Source: an uncultured Oscillospiraceae bacterium (lineage in GTDB: Bacteria; Bacillota; Clostridia; Oscillospirales; Oscillospiraceae). Taken from it: 42,026 nucleotides of DNA. Below, piece after piece: positions 1-42,026 of this stretch (position 1 is the first letter of the stretch; each line of letters opens with the position of its first letter). Below the pieces are notes generated by a model that did no database searches, was not told the origin of the DNA, and worked only from the letters and a program-made list of their open reading frames with translations. The stretch covers positions 1-42,026 of the forward strand of contig CATLEJ010000006.1 in assembly GCA_949916125.1 (NCBI GenBank). Direction: 5' to 3'. A program made the position numbers and the translations under genes.

Positions 1-123
1 GGCGACCGGCGGCCCGGCGGCTTCAACCGCGACCGCCAGGGCGGCGCGCCCCGCCCCAATAACGGACCCCGGCCCAACAATGGCCCGCGTCCCTCTGCTC
101 CCAAGGAAGGAGGCGCCCAGTAA
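1..123 (+). CDS. rpsC: 30S ribosomal protein S3, C-terminal end (partial)
   Basis: This is the last 40 codons of a gene that starts left of the window. The reading frame from base 1 gives a Gly/Pro/Arg/Asn-rich tail ending in GGAQ and a TAA at 121-123. That stop overlaps the first base of the rplP start codon. Identity is inferred mainly from position: S3 precedes L16 in the S10 operon, and clostridial S3 proteins often end in a disordered basic tail like this. The conserved KH domain and the S3 C-terminal domain lie outside the window. Confidence 0.8.
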
Positions 124-554
124 TGCTGCTGCCTAAAAGAGTGAAGTACCGCCGCGTCCAGCGCGGCCGCATGACGGGCACCGCCACCCGCGGCAACAAG
201 GTGTCCTACGGCGAGTGGGGCCTCCAGGCCTGCGAGCCCGCCTGGATCACCGGCAACCAGATCGAGGCCGCCCGTGTGGCCATGACCCGCTACACCAAGC
301 GCGGCGGCAAGGTCTGGATCAAGGTGTTCCCCGACAAGCCCATCACCAAGAAGGCGCTGGGTACCCGTATGGGTTCCGGTAAGGGCGCCCCCGAGGGGTG
401 GGTGGCCGTGGTCAAGCCCGGCCGCGTCATGTTCGAGATCGCCGGCGTATCCGAGGATGTCGCCCGCGAGGCCCTGCGCCTGGCCAGCCACAAGCTGCCC
501 ATCAAGTGCAAGATCGTCAAGAAAGAAGAAGCCGAGGAGAAGGGTGGTGAATGA
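123..554 (+). CDS. rplP: 50S ribosomal protein L16
   Basis: The 143-aa protein has the usual L16 length. It begins [17 protein letters not shown] and contains the family segments [12 protein letters not shown] and [22 protein letters not shown]16 binds 23S rRNA near the A site and peptidyl-transferase centre and helps position tRNA. The start ATG overlaps the rpsC stop by one base and the stop overlaps the rpmC start, so translation is probably coupled. A Lys/Glu-rich end ([11 protein letters not shown]) extends past the conserved fold. Confidence 0.97.
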
Positions 555-748
555 AGATGAAGGCAAACGAAGTGCGTAAGCTGAGCGCCGCCGAGCTGGA
601 CGCCAAGCTGGTGGAGCTGAAGAAGGACCTGTTCAACCTCCGTCTTCAGCACGCCACCAACCAGCTGGACAACCCCATCCGCATCGCGGAGGTCAAGAAG
701 GACATCGCCCGCGTCAAGACCATCCTGCGTGAGCAGCAGGGCCGATAA
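551..748 (+). CDS. rpmC: 50S ribosomal protein L29
   Basis: A 65-aa basic, helical protein with the L29 pattern ([45 protein letters not shown]). It packs near the exit of the nascent-peptide tunnel and is part of the docking site for trigger factor and SRP. The first ATG (551) overlaps the rplP stop in an ATGA arrangement. A second in-frame ATG at 557 gives the more typical MKANE start and stands at better distance (about 9 nt) from GGGTGG at 542-547, so the true start may be 557. Confidence 0.95.
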
Positions 749-761
749 GGAGGAATAAAAG

Positions 762-1025
762 ATGAGCGAAGCAAGGACCTCGTCTCGTAAGACCAGAGTC
801 GGCCTGGTGGTTTCGGACAAGATGGACAAGACCGTTGTGGTCGCCATCGCCGACCGCGTGGCCCACCCTCTGTATAAGAAAATTGTGAAGCGGACCTATA
901 AGCTGAAGGCCCACGACGAGAACAACCAGTGCGGCGTGGGCGACCGCGTCCGCGTGATGGAGACCCGCCCCCTGTCCAAGGACAAGCGCTGGCGCGTGGT
1001 TGACATCCTCGAAAAGGCGAAGTAA
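762..1025 (+). CDS. rpsQ: 30S ribosomal protein S17
   Basis: The 87-aa protein matches S17: [31 protein letters not shown], then the OB-fold strand [29 protein letters not shown]17 is a primary 16S rRNA binder that helps assemble the body of the small subunit. A strong AAGGAGG at 747-753 sits 8 nt before the ATG. It lies in the canonical place between rpmC and rplN. Confidence 0.97.
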
Positions 1026-1039
1026 AAGGAGGTGCCAGT

Positions 1040-1408
1040 ATGATTCAGGAAGAAACCTATCTGAAGGTGGCCGATAATACCGGCGCCAAAGAGATCAAGA
1101 CCATCCGTGTGCTGGGCGGCTCCAAGCGCCGGTTCGGCAACATCGGCGACGTGGTGGTGGCCTCCGTGCGGAAGGCCGCCCCCGGCGGCCAGGTGAAGAA
1201 GGGCGAGGTGGTCAAGGCCGTCATCGTCCGCTCCGCCCGGGGCGTGCGCCGTCCCGACGGCAGCTACGTTCGGTTTGACGACAACGCCGCCGTCCTCATC
1301 CGCGACGACAAGAACCCCCGGGGCACCCGTATCTTTGGCCCGGTGGCCCGTGAGCTGCGCGACAAGGATTACATGAAGATCCTGTCTCTGGCTCCCGAAG
1401 TGCTGTAA
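1040..1408 (+). CDS. rplN: 50S ribosomal protein L14
   Basis: At 122 aa this is the standard L14 length. Family landmarks are [26 protein letters not shown] and the final block [13 protein letters not shown](D)[15 protein letters not shown]14 forms part of the inter-subunit bridge and is the contact site of ribosome silencing factor RsfS. An AGGAGG precedes the ATG. The next gene, rplX, follows after 14 nt. Confidence 0.97.
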
Positions 1409-1422
1409 GGGGGGAGCGAGGT

Positions 1423-1734
1423 ATGAGTATGAACGTGAAGAAGAACGACACCGTGGTGGTGCTGTCCGGCAAGGACAAGGGCAAGCAGGGCAAGGTGCTG
1501 TCCGTGGACCCCAAGGGCGGCAAGGTGATCGTGGAGAAGGTCAGCGTGGCCCAGCGGCACCAGAAGCCCCGCCAGCAGGGCCAGGAGGGGGGCATCATCT
1601 CCAAGGAGACCCCCATCTACGCCTGCAAGGTGATGGCCGTCTGCCCCAAGTGCAATAAGCCCACCCGTCCCGCCTACAAGGTGGAGGGCGGCAAAAAGAC
1701 CCGCGTGTGCAAGCACTGCGGCGCCGAGATGTAA
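1423..1734 (+). CDS. rplX: 50S ribosomal protein L24
   Basis: A 103-aa protein with an N-terminal KOW motif ([23 protein letters not shown]). Its C-terminal half carries four cysteines ([20 protein letters not shown]), the zinc-ribbon form seen in many Firmicutes. L24 is an early assembly initiator near the tunnel exit. The first ATG (1423, MSMNVKK) follows a purine-rich GGGGGGAGCGAGG run. A second ATG at 1429 cannot be excluded. Confidence 0.96.
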
Positions 1735-1751
1735 GGGAGGAGGAGCGTAAC

Positions 1752-2312
1752 ATGGCAGAGAAAAAAGCGCCTAACCTGAAGGCGAAATATCAGGCCGACG
1801 TGGCTCCCGCCCTGATGCAGAAGTTCGGCTATAAGTCCGTGATGCAGATCCCCCGGATCGACAAGATCGTGGTGAACTGCGGCTGCGGCGAGGCCCGGGA
1901 CAACGCCAAGGTGCTGGACAGCGTGGTGCGGGATCTGGCCGCCATCACCGGCCAGAAGCCCATCATCACCAAGGCCAAGAAGTCCGTGGCCAACTTCAAG
2001 CTCCGCGAGGGGATGCCCATCGGCGCCAAGGTCACCCTGCGCCAGGACAAGATGTGGGAGTTCATGGACCGCCTGTTCAACGTGGCCCTGCCCCGCGTGC
2101 GCGACTTCCGGGGCATCAACCCCAACGCCTTCGACGGCCGGGGCAACTACGCCCTGGGCCTGAAGGAGCAGCTGATCTTCCCCGAGATCGAGTACGACAA
2201 GATCGACAAGATCCGCGGCATGGACGTGGTGATCTGCACCACCGCCAAGACCGACGAGGAGGCCAAGGAGCTGCTGACGCTCCTGGGCGCCCCGTTCCAC
2301 ACCAACGGCTGA
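1752..2312 (+). CDS. rplE: 50S ribosomal protein L5
   Basis: L5 binds 5S rRNA and forms part of the central protuberance, contacting the P-site tRNA. The 186-aa product has [50 protein letters not shown] and [28 protein letters not shown]. The start at 1752 is preferred because GGGAGGAGGAG lies just upstream and the protein then begins [10 protein letters not shown]. An in-frame ATG at 1707 lies inside rplX and would add non-conserved residues. It follows rplX with a short spacer. Confidence 0.97.
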
Positions 2313-2331
2313 GAGAGGGAGGAAAACTGCT

Positions 2332-2517
2332 ATGGCCAAGAAATCCATGATTCTCAAGCAGCAGGCTGAGCCCAAGTTCTCCAGCCGCCGCTACAACCGC
2401 TGCAAGATCTGCGGCCGCCCCCACGCCTACCTGCGCAACTACGGCATCTGCCGTATCTGCTTCCGGGAGCTGGCGTACAAGGGCGAGATTCCGGGCGTGA
2501 AAAAGGCGTCCTGGTAA
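2332..2517 (+). CDS. rpsN: 30S ribosomal protein S14, zinc-binding type
   Basis: A 61-aa type-Z S14 with the two CxxC pairs of the zinc site ([11 protein letters not shown] and [10 protein letters not shown]) and the usual end GVKKASW. S14 assembles late in the head of the 30S subunit. Firmicutes often hold this Zn form in the spc operon and a Zn-free paralogue elsewhere under Zur control. GGGAGGAAAA precedes the ATG. The gene is followed by an unusually long gap before rpsH. Confidence 0.97.
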
Positions 2518-2738
2518 CTTCATGGTAACTCGTCCAAAGGCGGGAGTTTTACAACTCCCGCCTATGGGCCTGTTATATGGCACTGTCAAAATGTGCCGGA
2601 TTAAGAGACCCCCAGCGAGGGAAAAGGCGGACAACAGGTCTGCGGATGATGCCTAACCGTGGATACCTTTCCGTCTGTACCGAGAGAAGCGCGCGGCAGC
2701 GTGACAACTCCGGTAATCTTAATAGGAGGTAAAATCTC
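2518..2738 (+). promoter_or_regulatory. 221-bp structured gap between rpsN and rpsH
   Basis: No ORF is credible here. A perfect 10-bp hairpin (GGCGGGAGTT at 2539-2548, loop TTAC, AACTCCCGCC at 2553-2562) follows rpsN by about 20 nt. A smaller GGCAC/GTGCC hairpin lies at 2579-2597. No T-tract follows the first stem, so it looks more like a processing or protein-binding element than a terminator. The end carries AGGAGGT for rpsH at 2724-2730. Function is not known. Confidence 0.5.
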
Positions 2739-3140
2739 ATGCAAATCACCGATCCCATTGCGGACATGCTCACCCGCATCCGCAACGCAAACGACGCCAG
2801 GCATGACACTGTGGATGTCCCTGCGTCCAACATGAAGAAGGCCATTGCCCAGATTCTGCTGGACGAGGGCTATATCAAAAACTTCCAGACCATCAATGAT
2901 GGGACCCAGGGCGTCATCCGCATCACCCTGAAGTATGTCCAGCCCGGCAAGGGGAAGGTTATCACCAACCTGCGCCGGGTGTCCAAGCCCGGCCTGCGCG
3001 TGTATGCCGGCGCGGACGAGCTGCCCCGGGTGCTGCGCGGCCTGGGCATCGCCATCGTCTCCACTTCCAAGGGCGTCATGACCGACAAGAAGGCCCGGGA
3101 AGCCCATGTCGGCGGCGAAGTCCTGGCATTCGTCTGGTAA
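2739..3140 (+). CDS. rpsH: 30S ribosomal protein S8
   Basis: The 133-aa protein has the S8 start [18 protein letters not shown] and the C-terminal rRNA-binding signature [31 protein letters not shown]8 binds helix 21 of 16S rRNA and is needed early in assembly. In Escherichia coli it represses the spc operon by binding mRNA near the L5 gene. Whether the structured 221-nt gap just upstream plays a like part here is unknown. AGGAGGT lies 8 nt before the ATG. Confidence 0.97.
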
Positions 3141-3154
3141 GGAGGGTTATAGGA

Positions 3155-3700
3155 ATGTCAAGAATTGGTAGGGCTCCTATCGCCGTCCCCGCCGGCGTGG
3201 AGATCAAAATTGAGGACAACAATGTTGTCACCGTGAAGGGCCCCAAGGGCACCCTCACCCAGCAGTTCCACCCCAACATGACCATCAAACAGGACGGGGC
3301 TGAGCTGCACGTCACCCGCCCCAACGACCTGAAGGAAAACCGCTCCCTCCACGGCCTCACCCGCACCCTGCTGCACAACATGGTGGTGGGCGTCACCGAG
3401 GGCTTTAAGAAGACGCTGGACGTGAACGGCGTGGGCTACCGCGTCGCCATGGAGGGCGGCAAGCTGGTGATGAACCTGGGCTTCTCCCATCAGGTGATTA
3501 TGGAGGCCCCCGAGGGCATCACCGTGGAGACCCCCAGCGCCAACCAGATCGTGGTCTCCGGCTACGACAAGCAGCTGGTGGGCCAGTTCGCGGCCAAGGT
3601 CCGCGAGAAGCGTCCCCCCGAGCCCTACAAGGGCAAGGGCATCAAGTACTCTGACGAGGTCATCCGCCGCAAGGTCGGCAAGACCGGCGTGAAGAAATAA
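3155..3700 (+). CDS. rplF: 50S ribosomal protein L6
   Basis: L6, 181 aa, begins [17 protein letters not shown] and contains the two tandem L6 folds. The second ends with the family signature [34 protein letters not shown]. It binds 23S rRNA beside the sarcin-ricin loop at the factor-binding site. AAGGAGG follows the rpsH stop and directs initiation. The stop is followed immediately by the GGAGG of rplR. Confidence 0.98.
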
Positions 3701-3715
3701 GGAGGTGTGCCGATT

Positions 3716-4075
3716 ATGATTAACCGTCCCAATACCAAGGCCCAGCGCCTGCACCGTCATAAGCGCGTTCGCGGAAAGGTGTCCGGCACCCCCGAGCGTC
3801 CCCGCCTGAACGTGTTCCGCAGCGAGACCAATATCTACGCCCAGATCATCGACGATACCAAGGGCGTCACCCTGGTGTCCGCGTCCTCCCTGGAGAAGGG
3901 CTTCGAGGGCGCCGGCAGCAACTGTGAGGCCGCCAAGAAGGTGGGCGAGGCCATCGCCCAGCGCGCCAAGGACAAGGGTATCGAGGCCGTGGTGTTCGAC
4001 CGCGGCGGCTACCTGTACCACGGCCGCGTGAAGGCTCTGGCCGAGGGCGCCCGCGAGGGCGGCCTGCAGTTCTAA
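3716..4075 (+). CDS. rplR: 50S ribosomal protein L18
   Basis: The 119-aa protein shows L18 features: [33 protein letters not shown] and the end [37 protein letters not shown]18 carries 5S rRNA into the central protuberance with L5. I chose ATG 3716 because it lies 10 nt after GGAGG (3701-3705). A GTG at 3707 in the same frame touches that SD and is unlikely to be used. Confidence 0.96.
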
Positions 4076-4092
4076 GGGAGGAGGAAAAAAGT

Positions 4093-4593
4093 ATGGCTCG
4101 TTTTGAAAGAGAACCCAAGGAGTTCGTGGAGAAGCTGGTGTATCTGAACCGGGTCTCCAAGACCGTGAAGGGCGGCCGTGTGGCCAAGTTCTCCGCCCTG
4201 ATGGTGGTGGGCGACGAGAAGGGCCGCGTGGGCTATGGCCTGGGCAAGGCCGCCGAGGTGGCCGAGGCCATCCGCAAGGGCATCGAGGACGCCAAGAAGA
4301 ACATGGTGAATATCACCCTGTCAGGCACCACCATCCCCCATGAGGTCATCGGCGAGTTCGGCGCCGGCCGCGTCCTTCTTAAGCCCGCTTCCAAGGGCAC
4401 CGGCATCATCGCCGGCGGCCCCGTGCGTGCGGTGATGGAGGCCGCGGGCGTGTCCGACATCCGCGCCAAGTGCCTGCGCACCAACAACCCCCAGAACGTG
4501 GTGGCCGCCACCATGGAGGGGCTCAAGTCCCTGCGCAGCCCCGCCGAAGTCGCGCGCATCCGCGGCAAGAGCGTGGAAGAAATCTTAGGTTAA
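4093..4593 (+). CDS. rpsE: 30S ribosomal protein S5
   Basis: A 166-aa S5 with the double-stranded-RNA-binding N-terminal half ([31 protein letters not shown]) and the C-terminal S5 fold ([32 protein letters not shown]). S5 sits at the mRNA entry and affects decoding fidelity. A strong GGGAGGAGG precedes the start. It lies between rplR and rpmD as in nearly all bacteria. Confidence 0.98.
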
Positions 4594-4607
4594 GGAGGCT
4601 TGCGACA

Positions 4608-4793
4608 ATGGCTAAAACGATTGAGATCAAGCTGGTCAAGAGCCTGAACGGCCGCCTGGCCAAGCATAAGGCCACCGCCGAGGCCCTGGGCCTGCGCAAG
4701 ATCGGCGACACCACCGTGCAGCCCGACAACGAGGCTACCCGGGGCAAGATCGCCCACATCGGTTACCTGCTCCAGGTGACCGAGAACGCCTAA
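4608..4793 (+). CDS. rpmD: 50S ribosomal protein L30
   Basis: A 61-aa L30 ([37 protein letters not shown], ending [12 protein letters not shown]), the short bacterial form. It binds 23S rRNA domain II. The start at 4608 is set by TAAGGAGG at 4591-4598, where the first TAA is the rpsE stop. The frame is open upstream into rpsE, but that extension is non-conserved. The stop is followed at once by GGAGG for rplO. Confidence 0.96.
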
Positions 4794-4807
4794 GGAGGTT
4801 GCTGACC

Positions 4808-5248
4808 ATGAATCTGCATGAACTGTCTCCCGCCCCCGGCTCCACCCAGGTGGCCAAGCGCAAGGGGCGCGGCCCCGGCTCCGGCAACGGCAAGACCGCC
4901 GGCCGCGGCCACAAGGGCCAGTGGGCCCGTTCCGGCGGCGGCGTCCGTATCGGGTTTGAGGGCGGCCAGATGCCTCTGGCCCGCCGGCTGCCCAAGCGGG
5001 GCTTCCACAACATCTTCGCCAAGCGCCTGGAGGCCATTAACGTCTCCGCCCTGAACAAATTTGAGGACGGCGCGGTGGTCAATGTTTGCGACCTGCTGGA
5101 AAAGGGTATCATTTCCAAGTGTGAGTACGGCGTCAAGATCCTGGGCAACGGGGAGCTGACCAAGAAGCTCACTGTCCGGGCGTCCGCTTTCTCCGCCTCG
5201 GCCAAAGAGAAGATCGAAAAGGCGGGCGGTACGGCGGAGGTGATCTGA
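4808..5248 (+). CDS. rplO: 50S ribosomal protein L15
   Basis: The 146-aa L15 begins [38 protein letters not shown], the extended Gly/Arg arm that threads into 23S rRNA, followed by the globular domain. The start at 4808 is an ATG placed after AAGGAGG (4792-4798). An in-frame TTG at 4799 touches that SD and is rejected. The 3' end holds the SD of secY. Confidence 0.97.
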
Positions 5249-5250
5249 GC

Positions 5251-6594
5251 ATGATTCAGACCATCAAAAACGCCTGGAAGGTGCCGGAGCTGCGGGCCAA
5301 GCTGCTGTTTACCGTGTTCGCGCTGCTGATCTTCCGGCTGGGCTCGGCCATCACGGTGCCCTTTATCAACACGACCGCCCTGAGCCAGCAGATCCAGGCC
5401 CAGTCCGCCAGCATCTTCAGCCTGCTGAACGTGATGAGCGGCGACGCCTTCGCCCAGGCGACAGTATTTGCCCTGAGCATCCAGCCCTATATCAACAGCT
5501 CCATCATCATCCAGCTGCTCACCATCGCCATCCCCGCCCTGGAGCGTCTCCAGAAGGAGGGCGGCGAGGAAGGCAAGAAGAAGCTGGAGGCCATTACCCG
5601 CTATGCCACCATCGGCATTGCCCTGATCCAGGCCTTCGGGTACTACACCATGATTAAGTACTACGGCCTGATCACCGCCGAGGGCGTGTGGCCCGCCATC
5701 GTCATCATTGCCGCCTTTGTGGCCGGCTCCGCCTTTGTCATGTGGCTGGGCGAGCAGATCACCGAGTTCGGCATTGGCAACGGCATTTCCATCATCCTGT
5801 TCGCCGGCATCATCAGCCGCGGCCCCGCCATGGTCAACACCATCATTGGAGGGGTGACCAACTGGGCCAACGGCCTGGTCTCCACCGAGGAGAATCCCAT
5901 CTCCATCCTGCACCCCGCCTTTGTCCCGGTGGTGATCATCGGTATGCTGGCGCTGGTGGCGTTTATCGTGTTCATCACCGACGCCGAGCGGCGCATCCCC
6001 GTGCAGTACGCCAAGCGGGTAGTGGGCCGGAAGATGTACGGCGGCCAGTCCAGCCATATCCCCATCAAGGTGAATATGTCCGGCGTGCTGCCCATCATCT
6101 TCGCCCAGGCCATCGCCGGCATCCCCGCCACTATCGGGATGTTCGTGCCCTCCGCCCAGGTGAAGGGCAGCGGCTGGAACACCTTCCTGGAGATCTTTGA
6201 CACCAGGGGGCTGGTGTACAGCGTGGTGTATTTCCTGCTGATCATCCTGTTCAGCTATTTCTACAACACCATCCAGTTCAACCCCGTCGAGGTGGCCAAC
6301 AACCTGAAGAAGAACGGCGGGTTCATCCCCGGCTTCCGCCCGGGCAAGCCCACCAGCGACTTCCTGTCTAAGGTCATCTCCCGCATCACCATGTTCGGCG
6401 CCATCTACCTGGGCGTAATCGCCCTGCTGCCCACCATCCTGGGTAACATCATGTCGGCGCTGGGCAGCACCACCGGCCAGCACCTGGGCATCGGCGGCAC
6501 CTCCATCATCATCGTGGTGGGCGTGGCGCTGGAGACCGTGAAGGCCCTGGAGGCACAGCTCATGATGCGTCACTACAAGGGCTTCCTTGAGTGA
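5251..6594 (+). CDS. secY: Protein translocase subunit SecY
   Basis: SecY forms the membrane channel of the Sec translocon with SecE and SecG and exports the signal-peptide proteins, including the four SLH proteins in this window. The 447-aa product has about ten hydrophobic segments. Its first is [26 protein letters not shown]. The SecY signatures [17 protein letters not shown] (near residue 75) and [12 protein letters not shown] are present. Cytoplasmic loop 5 holds [19 protein letters not shown]. Its SD (GGAGGTGATC, 5236-5245) lies inside the end of rplO, two bases separate the genes, and the stop abuts adk. Confidence 0.98.
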
Positions 6595-6611
6595 GCGCAG
6601 GGGTGACTGGT

Positions 6612-7244
6612 ATGAAACTCATTATGCTCGGCGCCCCAGGCGCCGGTAAGGGGACCCAGGCCGCTATCCTCAGCGAGCGGCTGGGCATCCCCACCATTTC
6701 CACAGGGAACATCCTGCGCTCTGCCGTGAAAAACGGCACGCCCGTGGGACTCCAGGCCAAGAGCTACATGGACGCGGGCAAGCTGGTGCCCGACCAGGTG
6801 ATCATCGGCATCATCGCCGAGCGGCTGGCCGAGGCCGACTGCGCAAAGGGCTATATCCTGGACGGCGTGCCCCGCACCATCGCCCAGGCCGAGGCCCTGG
6901 AGGACGCAGGCATCCGCTTTGACTGCGTGCTGGACATTGAGGTCTCGGACGAGGAGATCGTCAGCCGCATGAGCGGGCGGCGCGCCTGCACCGACTGCGG
7001 CGCCACCTATCATGTCAAGGCAGCCCCGCCGAAGGTAGAGGGCGTGTGCGACGCCTGCGGCGGTAAGCTGGTCCAGCGGGACGACGACAAGCCGGAAACC
7101 GTACAGGACCGGTTGCGCGTCTACCACGCCCAGACGGAACCGCTGAAGGAGTTTTACGCCCAGCGGGGCGTCCTCAAGACGGTGGAGAACCAGCCCACCA
7201 TCGAGGATACCGCCAGGGCCATTGCGGCCACACTGGCCCTTTGA
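6612..7244 (+). CDS. adk: Adenylate kinase, zinc-lid type
   Basis: Adk interconverts 2 ADP with ATP and AMP. At 210 aa it has the P-loop [10 protein letters not shown] (residues 7-16). A long-form LID domain carries four cysteines at about 126, 129, 146 and 149 (CTDCG and CDACG), the zinc-binding type common in Gram-positives. The usual DGFPRT motif reads DGVPRT. Start 6612 gives the canonical [10 protein letters not shown]. An in-frame GTG at 6591 overlaps secY. Placement between secY and map is standard. Confidence 0.97.
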
Positions 7245-7247
7245 GCT

Positions 7248-8021
7248 ATGGAGCTGATTACGCTGAAATCCCCCCGGGAGCAGGAGGCCATGCGCAGGGC
7301 CGGACGGATCACCGCCCAGGCCCGGGCGCTGGCTGGAAGCATGGTGCGCCCGGGTATGTCCACCAAGGAGATTGACGACGCGGTGCGCCGGTTTATCCGG
7401 GGCAAGGGGGCGGAACCCTCCTTTTTGGGATATGGCGGCTTCCCCGCCTCCACCTGCATCTCCGTGAACGAGGTGGTGATCCACGGGATCCCCTCCAGAA
7501 AGACCGTTCTGCGGGAAGGGGACATCGTCAGCGTTGACGTGGGGGCCTTCATTGACGGCTTCCACGGCGACTGCGCTGCCACCTACCCCTGCGGCGCCAT
7601 TTCGGAGGAGGCACGGCGGCTCATCGACGTGACCCGCCAGAGCTTCTGGGAGGGCTTCCAATTCGCGAAGGCGGGCCAGCGGGTGTCCGACATCTCCCAC
7701 GCGGTTCAGCAGTACGTGGAAAAGCACGGCTATTCCGTGGTGCGGGACTTTGTGGGCCACGGCGTGGGGGCCAAGATGCACGAGGCCCCTGAGGTGCCCA
7801 ACTTCGGCCCCGCCGGGCACGGCGCCCGACTCCAGCCGGGTATGGCCATCGCGGTGGAGCCCATGGTATGCGCCGGCGACTGGCACGTCAAGGTGCTCCG
7901 CGACGGCTGGACCACGGTGTCGGAGGACGGCTCGCTGACGGCCCACTATGAGAACACCATCCTCATCACGGAGGACGGGCCCGAGATCACCACGGTCACC
8001 GAGGACGGGGCCTATGAGTGA
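7248..8021 (+). CDS. map: Methionine aminopeptidase, type I
   Basis: Map removes the initiator Met from nascent proteins. The 257-aa protein starts with ITLKSPREQEAMRRAGRI and has all five metal ligands in context: VDVGAFIDGFHGDC (two Asp), GHGVG (His), AVEPM (Glu) and HYENT (Glu). The substrate-pocket motif SVNEVVIHGIP is intact. No good SD is seen before the ATG. It begins three bases after the adk stop, so translational coupling is likely. Its end overlaps the next gene. Confidence 0.97.
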   Translation: MELITLKSPREQEAMRRAGRITAQARALAGSMVRPGMSTKEIDDAVRRFIRGKGAEPSFLGYGGFPASTCISVNEVVIHGIPSRKTVLREGDIVSVDVGAFIDGFHGDCAATYPCGAISEEARRLIDVTRQSFWEGFQFAKAGQRVSDISHAVQQYVEKHGYSVVRDFVGHGVGAKMHEAPEVPNFGPAGHGARLQPGMAIAVEPMVCAGDWHVKVLRDGWTTVSEDGSLTAHYENTILITEDGPEITTVTEDGAYE

Positions 8022-8304
8022 GTGCACAGGCTGGATCGTCCGCGCAAACGCCGGACGGGACAGGGACGGGCTGTTCTGCGTCGTGGGCATGGATCGGGAG
8101 GGGAAGCGGCTGCTGCTGGCCGATGGCAAGCGGCGGAAGTGCGCGCGGCCCAAGGCCAAACAGCCGGGGCACGTCACCGTGCTGGCCGGATCCCCCCAGG
8201 GATATGACCACCCCGCCATTCAAAAGCTGAAGCAGGGCGAGGCCCTGAGCGACAAGGAATTGAGAAGGGCGCTGGCCGCGTTCCGAGATCAACTGGAGGT
8301 ATGA
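8014..8304 (+). CDS. KOW-domain RNA-binding protein (L14e-like)
   Basis: A 96-aa basic protein starting [43 protein letters not shown]. This is the shape of the small KOW-like proteins that Clostridia keep between map and infA. Its cellular role is not settled, and ribosome association is inferred from the domain and location. Start 8014 overlaps the map stop by a few bases. The open frame extends upstream inside map, but that part is the map shadow. The stop lies 4 bases before infA. Confidence 0.85.
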
Positions 8305-8308
8305 CGCT

Positions 8309-8527
8309 TTGGCAAAAGACGACATGATCGAGTTGGAGGGCGTCGTCACCGAGGCCCTGCCTAACACCACGTTCAACGTGGATATTGGAAATGGACACAT
8401 TATCCTGGCACACATCTCCGGGAAGCTGCGCATGAACTTCATCCGCATCCTCCCCGGCGACAAGGTCACGGTTCAGATGTCGCCCTACGACCTGACCCGG
8501 GGCCGCATTACCTGGCGTTCCAAGTAA
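8309..8527 (+). CDS. infA: Translation initiation factor IF-1 (TTG start)
   Basis: The 72-aa protein is a full IF-1: [51 protein letters not shown] and [12 protein letters not shown]. It is an OB fold that occupies the A site during initiation. The start codon is TTG at 8309, 8 nt after GGAGGT (8295-8300). The only other candidate, ATG at 8324, would remove the conserved MAKDD. IF-1 genes usually begin with ATG, so a weak start may limit the level. Confidence 0.96.
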
Positions 8528-8775
8528 ACTATCAACGACCTCGTTTGGAACAAGCTTTCCCCTTAAGGAGCCTTGCCTCCGAGGGGGGCCGTAAAGCTCC
8601 CGTCCACCGCAGGGAGGCGGCCGCAGGCCGCCCCCAACCGCGAGCCCAGCGAAGCGGGTCGCGGTTGGAGAGGAGGAGCAGCGGAATGAGCGAATCCTGC
8701 CCGCAGGGCAGGATGAGGGATATGGAGCTTGCTCCGACGAGGGGCCATTCAGGCCTTAACAGGAGGTTAAACGAT
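8528..8775 (+). repeat. Chain of perfect hairpins between infA and rpmJ
   Basis: The 248-bp gap contains no credible gene. It holds a series of short-loop hairpins: GGCGGCC/GGCCGCC with loop GCA (8616-8632), CCAACCGCGA/TCGCGGTTGG (8634-8668), ATCCTGCCC/GGGCAGGAT with loop GCA (8694-8714), and GGAGC/GCTCC around 8724. None is followed by a T-tract, so transcription probably continues. AGGAGG for rpmJ ends the gap. It could be a degraded intergenic repeat element or an RNA-processing region. Confidence 0.5.
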
Positions 8776-8889
8776 ATGAAAGTCAGACCGTCTGTCAAGC
8801 CCATGTGCGAGAAGTGCAAGATCATCAAGCGCAAGGGCAAAGTCATGGTCATTTGCGAGAACCCCAAGCACAAGCAGAGACAAGGTTAA
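8776..8889 (+). CDS. rpmJ: 50S ribosomal protein L36, zinc type
   Basis: A 37-aa protein: [37 protein letters not shown]. It carries the CxxC-(12)-C-(4)-H zinc site (C11, C14, C27, H32). L36 stabilises a 23S rRNA junction. The ATG follows AGGAGG by 9 nt. Larger frames upstream run through the hairpin chain and are not real. Order infA-rpmJ-rpsM is canonical. Confidence 0.97.
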
Positions 8890-8905
8890 AGGAGGGACAT
8901 AGAGT

Positions 8906-9274
8906 ATGGCACGTATTGCCGGCATTGATCTGCCGAAGGAGAAGCGAGTCGAGATCGGACTCACCTATATTTATGGCATCGGCCGCACCAGCGCGAGCAA
9001 GATCCTGGAGAAGGCGGGCATCAACCCCGATACCCGCGTGAAGGACCTCACCGACGCCGAAGAGGCCAAGCTGCGCGAGATCATCGGCCACGAGTACACC
9101 GTGGAGGGCGACCTGCGCCGCAACGTGGCGATGGACATCAAGCGCCTGACCGAGATCGGCTGCTACCGGGGCATCCGCCATCGCAAGGGCCTTCCTGTGC
9201 GCGGCCAGCGCTCCAAAACCAACGCGCGTACCCGTAAGGGTCCCAAGCGCACCGTCGCCAACAAGAAGAAGTAA
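8906..9274 (+). CDS. rpsM: 30S ribosomal protein S13
   Basis: A 122-aa S13 with [34 protein letters not shown], the [28 protein letters not shown] block and a Lys-rich end. It is located in the 30S head and contacts both the P-site tRNA and the 50S subunit. AAAGGAGG precedes the start. It opens the alpha-operon part of the run. Confidence 0.98.
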
Positions 9275-9288
9275 GGAGGGATCATCAC

Positions 9289-9684
9289 ATGGCTGCTAAT
9301 AAGAAAACCATCAAGCGCCGCCGCGAGCGCAAAAATGTGGAGAAGGGTCAGGTGCATATCCGCTCCTCCTTCAACAACACCATGATCACTGTCACCGATA
9401 TGCAGGGCAACGCCTTGTCCTGGGCTTCCTCCGGTGAGATGGGCTTCCGGGGCTCCCGGAAATCCACCCCCTTCGCCGCCCAGACCGCCGCCGAGACCGC
9501 CGCCAACGCCGCCATCGAGCAGTGCGGCCTCAAGAGCGTCGAGGTGTACGTCAAGGGCCCCGGCCAAGGGCGCGAGGCCGCCATCCGGGCGCTGCAGGCC
9601 GTGGGCCTGGAGGTCACCCTCATCAAGGACGTGACCCCCGTGCCCCACAACGGCTGCCGTCCCCCCAAGCGCCGCCGCGTCTGA
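9289..9684 (+). CDS. rpsK: 30S ribosomal protein S11
   Basis: The 131-aa protein has S11 landmarks [41 protein letters not shown] and the end [16 protein letters not shown]. It forms part of the platform near the E site and Shine-Dalgarno helix. AAGGAGG lies upstream. It sits between rpsM and rpsD. Confidence 0.98.
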
Positions 9685-9705
9685 TCTGGAAGGAGGAAAA
9701 CCGAT

Positions 9706-10305
9706 ATGGCTAAGAATATGCAGCCCTACCTGAAGCGCTGCCGCACGCTGGGCATCTCCCCCGCCGTCATGGGCGTGAACAAGGAGTCCAACCGGAACCC
9801 CGGCCCCCAGCGCCGCCCCAAAAAGAGCGAGTACGCGCTCCAGCTCACCGAGAAGCAGAAGGTCAAGTTCGTCTACGGCGTGCTGGAGAAGCAGTTCCGC
9901 GCCTACTACGAGAAGGCCGCCCGCATGAAGGGCAACACCGGCGACGAGCTGATGACCCTGCTGGAGCGCCGGCTGGATAACGTGGTGTTCCGTCTGGGCC
10001 TGGCCGCCACCCGGCGTGAGGCCCGGCAGCTGGTCAACCACGGCCACTTCACCGTCAACGGCAAGCGGGTGAACATCCCCTCCTACCTGGTCAAGACCGG
10101 CGACGTGGTGGCCGTGTGCGATAAGAGCCGCTCCTCCGCCAAGTTCAAGAAGATGGTGGAGGACGACCGGTTCGTGGCTGCCCCCAAGTGGCTGGAGAAG
10201 GCGAAGAACGCGCCGCTGGAGGGCAAGGTCATTGCCATGCCCGCCCGGGACGATATCGACTTCGACGTTGCGGTTAACCTCATCGTGGAGTTGTACTCCA
10301 AGTAA
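9706..10305 (+). CDS. rpsD: 30S ribosomal protein S4
   Basis: S4 (199 aa) nucleates 30S body assembly. The N-terminal segment is KRCRTLGISP and lacks the multi-cysteine zinc knuckle of some S4 types. An S4 RNA-binding fold follows (RRLDNVVFRLGLAATRREARQLVNHGHFTVNGKRVNIPSYLVKTGDVV), with the normal C-terminus. GGAGGAAAA precedes the ATG. Encoding S4 inside the alpha operon before rpoA is common in Clostridia but differs from Bacillus subtilis. Confidence 0.97.
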   Translation: MAKNMQPYLKRCRTLGISPAVMGVNKESNRNPGPQRRPKKSEYALQLTEKQKVKFVYGVLEKQFRAYYEKAARMKGNTGDELMTLLERRLDNVVFRLGLAATRREARQLVNHGHFTVNGKRVNIPSYLVKTGDVVAVCDKSRSSAKFKKMVEDDRFVAAPKWLEKAKNAPLEGKVIAMPARDDIDFDVAVNLIVELYSK

Positions 10306-10434
10306 TACTGACCATCCGTCGGTATTACCGGGCAGTCTGCCGCCCGTCAGGGTGGTGGGCTGCCCGGCGTACAACGACCCTACCGAGCGATTCCCGGCAA
10401 CAAACGCCACTGTAAAAGGAGGGTAACACACGAT
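10306..10434 (+). promoter_or_regulatory. Structured 129-bp leader upstream of rpoA
   Basis: CCGGGCAG at 10328-10335 pairs with CTGCCCGG at 10360-10367. The loop is itself rich in G and C and is flanked by a shorter CGGTA/TACCG pairing. It ends in AAAGGAGG for rpoA. No T-tract follows. It could be a site for autoregulation (S4 is a known mRNA-binding repressor in other bacteria) or a processing site. Confidence 0.4.
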
Positions 10435-11385
10435 ATGGTAGAAATCCAGAAGCCGCGTATCGAATGTATCGAGAATGTGGGCGACGATTCCTACGGGAAA
10501 TACGTGGTCGAGCCGCTGGAGCGGGGCTACGGCACCACCATTGGCAACTCCCTGCGCCGCATCCTGCTGTCGTCCCTGCCCGGCACGGCGGTCACTACCA
10601 TCAAGATCGCGGGTGTGCAGCACGAGTTCTCCGTGATCCCCGGCATTAAGGAGGACGTGACGGAGATTGTCCTCAATATTAAGGGCATTATCGCCAAGCT
10701 GTACAGCGAGGGGACCAAAACGGTCTACATTGAGGCGGCCGGCGAGGGCGTGGTCACCGCCGGCGACATCAAGACCGACAGCGACGTGGAGATCCTCAAT
10801 CCCGAGCACCACATCGCCACCCTGGGCCCGGAAGCAACCCTAAATATGGAGCTGACGCTTTCCCAGGGCCGGGGCTACGTCACCGCGGATCGGAACAAGC
10901 CCGCCCAGACCATCATCGGCGTCATCCCCGTGGATTCGGTGTACACCCCCGTGCGCAAGGTGAACTACTTCGTGGAGAACACCCGCGTGGGCGACGCCAC
11001 CGACTACGATAAGCTGACCTTGGAGGTCTGGACCAACGGCACGATTTCTGCCCGGGACGCCGTCTCCCTGGGCGCCCGGATTCTGGTGGATCACTTTACC
11101 CTGTTCACCGATTTGTCCGAAACCATGGGCTCCAAGGCCACCGTGGTGGAGAAGGCCGAAGCCCAGCGCGACAAGGTGCTGGAGCTCACCATTGAGGAGC
11201 TGGATCTGTCCGTGCGCTCCTTCAACTGCCTGAAGCGGGCCAACATCAACACCGTGGAGGACCTCATCTCCAAGACCGAGGACGAGATGATGAAGGTGCG
11301 CAACCTGGGCCGCAAGTCCCTGGAGGAAGTCATCAACAAGCTGGCCATGATGGGGCTGTCCCTGGCCAGCGACGAGAATATGTAA
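10435..11385 (+). CDS. rpoA: DNA-directed RNA polymerase alpha subunit
   Basis: RpoA dimerises to start core polymerase assembly, and its C-terminal domain contacts UP elements and activators. The 316-aa protein has the N-terminal [20 protein letters not shown] block, the [21 protein letters not shown] segment and an alpha-CTD ([45 protein letters not shown]). ATG 10435 is 11 nt after AAAGGAGG. It lies between rpsD and rplQ. Confidence 0.98.
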
Positions 11386-11528
11386 GACCGTCCCCACGGA
11401 CGGCAGGACGACATAGGGGTATGTAACGTTCCTCTCTATGTACCGGCAGGAGCCGCGTCCCGGAGCTTCCGGGCGTCAGAACGAATTTGAAAACACCCCG
11501 CCATGCGGGGCCGAAGGAGTGCTTGACA
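11386..11528 (+). repeat. Hairpin chain between rpoA and rplQ
   Basis: This 143-bp gap holds at least three perfect short-loop hairpins: CCGTCC/GGACGG (11388-11403), CCCGGA/TCCGGG with loop GCT (11459-11473) and CCCCGC/GCGGGG with loop CAT (11496-11510). No T-tract follows, and AAGGAG for rplQ stands at 11514-11519. The last stem is close to that SD. No gene is seen. Confidence 0.45.
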
Positions 11529-11870
11529 ATGGCTATGAACCGTAAGCTGGGCCGTACCAGCGACCAGCGCCGCGCTATGCTGCGCGCCATGACCACCTAT
11601 CTGCTGGAGAACGGGCAGATTAAGACCACCTACGCCCGCGCGAAGGAAGTCGCCCCCATCGCCGAGAAAATGATTACCCTGGCCAAGAAGAACAACCTGG
11701 CCGCCTACCGCCAGGTGCTGGCTTACGTCACCAAGGAGGACGTGGCCAAGAAGCTCTTTGACCAGATCGGCCCCAAGTACGCCGACCGCAACGGCGGCTA
11801 CACCCGGGTGCTGAAGCTGGGCCCCCGCCGCGGCGACGCCGCCGAGATGGCCATTATCCAGCTGGTTTAA
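11529..11870 (+). CDS. rplQ: 50S ribosomal protein L17
   Basis: A 113-aa L17: [46 protein letters not shown] and the C-terminal [26 protein letters not shown]. It binds near the tunnel exit. The start at 11529 (MAMNRK) stands 9 nt after GGAG. An upstream in-frame ATG at 11487 lies in the hairpin region and adds non-conserved residues. It is the last gene of the ribosomal run. Confidence 0.97.
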
Positions 11871-11880
11871 GCAGCCAAAC

Positions 11881-11913
11881 AAAAGCCCCCTGCCAAGCGG
11901 CAGGGGGCTTTTT
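11881..11913 (+). terminator. Intrinsic terminator of the ribosomal protein run
   Basis: AAAGCCCCCTGCC (11882-11894) pairs perfectly with GGCAGGGGGCTTT (11899-11911), loop AAGC, running into TTTTT. It lies 11 nt after the rplQ stop. Confidence 0.95.
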
Positions 11914-11990
11914 GCGTGCAACCTTGCACGGGATGGGGTTGGGAAAACCGTCATTTTGACGATGTACGCAAAAATGCATGGCGCAGGGGC

Positions 11991-12016
11991 CATACCTCCC
12001 GCCGTGAGGAGGTATG
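11991..12016 (+). promoter_or_regulatory. Hairpin enclosing the ribosome-binding site of the 12021 gene
   Basis: CATACCTCC (11991-11999) is perfectly complementary to GGAGGTATG (12008-12016), with an 8-nt loop. The SD GGAGG (12008-12012) lies 8 nt before ATG 12021 and is wholly inside the stem, so translation should need opening of the helix. The second tail-tip-like gene (19306-19713) has a stronger version of the same arrangement. Confidence 0.7.
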
Positions 12017-12020
12017 AGAA

Positions 12021-12443
12021 ATGCAACAGACACAAACGTACAAGCTGAACCTGGTGGAAGGGGAGGATCCGTTCTCCCCGCTGCCGCTGAATGAGAACGC
12101 GGAGAAGCTGGAGGCCGCCATCTCCGCCGCACGGGCGGACGCCGCCGCCGGGGACGCCGCGCTGGATCAGCGCGTCACCGTGCTGGAGGCCAAGCTGATG
12201 GTAGTGGGATCGTACACTGGGGATTTGACGAGAAACCGGCAGTTCCTGTTCGACCGCACACCCTCGCTGGTTTTGGTCATGCAGGAATCCGGCAATAACG
12301 ACTGGATGATCGCCGGAACCCGCCAGTTCAAGGAAAACATGAACAGGGACGTCGCCCTGGGCTTTATCGAGAACGGTTTCCAGATTGGGTTGGAGCCCAA
12401 CGAAAAGGGGAAAAATTACGTCTATGTGGCCATGTTTAATTGA
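12021..12443 (+). CDS. Small tail-fibre-tip-like protein A (paired with SLH protein 1)
   Basis: A 140-aa protein with no signal peptide or membrane segment. The N-terminus (MQQTQTYKLNLVEGEDPFSPLPLNENAEKLEAA) is a motif shared with two other genes in this window. It resembles the attachment start of many phage tail-fibre-like proteins. An Ala-rich probable coiled coil follows (about 30-60, LDQRVTVLEAKL). The last 80 residues are beta-rich: VVGSYTGDL, then ENGFQIGLEPNEKGKNYVYVAMFN. No other phage gene is nearby. It converges on SLH gene 1 across a shared terminator. Function unknown; a trimeric beta-tip that recognises a surface polymer is one guess. Confidence 0.8.
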   Translation: MQQTQTYKLNLVEGEDPFSPLPLNENAEKLEAAISAARADAAAGDAALDQRVTVLEAKLMVVGSYTGDLTRNRQFLFDRTPSLVLVMQESGNNDWMIAGTRQFKENMNRDVALGFIENGFQIGLEPNEKGKNYVYVAMFN

Positions 12444-12449
12444 ACAGGG

Positions 12450-12485
12450 AAAGGCCCCCCGGGAAATCCCGGGGGGCCTTTTTCG
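12450..12485. terminator. Shared bidirectional terminator between protein A and SLH gene 1
   Basis: AAAGGCCCCCCGGGA (12450-12464) pairs with TCCCGGGGGGCCTTT (12467-12481), giving a T-tract on + and a shorter one on -. It lies between two converging genes. The other two cassettes carry closely similar GGCCCCCCGG or GCCCCCCGG terminators. Confidence 0.93.
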
Positions 12486-12514
12486 TCCCGTTCAGTTCTC
12501 GCGTTTCGCGGAGA

Positions 12515-15500
12515 TCAGGTCACGTCGGTGATGTAGATCACGGCCACGTTGTTGTTGTCGTACACAACGGCCACTTCCACAGTGTAGACGCCGCCAGAGA
12601 GGTTAGACTCCTTCACGGAGATGGCGTTGTTCAGCTCCGCGAGATTGGTGATCTCACTGCGGACGTCGGCCTGAGCCGCAGTTTCTTTGAAGTGCACGTC
12701 GCAGATCGTGGCGTTGCCGACACCGAAGATCAGGTCGCCGGCGCCCTTCGTCAGGTTGGCGAAGTTCAGGTTGTTTACGGCGACATAGTGATAGGTCACG
12801 CCGGTGTTGAAGCCGTCAATATAAGACAGGTCGGTCTTGGCGGTCTGCGCCACAGCCTTGTAGATCGTCTGGCCGTTCACCTCATCGCAGGGCATCAGGG
12901 TGTAGAAGGTCTTAGCGGCCATAGAGGTTGCGCCGCCAAGGGCTGCGCTGGTGTCGATGAAGTAGTAGTCAGCCTTGCCGTCGTTATACAGCTTGAACTG
13001 CTTCACGTCCGCGCTTGCGCCGGGCAGAACCAGGCCGGTGCCGGTGGTGTCAGCCGCAAAGCTGAAGAACAGGTTCTTGGCATCCCAGCGGGTCAGGTTG
13101 GTGTCGGACAGGATGACCTTGGCCACGTGATGGTTCTTGCCGGTGTCAGCGGTGCCGTACAGGTCTTCCTCAGTCCAGAACACGACCTCGTCGTCGCCGG
13201 TGGCAAAGGCGATCTCCACGCTGGAAGCGCCGTCCAGCAGGGCCTTGATGCCCTTGTACGGGGTCACCTTCAGGGTGGCGGAGCCGGAGCCCTCTACCAC
13301 GTAGAACTGGGTGTCCTCAGTCAGCAGGTAGTCCACGCTGTTGCTCGTGACGCGGGACACACCCATGGCCACCTCGGCGGAGCTGATGGTCCACTTGTCG
13401 GTATCGACCATCTTGGAGCCGGTGTACGTGGTCAGGTTGCCCTTCCCATCGATCATGTAACCGGTGTTCTCGCCCTCGGTGATCTCGTTGCCGGAAGAGG
13501 TGCCGTACTCCTTCCGAGTGATATCGAGGCCGCTGTACGCGCTGCCGTCAATCGCGGCCCCGTCGATGGAGATCAGGTCGTGGTTGATCACCTGACCGCC
13601 GTTTTCGTCCACGCCGGTGATGACATACTTGCTTGTGCCGGTACCCAGAGCGCCGATCTCAAAGTCGGCGAAGGTGCCGTAGAGGAAGGAGAGGTCGCTG
13701 CCGGTGGTCATGCTGATGAAGCGACCCAGCACGTCCACGTAGACGGTGTAGGCCACGCCCGCCTTCAACTGGATATCAATGGGATTCGGGCTGGTGTCAT
13801 CGTTGCCGGTAGTATAGTTGGTGGTATTCACGATGGGCAGGGCCTTGCTGATAATCTTACTGTTGGTCTTGTCGCCCAGGGTGATGCCGGACAGCTCCAT
13901 GGAGGTGCCGTCAGTGAAGTTTACCTTGGTGACAATATCGGCAGCATTGGCGTCCAGATCCTGAGTGTCGTCCTTGACAAAGCTGCTCACGGTCTTGGTC
14001 TCGGTCTTCATGGCGTCCAGCTGGTACATGACGTCGGTGCTGTTTTGCGCGGCAGTGCCGTCGATGGCGGCGGCGGCGGTGGCGTCAAAGCTGGTGCCCA
14101 CAACCTGCCAAGCGGTGACGATCTCACCGATCTTCTGCACGGAGCCGGGGGTCAGGCAGTCCAGGTAGATGCGGTCGGTCTTGGTGGTGTCGTTGGAGAA
14201 CAGGCTGGCATTGTCAACATCAGTGCCCAGGGTCAGGTACTTGTTCTTGGCGGTGGTGTTCAGCTCGGTGATCTTGCCCACCTCGGCGCTCAGGCTGACC
14301 ACCACGTCCACGGTCTTGCCGCTGTTGTTGGACACCAGGTAGTACATATTCACCGGGCTCTCGGCAGCCGCGGTGGCGGCTTTGGTGCCGGCGTCGGGCA
14401 GGGAGGTGTCAAGCTGGCTGTAGCGGTCGCTGACGTTGGCGGTGGTGTTGGCCACGGTGGCCTTGGTATTATTCGCATGGGCGCTGAGCTGTACGTTGAA
14501 GCCAGCGGCGGCGGCGGCCCGGCCCAGCAGGGCGTCGGTAGCGGCCGGAGTTTCAGCAGCGACAGACAGATCCTCGTCCTCGGCGTACACGTACGTCGCC
14601 AGCTTGGCGCGGTCGAAGACGGCGTAGGCGGTCTTGACGCTGCCGCTGTTGGCGTTATACCACACCTCGGCATTATGGCCGAACATATCCAGGCCGGTCT
14701 CGGTCTTGAATTCCAGGCCGTCAGGCACAACGACAGCCGCGTCCTTGGCTGTAGTATCGGTAGTACCCTTGGCTACCAGCTCGGTGCCGGGGTAGGCATA
14801 CGCGGAATACTTGACCGTAGCGTCAGCGCTGTCATCACCCTTCCTGTAGGTGAGGGAGCCGCCGCCGGAGCTCAGCAGGGTGTTGTCCTCACCAGTGGCC
14901 TGGTTGCCCAGCACGATACCGGTGGTGCTGGTCAGGCCGAAGTTGGCCTCGCCCAGGCTGGGGTACTTGTCTTCATCGCCGCCGATCACGCCGCTCAGGG
15001 GGGCGTCCTGGTAGCCGAAGGCCAGGGTCCACTGCACCTGGGGACGGATGGCGGTCTGGAAGGCCAGCTCGGCCACCAGCTCGCGGGTGGCGGGCAGGGA
15101 CAGACGGCTGGCGTAGCTGGTCTTGTCCACCTTGGCCAGCATCCCGTTGGGACGGGCGGTCATCAGCACGGTGGTGGCCCAGTTGGAGCCGGTGAAGTTA
15201 TGGTCGGGCTCGTTGTAGCCCATGGCGCGCAGCAGCATGGCCAGCGCCTCGTAGCCGGTGACCTTGTCGGTGGGACGGAAGTAGCCCTTGCCGTCGCCCG
15301 CGATGTACCGGGAGTTCTCGCAGTAGTTCACGTAGCCGGCGTACCAGGCGTCGTCCTTCACGTCCAGGAAGTTGGACGCGCCGACGTAGGCGTCGGTCTG
15401 CTTGTCGTCCACGTCGCCGGTGGCGAGGCGGTAGACAATGGCGGCCATCTCCGCACGGGTGATGTCGCCCTGGGGCTTGTACTGGCCGTCTTCGTTGTTG

Positions 15501-15676
15501 CCGGCGTAGCCCTTGACGACCTTCATGCCGGCCAGAACGGTGAGATCCTCCTTGAACACTTCGGTGATGGTCTCATCATCGGAGAATTCCACGTTCTTGG
15601 CGTTGACGGTGAGCATGAGGCTCATGACCATCATCATCGCCAGGACCAGCGCGAGAAACTTCTTCAAATTTCTCAT
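12515..15676 (-). CDS. SLH-domain surface protein 1 (S-layer type)
   Basis: A 1053-aa secreted protein. A signal peptide (MRNLKKFLALVLAMMMVMSL, cleavage likely after VNA at 26) is followed by three SLH repeats (about 33-225). The first has the wall-polymer-binding ITRAEMAA; the second reads VTGYEAL and the third PATRELVAEL. SLH domains hold proteins on pyruvylated secondary cell-wall polymer. The remaining 800 residues are Thr/Ser/Asp/Ala-rich and beta-predicted, with no recognised catalytic motif, and are distantly paralogous to protein 2 (NYGL/NFGL...TGI, GNQATGE, FGH..VWY, YLVSN). The start follows AAGGAGG (15688-15694). An upstream in-frame start at 15763 is rejected. It has the only clear consensus promoter of the three paralogues. 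Confidence 0.93.
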   Translation of the reverse strand: MRNLKKFLALVLAMMMVMSLMLTVNAKNVEFSDDETITEVFKEDLTVLAGMKVVKGYAGNNEDGQYKPQGDITRAEMAAIVYRLATGDVDDKQTDAYVGASNFLDVKDDAWYAGYVNYCENSRYIAGDGKGYFRPTDKVTGYEALAMLLRAMGYNEPDHNFTGSNWATTVLMTARPNGMLAKVDKTSYASRLSLPATRELVAELAFQTAIRPQVQWTLAFGYQDAPLSGVIGGDEDKYPSLGEANFGLTSTTGIVLGNQATGEDNTLLSSGGGSLTYRKGDDSADATVKYSAYAYPGTELVAKGTTDTTAKDAAVVVPDGLEFKTETGLDMFGHNAEVWYNANSGSVKTAYAVFDRAKLATYVYAEDEDLSVAAETPAATDALLGRAAAAAGFNVQLSAHANNTKATVANTTANVSDRYSQLDTSLPDAGTKAATAAAESPVNMYYLVSNNSGKTVDVVVSLSAEVGKITELNTTAKNKYLTLGTDVDNASLFSNDTTKTDRIYLDCLTPGSVQKIGEIVTAWQVVGTSFDATAAAAIDGTAAQNSTDVMYQLDAMKTETKTVSSFVKDDTQDLDANAADIVTKVNFTDGTSMELSGITLGDKTNSKIISKALPIVNTTNYTTGNDDTSPNPIDIQLKAGVAYTVYVDVLGRFISMTTGSDLSFLYGTFADFEIGALGTGTSKYVITGVDENGGQVINHDLISIDGAAIDGSAYSGLDITRKEYGTSSGNEITEGENTGYMIDGKGNLTTYTGSKMVDTDKWTISSAEVAMGVSRVTSNSVDYLLTEDTQFYVVEGSGSATLKVTPYKGIKALLDGASSVEIAFATGDDEVVFWTEEDLYGTADTGKNHHVAKVILSDTNLTRWDAKNLFFSFAADTTGTGLVLPGASADVKQFKLYNDGKADYYFIDTSAALGGATSMAAKTFYTLMPCDEVNGQTIYKAVAQTAKTDLSYIDGFNTGVTYHYVAVNNLNFANLTKGAGDLIFGVGNATICDVHFKETAAQADVRSEITNLAELNNAISVKESNLSGGVYTVEVAVVYDNNNVAVIYITDVT

Positions 15677-15694
15677 TGGATTTGTTTCCTCCTT
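15599..15694 (-). repeat. Inverted 96-bp leader/signal-peptide repeat, copy 1
   Basis: The SD, spacer and signal-peptide codons of SLH gene 1 match the same part of SLH gene 2 (16185-16280) with four mismatches in 96 bp, in opposite orientation. The copy in SLH gene 3 is at 23965-24060. Signal peptides rarely stay this similar at the DNA level, including synonymous sites. Recent exchange or gene conversion is indicated. Confidence 0.9.
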
Positions 15695-15795
15695 ATTCGA
15701 TTTTGCCGTCTGGGCGGAACTTTTCCGGCGCGTCCGGGCGGATGGGATGAGCCATCCTCTCACAGCGCGGGGGCCCCGTCCTTCAGGCTGAGTGC

Positions 15796-15824
15796 ATTAT
15801 AACGCCGCCGTCCGACAAAGTCAA
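15796..15824 (-). promoter_or_regulatory. Consensus sigma-A promoter of SLH gene 1
   Basis: On the minus strand TTGACT (15819-15824), a 17-bp spacer and TATAAT (15796-15801) match the vegetative consensus at 11 of 12 positions. Predicted start is near 15789, giving a leader of about 110 nt. No comparable promoter is seen for SLH genes 2 and 3. Confidence 0.88.
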
Positions 15825-16007
15825 TGGGTCAAGCCCAAGTGTAACATAACTGTAACAAAGACTGAAGTTGTATAAAAAAGTGCAAAACGACCGAAAAAAA
15901 CCAAATCGCGAACTTTTCCGAAAAGAACGGGTTTTGCGGACCCGGCCCCGTCCGGCCCTTATATAATAAGGTATGGAGGGGGGGCCTGTCAAACAAATTT
16001 AAAAAAA

Positions 16008-16065
16008 GAGGGGGGCGAACCTCCCCTTTTTTCCCGGCGAGGGGGGAAAACCTCCCCTCATTTTT
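16008..16065 (+). terminator. Duplicated terminator-like hairpins upstream of SLH gene 2
   Basis: Two nearly identical elements, each GAGGGGGG, a short loop and CCTCCCC, lie at 16008-16026 (then six T) and 16039-16057 (then TCA and five T). They stand between a TATAAT box at 15962-15967, which lacks a good -35, and SLH gene 2. They could stop read-through, end a short leader RNA, or act as an attenuator. GGAGGGGGGG at 15975-15984 could compete for pairing. Confidence 0.6.
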
Positions 16066-16122
16066 CGACAAAAAGTGCGCCATGGCGTCCATCCCCGGCT
16101 GCGGGGGCCATTTTCCCCCGTG

Positions 16123-16148
16123 GAGGGGATGGCTCATCCCCTCTTTTT
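16123..16148 (+). promoter_or_regulatory. Conserved leader hairpin of the SLH genes
   Basis: GAGGGGATG (16123-16131) pairs with CATCCCCTC (16135-16143) around the loop GCT, followed by five T. The core GGATG-GCT-CATCC recurs in the leaders of SLH gene 1 (around 15742-15754) and SLH gene 3 (within 24106-24118). Conservation in all three leaders suggests a role in mRNA stability or regulation; in this copy it could terminate transcription. Confidence 0.6.
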
Positions 16149-16184
16149 GGGGCGGAAGGTTTCCGGCCGGCGGCAAAAATCATG

Positions 16185-16280
16185 AAGGAGGAAACAAATC
16201 CAATGAGAAATTTGAAGAAGTTTCTCGCACTGGTGCTGGCGATGATGATGGTTATGAGCCTTATGCTCACCGTCAACGCC
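16185..16280 (+). repeat. Inverted leader/signal-peptide repeat, copy 2
   Basis: This copy matches copy 1 (15599-15694) at 92 of 96 positions. A longer block, 16127-16228 (102 bp), is identical without mismatch to the reverse complement of 24017-24118 in front of SLH gene 3. Relative to both other copies it is inverted. Confidence 0.93.
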
Positions 16281-19232
16281 ACCAGCTTCGAGGACGACGA
16301 CAAGGTTGAGACGAAGTTCGCCGAGGCCGTTGACGTCCTGACCGGCATCGGCATTATCAAGGGTTTTGACAACGACGGCGTCACCACCTTTGATCCCCAG
16401 GGCAAGGTAACCCGCGCCCAGATGGCGGCGTTTGTGTACCGTATCGCCACCAATGACGCCGAGGAAAAGCAGGCCCACCTGTACGCCGGTTCCGGCACCC
16501 GGTTCACCGACGTGGCCGAGGGCGCCTGGTATGACGGCGTCGTGGGCTACTGCGCCGACCGCGAGATCATCGTGGGCTACGGCGACGGCACCTTCCGCCC
16601 CTGGCAGGAGGTCACCGGCACCGAGGCTCTGGTCATGATCCTGCGCGCCGTGGGCTACGACCAGGGCAAGGAGTTCCAGGGCAGCGCGTGGGCCGTCAAC
16701 GCCTACAGCCGCGCCAATGACCTGAAGCTGCTGGTCAATGTGGATAACACCAACTACAAGTCCACCCTGTCCGACGTCGCCACCCGCGAGCTGGTGGCCG
16801 AGCTGCTGTTCCAGGCCGGTCGGAAGCCCACCGTGACCTGGACCCAGGCCCTGGGCTACAACGACGGCTCCAGCACCCTGCTGGGCCCCGGCACCCCCAA
16901 CAAGAGCCTGCTTGTGAAGAACTACGGCCTGGCCTCTATGACCGGCATCATCGTGGGCAACCAGGCCACCGGCGAGAAGGTCACCAAGCTGGGCGTGGAG
17001 CTGAGCCTCACCAAGGAGGCCGGCAAAATCACGGGCACTACGGCGTCCGGCGTCAGCTATCTGACCGCTACCAGCACTGACGATTTGACCGCCGAGACCA
17101 AGGCAAACGCCAGCATTTCCTTCAACCTCAAGACCGGGCTGGACCAGTTCGGCCACAAGGTGGATGTCTGGTACAAGGACGGCACCAATGATCCGACCAA
17201 GCCCTTGCAGGTGGGCGAGGATGCTGCCGGGACGAAGGGCACCGCCATTGACGATGTGTACGGCACCGTGTACTGCGCCCGCAGCCTGGGCACCACGAGT
17301 GCGGTGGTGTACAGCGACGGTGTTGACCTGGAGGTTACTGCTACTGACACAGACCTTGGCAAAGCTATTGACAACGCCGGGTTCACCATTGGCGACAAGG
17401 TCAACGTGAGCGACGGCTTTGACCCGATCATCGAAGCCGACAAGGGTGATGATGTGCCTGTTACCCACGGCGATTCCGACCTCTACCTGCTGGTCTCCAA
17501 CGGCGGCGGCAAACTGGATCTGATCGTGTCCATGAGCATCGGTGTGTGGGATGTCCAGGCTGTCAACAACTACAGCAAACCCAAGTCCGTGACGATTGAC
17601 GCGGGCAAGGATCTCACAACCGCCTCCAGCGACGTGACTATCCAGCGCAGCGTCAAGAGCACTCCGGTAAACACGGATCACATCTTGGTCTACGGCGAGG
17701 ACGCCATCTCTGTGGGCGCCACCATGGTGGTCAACAAGATTTACGGCACCAACCGCACCAAGGCCACCGGCAGTGTTGCCAACGTCGATATGGACGCTGC
17801 GGCGTTCTTCTACGGCCTGGACAAGATCACCGAGGAGAAGACCGGCACCATCACCGCCATCAACGGCGGCAAGGTGACCATCAGGACCGACGACGGTGTC
17901 GAGACCATTGAGCAGTCTCCGCTGTGGAACCTGGCCGCCGCCAATACCATCTACAATGGGTCTAATGCCCTCCTGCTCATCGGCAACACCCTGACCTTCG
18001 TCCTGGACGGCAACGGCGAGTACCTGGGCGTTTCCAAGGCCAGCAACGAGCCCATCATGGGCGCTTACGGCTACTGGACGCAGACCGGCATCAGCGGCAT
18101 CAAGTACTTCATCCAGGGCGTCACCCGGGACGGCACAGTGATGAACGAGGAGATCGACCTCGCTACCTATCAGGCGCTGTTTACCACACCCGCGGGGGAT
18201 GGCGAGGATGCAAACAGGAACAACAAGCTGCCCTTCCTGGCGACTAAGGTCGGCGGCGATTCGAGCACCTCGCTGACCGTTGTCCCGAAGGCTACCGCCA
18301 GCATCGGCTACGATGACTACATCGTGGGCGAGGACAAGACGACCACCAGCGGCAGCGCCGGCTGGGAGGAGTTCGCCACCGACAACAACGCCAAGACGAC
18401 CCTGGTCAAGGGCCAGACGAGCTTCATTGAGAGCGTCGGCGGCGTGGCCAACACCAAGGTGTTCCTGACCGACCAGACCGTGTACCATGTGGTCACTGGC
18501 TACGGCGACGACCTGAAGGTGGAGCACTTCACCGGCCTGGACGACCTGCTCCAGGGCCATGACAGCATCAGCTTCAACGGCTACTACTTCCTGGCCGAGG
18601 ACGACACCGAGCACGCGGTCAGCATGAACAACATCGTGGAGGAAGCCCTGCTGGTGAACGTCAAGCGCGTCAGCCCCTCCAGCTTCTACTTCAACAAGGA
18701 CCAGTCGGCGGCTACCAACTCCATTGACGAGAAGACTGCCGACGGTAAGGCTGTCCAGCTTGAGATGTATGAGGCCGGCAAGAACGAGGCGGGCTCCATT
18801 CTGGTGTCCATGCTCGACCTCAGTGCCGGGGCCGGCAGCAAGAGCACCACAGGCAATGCCCAGCAGACTACTGCCAATAAATTCTACCTGGCGAGCACGG
18901 ACAGCTCCGGCTATCTCGAGCTTGTCGAGCAGAAGGAGGGCGCGAAGGGCTACGTCTACTATAGCAATGGCTCCAACGGCGAGCTGGTGAATGCCGGCAC
19001 CGCGTTCGGTGAGATTTCGTTCCTGAACGAGTCCAATGATACCGTGACCCTGAACGCCAAGGACGCCACCGTCATCGACGTGGCCACCGGCGCCAAGGAT
19101 CGGGGCATCACCGACTACGCTTCCCTGCGTACTGCGGCCGAGGAGAACAAGCTCGAAGTGGCTGTCCTGCTCACCGCCGCCGGCGGCGACACCGCTGCCG
19201 TGATCTACGTGTATAACTGCACCGCGCGGTAA
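16203..19232 (+). CDS. SLH-domain surface protein 2 (S-layer type)
   Basis: A 1009-aa secreted paralogue of proteins 1 and 3. It has the same 26-residue signal peptide, then three SLH repeats (about 33-225: VTRAQMAAFVYRIA, VTGTEALVMILRA, VATRELVAELLFQ). A long, low-complexity, probably beta-rich ectodomain ends with AAVIYVYNCTAR. The distal domain has no motif I recognise. The start at 16203 is chosen because AAGGAGG (16185-16191) precedes it by 11 nt. An in-frame ATG at 16182 overlaps that SD. No consensus promoter is seen close upstream. It converges on small protein B. Confidence 0.93.
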   Translation: MRNLKKFLALVLAMMMVMSLMLTVNATSFEDDDKVETKFAEAVDVLTGIGIIKGFDNDGVTTFDPQGKVTRAQMAAFVYRIATNDAEEKQAHLYAGSGTRFTDVAEGAWYDGVVGYCADREIIVGYGDGTFRPWQEVTGTEALVMILRAVGYDQGKEFQGSAWAVNAYSRANDLKLLVNVDNTNYKSTLSDVATRELVAELLFQAGRKPTVTWTQALGYNDGSSTLLGPGTPNKSLLVKNYGLASMTGIIVGNQATGEKVTKLGVELSLTKEAGKITGTTASGVSYLTATSTDDLTAETKANASISFNLKTGLDQFGHKVDVWYKDGTNDPTKPLQVGEDAAGTKGTAIDDVYGTVYCARSLGTTSAVVYSDGVDLEVTATDTDLGKAIDNAGFTIGDKVNVSDGFDPIIEADKGDDVPVTHGDSDLYLLVSNGGGKLDLIVSMSIGVWDVQAVNNYSKPKSVTIDAGKDLTTASSDVTIQRSVKSTPVNTDHILVYGEDAISVGATMVVNKIYGTNRTKATGSVANVDMDAAAFFYGLDKITEEKTGTITAINGGKVTIRTDDGVETIEQSPLWNLAAANTIYNGSNALLLIGNTLTFVLDGNGEYLGVSKASNEPIMGAYGYWTQTGISGIKYFIQGVTRDGTVMNEEIDLATYQALFTTPAGDGEDANRNNKLPFLATKVGGDSSTSLTVVPKATASIGYDDYIVGEDKTTTSGSAGWEEFATDNNAKTTLVKGQTSFIESVGGVANTKVFLTDQTVYHVVTGYGDDLKVEHFTGLDDLLQGHDSISFNGYYFLAEDDTEHAVSMNNIVEEALLVNVKRVSPSSFYFNKDQSAATNSIDEKTADGKAVQLEMYEAGKNEAGSILVSMLDLSAGAGSKSTTGNAQQTTANKFYLASTDSSGYLELVEQKEGAKGYVYYSNGSNGELVNAGTAFGEISFLNESNDTVTLNAKDATVIDVATGAKDRGITDYASLRTAAEENKLEVAVLLTAAGGDTAAVIYVYNCTAR

Positions 19233-19264
19233 TGACACGGAATAAGATCTGAAAACCACGCAAG

Positions 19265-19299
19265 AAAAGGCCCCCCGGAACTTCCGGGGGGCCTTTTTG
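19265..19299. terminator. Shared bidirectional terminator between SLH gene 2 and protein B
   Basis: AAAAGGCCCCCCGGAA (19265-19280) pairs with TTCCGGGGGGCCTTTT (19282-19297), with T-tracts on both strands, between converging genes. Confidence 0.93.
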
Positions 19300-19305
19300 T
19301 GCCGC

Positions 19306-19713
19306 TCAGGTGATTGCGATGAAGTTGTAGTGGCTTGTACCGTAGTTCAGGGCCTGGTTTCCATAGAGCTTGAAGCCGTTTTCGACCACAGAGATCTGCA
19401 GCTTTTCATTTGAGTACACAGGGAATTCGGGCACTACAAAGGTGATGCTGCGGGCGAGCTCATCCCGGCACACAAGCACCCCTTTGGGGGTGAAGCCGAC
19501 CTCGATGACCTGGTCGCTAGCCGTCCCGTTGTAGGTGCCGATGACAACCTTGTGCACCTCCAGCGCTGTGACCCGTGGGCCCAGGTCGTCCACGGCGGCG
19601 TCCACCCGGGCCAGAGCGGCGTCCAGCTTCTGCGTGTTCTCGTTCAGCGGGTTTGGCAGGAACGGGTCGTCGGGCTGGATCAGGTTGAGCTTGTAGTGTT
19701 GTGTTTGTTGCAT
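19306..19713 (-). CDS. Small tail-fibre-tip-like protein B (paired with SLH protein 2)
   Basis: A 135-aa paralogue of protein A. It begins MQQTQHYKLNLIQPDDPFLPNPLNENTQKLDAAL, then a short probable coiled coil (VDAAVDDLGPRVTALE), then a beta-rich tip (VVIGTYNGTASDQVIEVGFTPKGVLV, ENGFKLYGNQALNYGTSHYNFIAIT). The GTYxG...IxxGFxPKGVLV and final YNFIA pattern is typical of phage tail-fibre C-termini. No signal peptide. Its SD lies in a perfect 13-bp hairpin just upstream. It converges on SLH gene 2 and diverges from protein C. The function is not known. Confidence 0.8.
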   Translation of the reverse strand: MQQTQHYKLNLIQPDDPFLPNPLNENTQKLDAALARVDAAVDDLGPRVTALEVHKVVIGTYNGTASDQVIEVGFTPKGVLVCRDELARSITFVVPEFPVYSNEKLQISVVENGFKLYGNQALNYGTSHYNFIAIT

Positions 19714-19717
19714 ACTT

Positions 19718-19747
19718 TTTCATCCTCCTTCTATAAGGAGGATGAAA
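19718..19747 (-). promoter_or_regulatory. Perfect hairpin enclosing the ribosome-binding site of protein B
   Basis: TTTCATCCTCCTT (19718-19730) and AAGGAGGATGAAA (19735-19747) form a 13-bp stem with a 4-nt loop. In the minus-strand mRNA the 3' arm contains the SD AAGGAGG, which lies 10 nt before ATG 19713. The ribosome-binding site would be fully hidden unless a factor, temperature or antisense RNA opens it. Confidence 0.75.
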
Positions 19748-19918
19748 CCGCCGTTTTGTTGCACCTTTTGTCCGGGAAAAGGACGATAATTTACAAAAAA
19801 TTAACAAGCAAGGAAACGTTGCCTTTTGCGGGAAAACGCGAAAAAAGCCCCCTTTGTTGCCCCGGAACGGGCAACAGCCGCCCCCTTTTATCCGGCTGCG
19901 AAGGAGTTGATAAAGATT

Positions 19919-20350
19919 ATGCAACAAACCGAAACCTACAAGCTCAACAAGCCCGAAATGTCCGACCTGATGTCCCTCGCGCCGCTGAACGAGAACATGG
20001 ACAAGGTGGAGGGGGCGCTGACGGCCCTGACGGCCCGGACGGTGACCCTGGAGAACCTGCGCATTATGGTGGGCCGGTACGTCGGCGGGGGGAACAACAC
20101 CGGCACCCTCATCAACCTGGGCGCGCGGCCCGTAGCGGTGGCGGCCTTCGGCCCCATTGTCTATCAGAGCAAGGTCGCCATGGCGGTGTTTGACACCGAC
20201 GTGATGGGCGAACACGTCCACGAAATTTTGACGCTGACCGACGAGGGCTTCATTGTGAAGGAAATGATGAACAACGCCCGGCAGTACAGCTTCATCGCCT
20301 TCTTCGGCGACTGGCCCACCGCAGACATCCCTAAACCCGCGGAGGAATAA
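19919..20350 (+). CDS. Small tail-fibre-tip-like protein C (paired with SLH protein 3)
   Basis: A 143-aa third paralogue. It begins MQQTETYKLNKPEMSDLMSLAPLNENMDKVEGAL, then a probable coiled coil (LTALTARTVTLENL), then a beta-rich end (VGRYVGGGNNTGTLINLGARPVAVAAF, NARQYSFIAFFGDW) and a short acidic tail. Start 19919 follows AAGGAG (19901-19906). An in-frame ATG at 19826 has no SD and adds unrelated residues. A GTTGCCC/GGGCAAC hairpin (19856-19875) lies in its leader, but the SD is not in a perfect stem, unlike A and B. It faces SLH gene 3. Confidence 0.8.
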   Translation: MQQTETYKLNKPEMSDLMSLAPLNENMDKVEGALTALTARTVTLENLRIMVGRYVGGGNNTGTLINLGARPVAVAAFGPIVYQSKVAMAVFDTDVMGEHVHEILTLTDEGFIVKEMMNNARQYSFIAFFGDWPTADIPKPAEE

Positions 20351-20352
20351 GG

Positions 20353-20387
20353 AAAGCCCCCCGGCCATTTGGCCGGGGGGCTTTTTT
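20353..20387. terminator. Shared bidirectional terminator between protein C and SLH gene 3
   Basis: AAAGCCCCCCGGCC (20353-20366) pairs with GGCCGGGGGGCTTT (20371-20384), loop ATTT, with T-tract 20382-20387. It lies between converging genes. Confidence 0.94.
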
Positions 20388-20412
20388 GCGTTCCGTCAGG
20401 CTTGCTGAAAAA

Positions 20413-23400
20413 TCAGGTCGCCGTGGGAGTGTTCTCGATCACGTAGATGTTGCAGACGTAGCCGTCGGCATCAAACTCATACGTGAAGTCGTGGGGGGCC
20501 AGATCCTGGTTCTCCCACTTATCGGCGTTCGGGCCAGTGTGGATAACGCTGCTGGCGGGGGACACGCCGTTGATGTAGTCCAGAGCCTCGGCCTTCTCAA
20601 TGGTACGCACGGTCTTGAGATCCAGGTTCACCAGCTGGAAGGTGCAACCCTCGGCCATGGTCATGTACATGATTTCACCAGCCGCATCCTTGGTCGGCGT
20701 GTGCTGCCCGTTGGAGCTGTTATACTCGACATTACGGATGGACATCACGTCGTTAGACTCAGTCACCTTCCAGTAGCTCTTGCTGGCATCAGACTTGAAG
20801 TCCCAGTTGTTGGTGCCATCCACCTTCCAGCCGGGCAGCAGGGTGCTGGCCGCCAGGACGGTCTTGTCGTCCGCCACAGTCCAGGCAGTGTTGGCCTGGG
20901 TCACGTTATCGGTGGCCAGCAGGCTGTCCAGCGTCGCGATGGCGGTGACGTAGCCCTTCCGGTTGGTGTTCTGCACGGAGATGAGCTGCTTGGCAGCCAT
21001 GGCCGCCTCAACCTGCTCGTTCAGGCCCGCGTTGTTATTGTTGTTGATGTTGGCCACCTTCAGGGTGGTCTCCTTGCCGTTCTCCAGCACGTTGTACTCG
21101 GAGTACTCCTCGAGGGTCGCGCCGCGGCTCAGCACAAGGTAGGACTTATCCACGGTGATGGGGCTCTTGTCGCGGATGTTGAACTGCTTGCTGGTGTCCG
21201 CCGCATAGATGAACACGTAGGACGGGTCGTTGTTCAGCTGCTGGAACAGGATGTTGTCGTCGCCACTGTTGCCGACGATGGTGGGCATCTTCTTGAAGCC
21301 CTCGTAGACGGTGTACTCGATGTCCACGTTGCCGCCCTCGTTGGCGCCGCCCACGTTGTAGCGGTAATCGCCCTCGGCCACAAAGACGGTGCTCTTGCTG
21401 TTCAGCAGGGTGTTGACCTCGTTAGCGCCCGCCTTCACATTGGGCTCGTTGTTGGTATACGTGTCCACAGCAGTGCCCAGGGACCAGGCGCTGCCGGTCA
21501 GGACCATGTCGTCCCCGTCGGCGGAGCCCATCGGGCCGCTGGAGCCGTCGTGGTCGCCGAACAGCGTGGACTGCTTCTTGCTGCCAGTGTTCCTCGCGGC
21601 TTCGGCGTCAAAGTCGGAGATGAAGTGGCCGGACACGCCATCGATGGTGATGGCCTCGAACTTGACCAGGGAGCCCACGCCCAGGCCCTCATACAGGTTG
21701 TCGGTGCCCCAGGCCAGGTCGGCGGCTGTGGAGAGGGCGTACGCGCTCAGCAGCTGCTTCTCAGAGGCGGAGAGCTTGCCGTTGGTATGGAAGTTGTCGA
21801 TCGCGGTATCGTAATCGCCGCCAGCTCCATCCGGCACGATGCCGAACAGCTTGAACTCGGCCGTCTTGCCGTCGGCCATGAACGCAGTCACGACGGGCAT
21901 ATGCTTGCCCATGCCGATGCGGTCGGTGTCGATGGCGGTGATGATGCCCACGTTGCTGGTGGTGCTCTCACGCACCTTGTCCATGCCCACGATGTAGCCG
22001 TTCTGATCCAGCACGATGTCATAGGTATCGCCAATCATGCTGTTGGTGATGCCGAACTTGGGCTGGTCGATGTCGTACCACGTAGTGGGTACGGTCTTGT
22101 TGGCGCTGACGGTGTAAGTGCCCGCGTTCCCGCTGTTTACGTTCCGCTTATCGTTATCGAAAGTAGTCGCGCTATTATCGAGCACCACATTGCGGCCCGC
22201 CAGGAAGGCGTTGCTGGCCCGGTAGGTTTTGCCGTCGTCGGCGCCGATGGCCATTTTCAGGTTGGCCGCGCCATAGGTGGCGGTGACCTTCACGCGGAGC
22301 TTCTGCGCGGGGGTGGCCAGCAGCTTGGCGTTCTTGCCGGTGCTGTTGGTGGAATCCCACACGAACTCATCGCCGGTGTCGGGCAGGTCGCGGGGGTCCA
22401 GGGGGGCGGTGTCGGGGTTATCTACCTTGTAGAGGCCCACGCCTGCGGTGGTGCCAACGGTAAGATTTCCGCCCTCAGTAAGGTCGCCATTGGGGGTCTG
22501 CACCAGCACCAGGTCGTCGGCCTTGAACTTGCCGCTGGGATTGGGCAGGTCAAGGGTCTTCCCGGTGTTGCCGATGGCGACCTTCGCCATGGCCGCGCGG
22601 ATCACGTGGCCGTTGGCGTCCTTCAGCTCGGTGGTGGTGCTGGACACCACACCCAGCAGGGTGTCAATGTACACGAAGCGGTACTCGTCATTGTTGTCAT
22701 CGTCGATATCGCCGAGGTTATAGATCTCGGTGGTACGGCCGGTGGCGCCGATAAAATCGGTGGTGGTGTGCCGCGCATCAAAATTGGCGGGACGGGCCGC
22801 AGCCGCACTTTGATTGGCAAAGCTCTTATCATATTGCCCGTTGTCAACAACGTACTTATGGTTTGCCGCATCCAGATCATACAGCTTGCTGCCGTTCAGG
22901 TACTCGGTGATGTCGTCCCAGGCGATGGTCTTGTCGTTGTTGATGTCCTTGGACACCTGGCACTCGGTCACGCCGTCGGTGTAGGTCACCAGCGGGGTGG
23001 CGGCGATGGAGATTTCCTCCACGTTGGGGCCGAGGCCGATGTTGTCCACGTCAGCCTCGGTAGCAGTGGCGGAAGCGCCCCACTGACCTTTCGCGGAGTT
23101 GTTAGCGGTGATGACAACACTGTCGTCCAAGCTCTTGTTCACGATGTACTTACCGGCGTTGCCGTCGGGGGTGCCGGCGGTGGTTTTGTCAGTGCCGGTG
23201 ATGGTATCGTCAGTACGGTCCTTCACCCAGGCGGTGGTGGGACGGCCATAGGGGTCGTCCGCGCCGGCAGTCTTGCCAACGATGCCGTAGTTCTCGTACA
23301 TCAGGTTGGAGTTCACGGGCAGCTTCAGGCCGTCGTCGATGGCCAGTTTGTAAGCGGCCCGGTTGTCCTCGTTGTCCGCAATCAGCACGATGGCGGGGTA

Positions 23401-24042
23401 GTAATTGAGGAGCATATTGTAGTCCACCAGGGTGGCCTGGAGGGCCTGGAACATGATCTCGGCCACCATCTCGCGGGTGGCGGGGGCGCCCAGGGTGCCT
23501 TCCTTGATGCGGTCGGTCAGGCCGGCCACGCGGGCATAGCGGGCGGTCTGGACCATCCAGCCGGAGCCCTCGAACTCGCCGTTCTGGCCGTAGCCCAGCA
23601 CACGCAGGGTCATCGCCAGCACCTCATAGCCGGTGATGTCGCGCCAGGCGCCGAAGGTGCCGTCGCTGTAGCCCTTGATGTACTCGGAGTTGGCGCAGTA
23701 GTTGACCGCACCCGCGTACCACTTGTCAGAGGGGACGTCGGGGAACTTGCCGTAATCCTTGTAGATCGCGACCTGGCTCTCGTCGGCGTCATTGTGGGCG
23801 ATGCGGTACAGCATCGCGGCCACCTCGGCGCGGGTAATGGTCTCCTGGGGACGGAAGCCCCGGTCATCGCCCTTTACCACGCCCAGCGCGGACAGAACGT
23901 TGACAGCTTCCGCGTAAGTGCTGTTGACTTTGCTGCTGTCGGAGAACTCAGCAGGCGTCTTCGCAGCGTTGACGGTGAGCATGAGGCTCATAACCATCAT
24001 CATCGCCAGCACCAGCGCGAGAAACTTCTTCAAATTTCTCAT
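20413..24042 (-). CDS. SLH-domain surface protein 3 (S-layer type)
   Basis: The largest paralogue, 1209 aa. It has the same signal peptide, then SLH repeats at about 30-225: ITRAEVAAMLYRIA, DITGYEVLAMTLRV and PATREMVAEIMFQ. A long Asn/Asp/Thr-rich ectodomain follows, ending in DGYVCNIYVIENTPTAT. Its distal part is more diverged from proteins 1 and 2 than they are from each other by eye. The start is set by AAGGAGG at 24054-24060. An in-frame ATG at 24063 overlaps the SD. I see no consensus promoter in the 190 bp upstream. Confidence 0.93.
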   Translation of the reverse strand: MRNLKKFLALVLAMMMVMSLMLTVNAAKTPAEFSDSSKVNSTYAEAVNVLSALGVVKGDDRGFRPQETITRAEVAAMLYRIAHNDADESQVAIYKDYGKFPDVPSDKWYAGAVNYCANSEYIKGYSDGTFGAWRDITGYEVLAMTLRVLGYGQNGEFEGSGWMVQTARYARVAGLTDRIKEGTLGAPATREMVAEIMFQALQATLVDYNMLLNYYPAIVLIADNEDNRAAYKLAIDDGLKLPVNSNLMYENYGIVGKTAGADDPYGRPTTAWVKDRTDDTITGTDKTTAGTPDGNAGKYIVNKSLDDSVVITANNSAKGQWGASATATEADVDNIGLGPNVEEISIAATPLVTYTDGVTECQVSKDINNDKTIAWDDITEYLNGSKLYDLDAANHKYVVDNGQYDKSFANQSAAAARPANFDARHTTTDFIGATGRTTEIYNLGDIDDDNNDEYRFVYIDTLLGVVSSTTTELKDANGHVIRAAMAKVAIGNTGKTLDLPNPSGKFKADDLVLVQTPNGDLTEGGNLTVGTTAGVGLYKVDNPDTAPLDPRDLPDTGDEFVWDSTNSTGKNAKLLATPAQKLRVKVTATYGAANLKMAIGADDGKTYRASNAFLAGRNVVLDNSATTFDNDKRNVNSGNAGTYTVSANKTVPTTWYDIDQPKFGITNSMIGDTYDIVLDQNGYIVGMDKVRESTTSNVGIITAIDTDRIGMGKHMPVVTAFMADGKTAEFKLFGIVPDGAGGDYDTAIDNFHTNGKLSASEKQLLSAYALSTAADLAWGTDNLYEGLGVGSLVKFEAITIDGVSGHFISDFDAEAARNTGSKKQSTLFGDHDGSSGPMGSADGDDMVLTGSAWSLGTAVDTYTNNEPNVKAGANEVNTLLNSKSTVFVAEGDYRYNVGGANEGGNVDIEYTVYEGFKKMPTIVGNSGDDNILFQQLNNDPSYVFIYAADTSKQFNIRDKSPITVDKSYLVLSRGATLEEYSEYNVLENGKETTLKVANINNNNNAGLNEQVEAAMAAKQLISVQNTNRKGYVTAIATLDSLLATDNVTQANTAWTVADDKTVLAASTLLPGWKVDGTNNWDFKSDASKSYWKVTESNDVMSIRNVEYNSSNGQHTPTKDAAGEIMYMTMAEGCTFQLVNLDLKTVRTIEKAEALDYINGVSPASSVIHTGPNADKWENQDLAPHDFTYEFDADGYVCNIYVIENTPTAT

Positions 24043-24060
24043 TGGATTTGTTTCCTCCTT
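23965..24060 (-). repeat. Inverted leader/signal-peptide repeat, copy 3
   Basis: Matches copy 2 (16185-16280) in inverted orientation with a few synonymous mismatches. The surrounding block 24017-24118 is identical over 102 bp to the reverse complement of 16127-16228. Recombination between the two would invert about 7.8 kb and exchange the two SLH bodies. Confidence 0.92.
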
Positions 24061-24199
24061 CATGATTTTTGCCGCCGGCCGGAAACCTTCCGCCCCAAAA
24101 AGAGGGGATGAGCCATCCTATCAGGGACCATGCCGCCCAAATCGCAAGAAAATCGTAAGAATTTCGCAGGGATATTTTCATATCCGTCAGGCGTTGCCC

Positions 24200-24208
24200 T
24201 GGTATAAT
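24200..24208 (+). promoter_or_regulatory. Extended -10 promoter of the VanZ-like gene
   Basis: TGG followed by TATAAT (24203-24208) is an extended -10 box 29 nt upstream of the start. No good -35 is seen. A GGATAT/ATATCC inverted repeat (24170-24185) overlaps the expected -35 position and may be an operator. Confidence 0.6.
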
Positions 24209-24236
24209 ATTACGGCATAGAGGAGGAACCGACGTC

Positions 24237-25076
24237 ATGCATGACTTTCTCAACACAATTACATCAATGCTCTCCCGTGCGGCTGTCCCTGCCCTGACGG
24301 CAATGGCGGCGGGCGGTGTTGTTCTGGCGCTGCTGTACTGGCTGTGGTACGGGAAAACCGGAAACGCCTCCTTCCGGAAGCGGGTGGTGGCCATCCTCCT
24401 GCTCCTGTGTTATCTGGGCGGGCTGGCGGCCGTCACCCTGCTGCTGCGCACAGGGGACGGCGGCGGGAGGATGCCCGTGCAGACCCGGTTCCTGCTGGCC
24501 TTCTGGGAGGCCTGGAACGCCTTTACCCTCCAGGTGTGGCTCAACCCCCTGTTGAATATTGCCATATTTATGCCCCTGGGGATACTACTGCCCCTGTCCT
24601 TTCCCCGCTTCCGGCGGTGGACCTGGATGCTGGCGGCAGGGGCGGGGACATCCTTCGTCATCGAAGCCCTCCAATTTCTCACCAGCCGGGGGCAGGCGGA
24701 CGTGGACGACCTGTTTTGCAACACCCTGGGGGCCATGCTGGGCTATTGCCTGTGCCTCGCGGCCATTAGCTTCGCAGGGCGGGAGTGGAAAGCTCTCCGC
24801 CTTTACATCGCACTCCCGGCGCTGTCCATAGCGGTTCTGGCGGGGATTTTTCTGGCATACCAGCTCCAGCCCTACGGCAATCTGGCGGACGGCCCCGTGC
24901 CCGTGATGACCGCCGACACCGGAGGCACACAGTGGGTACTGGAGTGCGAGCTCTCCGACCAGCCAGGCCCCGCCGGGGTGTACTGGGAACTGCGCTGGGG
25001 CACATGGGGCGTTTCCACCGAGGAAGCGCTGCGCGGCGGCAGCCCCTGGCAAACCTATGTCCCCGCCCTGGCCTGA
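24237..25076 (+). CDS. VanZ-like family membrane protein
   Basis: A 279-aa membrane protein with five or so hydrophobic segments. The VanZ signature is clear: NPLLNIAIFMPLGILLPLSF, then EALQFLTSRGQADVDDLFCNTLGAMLGY. The founding VanZ of Enterococcus gives low-level teicoplanin resistance, but most relatives are of unknown role. After the last membrane segment (about 185-205) a C-terminal domain of about 70 residues (LADGPVPVMTADTGGTQWVLECELSD...) is predicted outside and is not usual for the short VanZ proteins. GAGGAGG precedes ATG 24237. Confidence 0.88.
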   Translation: MHDFLNTITSMLSRAAVPALTAMAAGGVVLALLYWLWYGKTGNASFRKRVVAILLLLCYLGGLAAVTLLLRTGDGGGRMPVQTRFLLAFWEAWNAFTLQVWLNPLLNIAIFMPLGILLPLSFPRFRRWTWMLAAGAGTSFVIEALQFLTSRGQADVDDLFCNTLGAMLGYCLCLAAISFAGREWKALRLYIALPALSIAVLAGIFLAYQLQPYGNLADGPVPVMTADTGGTQWVLECELSDQPGPAGVYWELRWGTWGVSTEEALRGGSPWQTYVPALA

Positions 25077-25081
25077 CCACG

Positions 25082-25114
25082 AAAAACGGCCCGTCCCCCT
25101 CCGGGACGGGCCGT
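25082..25114 (-). terminator. Terminator of the XRE regulator gene
   Basis: ACGGCCCGTCCC (25086-25097) pairs with GGGACGGGCCGT (25103-25114). The A-run at 25082-25086 makes a T-tract only on the minus strand, so it mainly serves the XRE gene. It may also slow VanZ read-through. Confidence 0.85.
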
Positions 25115-25120
25115 ATGTAC

Positions 25121-25420
25121 CTATTCCCCCAGCGCACGGACCAGCTGGGATACCAGCGCGATATTGGACGGCGACAGGCGGTCTAAACTTACCAGATGCT
25201 GGTTGTCCGGCGTGCGCCGCCCGCTGATCCCCAAAAGATAATCGGTGGAAACGCCATAAAGCCGTGATATTTTAATGAGAACTTCATAAGATGGTTGACG
25301 GATCCCGTTCTCATAGGCGGAAATCACCGACGGCGTTACCCCCAGCCGGCCCGCCACCTGCCCCTGGGTCCAGTCCCGCTCCTGCCGGAGCTCCCGCAGC
25401 CGCGTCGAGAAATCAACCAT
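25121..25420 (-). CDS. XRE-family helix-turn-helix regulator
   Basis: A 99-aa protein with an N-terminal HTH_3 domain (about 5-63): FSTRLRELRQERDWTQGQVAGRLGVTPSVISAYENGIRQPSYEVLIKISRLYGVSTDYLLGI. The C-terminal 35 residues (LVSLDRLSPSNIALVSQLVRAL) may form a dimerisation helix. ATG 25420 lies about 7 nt after AAAGGGGTG. A GTG at 25429 in the same frame overlaps the SD and is less likely. It diverges from the fourth SLH gene, with 154 bp between. Its target is unknown; that SLH gene is the obvious candidate. Confidence 0.9.
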   Translation of the reverse strand: MVDFSTRLRELRQERDWTQGQVAGRLGVTPSVISAYENGIRQPSYEVLIKISRLYGVSTDYLLGISGRRTPDNQHLVSLDRLSPSNIALVSQLVRALGE

Positions 25421-25490
25421 AAGGCACACCCCTTTCCACTGTTAGTGTAGCTTTATGGTAATTTCTATTGGTGTTTTTTACGACTGATAG

Positions 25491-25519
25491 TTGACTTTGA
25501 CCATGGGAAGGTGTAAATT
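25491..25519 (+). promoter_or_regulatory. Probable promoter of SLH gene 4
   Basis: TTGACT (25491-25496), 17 bp, TAAATT (25514-25519). A GGGTA/TACCC palindrome (25529-25541) lies at the expected start of transcription and could be an XRE operator. The 5' leader would be about 50 nt, with AAAGGAG before ATG 25575. Confidence 0.6.
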
Positions 25520-25574
25520 ACTGTATGAGGGTATCATACCCAAAAATTCCTTTCAAGAAAGGAGAACAAATATT

Positions 25575-28337
25575 ATGAAACACCTCAGCAAGAGGATCGC
25601 CGCCTTGGCCATGGCCCTGGCGATGACCCTCACCCTTACCACCTGGGCATCCGCCGCCGACTACGCGGATATGCCCGAAAACTGGGCCAAGGCCCCCGTG
25701 GAGGCCGCCGTGGAGGCGGGCCTGCTCCAGGGCTCCGACGGCCTGCTGCGCCCCACCGACCATCTCACCCGGGCCGAGATGGCCGCCATCGTCGTGCGCG
25801 CCTTCGGCGCCACCCAGAGCGCCGACGTGTCCAAGTTCAGCGACGTGGACGCCAACGCCTGGTACGTGGCCCAGAACGCCGTCCCCGGCGCCGTGTTCAT
25901 GCAGATCATGAAGGGCAACGCCAACGGCACCTTCGAGCCCGGCAAGTACATCACCCGTGAGCAGGCCTTCGCCATCCTGGCCCGCGCCCTGAAGCTGGAG
26001 GCCGGCGATGCCGCCGCCCTGGAGAAGTTCTCCGACGCCGCCGATGTGTCCTCCTGGGCCACCGGCGAGGTGGCCGCCCTGGCCGCCGCCGGGTACGTCA
26101 ACGGCAGCGACGGCAAGCTCAACCCCCAGGGCCTCATCACCCGCCAGGAGTTCGCCCAGGTCATGTACAACATCTTCGGCAGCTACATCAAGGAGGCCGG
26201 CACCTACTCCGAGGTGGGCGAGCGCACCCTCATGATCTCCGCCGACGGCGTGACCATTGAGGACGCCACCATCCACGGCGACGTCATCATCGGCGAAGGC
26301 GTGGGCGAGGGCGACGTGTACTTCAAGAACGTCACCATCGAGGGCCGCGTGGTCGTCCGCGGCGGCGGCGTCAACTCCATCCACTTCATCAACAGCGACA
26401 CCGCCAAGGTGCTGGTGTCCAAGATCGAGGGCGCGGTCCGCGTGGTCACCGACAAGGCCAGCTCCGTGGCCGAGGTCGCCGTGGTGGCCGGCCAGGATAC
26501 CGTCACCGTAGAGGGCTCCGTGGACAAGGTGGCCGTGGAGGCCGAGACCCCCGTGGTCGTCAAGGACGCCGAGGTCAAGACCGTTGAGGTCAAGACCGAC
26601 AGCGCCAAGGTGGAGATCACCGGCGCGTCCAAGGTGGAGGCCGTCTCCGTCACCGCCGACGCCCAGGTGGGCATCACCGGCAGCTCCAACGTGACCAAGG
26701 TGGAGGCCGCTTCCGGCACCGTCACCGCCGGCGGCGAGGCCCGTGTGTCCACCATCACCACCACCGGCGGCGACGTGAAGGTGGAGGACACCGCCCGTGT
26801 GACCACCATCGAGGCCCCCAAGACCGAGGACGGCGCCCCCGCCCCCACCGTCACCATCGCGGACACCGCCACCGTCAGCACCGTGAAGGCGGAGACCGAC
26901 GTGACCCTGGACGGCAAGGCCAACCGCGTGGAGGCCCCCAAGGACGTGACCGTCAGCGATTCCAACGGCAACGAGGTCGCCACCACCACCCCCGGCGGCA
27001 GCACTGGCCCCAGCTATCCCTCCGGCGGCGGTACTACCACGCCTGAAGAGCCTAAGCCCCCCACGGGTTCTGAAAGTGAAGATCCTGTGACGAAGCCTGA
27101 ACAGCCCACAATTCCTGATGCAGCAGACGATCCCACTCAAGAGCAAAAACCGGCAGATAAGTCTGAAGGCGGTGCGCTGACTGATGAGCATACAGAACAT
27201 CAGTATCCTGATACCCCCACAAGCACGAAACCTGCTACTTGCTCAGAGTTTGGTGAAGAAACCTATAAGTGCACAGGCTGTGACAATGTGAAGACGGTAA
27301 GCATTGCGAAAATTGCTCACACTCCGAATACGGATCCTGACGATGAGAAGGCTGCTACTTGCGTGACTGATGGTTACAAAGCTTATAATTGCTCTGTTTG
27401 TGGCGCTGAAAATGTAAAGGTTGACACCATCACCAAGACTGGGAATCATAATTACAGCGAAGGCTGGACTTACGATAATGACAACCATTGGCATCAGTGC
27501 ACTGTGTGCGGCGATAAGAACGGCACCGCCGCTCACAAAGGCAAAGGTTTTGTATCCATCAGCGATACTCAACACAAGGGCGTTTGTGAGTGTGGTAAGG
27601 AAATTACAGCTGCCCACGGAACGCTGACCGATGTTGCTAACACCGCTGTTGCTGCTACCTGTGCGAAAGACGGCAAGGAGGCCGATCAGAAGTGCCCGGA
27701 CTGCAACTATGTCAAGACCGGCGACACCATCAGCAAGGACACTATTCCGCACACCTTTAAGCCCGAGAGCAAGACTGGTAAGTGCGAAGTGTGCAAGACT
27801 GCTGAGTGCCCGCACACGGATGAAAAGGGTGATACCTGCACAAAGTGCGGCGTTACGCTGAAAACCGAGCCTGCGTGTTCCGTTGAGGGCTGTACTTGTA
27901 CAGACCACACCAACTGCGGCAAGGCTACCGGGAGCACTTGTGCTGCGGATTGCACCGCTTGCACGGCAGCGAAGCAGGAGGCGTGCGGAGAGCGCGAAGG
28001 AGGACACACCTATGCTGCGGGTACTTGCAGCAACTGCGGCAAGACGATAACCGCTGACACCTGCCCTGATAAGGACACAGAACATAGCAAAATTCACACA
28101 GGTAAAACCTGTCCAAAGTGCGGATATCAGGGCCAGGCTGCGCACAGCTTTGTAAATGGCGCGAATTGTAGTTGTGGTGAGACTGGTACGCCTCACCAGT
28201 GGGAATCTGGTACGTGTAATGCAGCCGGCCATTCGGAATGTACCTGTGATCACAGTGGGGATGAAGATAAAACCGATAGTACTTGCAGTGTTTGCGGTGG
28301 ATCGGTGACACCCGAGACCAACGGCGAAAGCAAATAA
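25575..28337 (+). CDS. SLH-domain protein 4 with beta-solenoid-like and Cys-rich C-terminal regions
   Basis: A 920-aa secreted protein in four parts. Signal peptide MKHLSKRIAALAMALAMTL, cleaved near ASA at 27. Three SLH repeats (about 29-210; LTRAEMAAIVVRAF, ITREQAFAILARAL, ITRQEFAQVMYNIF). A Val/Thr-rich repetitive region (about 220-475: GDVIIGEGVGEGDVYF, VEGSVDKVAVEAETPVVV) that looks like a beta-solenoid. A Pro/Gly/Glu linker (about 475-540), then a tail of about 380 residues with more than ten CxxC or CxC motifs (KCTGC, NCSVC, QCTVC, KCPDC, TCTKC, TCSNC, TCPKC, TCSVC). Codon use turns AT-richer at the linker (near 27040). No LPxTG sorting signal is seen. Not a close paralogue of SLH proteins 1-3. 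Confidence 0.93.
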   Translation: MKHLSKRIAALAMALAMTLTLTTWASAADYADMPENWAKAPVEAAVEAGLLQGSDGLLRPTDHLTRAEMAAIVVRAFGATQSADVSKFSDVDANAWYVAQNAVPGAVFMQIMKGNANGTFEPGKYITREQAFAILARALKLEAGDAAALEKFSDAADVSSWATGEVAALAAAGYVNGSDGKLNPQGLITRQEFAQVMYNIFGSYIKEAGTYSEVGERTLMISADGVTIEDATIHGDVIIGEGVGEGDVYFKNVTIEGRVVVRGGGVNSIHFINSDTAKVLVSKIEGAVRVVTDKASSVAEVAVVAGQDTVTVEGSVDKVAVEAETPVVVKDAEVKTVEVKTDSAKVEITGASKVEAVSVTADAQVGITGSSNVTKVEAASGTVTAGGEARVSTITTTGGDVKVEDTARVTTIEAPKTEDGAPAPTVTIADTATVSTVKAETDVTLDGKANRVEAPKDVTVSDSNGNEVATTTPGGSTGPSYPSGGGTTTPEEPKPPTGSESEDPVTKPEQPTIPDAADDPTQEQKPADKSEGGALTDEHTEHQYPDTPTSTKPATCSEFGEETYKCTGCDNVKTVSIAKIAHTPNTDPDDEKAATCVTDGYKAYNCSVCGAENVKVDTITKTGNHNYSEGWTYDNDNHWHQCTVCGDKNGTAAHKGKGFVSISDTQHKGVCECGKEITAAHGTLTDVANTAVAATCAKDGKEADQKCPDCNYVKTGDTISKDTIPHTFKPESKTGKCEVCKTAECPHTDEKGDTCTKCGVTLKTEPACSVEGCTCTDHTNCGKATGSTCAADCTACTAAKQEACGEREGGHTYAAGTCSNCGKTITADTCPDKDTEHSKIHTGKTCPKCGYQGQAAHSFVNGANCSCGETGTPHQWESGTCNAAGHSECTCDHSGDEDKTDSTCSVCGGSVTPETNGESK

Positions 28338-28371
28338 CTTTCCTCTCCTTTCTTGTTCTAAATAGCCCCAC

Positions 28372-28403
28372 CCAAAGCCCGCCGGACACCCGGCGGGCTT
28401 TGG
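28372..28403 (+). terminator. Hairpin terminator after SLH gene 4
   Basis: CCAAAGCCCGCCGG (28372-28385) pairs perfectly with CCGGCGGGCTTTGG (28390-28403), loop ACAC. The downstream T content is modest (CGTTTCG), but position and stability fit a terminator. Confidence 0.8.
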
Positions 28404-28441
28404 CGTTTCGTCCCGCCCCGCGGCGGTTTCGGCTTTCCCCC

Positions 28442-28470
28442 TTGACAGCGCCGCCGCCCCGGGGTATAAT
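28442..28470 (+). promoter_or_regulatory. Perfect consensus promoter of small RNA 1
   Basis: TTGACA (28442-28447), 17 bp, TATAAT (28465-28470): an exact match to the sigma-A consensus with ideal spacing. It is followed by ACAAATATAAG, alike in all three copies. Confidence 0.93.
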
Positions 28471-28476
28471 ACAAAT

Positions 28477-28570
28477 ATAAGAACACCACGCGTTAAGGCG
28501 GTTAGTCCGTTAAGTTACGTTTTCTAATGGGTATAGAAACCGTCACTTGGCAGAGTGGCGGTTTCTGCTT
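28477..28570 (+). ncRNA. Predicted small RNA 1 of a tandem antisense-RNA array
   Basis: About 90 nt from the promoter to the end of the hairpin AGAAACCG...CGGTTTCT (28535-28566). The conserved internal box GGCGGTTAGTCC is shared with RNA 2. No T-tract follows, because the hairpin runs directly into the -35 of the next promoter. The hairpin DNA, read on the minus strand, encodes the end of a micro-ORF (SRNRHSAK-stop) whose start is missing. This copy looks like an orphan antitoxin-like RNA with a decayed partner. Confidence 0.65.
28543..28569 (-). pseudogene. Remnant 3' end of a third micro-ORF
   Basis: Minus-strand codons S-R-N-R-H-S-A-K-stop match the ends of the two intact micro-ORFs, but the upstream sequence is replaced by the promoter of small RNA 2 and has no start or SD. 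It marks either a truncated duplication or a decaying toxin-like gene. Confidence 0.55.
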
Positions 28571-28597
28571 GACAATGCGGGCCTGTCAAGTTATAAT
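28569..28597 (+). promoter_or_regulatory. Perfect consensus promoter of small RNA 2
   Basis: TTGACA (28569-28574), 17 bp, TATAAT (28592-28597), exact consensus. It begins three bases after the hairpin of small RNA 1. Confidence 0.93.
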
Positions 28598-28603
28598 ACA
28601 TAT

Positions 28604-28697
28604 AAGGACGCCGCGCATTCCGGCGGTTAGTCCATCAAATGTTTGTTCCTAAAGTATTAGAAACCGTCACTTGTGGGAGTGGCGGTTTCTGCTTTTC
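28604..28697 (+). ncRNA. Predicted small RNA 2, antisense to micro-ORF 1
   Basis: Starts ACATATAAGGACGCC, has GGCGGTTAGTCC, and ends with AGAAACCG (28659-28666)/CGGTTTCT (28683-28690) and TTTT. It overlaps the last ten or so codons of the oppositely transcribed micro-ORF 1 (28667-28744). The terminator stem and the 3' coding end of the micro-ORF are the same DNA. This is the layout of a type I antitoxin RNA. Confidence 0.72.
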
Positions 28698-28744
28698 ACA
28701 ATAATCGTGACAGTGAACTGCCCGATATGAAGTGTGATCCGCAT
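28667..28744 (-). CDS. Micro-ORF 1 (25 aa), candidate type I toxin
   Basis: A 25-codon ORF with SD AAAGGGGGTGA five bases before ATG 28744. The peptide has an aliphatic beta-prone core (ITLHIGQFTVTIIVK) and a basic end (NRHSHK). Micro-ORF 2 shares FTVTI and NRHSxK. Four of the five FTVTI codons differ only at third positions between the copies, good evidence of protein-level selection. The leader hairpin (GTCAC, CCCC, GAAA loop, GGGG, GTGAC; 28748-28773) hides the SD. I do not recognise a described family. Confidence 0.72.
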   Translation of the reverse strand: MRITLHIGQFTVTIIVKSRNRHSHK

Positions 28745-28747
28745 ATA

Positions 28748-28773
28748 GTCACCCCCTTTCGGGGTAGTGTGAC
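28748..28773 (-). promoter_or_regulatory. GAAA-tetraloop hairpin hiding the SD of micro-ORF 1
   Basis: In the minus-strand RNA GUCAC, a 4-nt bulge, CCCC, GAAA, GGGG and GUGAC form a stem holding GGGGGUGA, the SD. The same design with the same GAAA loop occurs in front of micro-ORF 2 (29079-29104). Confidence 0.7.
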
Positions 28774-28807
28774 CAGCCGCCTAACTAACACGAATGCGCA
28801 GCGCCCA

Positions 28808-28858
28808 GCCCTGATTCAGGGCCGATCCCAGTATACCACAGCTTTCGACAAAACGCAA
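28808..28858 (-). promoter_or_regulatory. Promoter and 5' stem of the micro-ORF 1 mRNA
   Basis: Minus strand: TTGCGT (28853-28858), 17 bp, TATACT (28830-28835) preceded by TGG, an extended -10. The predicted start near 28823 coincides with a perfect 6-bp stem-loop GCCCTG/CAGGGC (28808-28822), so the mRNA would begin in a hairpin, as many stable type I toxin mRNAs do. Confidence 0.7.
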
Positions 28859-28877
28859 GGGCCGCCTGTTTTGCCCC

Positions 28878-28906
28878 TTGACAGGGCCATTATCCCAGGT
28901 TATAAT
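28878..28906 (+). promoter_or_regulatory. Perfect consensus promoter of small RNA 3
   Basis: TTGACA (28878-28883), 17 bp, TATAAT (28901-28906), exact consensus, followed by ACAAATAAAGG. Confidence 0.93.
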
Positions 28907-28912
28907 ACAAAT

Positions 28913-29021
28913 AAAGGGCCCCGTGTTTGTTCCCCCAGGCAGGCGGTTTGGCTCTTTTAAGTTCGGGTTGCTATAAGACACAGACAACCGTCACTTGGCA
29001 GAGTGGCGGTTGCCCTTTTTT
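28913..29021 (+). ncRNA. Predicted small RNA 3, antisense to micro-ORF 2
   Basis: About 109 nt, ending in the stem CAACCG (28985-28990)/CGGTTG (29007-29012) and six T (29016-29021), the best terminator of the three. It overlaps the 3' end of micro-ORF 2 (28991-29077). Its 5' half has GGCAGGCGGTTTGG, which recurs inverted at the far side of the cassette. Confidence 0.75.
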
Positions 29022-29077
29022 GTGATCCGGATCGTTACGGTAAAACCGAACGGGTGGAATGTCACAATAATAGGCAC
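28991..29077 (-). CDS. Micro-ORF 2 (28 aa), candidate type I toxin
   Basis: A 28-codon ORF with GTG start (29077) after AAAGGGGGTGAGTAC. The peptide runs MPIIVTFHPFGFTVTIRITK and ends KGNRHSAK: a short hydrophobic beta-prone stretch then a basic tail. It aligns with micro-ORF 1 over FTVTI and NRHS, with mainly synonymous codon differences. An SD-hiding hairpin with a GAAA loop lies at 29079-29104. It could be membrane-active, but no test is possible from sequence. Confidence 0.72.
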   Translation of the reverse strand: MPIIVTFHPFGFTVTIRITKKGNRHSAK

Positions 29078-29078
29078 G

Positions 29079-29104
29079 TACTCACCCCCTTTCGGGTTTG
29101 AGTA
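29079..29104 (-). promoter_or_regulatory. GAAA-tetraloop hairpin hiding the SD of micro-ORF 2
   Basis: In the minus-strand RNA UACUCA, AA, CCC, GAAA, GGG, GG and UGAGUA form a stem enclosing the SD. The sequence differs from the micro-ORF 1 hairpin in both arms of the outer stem, yet pairing is kept, which is covariation in favour of a real structure. Confidence 0.72.
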
Positions 29105-29123
29105 ACCAAACCGCCTGCCGTCG

Positions 29124-29181
29124 CCGGGTTCCCTCACACGGGGCCCGGATTTATTTTACATGATTCGACGATAAAGGTCAA
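29124..29181 (-). promoter_or_regulatory. Promoter and 5' stem of the micro-ORF 2 mRNA
   Basis: Minus strand: TTGACC (29176-29181), 17 bp, TAAAAT (29153-29158). The -35 box contains the TGA stop of the MurE gene. The predicted start near 29147 opens a CCGGG/CCCGG stem (29124-29148). Confidence 0.72.
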
Positions 29182-30617
29182 CGCCGCGCCCGGAAATAGC
29201 CCTCCACCACCCCGCGCTCGGAAAAGGGCCGCCGCACGCCGTTTTCCTCGATGTACCCCTCGTGGCCCTTGCCCGCCAGCGCCACCACGTCCCCCGGCTG
29301 TGCCAGCTCCAGGGCCCGGACAATGGCGGCGGCCCGGTCGGGGATGGTCTCCGTGGGGATGGCCCCGCCGATGGCGGCGGCAATGTCCGCGCAGATGTCC
29401 TCCGTCCGCTCGGAGCGGGGGTTATCCTCCGTCAAAATGGCGTAGTCCGCGCCCTGGGCGGCGGCGCGGCCCATGTCCGTCCTGCGGATTTTGGGGCGGT
29501 CGCCCCCCGCGCCGAACACCAGGATGATCCGCCGGGGGCGGTACTCCCCCAGGGCGGCCAGCAGGGAGCGCAGGCTGTCGCCGTTGTGGGCGTAGTCGAT
29601 GAACACGGAGAAGGGCGCGGGGACGGGGACGCGCAGGGCGCGCCCCGGCACGGCGGTATGGGCCAGCCCCGCCCGGATGGCGCCGTCGTCCAGCCCCAGG
29701 GCCCGGCCCAGGGCCACAGCGGCCAGGGCGTCGGCGGCGTTGAAGGCCCCCGGCATGGGCACGTGGTAGGGCGGCGCGCCCTCCACCGTCAGCCGGGTGG
29801 AGAAGGGCCGGGCGGGGTCGGGCTCCACCGCCAGCGCCCGCACCTGGGCGTCCCCCGTCCCGAAGGTGACGATGGCCGCGCCGGGGGGCGTCTGCGCCGC
29901 CATGGCGGGCCAGGCGGGGTCGTCGGCGTTGCCCACGGCCAGGCGGCACTGGCGGAACAGGGCGGCCTTGCAGGCCCGGTACTCGGCGAAGTCGGCGTGC
30001 TCCGCCCCGCCGATGTGGTCGGGGGTGAGGTTGAGGAACAGGCCGGCGTCAAAGACAAGGCCGTATACCCGGCGCAGCTTCATGGCCTGGGAGGACACCT
30101 CCATCACCACGTGGGAGCACCCCGCGTCCGCCATCTGCCGGAGGGTGCGGTGGAGGGCGACGGGCTCGGGGGTGGTGTTGAGGCTTTCCTCCAACAGGGT
30201 ACGGCCCACATAGGTCCCCAGGGTGCCGATCATGCCGGTCTTGTACCCGGCGGCGGAGAAAATCTCCCGGAGCATATGGGCGGTGGTGGTTTTCCCCTTG
30301 GTTCCGGTAATGGCGATCAGGGTAAGGCTCCGGGCGGGGTGTCCGTAAAATTCGGCGGCCAGGAGGGCCAGGGCGGCGCGGGGGTCGTCTACGGCGAGGC
30401 CGTTGACGTCCGGGGGCAGGGGTGGGGCGCAGAGCACGGCGGACGCGCCCCGTTCCAGCGCGTCGGGGATAAAGGCGCGGCCGTCGGCCCTGGCCCCCGG
30501 CAGGGCGGCGAACAGCGCGCCGGGGACGACCTCCTGTGAGCGGCAGGTGAGGGCGGTGATGTCCGCCTCCCGGGGGCAGTCCGCCCCCAAAACAGACAAA
30601 AGCCGGGACAGCTTCAT
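29178..30617 (-). CDS. murE: Mur ligase, UDP-MurNAc-tripeptide synthetase type
   Basis: MurE adds the third residue to UDP-MurNAc-L-Ala-D-Glu in the cytoplasm. The 479-aa protein has the normal MurE length. An N-terminal UDP-substrate domain (TCRSQEVVPGALFAALPG) is followed by the central ATPase domain with P-loop ITGTKGKTTTAHML (near residue 104), then the C-terminal domain with TEDNPRSE. DNPR is the usual meso-diaminopimelate signature. GTKGKTT and YAHNGDSL instead resemble the lysine-type Streptococcus enzymes, so the substrate is uncertain and a second MurE may exist elsewhere. It has no operon partner here; its stop lies in a promoter of the micro-ORF array. Confidence 0.88.
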   Translation of the reverse strand: MKLSRLLSVLGADCPREADITALTCRSQEVVPGALFAALPGARADGRAFIPDALERGASAVLCAPPLPPDVNGLAVDDPRAALALLAAEFYGHPARSLTLIAITGTKGKTTTAHMLREIFSAAGYKTGMIGTLGTYVGRTLLEESLNTTPEPVALHRTLRQMADAGCSHVVMEVSSQAMKLRRVYGLVFDAGLFLNLTPDHIGGAEHADFAEYRACKAALFRQCRLAVGNADDPAWPAMAAQTPPGAAIVTFGTGDAQVRALAVEPDPARPFSTRLTVEGAPPYHVPMPGAFNAADALAAVALGRALGLDDGAIRAGLAHTAVPGRALRVPVPAPFSVFIDYAHNGDSLRSLLAALGEYRPRRIILVFGAGGDRPKIRRTDMGRAAAQGADYAILTEDNPRSERTEDICADIAAAIGGAIPTETIPDRAAAIVRALELAQPGDVVALAGKGHEGYIEENGVRRPFSERGVVEGYFRARR

Positions 30618-30666
30618 GGGGAAAACTCCTTTACGATTTGCTGTCCCAGTCTATGGTTTTGCGCAA

Positions 30667-30702
30667 AAAAGCGTCCCTCCCGGCATAGGAAGGGACGCTT
30701 TT
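30667..30702 (-). terminator. Terminator downstream of the ptb-buk pair
   Basis: AAAAGCGTCCCT (30667-30678) pairs with AGGGACGCTTTT (30691-30702). On the minus strand six T follow. It lies 140 bp after the buk stop and 50 bp upstream of murE, separating the two units. Confidence 0.85.
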
Positions 30703-30731
30703 GCCAATTTTAGATTTTAAAATTATTTCCG

Positions 30732-30828
30732 CGTTTCGTTGCCGTCGTATAACGGGCTGTTCCCAGGCAACGTAACGAAACGGGCTTAAAGCTCTTTTTG
30801 CCTACTTTTTCTCTCGAGAAAAAGTAGG
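30732..30828. repeat. Large intergenic hairpins after buk
   Basis: CCTACTTTTTCTC (30801-30813) is perfectly complementary to GAGAAAAAGTAGG (30816-30828), and AGGTCGAGAAAAAGG repeats part of it. A second long pairing, CGTTTCGTTGCC from 30732 with GGCAAC and AACGAAACG near 30766-30781, lies beside it. No gene is seen. It looks like an intergenic repeat element. Confidence 0.5.
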
Positions 30829-30843
30829 TCGAGAAAAAGGAAC

Positions 30844-31926
30844 TCAATAGCCGGGGTTCTCCACCTTGGTGTAGTGCTTGGCCTTTTCCTCGCCCCGCAG
30901 CACCCGCAGGCCGCCCAGGGCCAGGGAGAGCATCTCGTCCTCCCCGGCGTACACCACCACGGGGGCGATGAACTCCACCCGCTCCCGGATGTACTCGGTG
31001 ACATACTTGGAGTAGGCGATGCCGCCGGTGAGCAGGATGGCGTCCACCTTGCCCCGCACGTTGGGGGCGCACTTGGCGATGTTCTTGGCGATGTTCAGCG
31101 CCATGGCGTCGTAGATGAGCTTGGCGTGCTCGTCGCCGTCCTGGATCATCTTCTCCACCGCCCGGCTGTCGGTGGTGCCCAGGTGGGACATAAGGCCGCC
31201 CTGGCGCTTTACCAGCTTCATCATGGAGTTGTAGTCATGCTCTCCGTCGTAGCACATCTTGATCACGTCGAACATGGGCAGGCCGCCGGAGCGCTCGGGG
31301 GAGAAGGGGCCCTCCTCGTCGTTGATGAAGTCCTCAATTTTGCCGTTGTGGTGGAGGTTGACGGAGATGCCGCCCCCCAGGTGGGCCACGATAACGGTGA
31401 TGTCCTCGTACTTCTTGCCGCTCTCCCGGGCGTAGCGCATGGCGGCGGCCCGGGTGTTGAGGTTGTGGCCCATGCCCTTGCGCCGGAACTGGGTGATGCC
31501 GGTGATCTTGTTGATGGGCAGCAACTCGTCCACGGTGATGCCGTCGTAGATGAAGGCGGGTATGCCGTATTCGACGCTGATGGCCCGGGCGATCATGGCA
31601 CCCACGTTGGAGGCGTGCTCGTTCTGGGGTTTATTCTTGAGCTGCCACACCATGTCGTCGTTGACCTCATAGGCCCCGGCCTCGATGGGGGTGAGCAGCC
31701 CGCCCCGGGACACGATGCCGGTGAGGCTGTCCAGGGCCACACCATGGGCTTCCAGGGTTTTAACTACCAGCTCCTTGCGGAACTCATACTGCTCGGCCAC
31801 ATGGTCGAAGGGGGCCAGCTCCTCGGGGGAGTGGACGATGGACTCGGTGAACAGCGGCGTCTCGTCCTCAAAGACGGCGATCTTGGTGGAGGTGGAGCCG
31901 GGGTTCAAAATCAGCAGCTTTTCCAT
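30844..31926 (-). CDS. buk: Butyrate (short-chain acyl) kinase
   Basis: A 360-aa member of the acetate/butyrate kinase family: LLILNPGSTSTKIAVFED at the N-terminus, IVAHLGGGISVNLHHNGKIED in the middle and ILLTGGIAYSKYVTEYI near the end. It transfers phosphate from an acyl phosphate to ADP, making ATP and free acid. It follows ptb by 10 nt, the usual ptb-buk operon. With a branched-chain oxoacid oxidoreductase nearby, isobutyryl or isovaleryl phosphate may be the main substrate. Butyrate remains possible. Confidence 0.93.
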   Translation of the reverse strand: MEKLLILNPGSTSTKIAVFEDETPLFTESIVHSPEELAPFDHVAEQYEFRKELVVKTLEAHGVALDSLTGIVSRGGLLTPIEAGAYEVNDDMVWQLKNKPQNEHASNVGAMIARAISVEYGIPAFIYDGITVDELLPINKITGITQFRRKGMGHNLNTRAAAMRYARESGKKYEDITVIVAHLGGGISVNLHHNGKIEDFINDEEGPFSPERSGGLPMFDVIKMCYDGEHDYNSMMKLVKRQGGLMSHLGTTDSRAVEKMIQDGDEHAKLIYDAMALNIAKNIAKCAPNVRGKVDAILLTGGIAYSKYVTEYIRERVEFIAPVVVYAGEDEMLSLALGGLRVLRGEEKAKHYTKVENPGY

Positions 31927-31936
31927 GGGCGCCTCC

Positions 31937-32845
31937 TTACTGTCTGGCCGCGGCGGCGGAAATCACGATGGACAGGTACTTCTCCAGCGGCGTGGAGCCC
32001 CGGCTGGTCATGACGATGGGGCACTTGGCGCCCACGATGAAGCCGGCCATCTTGGCCCCGCAGGTGACGGTGAGCATCTTGCCCATCAGGTTGCCGGCGT
32101 GGATGTTGGGGGCCACCAGCACGTCGCAGTCCCCGGCGCAGGGGCTCTCAAAGCCCTTGAAGTCGGCGATTTCCTTGCTGACGGCGCAGTCGTAGGAGAT
32201 GGGGCCCTCCACGATGCAGCCGGTGATCTCGCCCCGCAGGTTCATCTGCTTCAGGGCGTCGCCCTCCACCGTCTCGGGCATCTTGGGATTGAGCTTTTCC
32301 ACGCAGGCCACCACGCCCACCTTGGGGCACTCATAGCCCATAGCGTGGAGGGCGCCCACGGTGTTTTCAATGATGCACTTCTTCTGCTCCAGGGTGGGGT
32401 AGGTCACCATGCCGCCGTCCACGGGCACCAGCAGCTTGTGGTAAGAGGGCACCTCGAAGGCGGTGAAGTGGCTCATGATGCCGCCCTTGCCCAGGCCGTG
32501 CTCCTTGTCCACCACCGCCTTGAGCAGCACGGAGGTGTCCAGCTTGCCCTTCATGAGGAAGTCGGCCTTGCCCTCCCGGACCAGGCCCACGGCGAACCGG
32601 GCGGACTCGGCCAGGTCGGGCACGTCATAGATGTCCCCGGGGTCAACGCTCTCCCCCAGGTGGGCCAGGGCCTCGTCAATCAGCTTCTTGTCGCCCACCA
32701 GGATGGGGTGGGCGATGCCCTCCTTCCGGGCGTGGAGGGCGGCCTCAATGGTGTGCTCGTCGCCGGCGGCGGCCACGGCCATCCGGGACATGGAGGGATG
32801 GCCCTTTTGATGCTCGATCAACTGGTCGAATGTTTTGAAAACCAT
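31937..32845 (-). CDS. ptb: Phosphate butyryltransferase (phosphotransacylase)
   Basis: The 302-aa protein (Clostridium Ptb is about 300 aa) has MVFKTFDQLIEHQKGHPSMSRMAVAAAGDEHTIEAA and the conserved end GAKMAGFIVGAKCPIVMTSRGSTPLEKYLSI. It converts acyl-CoA plus phosphate to acyl phosphate, the substrate of Buk. The start at 32845 is preferred because AAAGGATG lies upstream; longer frames run into the promoter region. It is transcribed divergently from gntR, 116 bp apart. Confidence 0.93.
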   Translation of the reverse strand: MVFKTFDQLIEHQKGHPSMSRMAVAAAGDEHTIEAALHARKEGIAHPILVGDKKLIDEALAHLGESVDPGDIYDVPDLAESARFAVGLVREGKADFLMKGKLDTSVLLKAVVDKEHGLGKGGIMSHFTAFEVPSYHKLLVPVDGGMVTYPTLEQKKCIIENTVGALHAMGYECPKVGVVACVEKLNPKMPETVEGDALKQMNLRGEITGCIVEGPISYDCAVSKEIADFKGFESPCAGDCDVLVAPNIHAGNLMGKMLTVTCGAKMAGFIVGAKCPIVMTSRGSTPLEKYLSIVISAAAARQ

Positions 32846-32894
32846 GGCGGTGCATCCTTTCGTTATTGGTGTGGATGGGACGGTAAATTTTCCC

Positions 32895-32937
32895 TTGCTT
32901 TTTTGGGGGAGGTCAGATATAATACACTTTGCAAGAT
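32895..32937 (+). promoter_or_regulatory. gntR promoter and candidate GntR operator
   Basis: TTGCTT (32895-32900), 17 bp, TATAAT (32918-32923) drives gntR. CACTTTGCAAGAT (32925-32937) begins just after the -10 and differs by one base from CATTTTGCAAGAT at 37160-37172 upstream of the vor operon. A second TATAAT follows at 32937-32942. The shared motif is a good candidate for the operator of the encoded regulator. Confidence 0.65.
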
Positions 32938-32961
32938 ATAATATTTTAGGAGCTATGTACA

Positions 32962-33609
32962 ATGGCACGAATCAAAAAGGCTTCCCTGGTGGACCAGATT
33001 TACACCAAGCTGCGGGAGGACATTATCACCCTGAAAATCCCCATGGGGACCCGGATCAACGTCAATGAGCTCCAGGCGGAGCTGGGCGTGAGCTGTACCC
33101 CCATCCGGGAGGCGGTGAACCGGCTCCAGCAGGAGGAACTGGTCAACTACGAGAACAACGTGGGCGCCCGGGTGCTCACCCTGGAGGAGCACGACGTGCG
33201 GGAGATCCACGAGCTGGCGCTGACCCTGCAGCAGGCCGCGGTGCGGCTGGCCCTGAAAAACGGCGACGCCGGCGAGATGCTGGATGAGATCACGGAGCAG
33301 ATCGACCGCTATGAGGCCGCCCGCAGCCCCAGAGAAGGGGTCAAGGCGGTACACAACCTCATCGGGGTATTTTACCACCACTGCGGCAACCGGCGGCTGG
33401 ACCGGAGCATGATCGCCATCCAGGGGCAGGTGCTGCTGCTGCGGTATATTTATGCCGAATGCCCCGGATGGAGCGGACACATGGACGAGCTGCTGGACAT
33501 CCGGGACGGGGTGCGCAACAAGAGCCCGGAGGACATCTGCGCGGCCCTCCAAACCTATACGGAGCGGTCCGCCCCCGCCATATTGGAATGGCTGAAAAAC
33601 CACGAATAG
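32962..33609 (+). CDS. GntR-family regulator (FadR/FCD type)
   Basis: A 215-aa regulator. The N-terminal winged helix (about 1-75) contains INVNELQAELGVSCTPIREAVNRLQQEELV. The C-terminal helical FCD ligand-binding domain has the His/Asp positions of that class (HNLIGVFYHHCGN, LLRYIYAECPGWSGHMDEL). FCD regulators usually bind small organic acids at a metal site. AGGAG lies 9 nt before ATG 32962. Divergence from ptb-buk and a shared motif with vor suggest control of branched-chain acid fermentation. Confidence 0.92.
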   Translation: MARIKKASLVDQIYTKLREDIITLKIPMGTRINVNELQAELGVSCTPIREAVNRLQQEELVNYENNVGARVLTLEEHDVREIHELALTLQQAAVRLALKNGDAGEMLDEITEQIDRYEAARSPREGVKAVHNLIGVFYHHCGNRRLDRSMIAIQGQVLLLRYIYAECPGWSGHMDELLDIRDGVRNKSPEDICAALQTYTERSAPAILEWLKNHE

Positions 33610-33622
33610 ACGTTGCCGGAGA

Positions 33623-33654
33623 GGGCCGGTTCGCGAAGCGAACCGGCCCTTTTT
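33623..33654 (+). terminator. Terminator of gntR
   Basis: GGGCCGGTTCGC (33623-33634) pairs perfectly with GCGAACCGGCCC (33638-33649), loop GAA, then five T. Confidence 0.95.
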
Positions 33655-33678
33655 CCTGTCCTGGGCCCTTTGCCTGGG

Positions 33679-34227
33679 TTACTTCTGCGCCCTGCCCAGC
33701 TCCAGGCCCTTCTCAAAGGCGGCTTTGTTCAGCGGCAGCAGCTTGGGCTTGGAACCCAGCTTGTGCTCGATGGTGGACCACACCACCTCGGGGGGGACCA
33801 CCTCGGTATAGCCCACGTACACGCCCAGCATGATGACGTTCAGCACCTTGGCGTTGCCCATATCCAGGGCCAGCTCGGTGACGGGGGCCTTGACCACCTT
33901 CACGTCGTCCCGGTCCACATCCTTCTCGTCCACGATGGAGCTGTTGATGAACAGGGTGCCGCCGGGCTTCAGGGTTTTCAGGAACTTGCTGAGGGAGGGG
34001 CCGTTCATGACGATCAGGTCGTCCATCACGTCCCCCAGGGGGGCGCCGATCATCCCGTCGGAGATGACCACGAAGCAGTTGGCGGTGCCGCCCCGCTGCT
34101 CCGCGCCGTAGGAGGGGAAGAAGGTGACGTTTTTCTCGGTGGCGTCGCAGGTGGCGGAGGCCAGGAACTTGCCCAGCGTCATGACGCCCTGCCCGCCGAA
34201 GCCGGCTACACACAGATTGGTTTCCAT
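33679..34227 (-). CDS. 2-Oxoacid:ferredoxin oxidoreductase, gamma subunit
   Basis: The 182-aa protein is the gamma (CoA-binding) subunit of the pyruvate/2-oxoacid:ferredoxin family: TNLCVAGFGGQGVMTLGKFLA at the N-terminus and YGAEQRGGTANCFVVISD. Together with the three genes upstream it makes a heterotetramer that oxidises 2-oxoacids to acyl-CoA and reduces ferredoxin. It is the last gene of the operon, 12 nt after the beta subunit. Confidence 0.92.
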   Translation of the reverse strand: METNLCVAGFGGQGVMTLGKFLASATCDATEKNVTFFPSYGAEQRGGTANCFVVISDGMIGAPLGDVMDDLIVMNGPSLSKFLKTLKPGGTLFINSSIVDEKDVDRDDVKVVKAPVTELALDMGNAKVLNVIMLGVYVGYTEVVPPEVVWSTIEHKLGSKPKLLPLNKAAFEKGLELGRAQK

Positions 34228-34239
34228 ATCTGTACCCCC

Positions 34240-34977
34240 TTATCTGTCGCGGATGACGCCCAGCGGGAACTCGGGCAGCATCTTCTGCTCGATGAAGTCC
34301 AGGGCGTCCAGCGGGTCCAGGCCCCAGTTGGTGGGGCAGCTGGTGACGATCTCCACCATGGAGAAGCCCTTGCCCTCCATCTGGTTCTTGAACGCCTTTT
34401 TGATGGCGTTCTTGGTCTTGATCACGTTCTGGGGCGTGTTGCAGCTGGTGCGCTCCAGATAGCAGGGGGCGGTGAGCTGGTTGAGAATCTCGCACATATG
34501 CATGGGGTAGCCGTGCTCCTCGGCGATCCGGCCCTTGGGGGCGGTGGACGCCTTCATGCCCAGCAGGGTGGTGGGGGCCATCTGGCCGCCGGTCATGCCG
34601 TAGATGCCGTTGTTGATGAAGATCACGCTGATATTCTCCCCCCGGTTGGCGGCGGAGATGGACTCGCCCAGGCCGATGGAGGCGAAGTCGCCGTCCCCTT
34701 GGTAGGTGAAGACCAGGCTGTCGGGGCTGGTGCGCTTCATGCCGGTGGCCACGGCGGTGGCCCGGCCGTGGGGGGCGGTGATGTTGTCGTAGGCGATGTA
34801 GTCCATGTGGAGGCCGCAGCAGCCGATGCCCAGCACACACACGGCCCTGTCCACCAGATCCATCTCATCCAGCACCTCGCCGATGAGCTTAATCACGGTG
34901 GAGTGCATACAGCCGGGGCAGAACCCGGACACCTTGTCCTCCTGGATGGTGGTGGTGCGGGAATAAATTTTTTCCAT
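34240..34977 (-). CDS. 2-Oxoacid:ferredoxin oxidoreductase, beta (thiamine diphosphate) subunit
   Basis: A 245-aa subunit with the thiamine-diphosphate/Mg site (TYQGDGDFASIGLGESI...INNGIYGMTGGQ) and cysteines in FCPGCMHSTV. In this family it holds the active-site cofactor; electrons pass to the delta ferredoxin subunit. The size matches the VOR/KOR short beta subunits. It lies between alpha and gamma with 12-13 nt gaps. Confidence 0.93.
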   Translation of the reverse strand: MEKIYSRTTTIQEDKVSGFCPGCMHSTVIKLIGEVLDEMDLVDRAVCVLGIGCCGLHMDYIAYDNITAPHGRATAVATGMKRTSPDSLVFTYQGDGDFASIGLGESISAANRGENISVIFINNGIYGMTGGQMAPTTLLGMKASTAPKGRIAEEHGYPMHMCEILNQLTAPCYLERTSCNTPQNVIKTKNAIKKAFKNQMEGKGFSMVEIVTSCPTNWGLDPLDALDFIEQKMLPEFPLGVIRDR

Positions 34978-34990
34978 ATCTCTCTCCCCC

Positions 34991-36070
34991 TTACTTCGCC
35001 AGGATGGCGTCCACGGCCTTGAGGACGGACTCCCGACTCATGATATTGCCGCCGGAGCACAAGCAGGTCTCGATGGGGCAGCGGCCCTTCACGCCCATGC
35101 GCACGTCCTGCACCAGCTGGGCGGGGATGGACATTTCCACGTCCAGCACACCCTTGCACACGTCATAATTGATGTGCTCAAAGGCGGCGTAGGGGAAGGG
35201 GTGGACGGTAATGGGACGGATAAGCCCCACCTTCTTCCCGGCGGCCCGGCACAGGTCCACGGCGGACTTGCCGATCCGGGCAGACACGCCGTAGGCGGCG
35301 ATGACCACCTCCGCGTCCTCCACCATGTACTCCTCCACCTGCACATCCTTTTCCCAGGAGGCGTACAGGGCGGCGGCGTCCTCATTCGCCCGCTGCATCC
35401 TGGCAGTGTCCCACTGGCCGGGCTGGATCCAGGCCCGGTTGGCGTAGTCCAGCCGGTGGCCGGTGCAGGCCCACTTGGCCTTGGACGCCTTGATGGCGGC
35501 GATCTCCTCGTCGGTCTTCATGGGGGGCAGCTCCACCGGCTCCATCATGGTGCCGATGACGCCGTCGGCCAGGATGAGGACAGGGTTGCGGTCCCGGTCG
35601 GCATAATCGAAGGCGGCGTAGGTCAGGTCCACCGCCTCCTGCACAGTGGAGGGGGCCAGCACCAGCATCTCAAAACCGCCGTTGCCGCTGGCGCGGGTGG
35701 CCTGGAAGTAGTCCTGCTGGGCGGGCTGGATGGCGCCCACGCCGGGGCCGCCACGGGAGATGTTGGCGTACACGATGGGGATGCGGGCGGCGGCGCAGTA
35801 GCTGATGCCCTCGCTTTTCAGGGCGACGCCGGGGGAGGAAGAGGAGGTCATGCTCCGGGTGCCGGCGGAGGCCGCGCCGTACACCATGTTGACGGAGGCC
35901 ACTTCGCTCTCGCCCTGGACAAAGGTGCCGCCCACCTCGGGGAGACGGCGGGCAAAGTACTCGGGGATCTCGTTCTGCGGGGTGATGGGGTAGCCGGCGA
36001 AGAAACGACAGCCGGCCCGGACGGCCGCTTCCGCGATCGCTTCGCAGCCTTTCATCAATACTCTTGCCAT
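34991..36070 (-). CDS. vorB: 2-Oxoacid:ferredoxin oxidoreductase, alpha subunit (VorB-like)
   Basis: The 359-aa alpha subunit has the pyrimidine-binding domain (AGCRFFAGYPITPQNEIPEYFARRLPEVGGTFVQGESEVASVNMVYGAASAGTRSMTSSSSPG) and the later transketolase-like domain (LIRPITVHPFPY). The pattern is that of 3-methyl-2-oxobutanoate (2-oxoisovalerate) ferredoxin oxidoreductase. Substrate choice cannot be proven by sequence; a related 2-oxoglutarate (KOR) activity is the alternative. SD and gap of 15 nt to the delta gene. Confidence 0.9.
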   Translation of the reverse strand: MARVLMKGCEAIAEAAVRAGCRFFAGYPITPQNEIPEYFARRLPEVGGTFVQGESEVASVNMVYGAASAGTRSMTSSSSPGVALKSEGISYCAAARIPIVYANISRGGPGVGAIQPAQQDYFQATRASGNGGFEMLVLAPSTVQEAVDLTYAAFDYADRDRNPVLILADGVIGTMMEPVELPPMKTDEEIAAIKASKAKWACTGHRLDYANRAWIQPGQWDTARMQRANEDAAALYASWEKDVQVEEYMVEDAEVVIAAYGVSARIGKSAVDLCRAAGKKVGLIRPITVHPFPYAAFEHINYDVCKGVLDVEMSIPAQLVQDVRMGVKGRCPIETCLCSGGNIMSRESVLKAVDAILAK

Positions 36071-36085
36071 GTTCGTTTCTCTCCT

Positions 36086-36289
36086 TTACTTATAGACTTC
36101 AATGGCGCCGTCGGGACAGATCCGGGCGCACATACAGCAGGCGATGCACGCCTCCTGGTTCACCGGCTCGACATACTCGTAGCCCTTGGAATTGACGTGC
36201 TTGCCCACTGCCAGCACCTGCTTGGGGCAGTACTTGACGCAGTACCCGCAGCTCTTGCAGCGCTCGGCGATCACTTTGATCATTGCCAT
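36086..36289 (-). CDS. 2-Oxoacid:ferredoxin oxidoreductase, delta (2x[4Fe-4S]) subunit
   Basis: A 67-aa ferredoxin-like protein with two clusters: CKSCGYCVKYCPKQ and CIACCMCARICPDG. It carries electrons from the thiamine site to external ferredoxin. Start 36289 follows AAAGGAGGGC. A GTG at 36325 in the same frame adds 12 residues including the SD and is rejected. First of the four subunit genes. Confidence 0.93.
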   Translation of the reverse strand: MAMIKVIAERCKSCGYCVKYCPKQVLAVGKHVNSKGYEYVEPVNQEACIACCMCARICPDGAIEVYK

Positions 36290-36349
36290 GGAAAGCCCTC
36301 CTTTCTCCTCAGATATATCAACCACGGGGTCGGGAAGCGCCCGGCCTCA

Positions 36350-37069
36350 TCAGGTTTCTCCGTTGCCCAGCCAGGGGTAGGTCAGCGCCAGCCGCAGGGG
36401 GAATACCGGGACAGGCAGCGCTCTGGCCGCCTCTTCCGCCAGCTCCGCCCGGACGCAGGCGAAGGACAGGGGGAGGTATTCCCGCACCAGGGCATCGGTG
36501 CGGCGAAAGCCCTCCACCACCTCGTCCAGGGTGGTGGACACGCCGTTGTTGGGGTTGGCCACCAGGAACAGCTGGGTGAGCTTCACGTGGGATACGCCCA
36601 GGATTTTGCCCAGCGTCCCGTCGATGTGCTCGATGCTGTCCGACCAGGGCCGGTAGGCGTTGATCACGTAGAACACGGCGGTGGAGGGCTGGTTCAGCTG
36701 GGGCGCGAAGCCGCCGATGGAGCGGGCCCCGATGTAGTCGCCCCCCACGTCCAGCACCGCCAGGCAGCCCTCGTCCCGGAGCACGGGGGTTACGCCGCCC
36801 ACCAGGGTGGGGGCGTCCATAAACTGCTCCTGGTAGTGGACAACCACCCCGGCCCGCTCCAGCGACCCCCCCGCGTCCCGGGAGCGGAACAGGGGCTTTG
36901 TCATGTCCAGGTCAAAGAAATGGACCGGCTTCCTCCCCTGTGCGGCCAGGGCCTTGGCAAAGCTGATGGCGATTTCGCTTTTTCCGCTTCCAGCCTCGCC
37001 CAGAAATACAAAGTTATGCCACGCGCCGGTCAGTCCGAGACTGCCCAGCGGTTCCATTGCTGTGTCCAT
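36350..37069 (-). CDS. P-loop ATP-binding protein of unknown function, first gene of the vor operon
   Basis: A 239-aa soluble protein with a clear Walker A (VFLGEAGSGKSEIAISFAKAL, about residues 21-41) followed by VHFFDLDMTKPLFRSRD and a hydrophobic strand LAVLDVGGDYIGARSIGGFAP that may be Walker B/switch. It resembles SIMIBI-class NTPases in outline; I do not recognise a named family. Start 37069 has GGGAGG 9 nt upstream. It is 60 bp ahead of the delta gene and probably co-transcribed. A role in maturing or regulating the oxidoreductase is a guess. Confidence 0.7.
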   Translation of the reverse strand: MDTAMEPLGSLGLTGAWHNFVFLGEAGSGKSEIAISFAKALAAQGRKPVHFFDLDMTKPLFRSRDAGGSLERAGVVVHYQEQFMDAPTLVGGVTPVLRDEGCLAVLDVGGDYIGARSIGGFAPQLNQPSTAVFYVINAYRPWSDSIEHIDGTLGKILGVSHVKLTQLFLVANPNNGVSTTLDEVVEGFRRTDALVREYLPLSFACVRAELAEEAARALPVPVFPLRLALTYPWLGNGET

Positions 37070-37097
37070 CCGGCCCCGCCTCCCTTTCACTGGTTTA

Positions 37098-37126
37098 AGT
37101 ATACTACACCGGAACGGAAAATGCAA
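37098..37126 (-). promoter_or_regulatory. Promoter of the vor operon
   Basis: Minus strand: TTGCAT (37121-37126), 17 bp, TATACT (37098-37103). Repeated TTGCA elements and the CATTTTGCAAGAT motif (37160-37172) lie just upstream of the -35. Confidence 0.78.
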
Positions 37127-37159
37127 GAGAATATTGTATATCTTATTTTAAATATTTTG

Positions 37160-37172
37160 CATTTTGCAAGAT
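37160..37172. promoter_or_regulatory. Candidate GntR operator near the vor promoter
   Basis: CATTTTGCAAGAT matches the motif beside the gntR promoter at 12 of 13 positions. The 8-base core TGCAAGAT also occurs at 37254-37261, at the expected transcription start of the MFS gene. Confidence 0.55.
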
Positions 37173-37218
37173 AATAAAAAACAGCGGAGGGATTCGCCTG
37201 AAATTTTCATCTAAGGGC

Positions 37219-37261
37219 TGGACAAACGCGGATAAATTCGGTAAAATATATGATGCAAGAT
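37219..37261 (+). promoter_or_regulatory. Promoter and operator-like core of the MFS gene
   Basis: TGGACA (37219-37224), 17 bp, TAAAAT (37242-37247), then TGCAAGAT at 37254-37261, where a bound repressor would block initiation. The leader is about 65 nt. Confidence 0.65.
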
Positions 37262-37319
37262 TATCTGCCTGGCGTCCCGTGCCGGACAGCACCATTTTAT
37301 GTAAGAGGTGTGGGAGATT

Positions 37320-38546
37320 ATGAAGGAACAAGGAAAAAATTTGAACATCCGCTGGCTGTATCTGGCCGTGGGCGTCATTGCGCTGCTGTTTGCGGGCATC
37401 ATCTATGGCTGGTCCATTTTGAAGGCCCCCCTGGCGGCCGACTTCGGCTGGAGCGCCGACCAGCTGGCGCTGAACTTCACCCTGACCATGTGCTTTTTCT
37501 GCCTGGGCGGCATGGCGGGGGGCGTGCTGGCCAGGAGGGCCGGCATCCGGGCCGCCCTGATTCTGGCGGGGGCGCTGTCCTGCCTGGGCTTTTTCCTCAC
37601 CGCCCGGCTGGACGGCGGCAGCGTCGTCATGCTGTACGTCAGCTACGGCGTACTGGCGGGCCTGGGCATCGGCATCGCCTACAACGTGATCATTTCCACC
37701 GTCAACGCCTGGTTTCCCGACAAGAAGGGCACCTGCTCCGGCGCGCTGATGATGGGCTTCGGGGCCTCCGCCCTGGTGGTGGGCAATTCCATCAGCGTGC
37801 TGATGGAAAACCCGGCCATCGGCTGGCGCGGCGCCTTCCTGGGCCTTGGCGTGGTGCTGGGCGTAATACTGGTGATCACCGGCATTGTCCTGCGCCTGCC
37901 CCCCGCGGGGCTGGAGCTGCCCAAGCCGGAGCAGAAGGCGGGCGCCGCCGCCGAAGACTTTGAGATTCGGGACTACACCCCGGTTGAAATGGCGCGCCGC
38001 TTCTCCTTCTGGCGGGCCTTTGTGTGCATTGTGTTCCTGGCGGCGGTGGGCAACACGGTGATCTCCTTTGCCCGGGATCTGGCCATCTCCGTGGGAGCGC
38101 AGGCCGGGCTGGCCACCACCCTGGTGGGGGTGCTGTCCGTGTGCAACGGCCTGGGCCGCATCGCCACCGGCGCCATCTTTGACAAGATCGGCCGCCGCAA
38201 AACCATGCTGCTGGCCAATGTGGTGGCCATCGCCGCCGCCGGGGTGACGCTTCTGTCCGTGCTGATCGGTTCCGTCCCCCTGTGCGTGGCGGGACTGTGC
38301 GTCACCGGCTTCTCCTACGGCTCCTGCCCCACCATTTCCTCCGCCTTTGTGTCCGCGTTTTACGGCTCCAAACACTTTTCCATGAACTTCTCCATCATGA
38401 ACTTCAACCTGATGGGCGCCTCCCTGCTGGCCACGGTGTCCAGTATGCTGCTCACCAGCGCGGGCAGCTATGTGGCCCCCTTTGTGCTGCTGCTGGCGCT
38501 GTCCGGGGTGGCGCTGGTGCTGAATATCAGCGTGAAAAGGCCCTGA
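37320..38546 (+). CDS. MFS transporter, OxlT (oxalate:formate antiporter)-like
   Basis: A 408-aa protein with about 12 membrane segments. The first half starts LYLAVGVIALLFAGIIYGWSIL and has AWFPDKKGTCSGALMMGFGASALVVG, characteristic of the OxlT-like group of organic-acid transporters. The loop between segments 6 and 7 is about 45 residues. ATG 37320 lies 9 nt after AAGAGGTG; an in-frame GTG at 37308 is less likely. It diverges from the vor operon and shares a motif with its control region, so it may carry a branched-chain acid or oxoacid. The substrate is not shown by the sequence. Confidence 0.88.
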   Translation: MKEQGKNLNIRWLYLAVGVIALLFAGIIYGWSILKAPLAADFGWSADQLALNFTLTMCFFCLGGMAGGVLARRAGIRAALILAGALSCLGFFLTARLDGGSVVMLYVSYGVLAGLGIGIAYNVIISTVNAWFPDKKGTCSGALMMGFGASALVVGNSISVLMENPAIGWRGAFLGLGVVLGVILVITGIVLRLPPAGLELPKPEQKAGAAAEDFEIRDYTPVEMARRFSFWRAFVCIVFLAAVGNTVISFARDLAISVGAQAGLATTLVGVLSVCNGLGRIATGAIFDKIGRRKTMLLANVVAIAAAGVTLLSVLIGSVPLCVAGLCVTGFSYGSCPTISSAFVSAFYGSKHFSMNFSIMNFNLMGASLLATVSSMLLTSAGSYVAPFVLLLALSGVALVLNISVKRP

Positions 38547-38564
38547 CCCCGGCCGTACCTGTAA

Positions 38565-38599
38565 AAAATCCCCCCTGGCGCAATGCCAGGGGGGATTTT
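38565..38599. terminator. Bidirectional terminator after the MFS gene
   Basis: AAAATCCCCCCTGGC (38565-38579) pairs with GCCAGGGGGGATTTT (38585-38599), loop GCAAT. A/T tracts on both sides serve the converging MFS and V-ATPase units. Confidence 0.93.
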
Positions 38600-38616
38600 G
38601 CGTCGCAGCAGGCGGT

Positions 38617-39330
38617 TTACACCCGCTGGGGATCGCCTGGGTCGCCGCCAAAGGCCCGGATGGCTTTGGCGTCCGCCGCCCGCTTTTCCTCAATGGCCTC
38701 AGCCAGGAGCATATCCTTGACCTTCATCAGCCGGGTGGTGGTGGAGCGGTCGTTCTCATCCAGCTTCATGGTGATATACCGGATGGACTCCTGGGTGTTG
38801 GGGATGACCACGTACTCCAGCGCGTTGACGCGGCGGCGGGTCTTTTCGATCTCCTCCGCCATGAGCTGGGCGGCCTTCTCGGTCTGGGCCAGCTTCAGCA
38901 TATTCTGGAACACGTCCCCCAGGGCGGCCACCGCCCCGTCCAGCTCGCCGCTGGTGGCGGCAAAGCCGTAGGGGAAGATGTCGCCGGTGTCGTCGGTGCG
39001 GGTCTGGTAATGGTACACCGGGACGTTGACCGACATGATGTTCTGGAAGCTCATGGTGAGCTCCACAGACTGCTTGGGATACATCAGCGCCTGCTCCATG
39101 GCCTGGGCGCTCATCAGCGCGGAGGCCACGGTGAAGGAGCCATGCACCCGCATCAGGTCCTGCTCCACCTGGGTGCGCAGGGCGCGCAGCTCCCGCACGG
39201 TATCCAGGAACTGCTTCATCAGCTCGTCCCGCTTGTCTTTCAGCAGCTTGTGGCCCCGCTGGGCGGTTTTCAGCTTGCCCTTCAGCCGGGTGAGCTCCAT
39301 TCGGGTGGGGTTTACCACGGTGTTTGCCAT
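38617..39330 (-). CDS. ntpD: V-type ATP synthase subunit D
   Basis: The 237-aa central-stalk subunit begins NPTRMELTRLKGKLKTAQRGHKLLKDKRDELMKQFL, the N-terminal helix of D, and ends with a second long helix (EIEKTRRRVNALEYVVIPNTQESIRYITMKLDENDR). The two form the coiled-coil rotor axle inside the A3B3 head. It is the last gene of the unit. A hairpin-rich gap of 165 bp separates it from the B subunit, unlike the tight A/B junction. Confidence 0.95.
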   Translation of the reverse strand: MANTVVNPTRMELTRLKGKLKTAQRGHKLLKDKRDELMKQFLDTVRELRALRTQVEQDLMRVHGSFTVASALMSAQAMEQALMYPKQSVELTMSFQNIMSVNVPVYHYQTRTDDTGDIFPYGFAATSGELDGAVAALGDVFQNMLKLAQTEKAAQLMAEEIEKTRRRVNALEYVVIPNTQESIRYITMKLDENDRSTTTRLMKVKDMLLAEAIEEKRAADAKAIRAFGGDPGDPQRV

Positions 39331-39495
39331 AGGGAATCACCTACTTTCATTTGCGGCATCATAGGGACCCGCGATAGCGGGACGGCGCAAGTGCGCCGTT
39401 CAAGCGTTTTTGCCAAAGGCAAAAACCTTGCCGCAGGGCGAATTCACTTCGCCCGAGGATTTAAATGGCCCTATGGGCCCCCAAGAAAGAGCGGT
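39331..39495. repeat. Chain of hairpins between V-ATPase B and D genes
   Basis: Successive perfect stems: CCCGC/GCGGG (39368-39381), ACGGCGCA/TGCGCCGT (39382-39399), GTTTTTGCC/GGCAAAAAC (39406-39426), GGGCGAA/TTCGCCC (39436-39454), GGCCC/GGGCC (39467-39479). A 13-bp stem CCCAAGAAAGAGC/GCTCTTTCTTGGG (39480-39513) then runs into the 3' end of the B gene. No gene. It resembles the gaps after infA and rpoA. Confidence 0.6.
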
Positions 39496-40878
39496 TTACT
39501 GCTCTTTCTTGGGCAGATATTTGTCGATATACTCCTGCTTGATCCGCTTCAGCTCGGCGGTGGGCAGGATGGACAGCAGCTCCCAGCCCAGCTCCAGCGT
39601 CTCCTCGATGGAGCGGTTCTCCTCGTAGCCCTGGTTGACATACCGCCGCTCGAACTCGTCGGCGAACTTGGCGTACAGCAGGTCGGTGGGGGTCAGCGCC
39701 GCCTCGCCCAGGATGGACATCAGCTCCTTGTTGTCCTTGCCGGTGGAATAGGCGGCAAAGAGCTGGTTCATGGTGTTGGCGTGGTCCTCCCGGGTCTTGC
39801 CCACGCCGATGCCCTTGTCCTTCAGACGGGACAGGGAGGGCAGCACGTCCACCGGGGGATTGATGCCCTGGCGGTACAGGGACCGGGACAGGATGATCTG
39901 GCCCTCGGTGATATACCCAGTCAGGTCGGGGATGGGGTGGGTCTTGTCGTCCTCGGGCATGGTGAGGATGGGGATCATAGTGATGGAACCGGGCTTGCCC
40001 AGCTGGCGGCCGGCCCGCTCGTACATGGTGGCCAGGTCAGTGTACAAGTAGCCGGGGAAGCCGCGGCGGCCCGGGACCTCCTTCTTGGCGGCGGACACCT
40101 CGCGCAGGGCCTCGGCGTAGTTGGTGATGTCGGTCAGGATGACCAGCACGTGCATATCCTTCTCAAAGGCCAGGTACTCTGCGGCGGTCAGGGCCATACG
40201 GGGGGTGGAGATACGCTCCACGGCGGGGTCGTCGGCCAGGTTGGTGAACAGCACGGTGCGGTCGATGGCGCCGGTGCGCTTGAACTCCTGGACGAAGAAC
40301 TCGGATTCCTCGAAGGTGATGCCGATGGCGGCGAACACCACGGCGAAGTTGCCCGCGTCGTCCCCCAGCACCTTGGCCTGGCGGGCAATCGGGGCGGCCA
40401 GGTTGGCGTGGGGCAGGCCGGAGCCGGAGAAGATGGGCAGCTTCTGTCCGCGCACCAGGGTATTCAGCCCGTCGATGGTGGAAACGCCGGTCTGGATGAA
40501 CTCGTCGGGGTAGTCCCGGGCGGCGGGGTTCATGGGCAGGCCGTTGATGTCCCGGTATTCCTCCGCCAGGATGGCGGGGCCGCCGTCGATGGGCTGACCC
40601 ATGCCGTTGAACACCCGGCCCAGCATATCGCTGGACACGCCCAGCTGGAGGGGATGACCCAGGAAGCGCACCTTGGACTGGGCCAGATTGATGCCCGCGG
40701 CGGACTCAAAGAGCTGGACCACGGCGGTGTCGCCGTTGACCTCCAGCACCTTGCCGCGGCGGATGCCGCCGTCGGGCAGCTCCACCTCCACCAGTTCGTC
40801 ATAGGTGACGTTTTCCACCATTTTGACCATCATCAGCGGGGACGCGATCTCCTGGATGGTTTTATACTCTCGGATCAC
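39496..40878 (-). CDS. ntpB: V-type ATP synthase subunit B
   Basis: The 460-aa non-catalytic head subunit: [76 protein letters not shown] (degenerate P-loop) and [21 protein letters not shown]. Start is GTG 40878, which overlaps the TGA of subunit A (40875-40877), so translation is coupled. The enzyme couples ATP to H+ or Na+ movement; which ion cannot be told without the membrane-ring gene, which is outside. Confidence 0.97.
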
Positions 40879-42026
40879 AGTTCCTCACCAGCCTTTCTGA
40901 CGACCTCGTCGATCTCCTTCTCCATGGAGGCGGAGATATCGGCGTACACCTGGGCGTACTCGTCGGCGGGCACGCTCTTGGCGCGGCCGATGCGCTCACG
41001 GGCGGGGATCTCAAACAGCTTGGCGGCGGGCGCGCCCTTGGCAATGGCGTCCCGGCACAGCTTGTCGTAGTCCAAGATCATGGCCAGCAGCTTCTCCTGC
41101 CGGTCGTAGGTGGAGAAGGAGTCGATGTCCACGAAGGAGTTCTGCTGGAGGAAGTCCTCCCGCACCATACGGGCGGTCTCCAGGGTGAGCTGGTCGTTGG
41201 GGGACAGGGAATCCTTGCCCACCAGCTGGACAATCTCGTTCAGGCTGGACTCCTGCTGGAGGATGCCCATGGCCTTCTCCCGGTTCTGAAGGAACTCGCG
41301 GCCCAAATTCTCGTCAAACCAGGGCTTCAGGGAGTCCAGGTACAGGGAGTGGGAGGTGAGCCAGTTGATGGCGGGGAAGTGGCGCTTGTAGGCCAGGGAG
41401 GCGTCCAGCGCCCAGAACACCTTGACGATCCGCATGGTGCCCTGGCTGACGGGCTCGGCCAGATCGCCGCCCGGGGGGGACACGGCGCCCACGGCGGTGA
41501 GGGAGCCCCGGCGGTCTTCCTCGGAGCCCAGGCAGGACACGGAGCCGGCCCGCTCGTAGAACTGGGCCAGACGGGAGGCCAGGTAGGCGGGGTAGCCTTC
41601 CTCGCCGGGCATTTCCTCCAGACGGCCGGACATCTCGCGCAGGGCCTCGGCCCAGCGGGAGGTGGAGTCGGCGATGACGGCCACGTCGTAGCCCATGTCA
41701 CGGAAGTACTCGGCGATGGTGATGCCGGTGTAGATGGACGCCTCACGGGCGGCCACCGGCATATCGGAGGTGTTGGCGATGAGCACGGTGCGCTTCATCA
41801 GCGTCTCGCCGGTGCGGGGATCAACCAGCTCGGGGAACTCCCGCAACACGTCGGTCATCTCGTTGCCGCGCTCGCCGCAGCCGATGTAGACCACGATGTC
41901 CACGTCCGACCACTTGGCCAGGGCGTGCTGCATCACCGTCTTGCCGGAGCCGAAGGGGCCGGGGATGGCGGCGGTGCCACCCTTGGCCACGGGGAAGAAC
42001 GTATCCACAATCCGCTGCCCGGAGGA
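40875..42026 (-). CDS. ntpA: V-type ATP synthase subunit A, C-terminal part (partial)
   Basis: The catalytic subunit, entering from the right edge. The frame is open to base 42026 ([17 protein letters not shown]), so the GTG at 42008 is an internal Val codon. Visible are the P-loop [96 protein letters not shown] and the helical C-terminal domain. The N-terminal barrel and the A-specific insertion lie outside the window. Confidence 0.97.

Follow-up and report, generated by a model that had tools for sequence, protein, structure and literature searches.

The window analysed here, a 42,026-nt stretch of a contig from an uncultured Oscillospiraceae bacterium, carries between positions 28442 and 29181 a locus of three promoter/RNA units, of which two have a convergent micro-ORF (25 codons in unit 2, 28 in unit 3). 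Its features are listed below, most with the basis of the call in brackets.

28442..28470, + strand: promoter of RNA 1, TTGACA-17-TATAAT (promoter scan)
28477..28567, + strand: RNA 1, a solo antitoxin-like RNA with no ORF opposite (RNA model R1; no ORF core)
28569..28597, + strand: promoter of RNA 2, TTGACA-17-TATAAT (promoter scan)
28604..28694, + strand: RNA 2, putative antitoxin of ORF 1, terminator stem 28658-28694 (RNA model R1)
28667..28744, - strand: micro-ORF 1, 25 codons, MRITLHIGQFTVTIIVKSRNRHSHK (relatives found; family under selection)
28745..28774, - strand: SD-hiding hairpin of ORF 1, GTCAC...CCCC-GAAA-GGGG-GTGAC (sequence reading and family-wide folds)
28830..28838, - strand: weak extended -10 of the ORF 1 mRNA, TGGTATACT, without a clear -35 (by eye; missed by the promoter scan)
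28849..28880, - strand: possible terminator of the ORF 2 mRNA, CAAGGG...CCCTTG CGTTTTG, past the RNA 3 region (by eye)
28878..28906, + strand: promoter of RNA 3, TTGACA-17-TATAAT (promoter scan)
28913..29018, + strand: RNA 3, putative antitoxin of ORF 2, terminator stem 28982-29018 (RNA model R1, terminator scan)
28938..28951, - strand: 3' arm in the long-range closure of the ORF 2 mRNA (5'-3' pairing), complementary to the leader of RNA 3 (inverted repeat, mRNA fold)
28991..29077, - strand: micro-ORF 2, 28 codons, GTG start, (M)PIIVTFHPFGFTVTIRITKKGNRHSAK (relatives found)
29078..29107, - strand: SD-hiding hairpin of ORF 2, TTACTC...CCC-GAAA-GGG..GAGTA (folds)
29106..29119, - strand: 5' arm in the long-range closure of the ORF 2 mRNA (inverted repeat, mRNA fold)
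29153..29181, - strand: promoter of the ORF 2 mRNA, TTGACC-17-TAAAAT, 10/12 (promoter scan)

The three perfect TTGACA-17-TATAAT promoters reported in the first-pass annotation are present, and a scan of both strands finds no others in the whole 42 kb. Promoter-like sites number five between 28200 and 29400, against 0.6 expected from shuffles. Together with recurrence of the layout at 148 further places (the 150 promoter-facing ORFs described below minus the window's own two), this excess establishes that the arrangement exceeds chance. The terminator stems (28534-28570 in unit 1, and those of RNA 2 and RNA 3) are repeats of one another, and the terminator of RNA 1 extends into the -35 of RNA 2. 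R1, a model built from 51 of 127 RNAs, these three among them, matches RNA 1 at 28476-28575 (73.4 bits), RNA 2 at 28601-28699 (79.1 bits) and RNA 3 at 28911-29023 (68.6 bits). RNA 1 and RNA 2 fold with z scores of -3.0 and -5.3; the fold of RNA 3 barely beats shuffles (z -1.8, with 10 of 200 equally good), which counts against the interpretation developed below.

Micro-ORFs had been proposed opposite these RNA units, and they are found opposite RNA 2 and RNA 3 but not in unit 1 (28442-28570), which is ORF-less. Both are preceded by the strong SD that had been described, CGAAAGGGGGTGA. Of the promoters assigned to the micro-ORFs themselves, that of ORF 2 stands as a fair one, whereas the scan returns none for ORF 1, leaving the extended -10 picked out by eye. 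The possible terminator of the ORF 2 mRNA is absent from the terminator scan, and the mRNA fold pairs this segment differently.

As first noted, the shared FTVTI core is written TTC ACT GTC ACG ATT in one copy and TTT ACC GTA ACG ATC in the other, differing at four of five third positions. That the micro-ORFs are truly coding is upheld across the family, with pN/pS in the peptide core of 0.15-0.33 in frame versus 0.7-2.7 in the other frames. The 156 intact ORFs encode peptides of 25-37 residues, a small size in keeping with a type I toxin (under about 60 residues); we kept 205 of 218 tail places, dropping 13 with short flanks, and struck three ORFs by eye (L124, L153 and L181). The common peptide plan survives in part. 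The NRHSxK ends are indeed shared, but their sequence follows from the RNA terminator stem, of which they are the complement, and their likeness gives the peptide no independent support. Because the pattern used for sampling fixes most stem bases, stem conservation in the sampled set is partly built in. The last codons offer a clean case of overlapping constraint, being the peptide end on one strand and the RNA terminator on the other.

An antisense promoter scoring at least 10/12 and correctly placed lies opposite 150 of the 156 intact ORFs, compared with 207 of 4620 random windows, and scores 12/12 in 103 of the 150. Judged by promoter, terminator and RNA model matches, the micro-ORFs appear to be overlapped by an antisense RNA gene, a defining feature of type I systems. 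A good RNA promoter was not found for six intact ORFs (L014, L139, L155, L157, L166 and L208); it scores 9/12 in L155 and L208, and in L166 the promoter lies close to a shortened RNA. On consensus score alone, the antitoxin promoter would be stronger than that of the toxin (mean 11.6 versus 9.3 of 12) in the 150 units, which were chosen for a good RNA promoter; the RNA mean is 11.3 over all 156. Against a type I reading, the mRNA promoter is missing or poor (<9/12) in 33 of the 150.

We counted 32 cases in which the ORF is lost and the RNA promoter kept, and six of the reverse; because a 75-nt ORF decays neutrally more often than a 12-nt promoter, this difference is not proof. By reading, 15 of 57 strong RNA matches in the genus likewise lack an ORF. 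Such ORF-less RNAs, which retain good promoters, would be expected if the RNA alone mattered, as a trans-acting small RNA with a decaying ORF running across its terminator. The in-frame pN/pS values and the SD hairpins found in most copies make this highly unlikely.

The putative toxin mRNA is structured with its SD occluded, a further type I feature, as folds and covariation indicate. The hidden SD and 5' stem suggested at the outset were borne out in single folds, where the SD core is wholly paired in 123 of 150 units. RNAalifold gives no consensus for the SD hairpin (64 of 140 SD hairpins), probably because the hairpin register shifts. Folded with its own 3' UTR, the leader reaches a mean of -43.4 kcal/mol, versus -31.6 with a non-cognate 3' UTR and -27.6 when shuffled (140 units); shuffles here and for the SD folds preserve base composition only. 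A second set of energies, set against shuffles of the same kind, was computed on different windows and cannot be compared with these. The arms of the ORF 2 mRNA form a 14-nt perfect inverted repeat, and this mRNA folds with z -5.8. Across 14 of the 15 listed units (that of ORF 1 omitted), a 33-pair 5'-3' structure has 95% of cells paired and 13 pairs changed on both sides. None of 500 shuffles was as good on four of five measures and 89 of 500 were on the fifth, the structure having been derived from the alignment used to test it and being to that extent favoured.

Because the mRNA leader and RNA leader form an inverted repeat flanking the ORF, and copies occur in many genomes and contigs, the units could also be MITE-like mobile repeats whose terminal inverted repeats happen to bear promoters and whose ORF is incidental. 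The arms, however, vary among units, match better within a unit and carry changes on both sides, and purifying selection in one ORF frame only largely contradicts such a reading, which we consider very improbable. The same flanking arms, with promoters pointing inwards, might instead form an invertible switch in which recombination would bring the ORF under the strong promoter. Given that the arms are short and imperfect, and that the near-consensus promoter faces the ORF end in the collected units (in a search built on that orientation), we lend this almost no credence. The switch, MITE-like and RNA-only readings are all ranked low.

The peptide is predicted to form an amphipathic beta-hairpin and not a helix: beta moments of 0.73 and 0.66 compare with 0.31 and 0.32 for shuffled sequences, and the helix moment is not raised. 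The earlier likening to the hydrophobic toxins of par/fst and txpA/ratA is not sustained by this predicted fold, which has no hydrophobic helix. For an alpha-helical transmembrane domain, none of 141 hairpin peptides reaches hydropathy 1.6 on a 19-residue window, and 27 of 141 do so on 15 residues. The hairpin peptide thus lacks the feature by which membrane type I toxins are usually recognised, which counts against a type I assignment; in one published account, these toxins have an alpha-helical transmembrane domain and the cytosolic RalR and SymE are kept separate (PMC8309996). A selected peptide with no transmembrane helix on the 19-residue measure, whose toxicity is putative, would suit a conserved small protein that is no toxin but serves the cell in a housekeeping or regulatory capacity, such as that of an envelope or competence peptide, and is held low by antisense RNA.

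Distribution bears on this alternative. Units are found in gut bacteria, in numerous genomes bearing the labels Oscillospiraceae and Lachnospiraceae, and also in contigs of phages, with several copies per genome, tandem arrays and patchy presence. Cultured commensals among the carriers are Vescimonas fastidiosa MM35, Evtepia gabavorous KLE1738 and Pseudoflavonifractor capillosus An827. By reading, 24 of 45 viral contigs carry a unit (the ORF of L072 is broken, and some are mutual copies) and 21 do not; in L105 a portal gene adjoins the unit, and integrase and tail genes accompany units in phage contigs. A tblastn search of phage records gave no match, and one of plasmids matched Vescimonas fastidiosa pMM35_01 at four places (best E 3e-4); a match to a Pseudoalteromonas plasmid is unlikely to be genuine (E 2). 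A class-wide peptide profile matched 4 of 291 genomes, the window's own and L109, L110 and L111, with the RNA present and the ORF shortened in L109. Patchiness, multiple copies, tandem arrays, frequent ORF loss with the RNA kept and phage carriage ill suit a housekeeping gene.

The family is apparently undescribed. Rfam 15 has no match at gathering thresholds in the window and none at E 1 in 28338-29200; at nine other loci it returns T-box and tRNA only. Pfam, NCBIfam and PADLOC contain no match for the two window peptides, and solved structures gave none. Matches for 65 members are all weak (best E 0.0019 in PHROGs, 0.0093 in NCBIfam and 0.022 in Pfam), in agreement with the initial impression that the peptides are unlike known ones. 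Profiles of the Fst/Ldr, Hok, Ibs and TxpA-like families are present in the Pfam and NCBIfam libraries, where the window peptides do not match them, nor do the 65 members at E 0.1. The YrzI family (TIGR02413/PF09501), touched by five of the 65 (best E 0.0093 and 0.027), was rejected: the one match viewed spans 11 residues with 13.5 bits against a cut-off of 47.05. Six peptide strings are absent from the paper text searched, with supplements and most subscription papers outside its reach.

Unrelated transmembrane micro-ORFs also have the family's RNA scaffold antisense to them; some are Hol_Tox-like, and one is in the window's own genome. Low-score RNA matches in the genus (<50 bits) number 22, four of them beside strong tandem matches; 17 of the other 18, which we examined, lie opposite transmembrane-like micro-ORFs, several Hol_Tox-like, where "transmembrane-like" means hydropathy 1.6 on 15 residues, a threshold that the 27 hairpin peptides above also pass. 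The RNA 5' domain alone, in a model built from the hairpin family only, is found in those 17. Outside the genus we examined 17 of 21 matches, the four strongest being places already known among the viral contigs. All 16 B/C peptides reach hydropathy 1.6 on both 19 and 15 residues.

The holin-like micro-toxins of Hol_Tox (PF16935) resemble the B-type peptides on the shared scaffold, below cut-off, and not those of the window: four of five B-type peptides match most of the profile with 12.4-20 bits against a cut-off of 23.3 (E 0.00061, 0.0019, 0.044 and 0.15), whereas the window peptides do not match it, nor do the 65 members at E up to 0.1. One Hol_Tox-like peptide touches the profile of the type I toxin PepG1 (E 0.015). 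In favour of a non-toxic small protein, the top NCBIfam match by name of the B-type peptides is to the competence inhibitor ComI (E 0.00064), which falls far short of the cut-off. An RNA scaffold held in common with Hol_Tox-like peptides, one of them touching PepG1, argues the other way, and together with the distribution leads us to regard that alternative as unlikely.

Closely related RNAs opposite quite different peptides suggest an antitoxin RNA with exchangeable toxins. We put at even odds the proposal that a single antitoxin RNA scaffold, made up of leader domain, SD hairpin, long-distance closure and terminator, serves as a chassis for exchanged toxin folds, among them beta-hairpins, which would be new among type I toxins, Hol_Tox-like helices, a MGNGRW...WFIIVLLLMI type and others, as an RNA counterpart of promiscuous protein antitoxins. 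In passages describing the Panacea antitoxin domain, one antitoxin part likewise serves many different toxins; Panacea is a toxin-binding protein domain, whereas the part held in common by the present units would be an RNA scaffold (PMC8832971). An RNA that stands alone, like that of unit 1, may protect cells from toxins brought in by phages with the same chassis.

We read the locus as a type I toxin-antitoxin array, with a probability of roughly 0.8. The candidate undescribed type I family of the first-pass annotation holds on what the DNA displays: ORFs under peptide selection, antisense promoters and overlap, a hidden SD, and mRNA closure by 5'-3' complementarity with covariation; ORF loss with the RNA kept, phage contigs and a scaffold shared through RNA homology with Hol_Tox-like units lend further support. 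Expression, RNA-RNA action, toxicity, RNA instability and a membrane target we infer, as follows. In each complete unit, the weaker promoter would drive an mRNA for an amphipathic beta-hairpin peptide of 25-28 residues, which probably damages the cell's own membrane or envelope, and the near-perfect convergent promoter would drive an antitoxin RNA of ~95-110 nt, the complement of the final codons and 3' UTR of that mRNA. The complete mRNA would be closed by pairing of its leader with the 3' UTR; the abundant RNA, which carries a copy of the mRNA leader as its 5' domain, would invade the 3' UTR to form a duplex that is degraded. Upon loss of the locus, or of the phage or plasmid, the unstable RNA would decay first and the peptide would be made. 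Since related RNA scaffolds carry unrelated peptides elsewhere, the toxin part would be exchangeable, and unit 1 would be an antitoxin RNA that has lost its toxin part.

Descriptions of type I systems usually take one family at a time, pairing one toxin with one RNA, and present the membrane toxins as helices. If the chassis proposal is true, an RNA that keeps its form while its toxin is replaced would show how type I systems arise and spread, the RNA would become a search handle for toxins missed by peptide searches, and the beta-hairpin would join the possible toxin folds.

TxpA/RatA and BsrG/SR4 of Bacillus subtilis are convergent genes with 3' overlap, and in hok/Sok and aapA/IsoA the RNA targets the leader/SD region. 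Unlike the latter pair, the RNA here covers the ORF end and 3' UTR; unlike the former, the overlap takes in coding codons, a beta-hairpin is predicted for the peptide, 5'-3' closure of the mRNA is strong and there is no profile match. TxpA/RatA and BsrG/SR4 are alike in pairing a small toxin gene with an antisense RNA, and a number of such systems sit in prophages, according to sections of a 2019 review (PMC6563280). In the same sections, C. difficile is the only clostridial species with type I modules validated by experiment up to that time (CD2517.1/RCd8, CD0977.1/RCd11 and others), three being described as convergent; these resemble the present units in host class, overlapping genes, several copies per genome and many prophage locations, and are set apart by the description of their toxins, which have 34-59 residues, a transmembrane domain and a charged C-terminus (PMC6563280). 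The predicted mRNA closure has a parallel in hok/Sok and aapA/IsoA, whose full-length mRNAs are shut by 5'-3' long-distance pairing, and the predicted SD hairpins have one in the transient SD-hiding hairpins of aapA3 (PMC6733600). Two MetaRibo-Seq families of 29 residues from Clostridiales, 386898 and 386917 (PMC7324362), could be related.

The array lies between two genes, both named by eye from their translations.

Stop at 28337: gene for a large secreted, surface-layer-like protein
Between the stop at 28337 and the gene at 29178-30617, plus strand: three RNA units
29178-30617, minus strand: murE-like gene

As the first-pass annotation proposed, each RNA unit has its own perfect TTGACA-17-TATAAT promoter on the plus strand of the window. 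Units 2 and 3 face the convergent micro-ORFs, ORF 1 (25 codons) and ORF 2 (28 codons) respectively, each with a strong SD; unit 1 has none, and its terminator leads directly into the -35 of unit 2. The terminator stems of all three units repeat one another, and nowhere else in the genome assembly is the stem pattern matched exactly. The site looks chromosomal.

We then searched for relatives, as had been suggested, and found that the layout recurs in a large family spread across genomes and viral contigs. With ORF 1 as query, tblastn matched 18 of 60 genomes at a threshold of E 1 (own genome included), and 28 of 31 loci laid out have the antisense promoter by a strict pattern; the exceptions are L008, L011 and L014, of which L008 reaches 10 of 12 or better under a looser measure. 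The stem pattern retrieved 45 viral contigs, 24 of them with units as judged by reading, and at least 119 stretches of genome contigs; stem-bearing records are labeled Lachnospiraceae, Oscillospiraceae, Gemmiger, Evtepia, Dysosmobacter, Pseudoflavonifractor, Oscillibacter, Subdoligranulum, Acutalibacter and others. In samples that include the own genome, the stem is present in 13 of 295 genomes drawn evenly from the order, and the peptide profile matched in 4 of 291 from the class. A Vescimonas fastidiosa plasmid record holds four places, the best with no feature annotated beneath it in an incomplete gene table. None of six peptide strings was found in the paper texts searched, nor did the literature searched yield a described system with this RNA.

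Among 218 distinct stem places collected, 205 with full flanks were used for layout counts, a good RNA promoter being 10 or more of 12 consensus positions, a score reached in 207 of 4620 random windows of the same loci. ORF and RNA promoter occur together at 150 places, the ORF without the promoter at 6, the promoter without an ORF (solo RNAs) at 32, and neither at 17; viral-contig matches lacking features make up 12 of the 17. Like unit 1, 8 of the 32 solo RNAs have the -35 core of a next RNA at most 21 nt away, six of them with the -10 as well; a -35 hexamer lies within 60 nt at only 1 of 156 ORF-bearing places. In one tandem array (L205:236-1095), a frameshifted copy between two intact ORFs retains a 12-of-12 RNA promoter. 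Two copies in L166 (1801-1881 and 4976-5056) encode the same peptide and have the RNA promoter much nearer the stop codon, at 44 and 75 nt, so that their RNA would be very short.

The argument for real coding, first made from silent differences between two copies, is borne out across many copies by purifying selection on the peptide core (156 ORFs, 141 distinct peptides). By Nei-Gojobori proportions, with the start and last nine codons excluded and with pairs 70-97% identical, not independent of one another and uncorrected for multiple hits, pN/pS is 0.15 for 25-residue peptides (916 pairs), 0.29 for 27 (354), 0.27 for 28 (10), 0.33 for 29 (27) and 0.31 for 30 residues (3); in shifted frames the range is 0.71 to 2.65. 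The NRHSxK end, initially read as part of a common peptide plan, fared differently: the RNA terminator stem is complementary to the last codons, AAC CGC CAC TCx xxx AAG TGA, whose sameness therefore says little about peptide function. The stem pair left free by the search pattern changes jointly: 127 ends are Ser-Lys (T-A), 27 Pro-Arg (C-G), 2 Ser-Gln (pair still kept) and none mixed, and loci drawn without the Ser/Lys pattern give 39, 23, 1 and none. The lysine-rich linker lies opposite the RNA T-tract. In L307 and L310, on the same RNA scaffold, the stem-loop is one base longer and the stem is read in another frame, the peptides ending KTATQAQ and KTATPKQ.

In both halves of these predicted hairpin peptides, the family of the window peptides, polar residues alternate with apolar ones (beta moments 0.73 and 0.66, versus 0.31 and 0.32 shuffled), and the helix moment is not raised. 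The whole-core beta moment falls below chance (0.14 versus 0.21), as expected from a phase change at the turn. AlphaFold2 on the 30-residue L184 peptide, with 65 aligned sequences, predicts strands at residues 2-9 and 12-19 (pLDDT 90 over residues 1-20, 67 beyond; pTM 0.33). Hydropathy of 1.6 is reached by 0 of 141 hairpin peptides over 19 residues and by 27 over 15. PMC8309996 describes the known membrane type I toxins as helical.

The hidden SD that had been proposed is upheld in predicted local folds, where all five central SD bases are paired in 123 of 150 units (mean energy -15.5, versus -10.6 for shuffles). Because the mRNA leader resembles the leader of its own unit's RNA, it is also predicted to pair with its own 3' UTR, at a mean of -43.4 kcal/mol versus -31.6 with other units' 3' UTRs and -27.6 shuffled; the own 3' UTR ranks in the best 5% of 60 others for 82 of 140 units. 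Folding of the ORF 2 mRNA, with ends chosen by us, predicts a closed structure of -127.5 kcal/mol (z -5.8). On 14 aligned units, the same alignment from which the closure structure was derived, pairing in the closure and terminator stem together extends to 95% of cells; slid, the structure reaches no more than 47%. Both sides have changed in 13 of its 33 pairs. SD hairpins and 5'-3' closure, as predicted here, are reported for aapA/IsoA and hok/Sok (PMC6733600).

At E 0.001, an RNA covariance model built from 51 hairpin-family sequences matched 25 of the 37 genomes of the genus, and 57 matches scored at least 50 bits. By reading, 15 of these have no intact ORF and one more is truncated at a contig end; tblastn was the sole basis for judging the ORF at eight of the remainder. 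The model also matches further genus loci at lower scores. We examined 18 of 22 matches under 50 bits, the rest being tandem neighbors of strong matches; 17 of the 18, near copies (L251, L252, L256) included, combine an RNA promoter scoring at least 10 with an SD-led transmembrane-like ORF opposite that ends at the right place, an arrangement found at 6 of 4000 random sites. These loci carry two unrelated peptide kinds, B (Hol_Tox-like) and C (a further transmembrane-like kind), exemplified by MVTYSDLIQTGILIVGIIALFLQANKKK, from contig C75 of the own genome, and MGNGRWAQALRIVVWFIIVLLLMIATAPKAC, respectively.

G000:C75:1799-1887, minus strand: L276, antitoxin-like RNA on the same scaffold, opposite the Hol_Tox-like 28-residue ORF of the B example

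Four of five B peptides scanned match Hol_Tox, all below the cut-off, and all 16 B and C peptides reach hydropathy 1.6 on both 19- and 15-residue windows. A leader-only model (first 51 alignment columns, terminator excluded) recovers the RNA leader at each of those 17 loci: 16 pass its inclusion threshold, and L284 has E 0.06. At four, the mRNA leader passes as well. The same closure is predicted for fifteen B and C mRNAs (-59.4, versus -37.0 shuffled). Outside the genus, where further peptide kinds are present, 17 of 21 matches were examined: a promoter was found in 16, an ORF in 13 and a transmembrane-like ORF in 9. One locus in each set (L286, L292) looks like a false match. Read from sequence, the family may thus be one RNA chassis carrying several putative toxins.

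Six viral contigs were probed with part of their ORFs. The unit immediately precedes a P22-type portal gene in L105, adjoins an integrase in L097, lies ~6 kb from a tail-hub-like gene in L080 and shares its contig with an FtsK-like gene in L089; the ORFs probed in L064 and L074 gave no phage-specific match.

Elsewhere in the window, four large proteins look secreted (12515-15763, 16182-19232, 20413-24063 and 25491-28337). Three share a near-identical start (MRNLKKFLALVLAMMMVMSLMLTVNA), and the second half of the last is rich in Cys-x-x-Cys motifs. Three small ORFs (12021-12443, 19306-19713 and 19826-20350) adjoin these large surface-type genes and have in common an MQQTxxYKLN stretch near the start.
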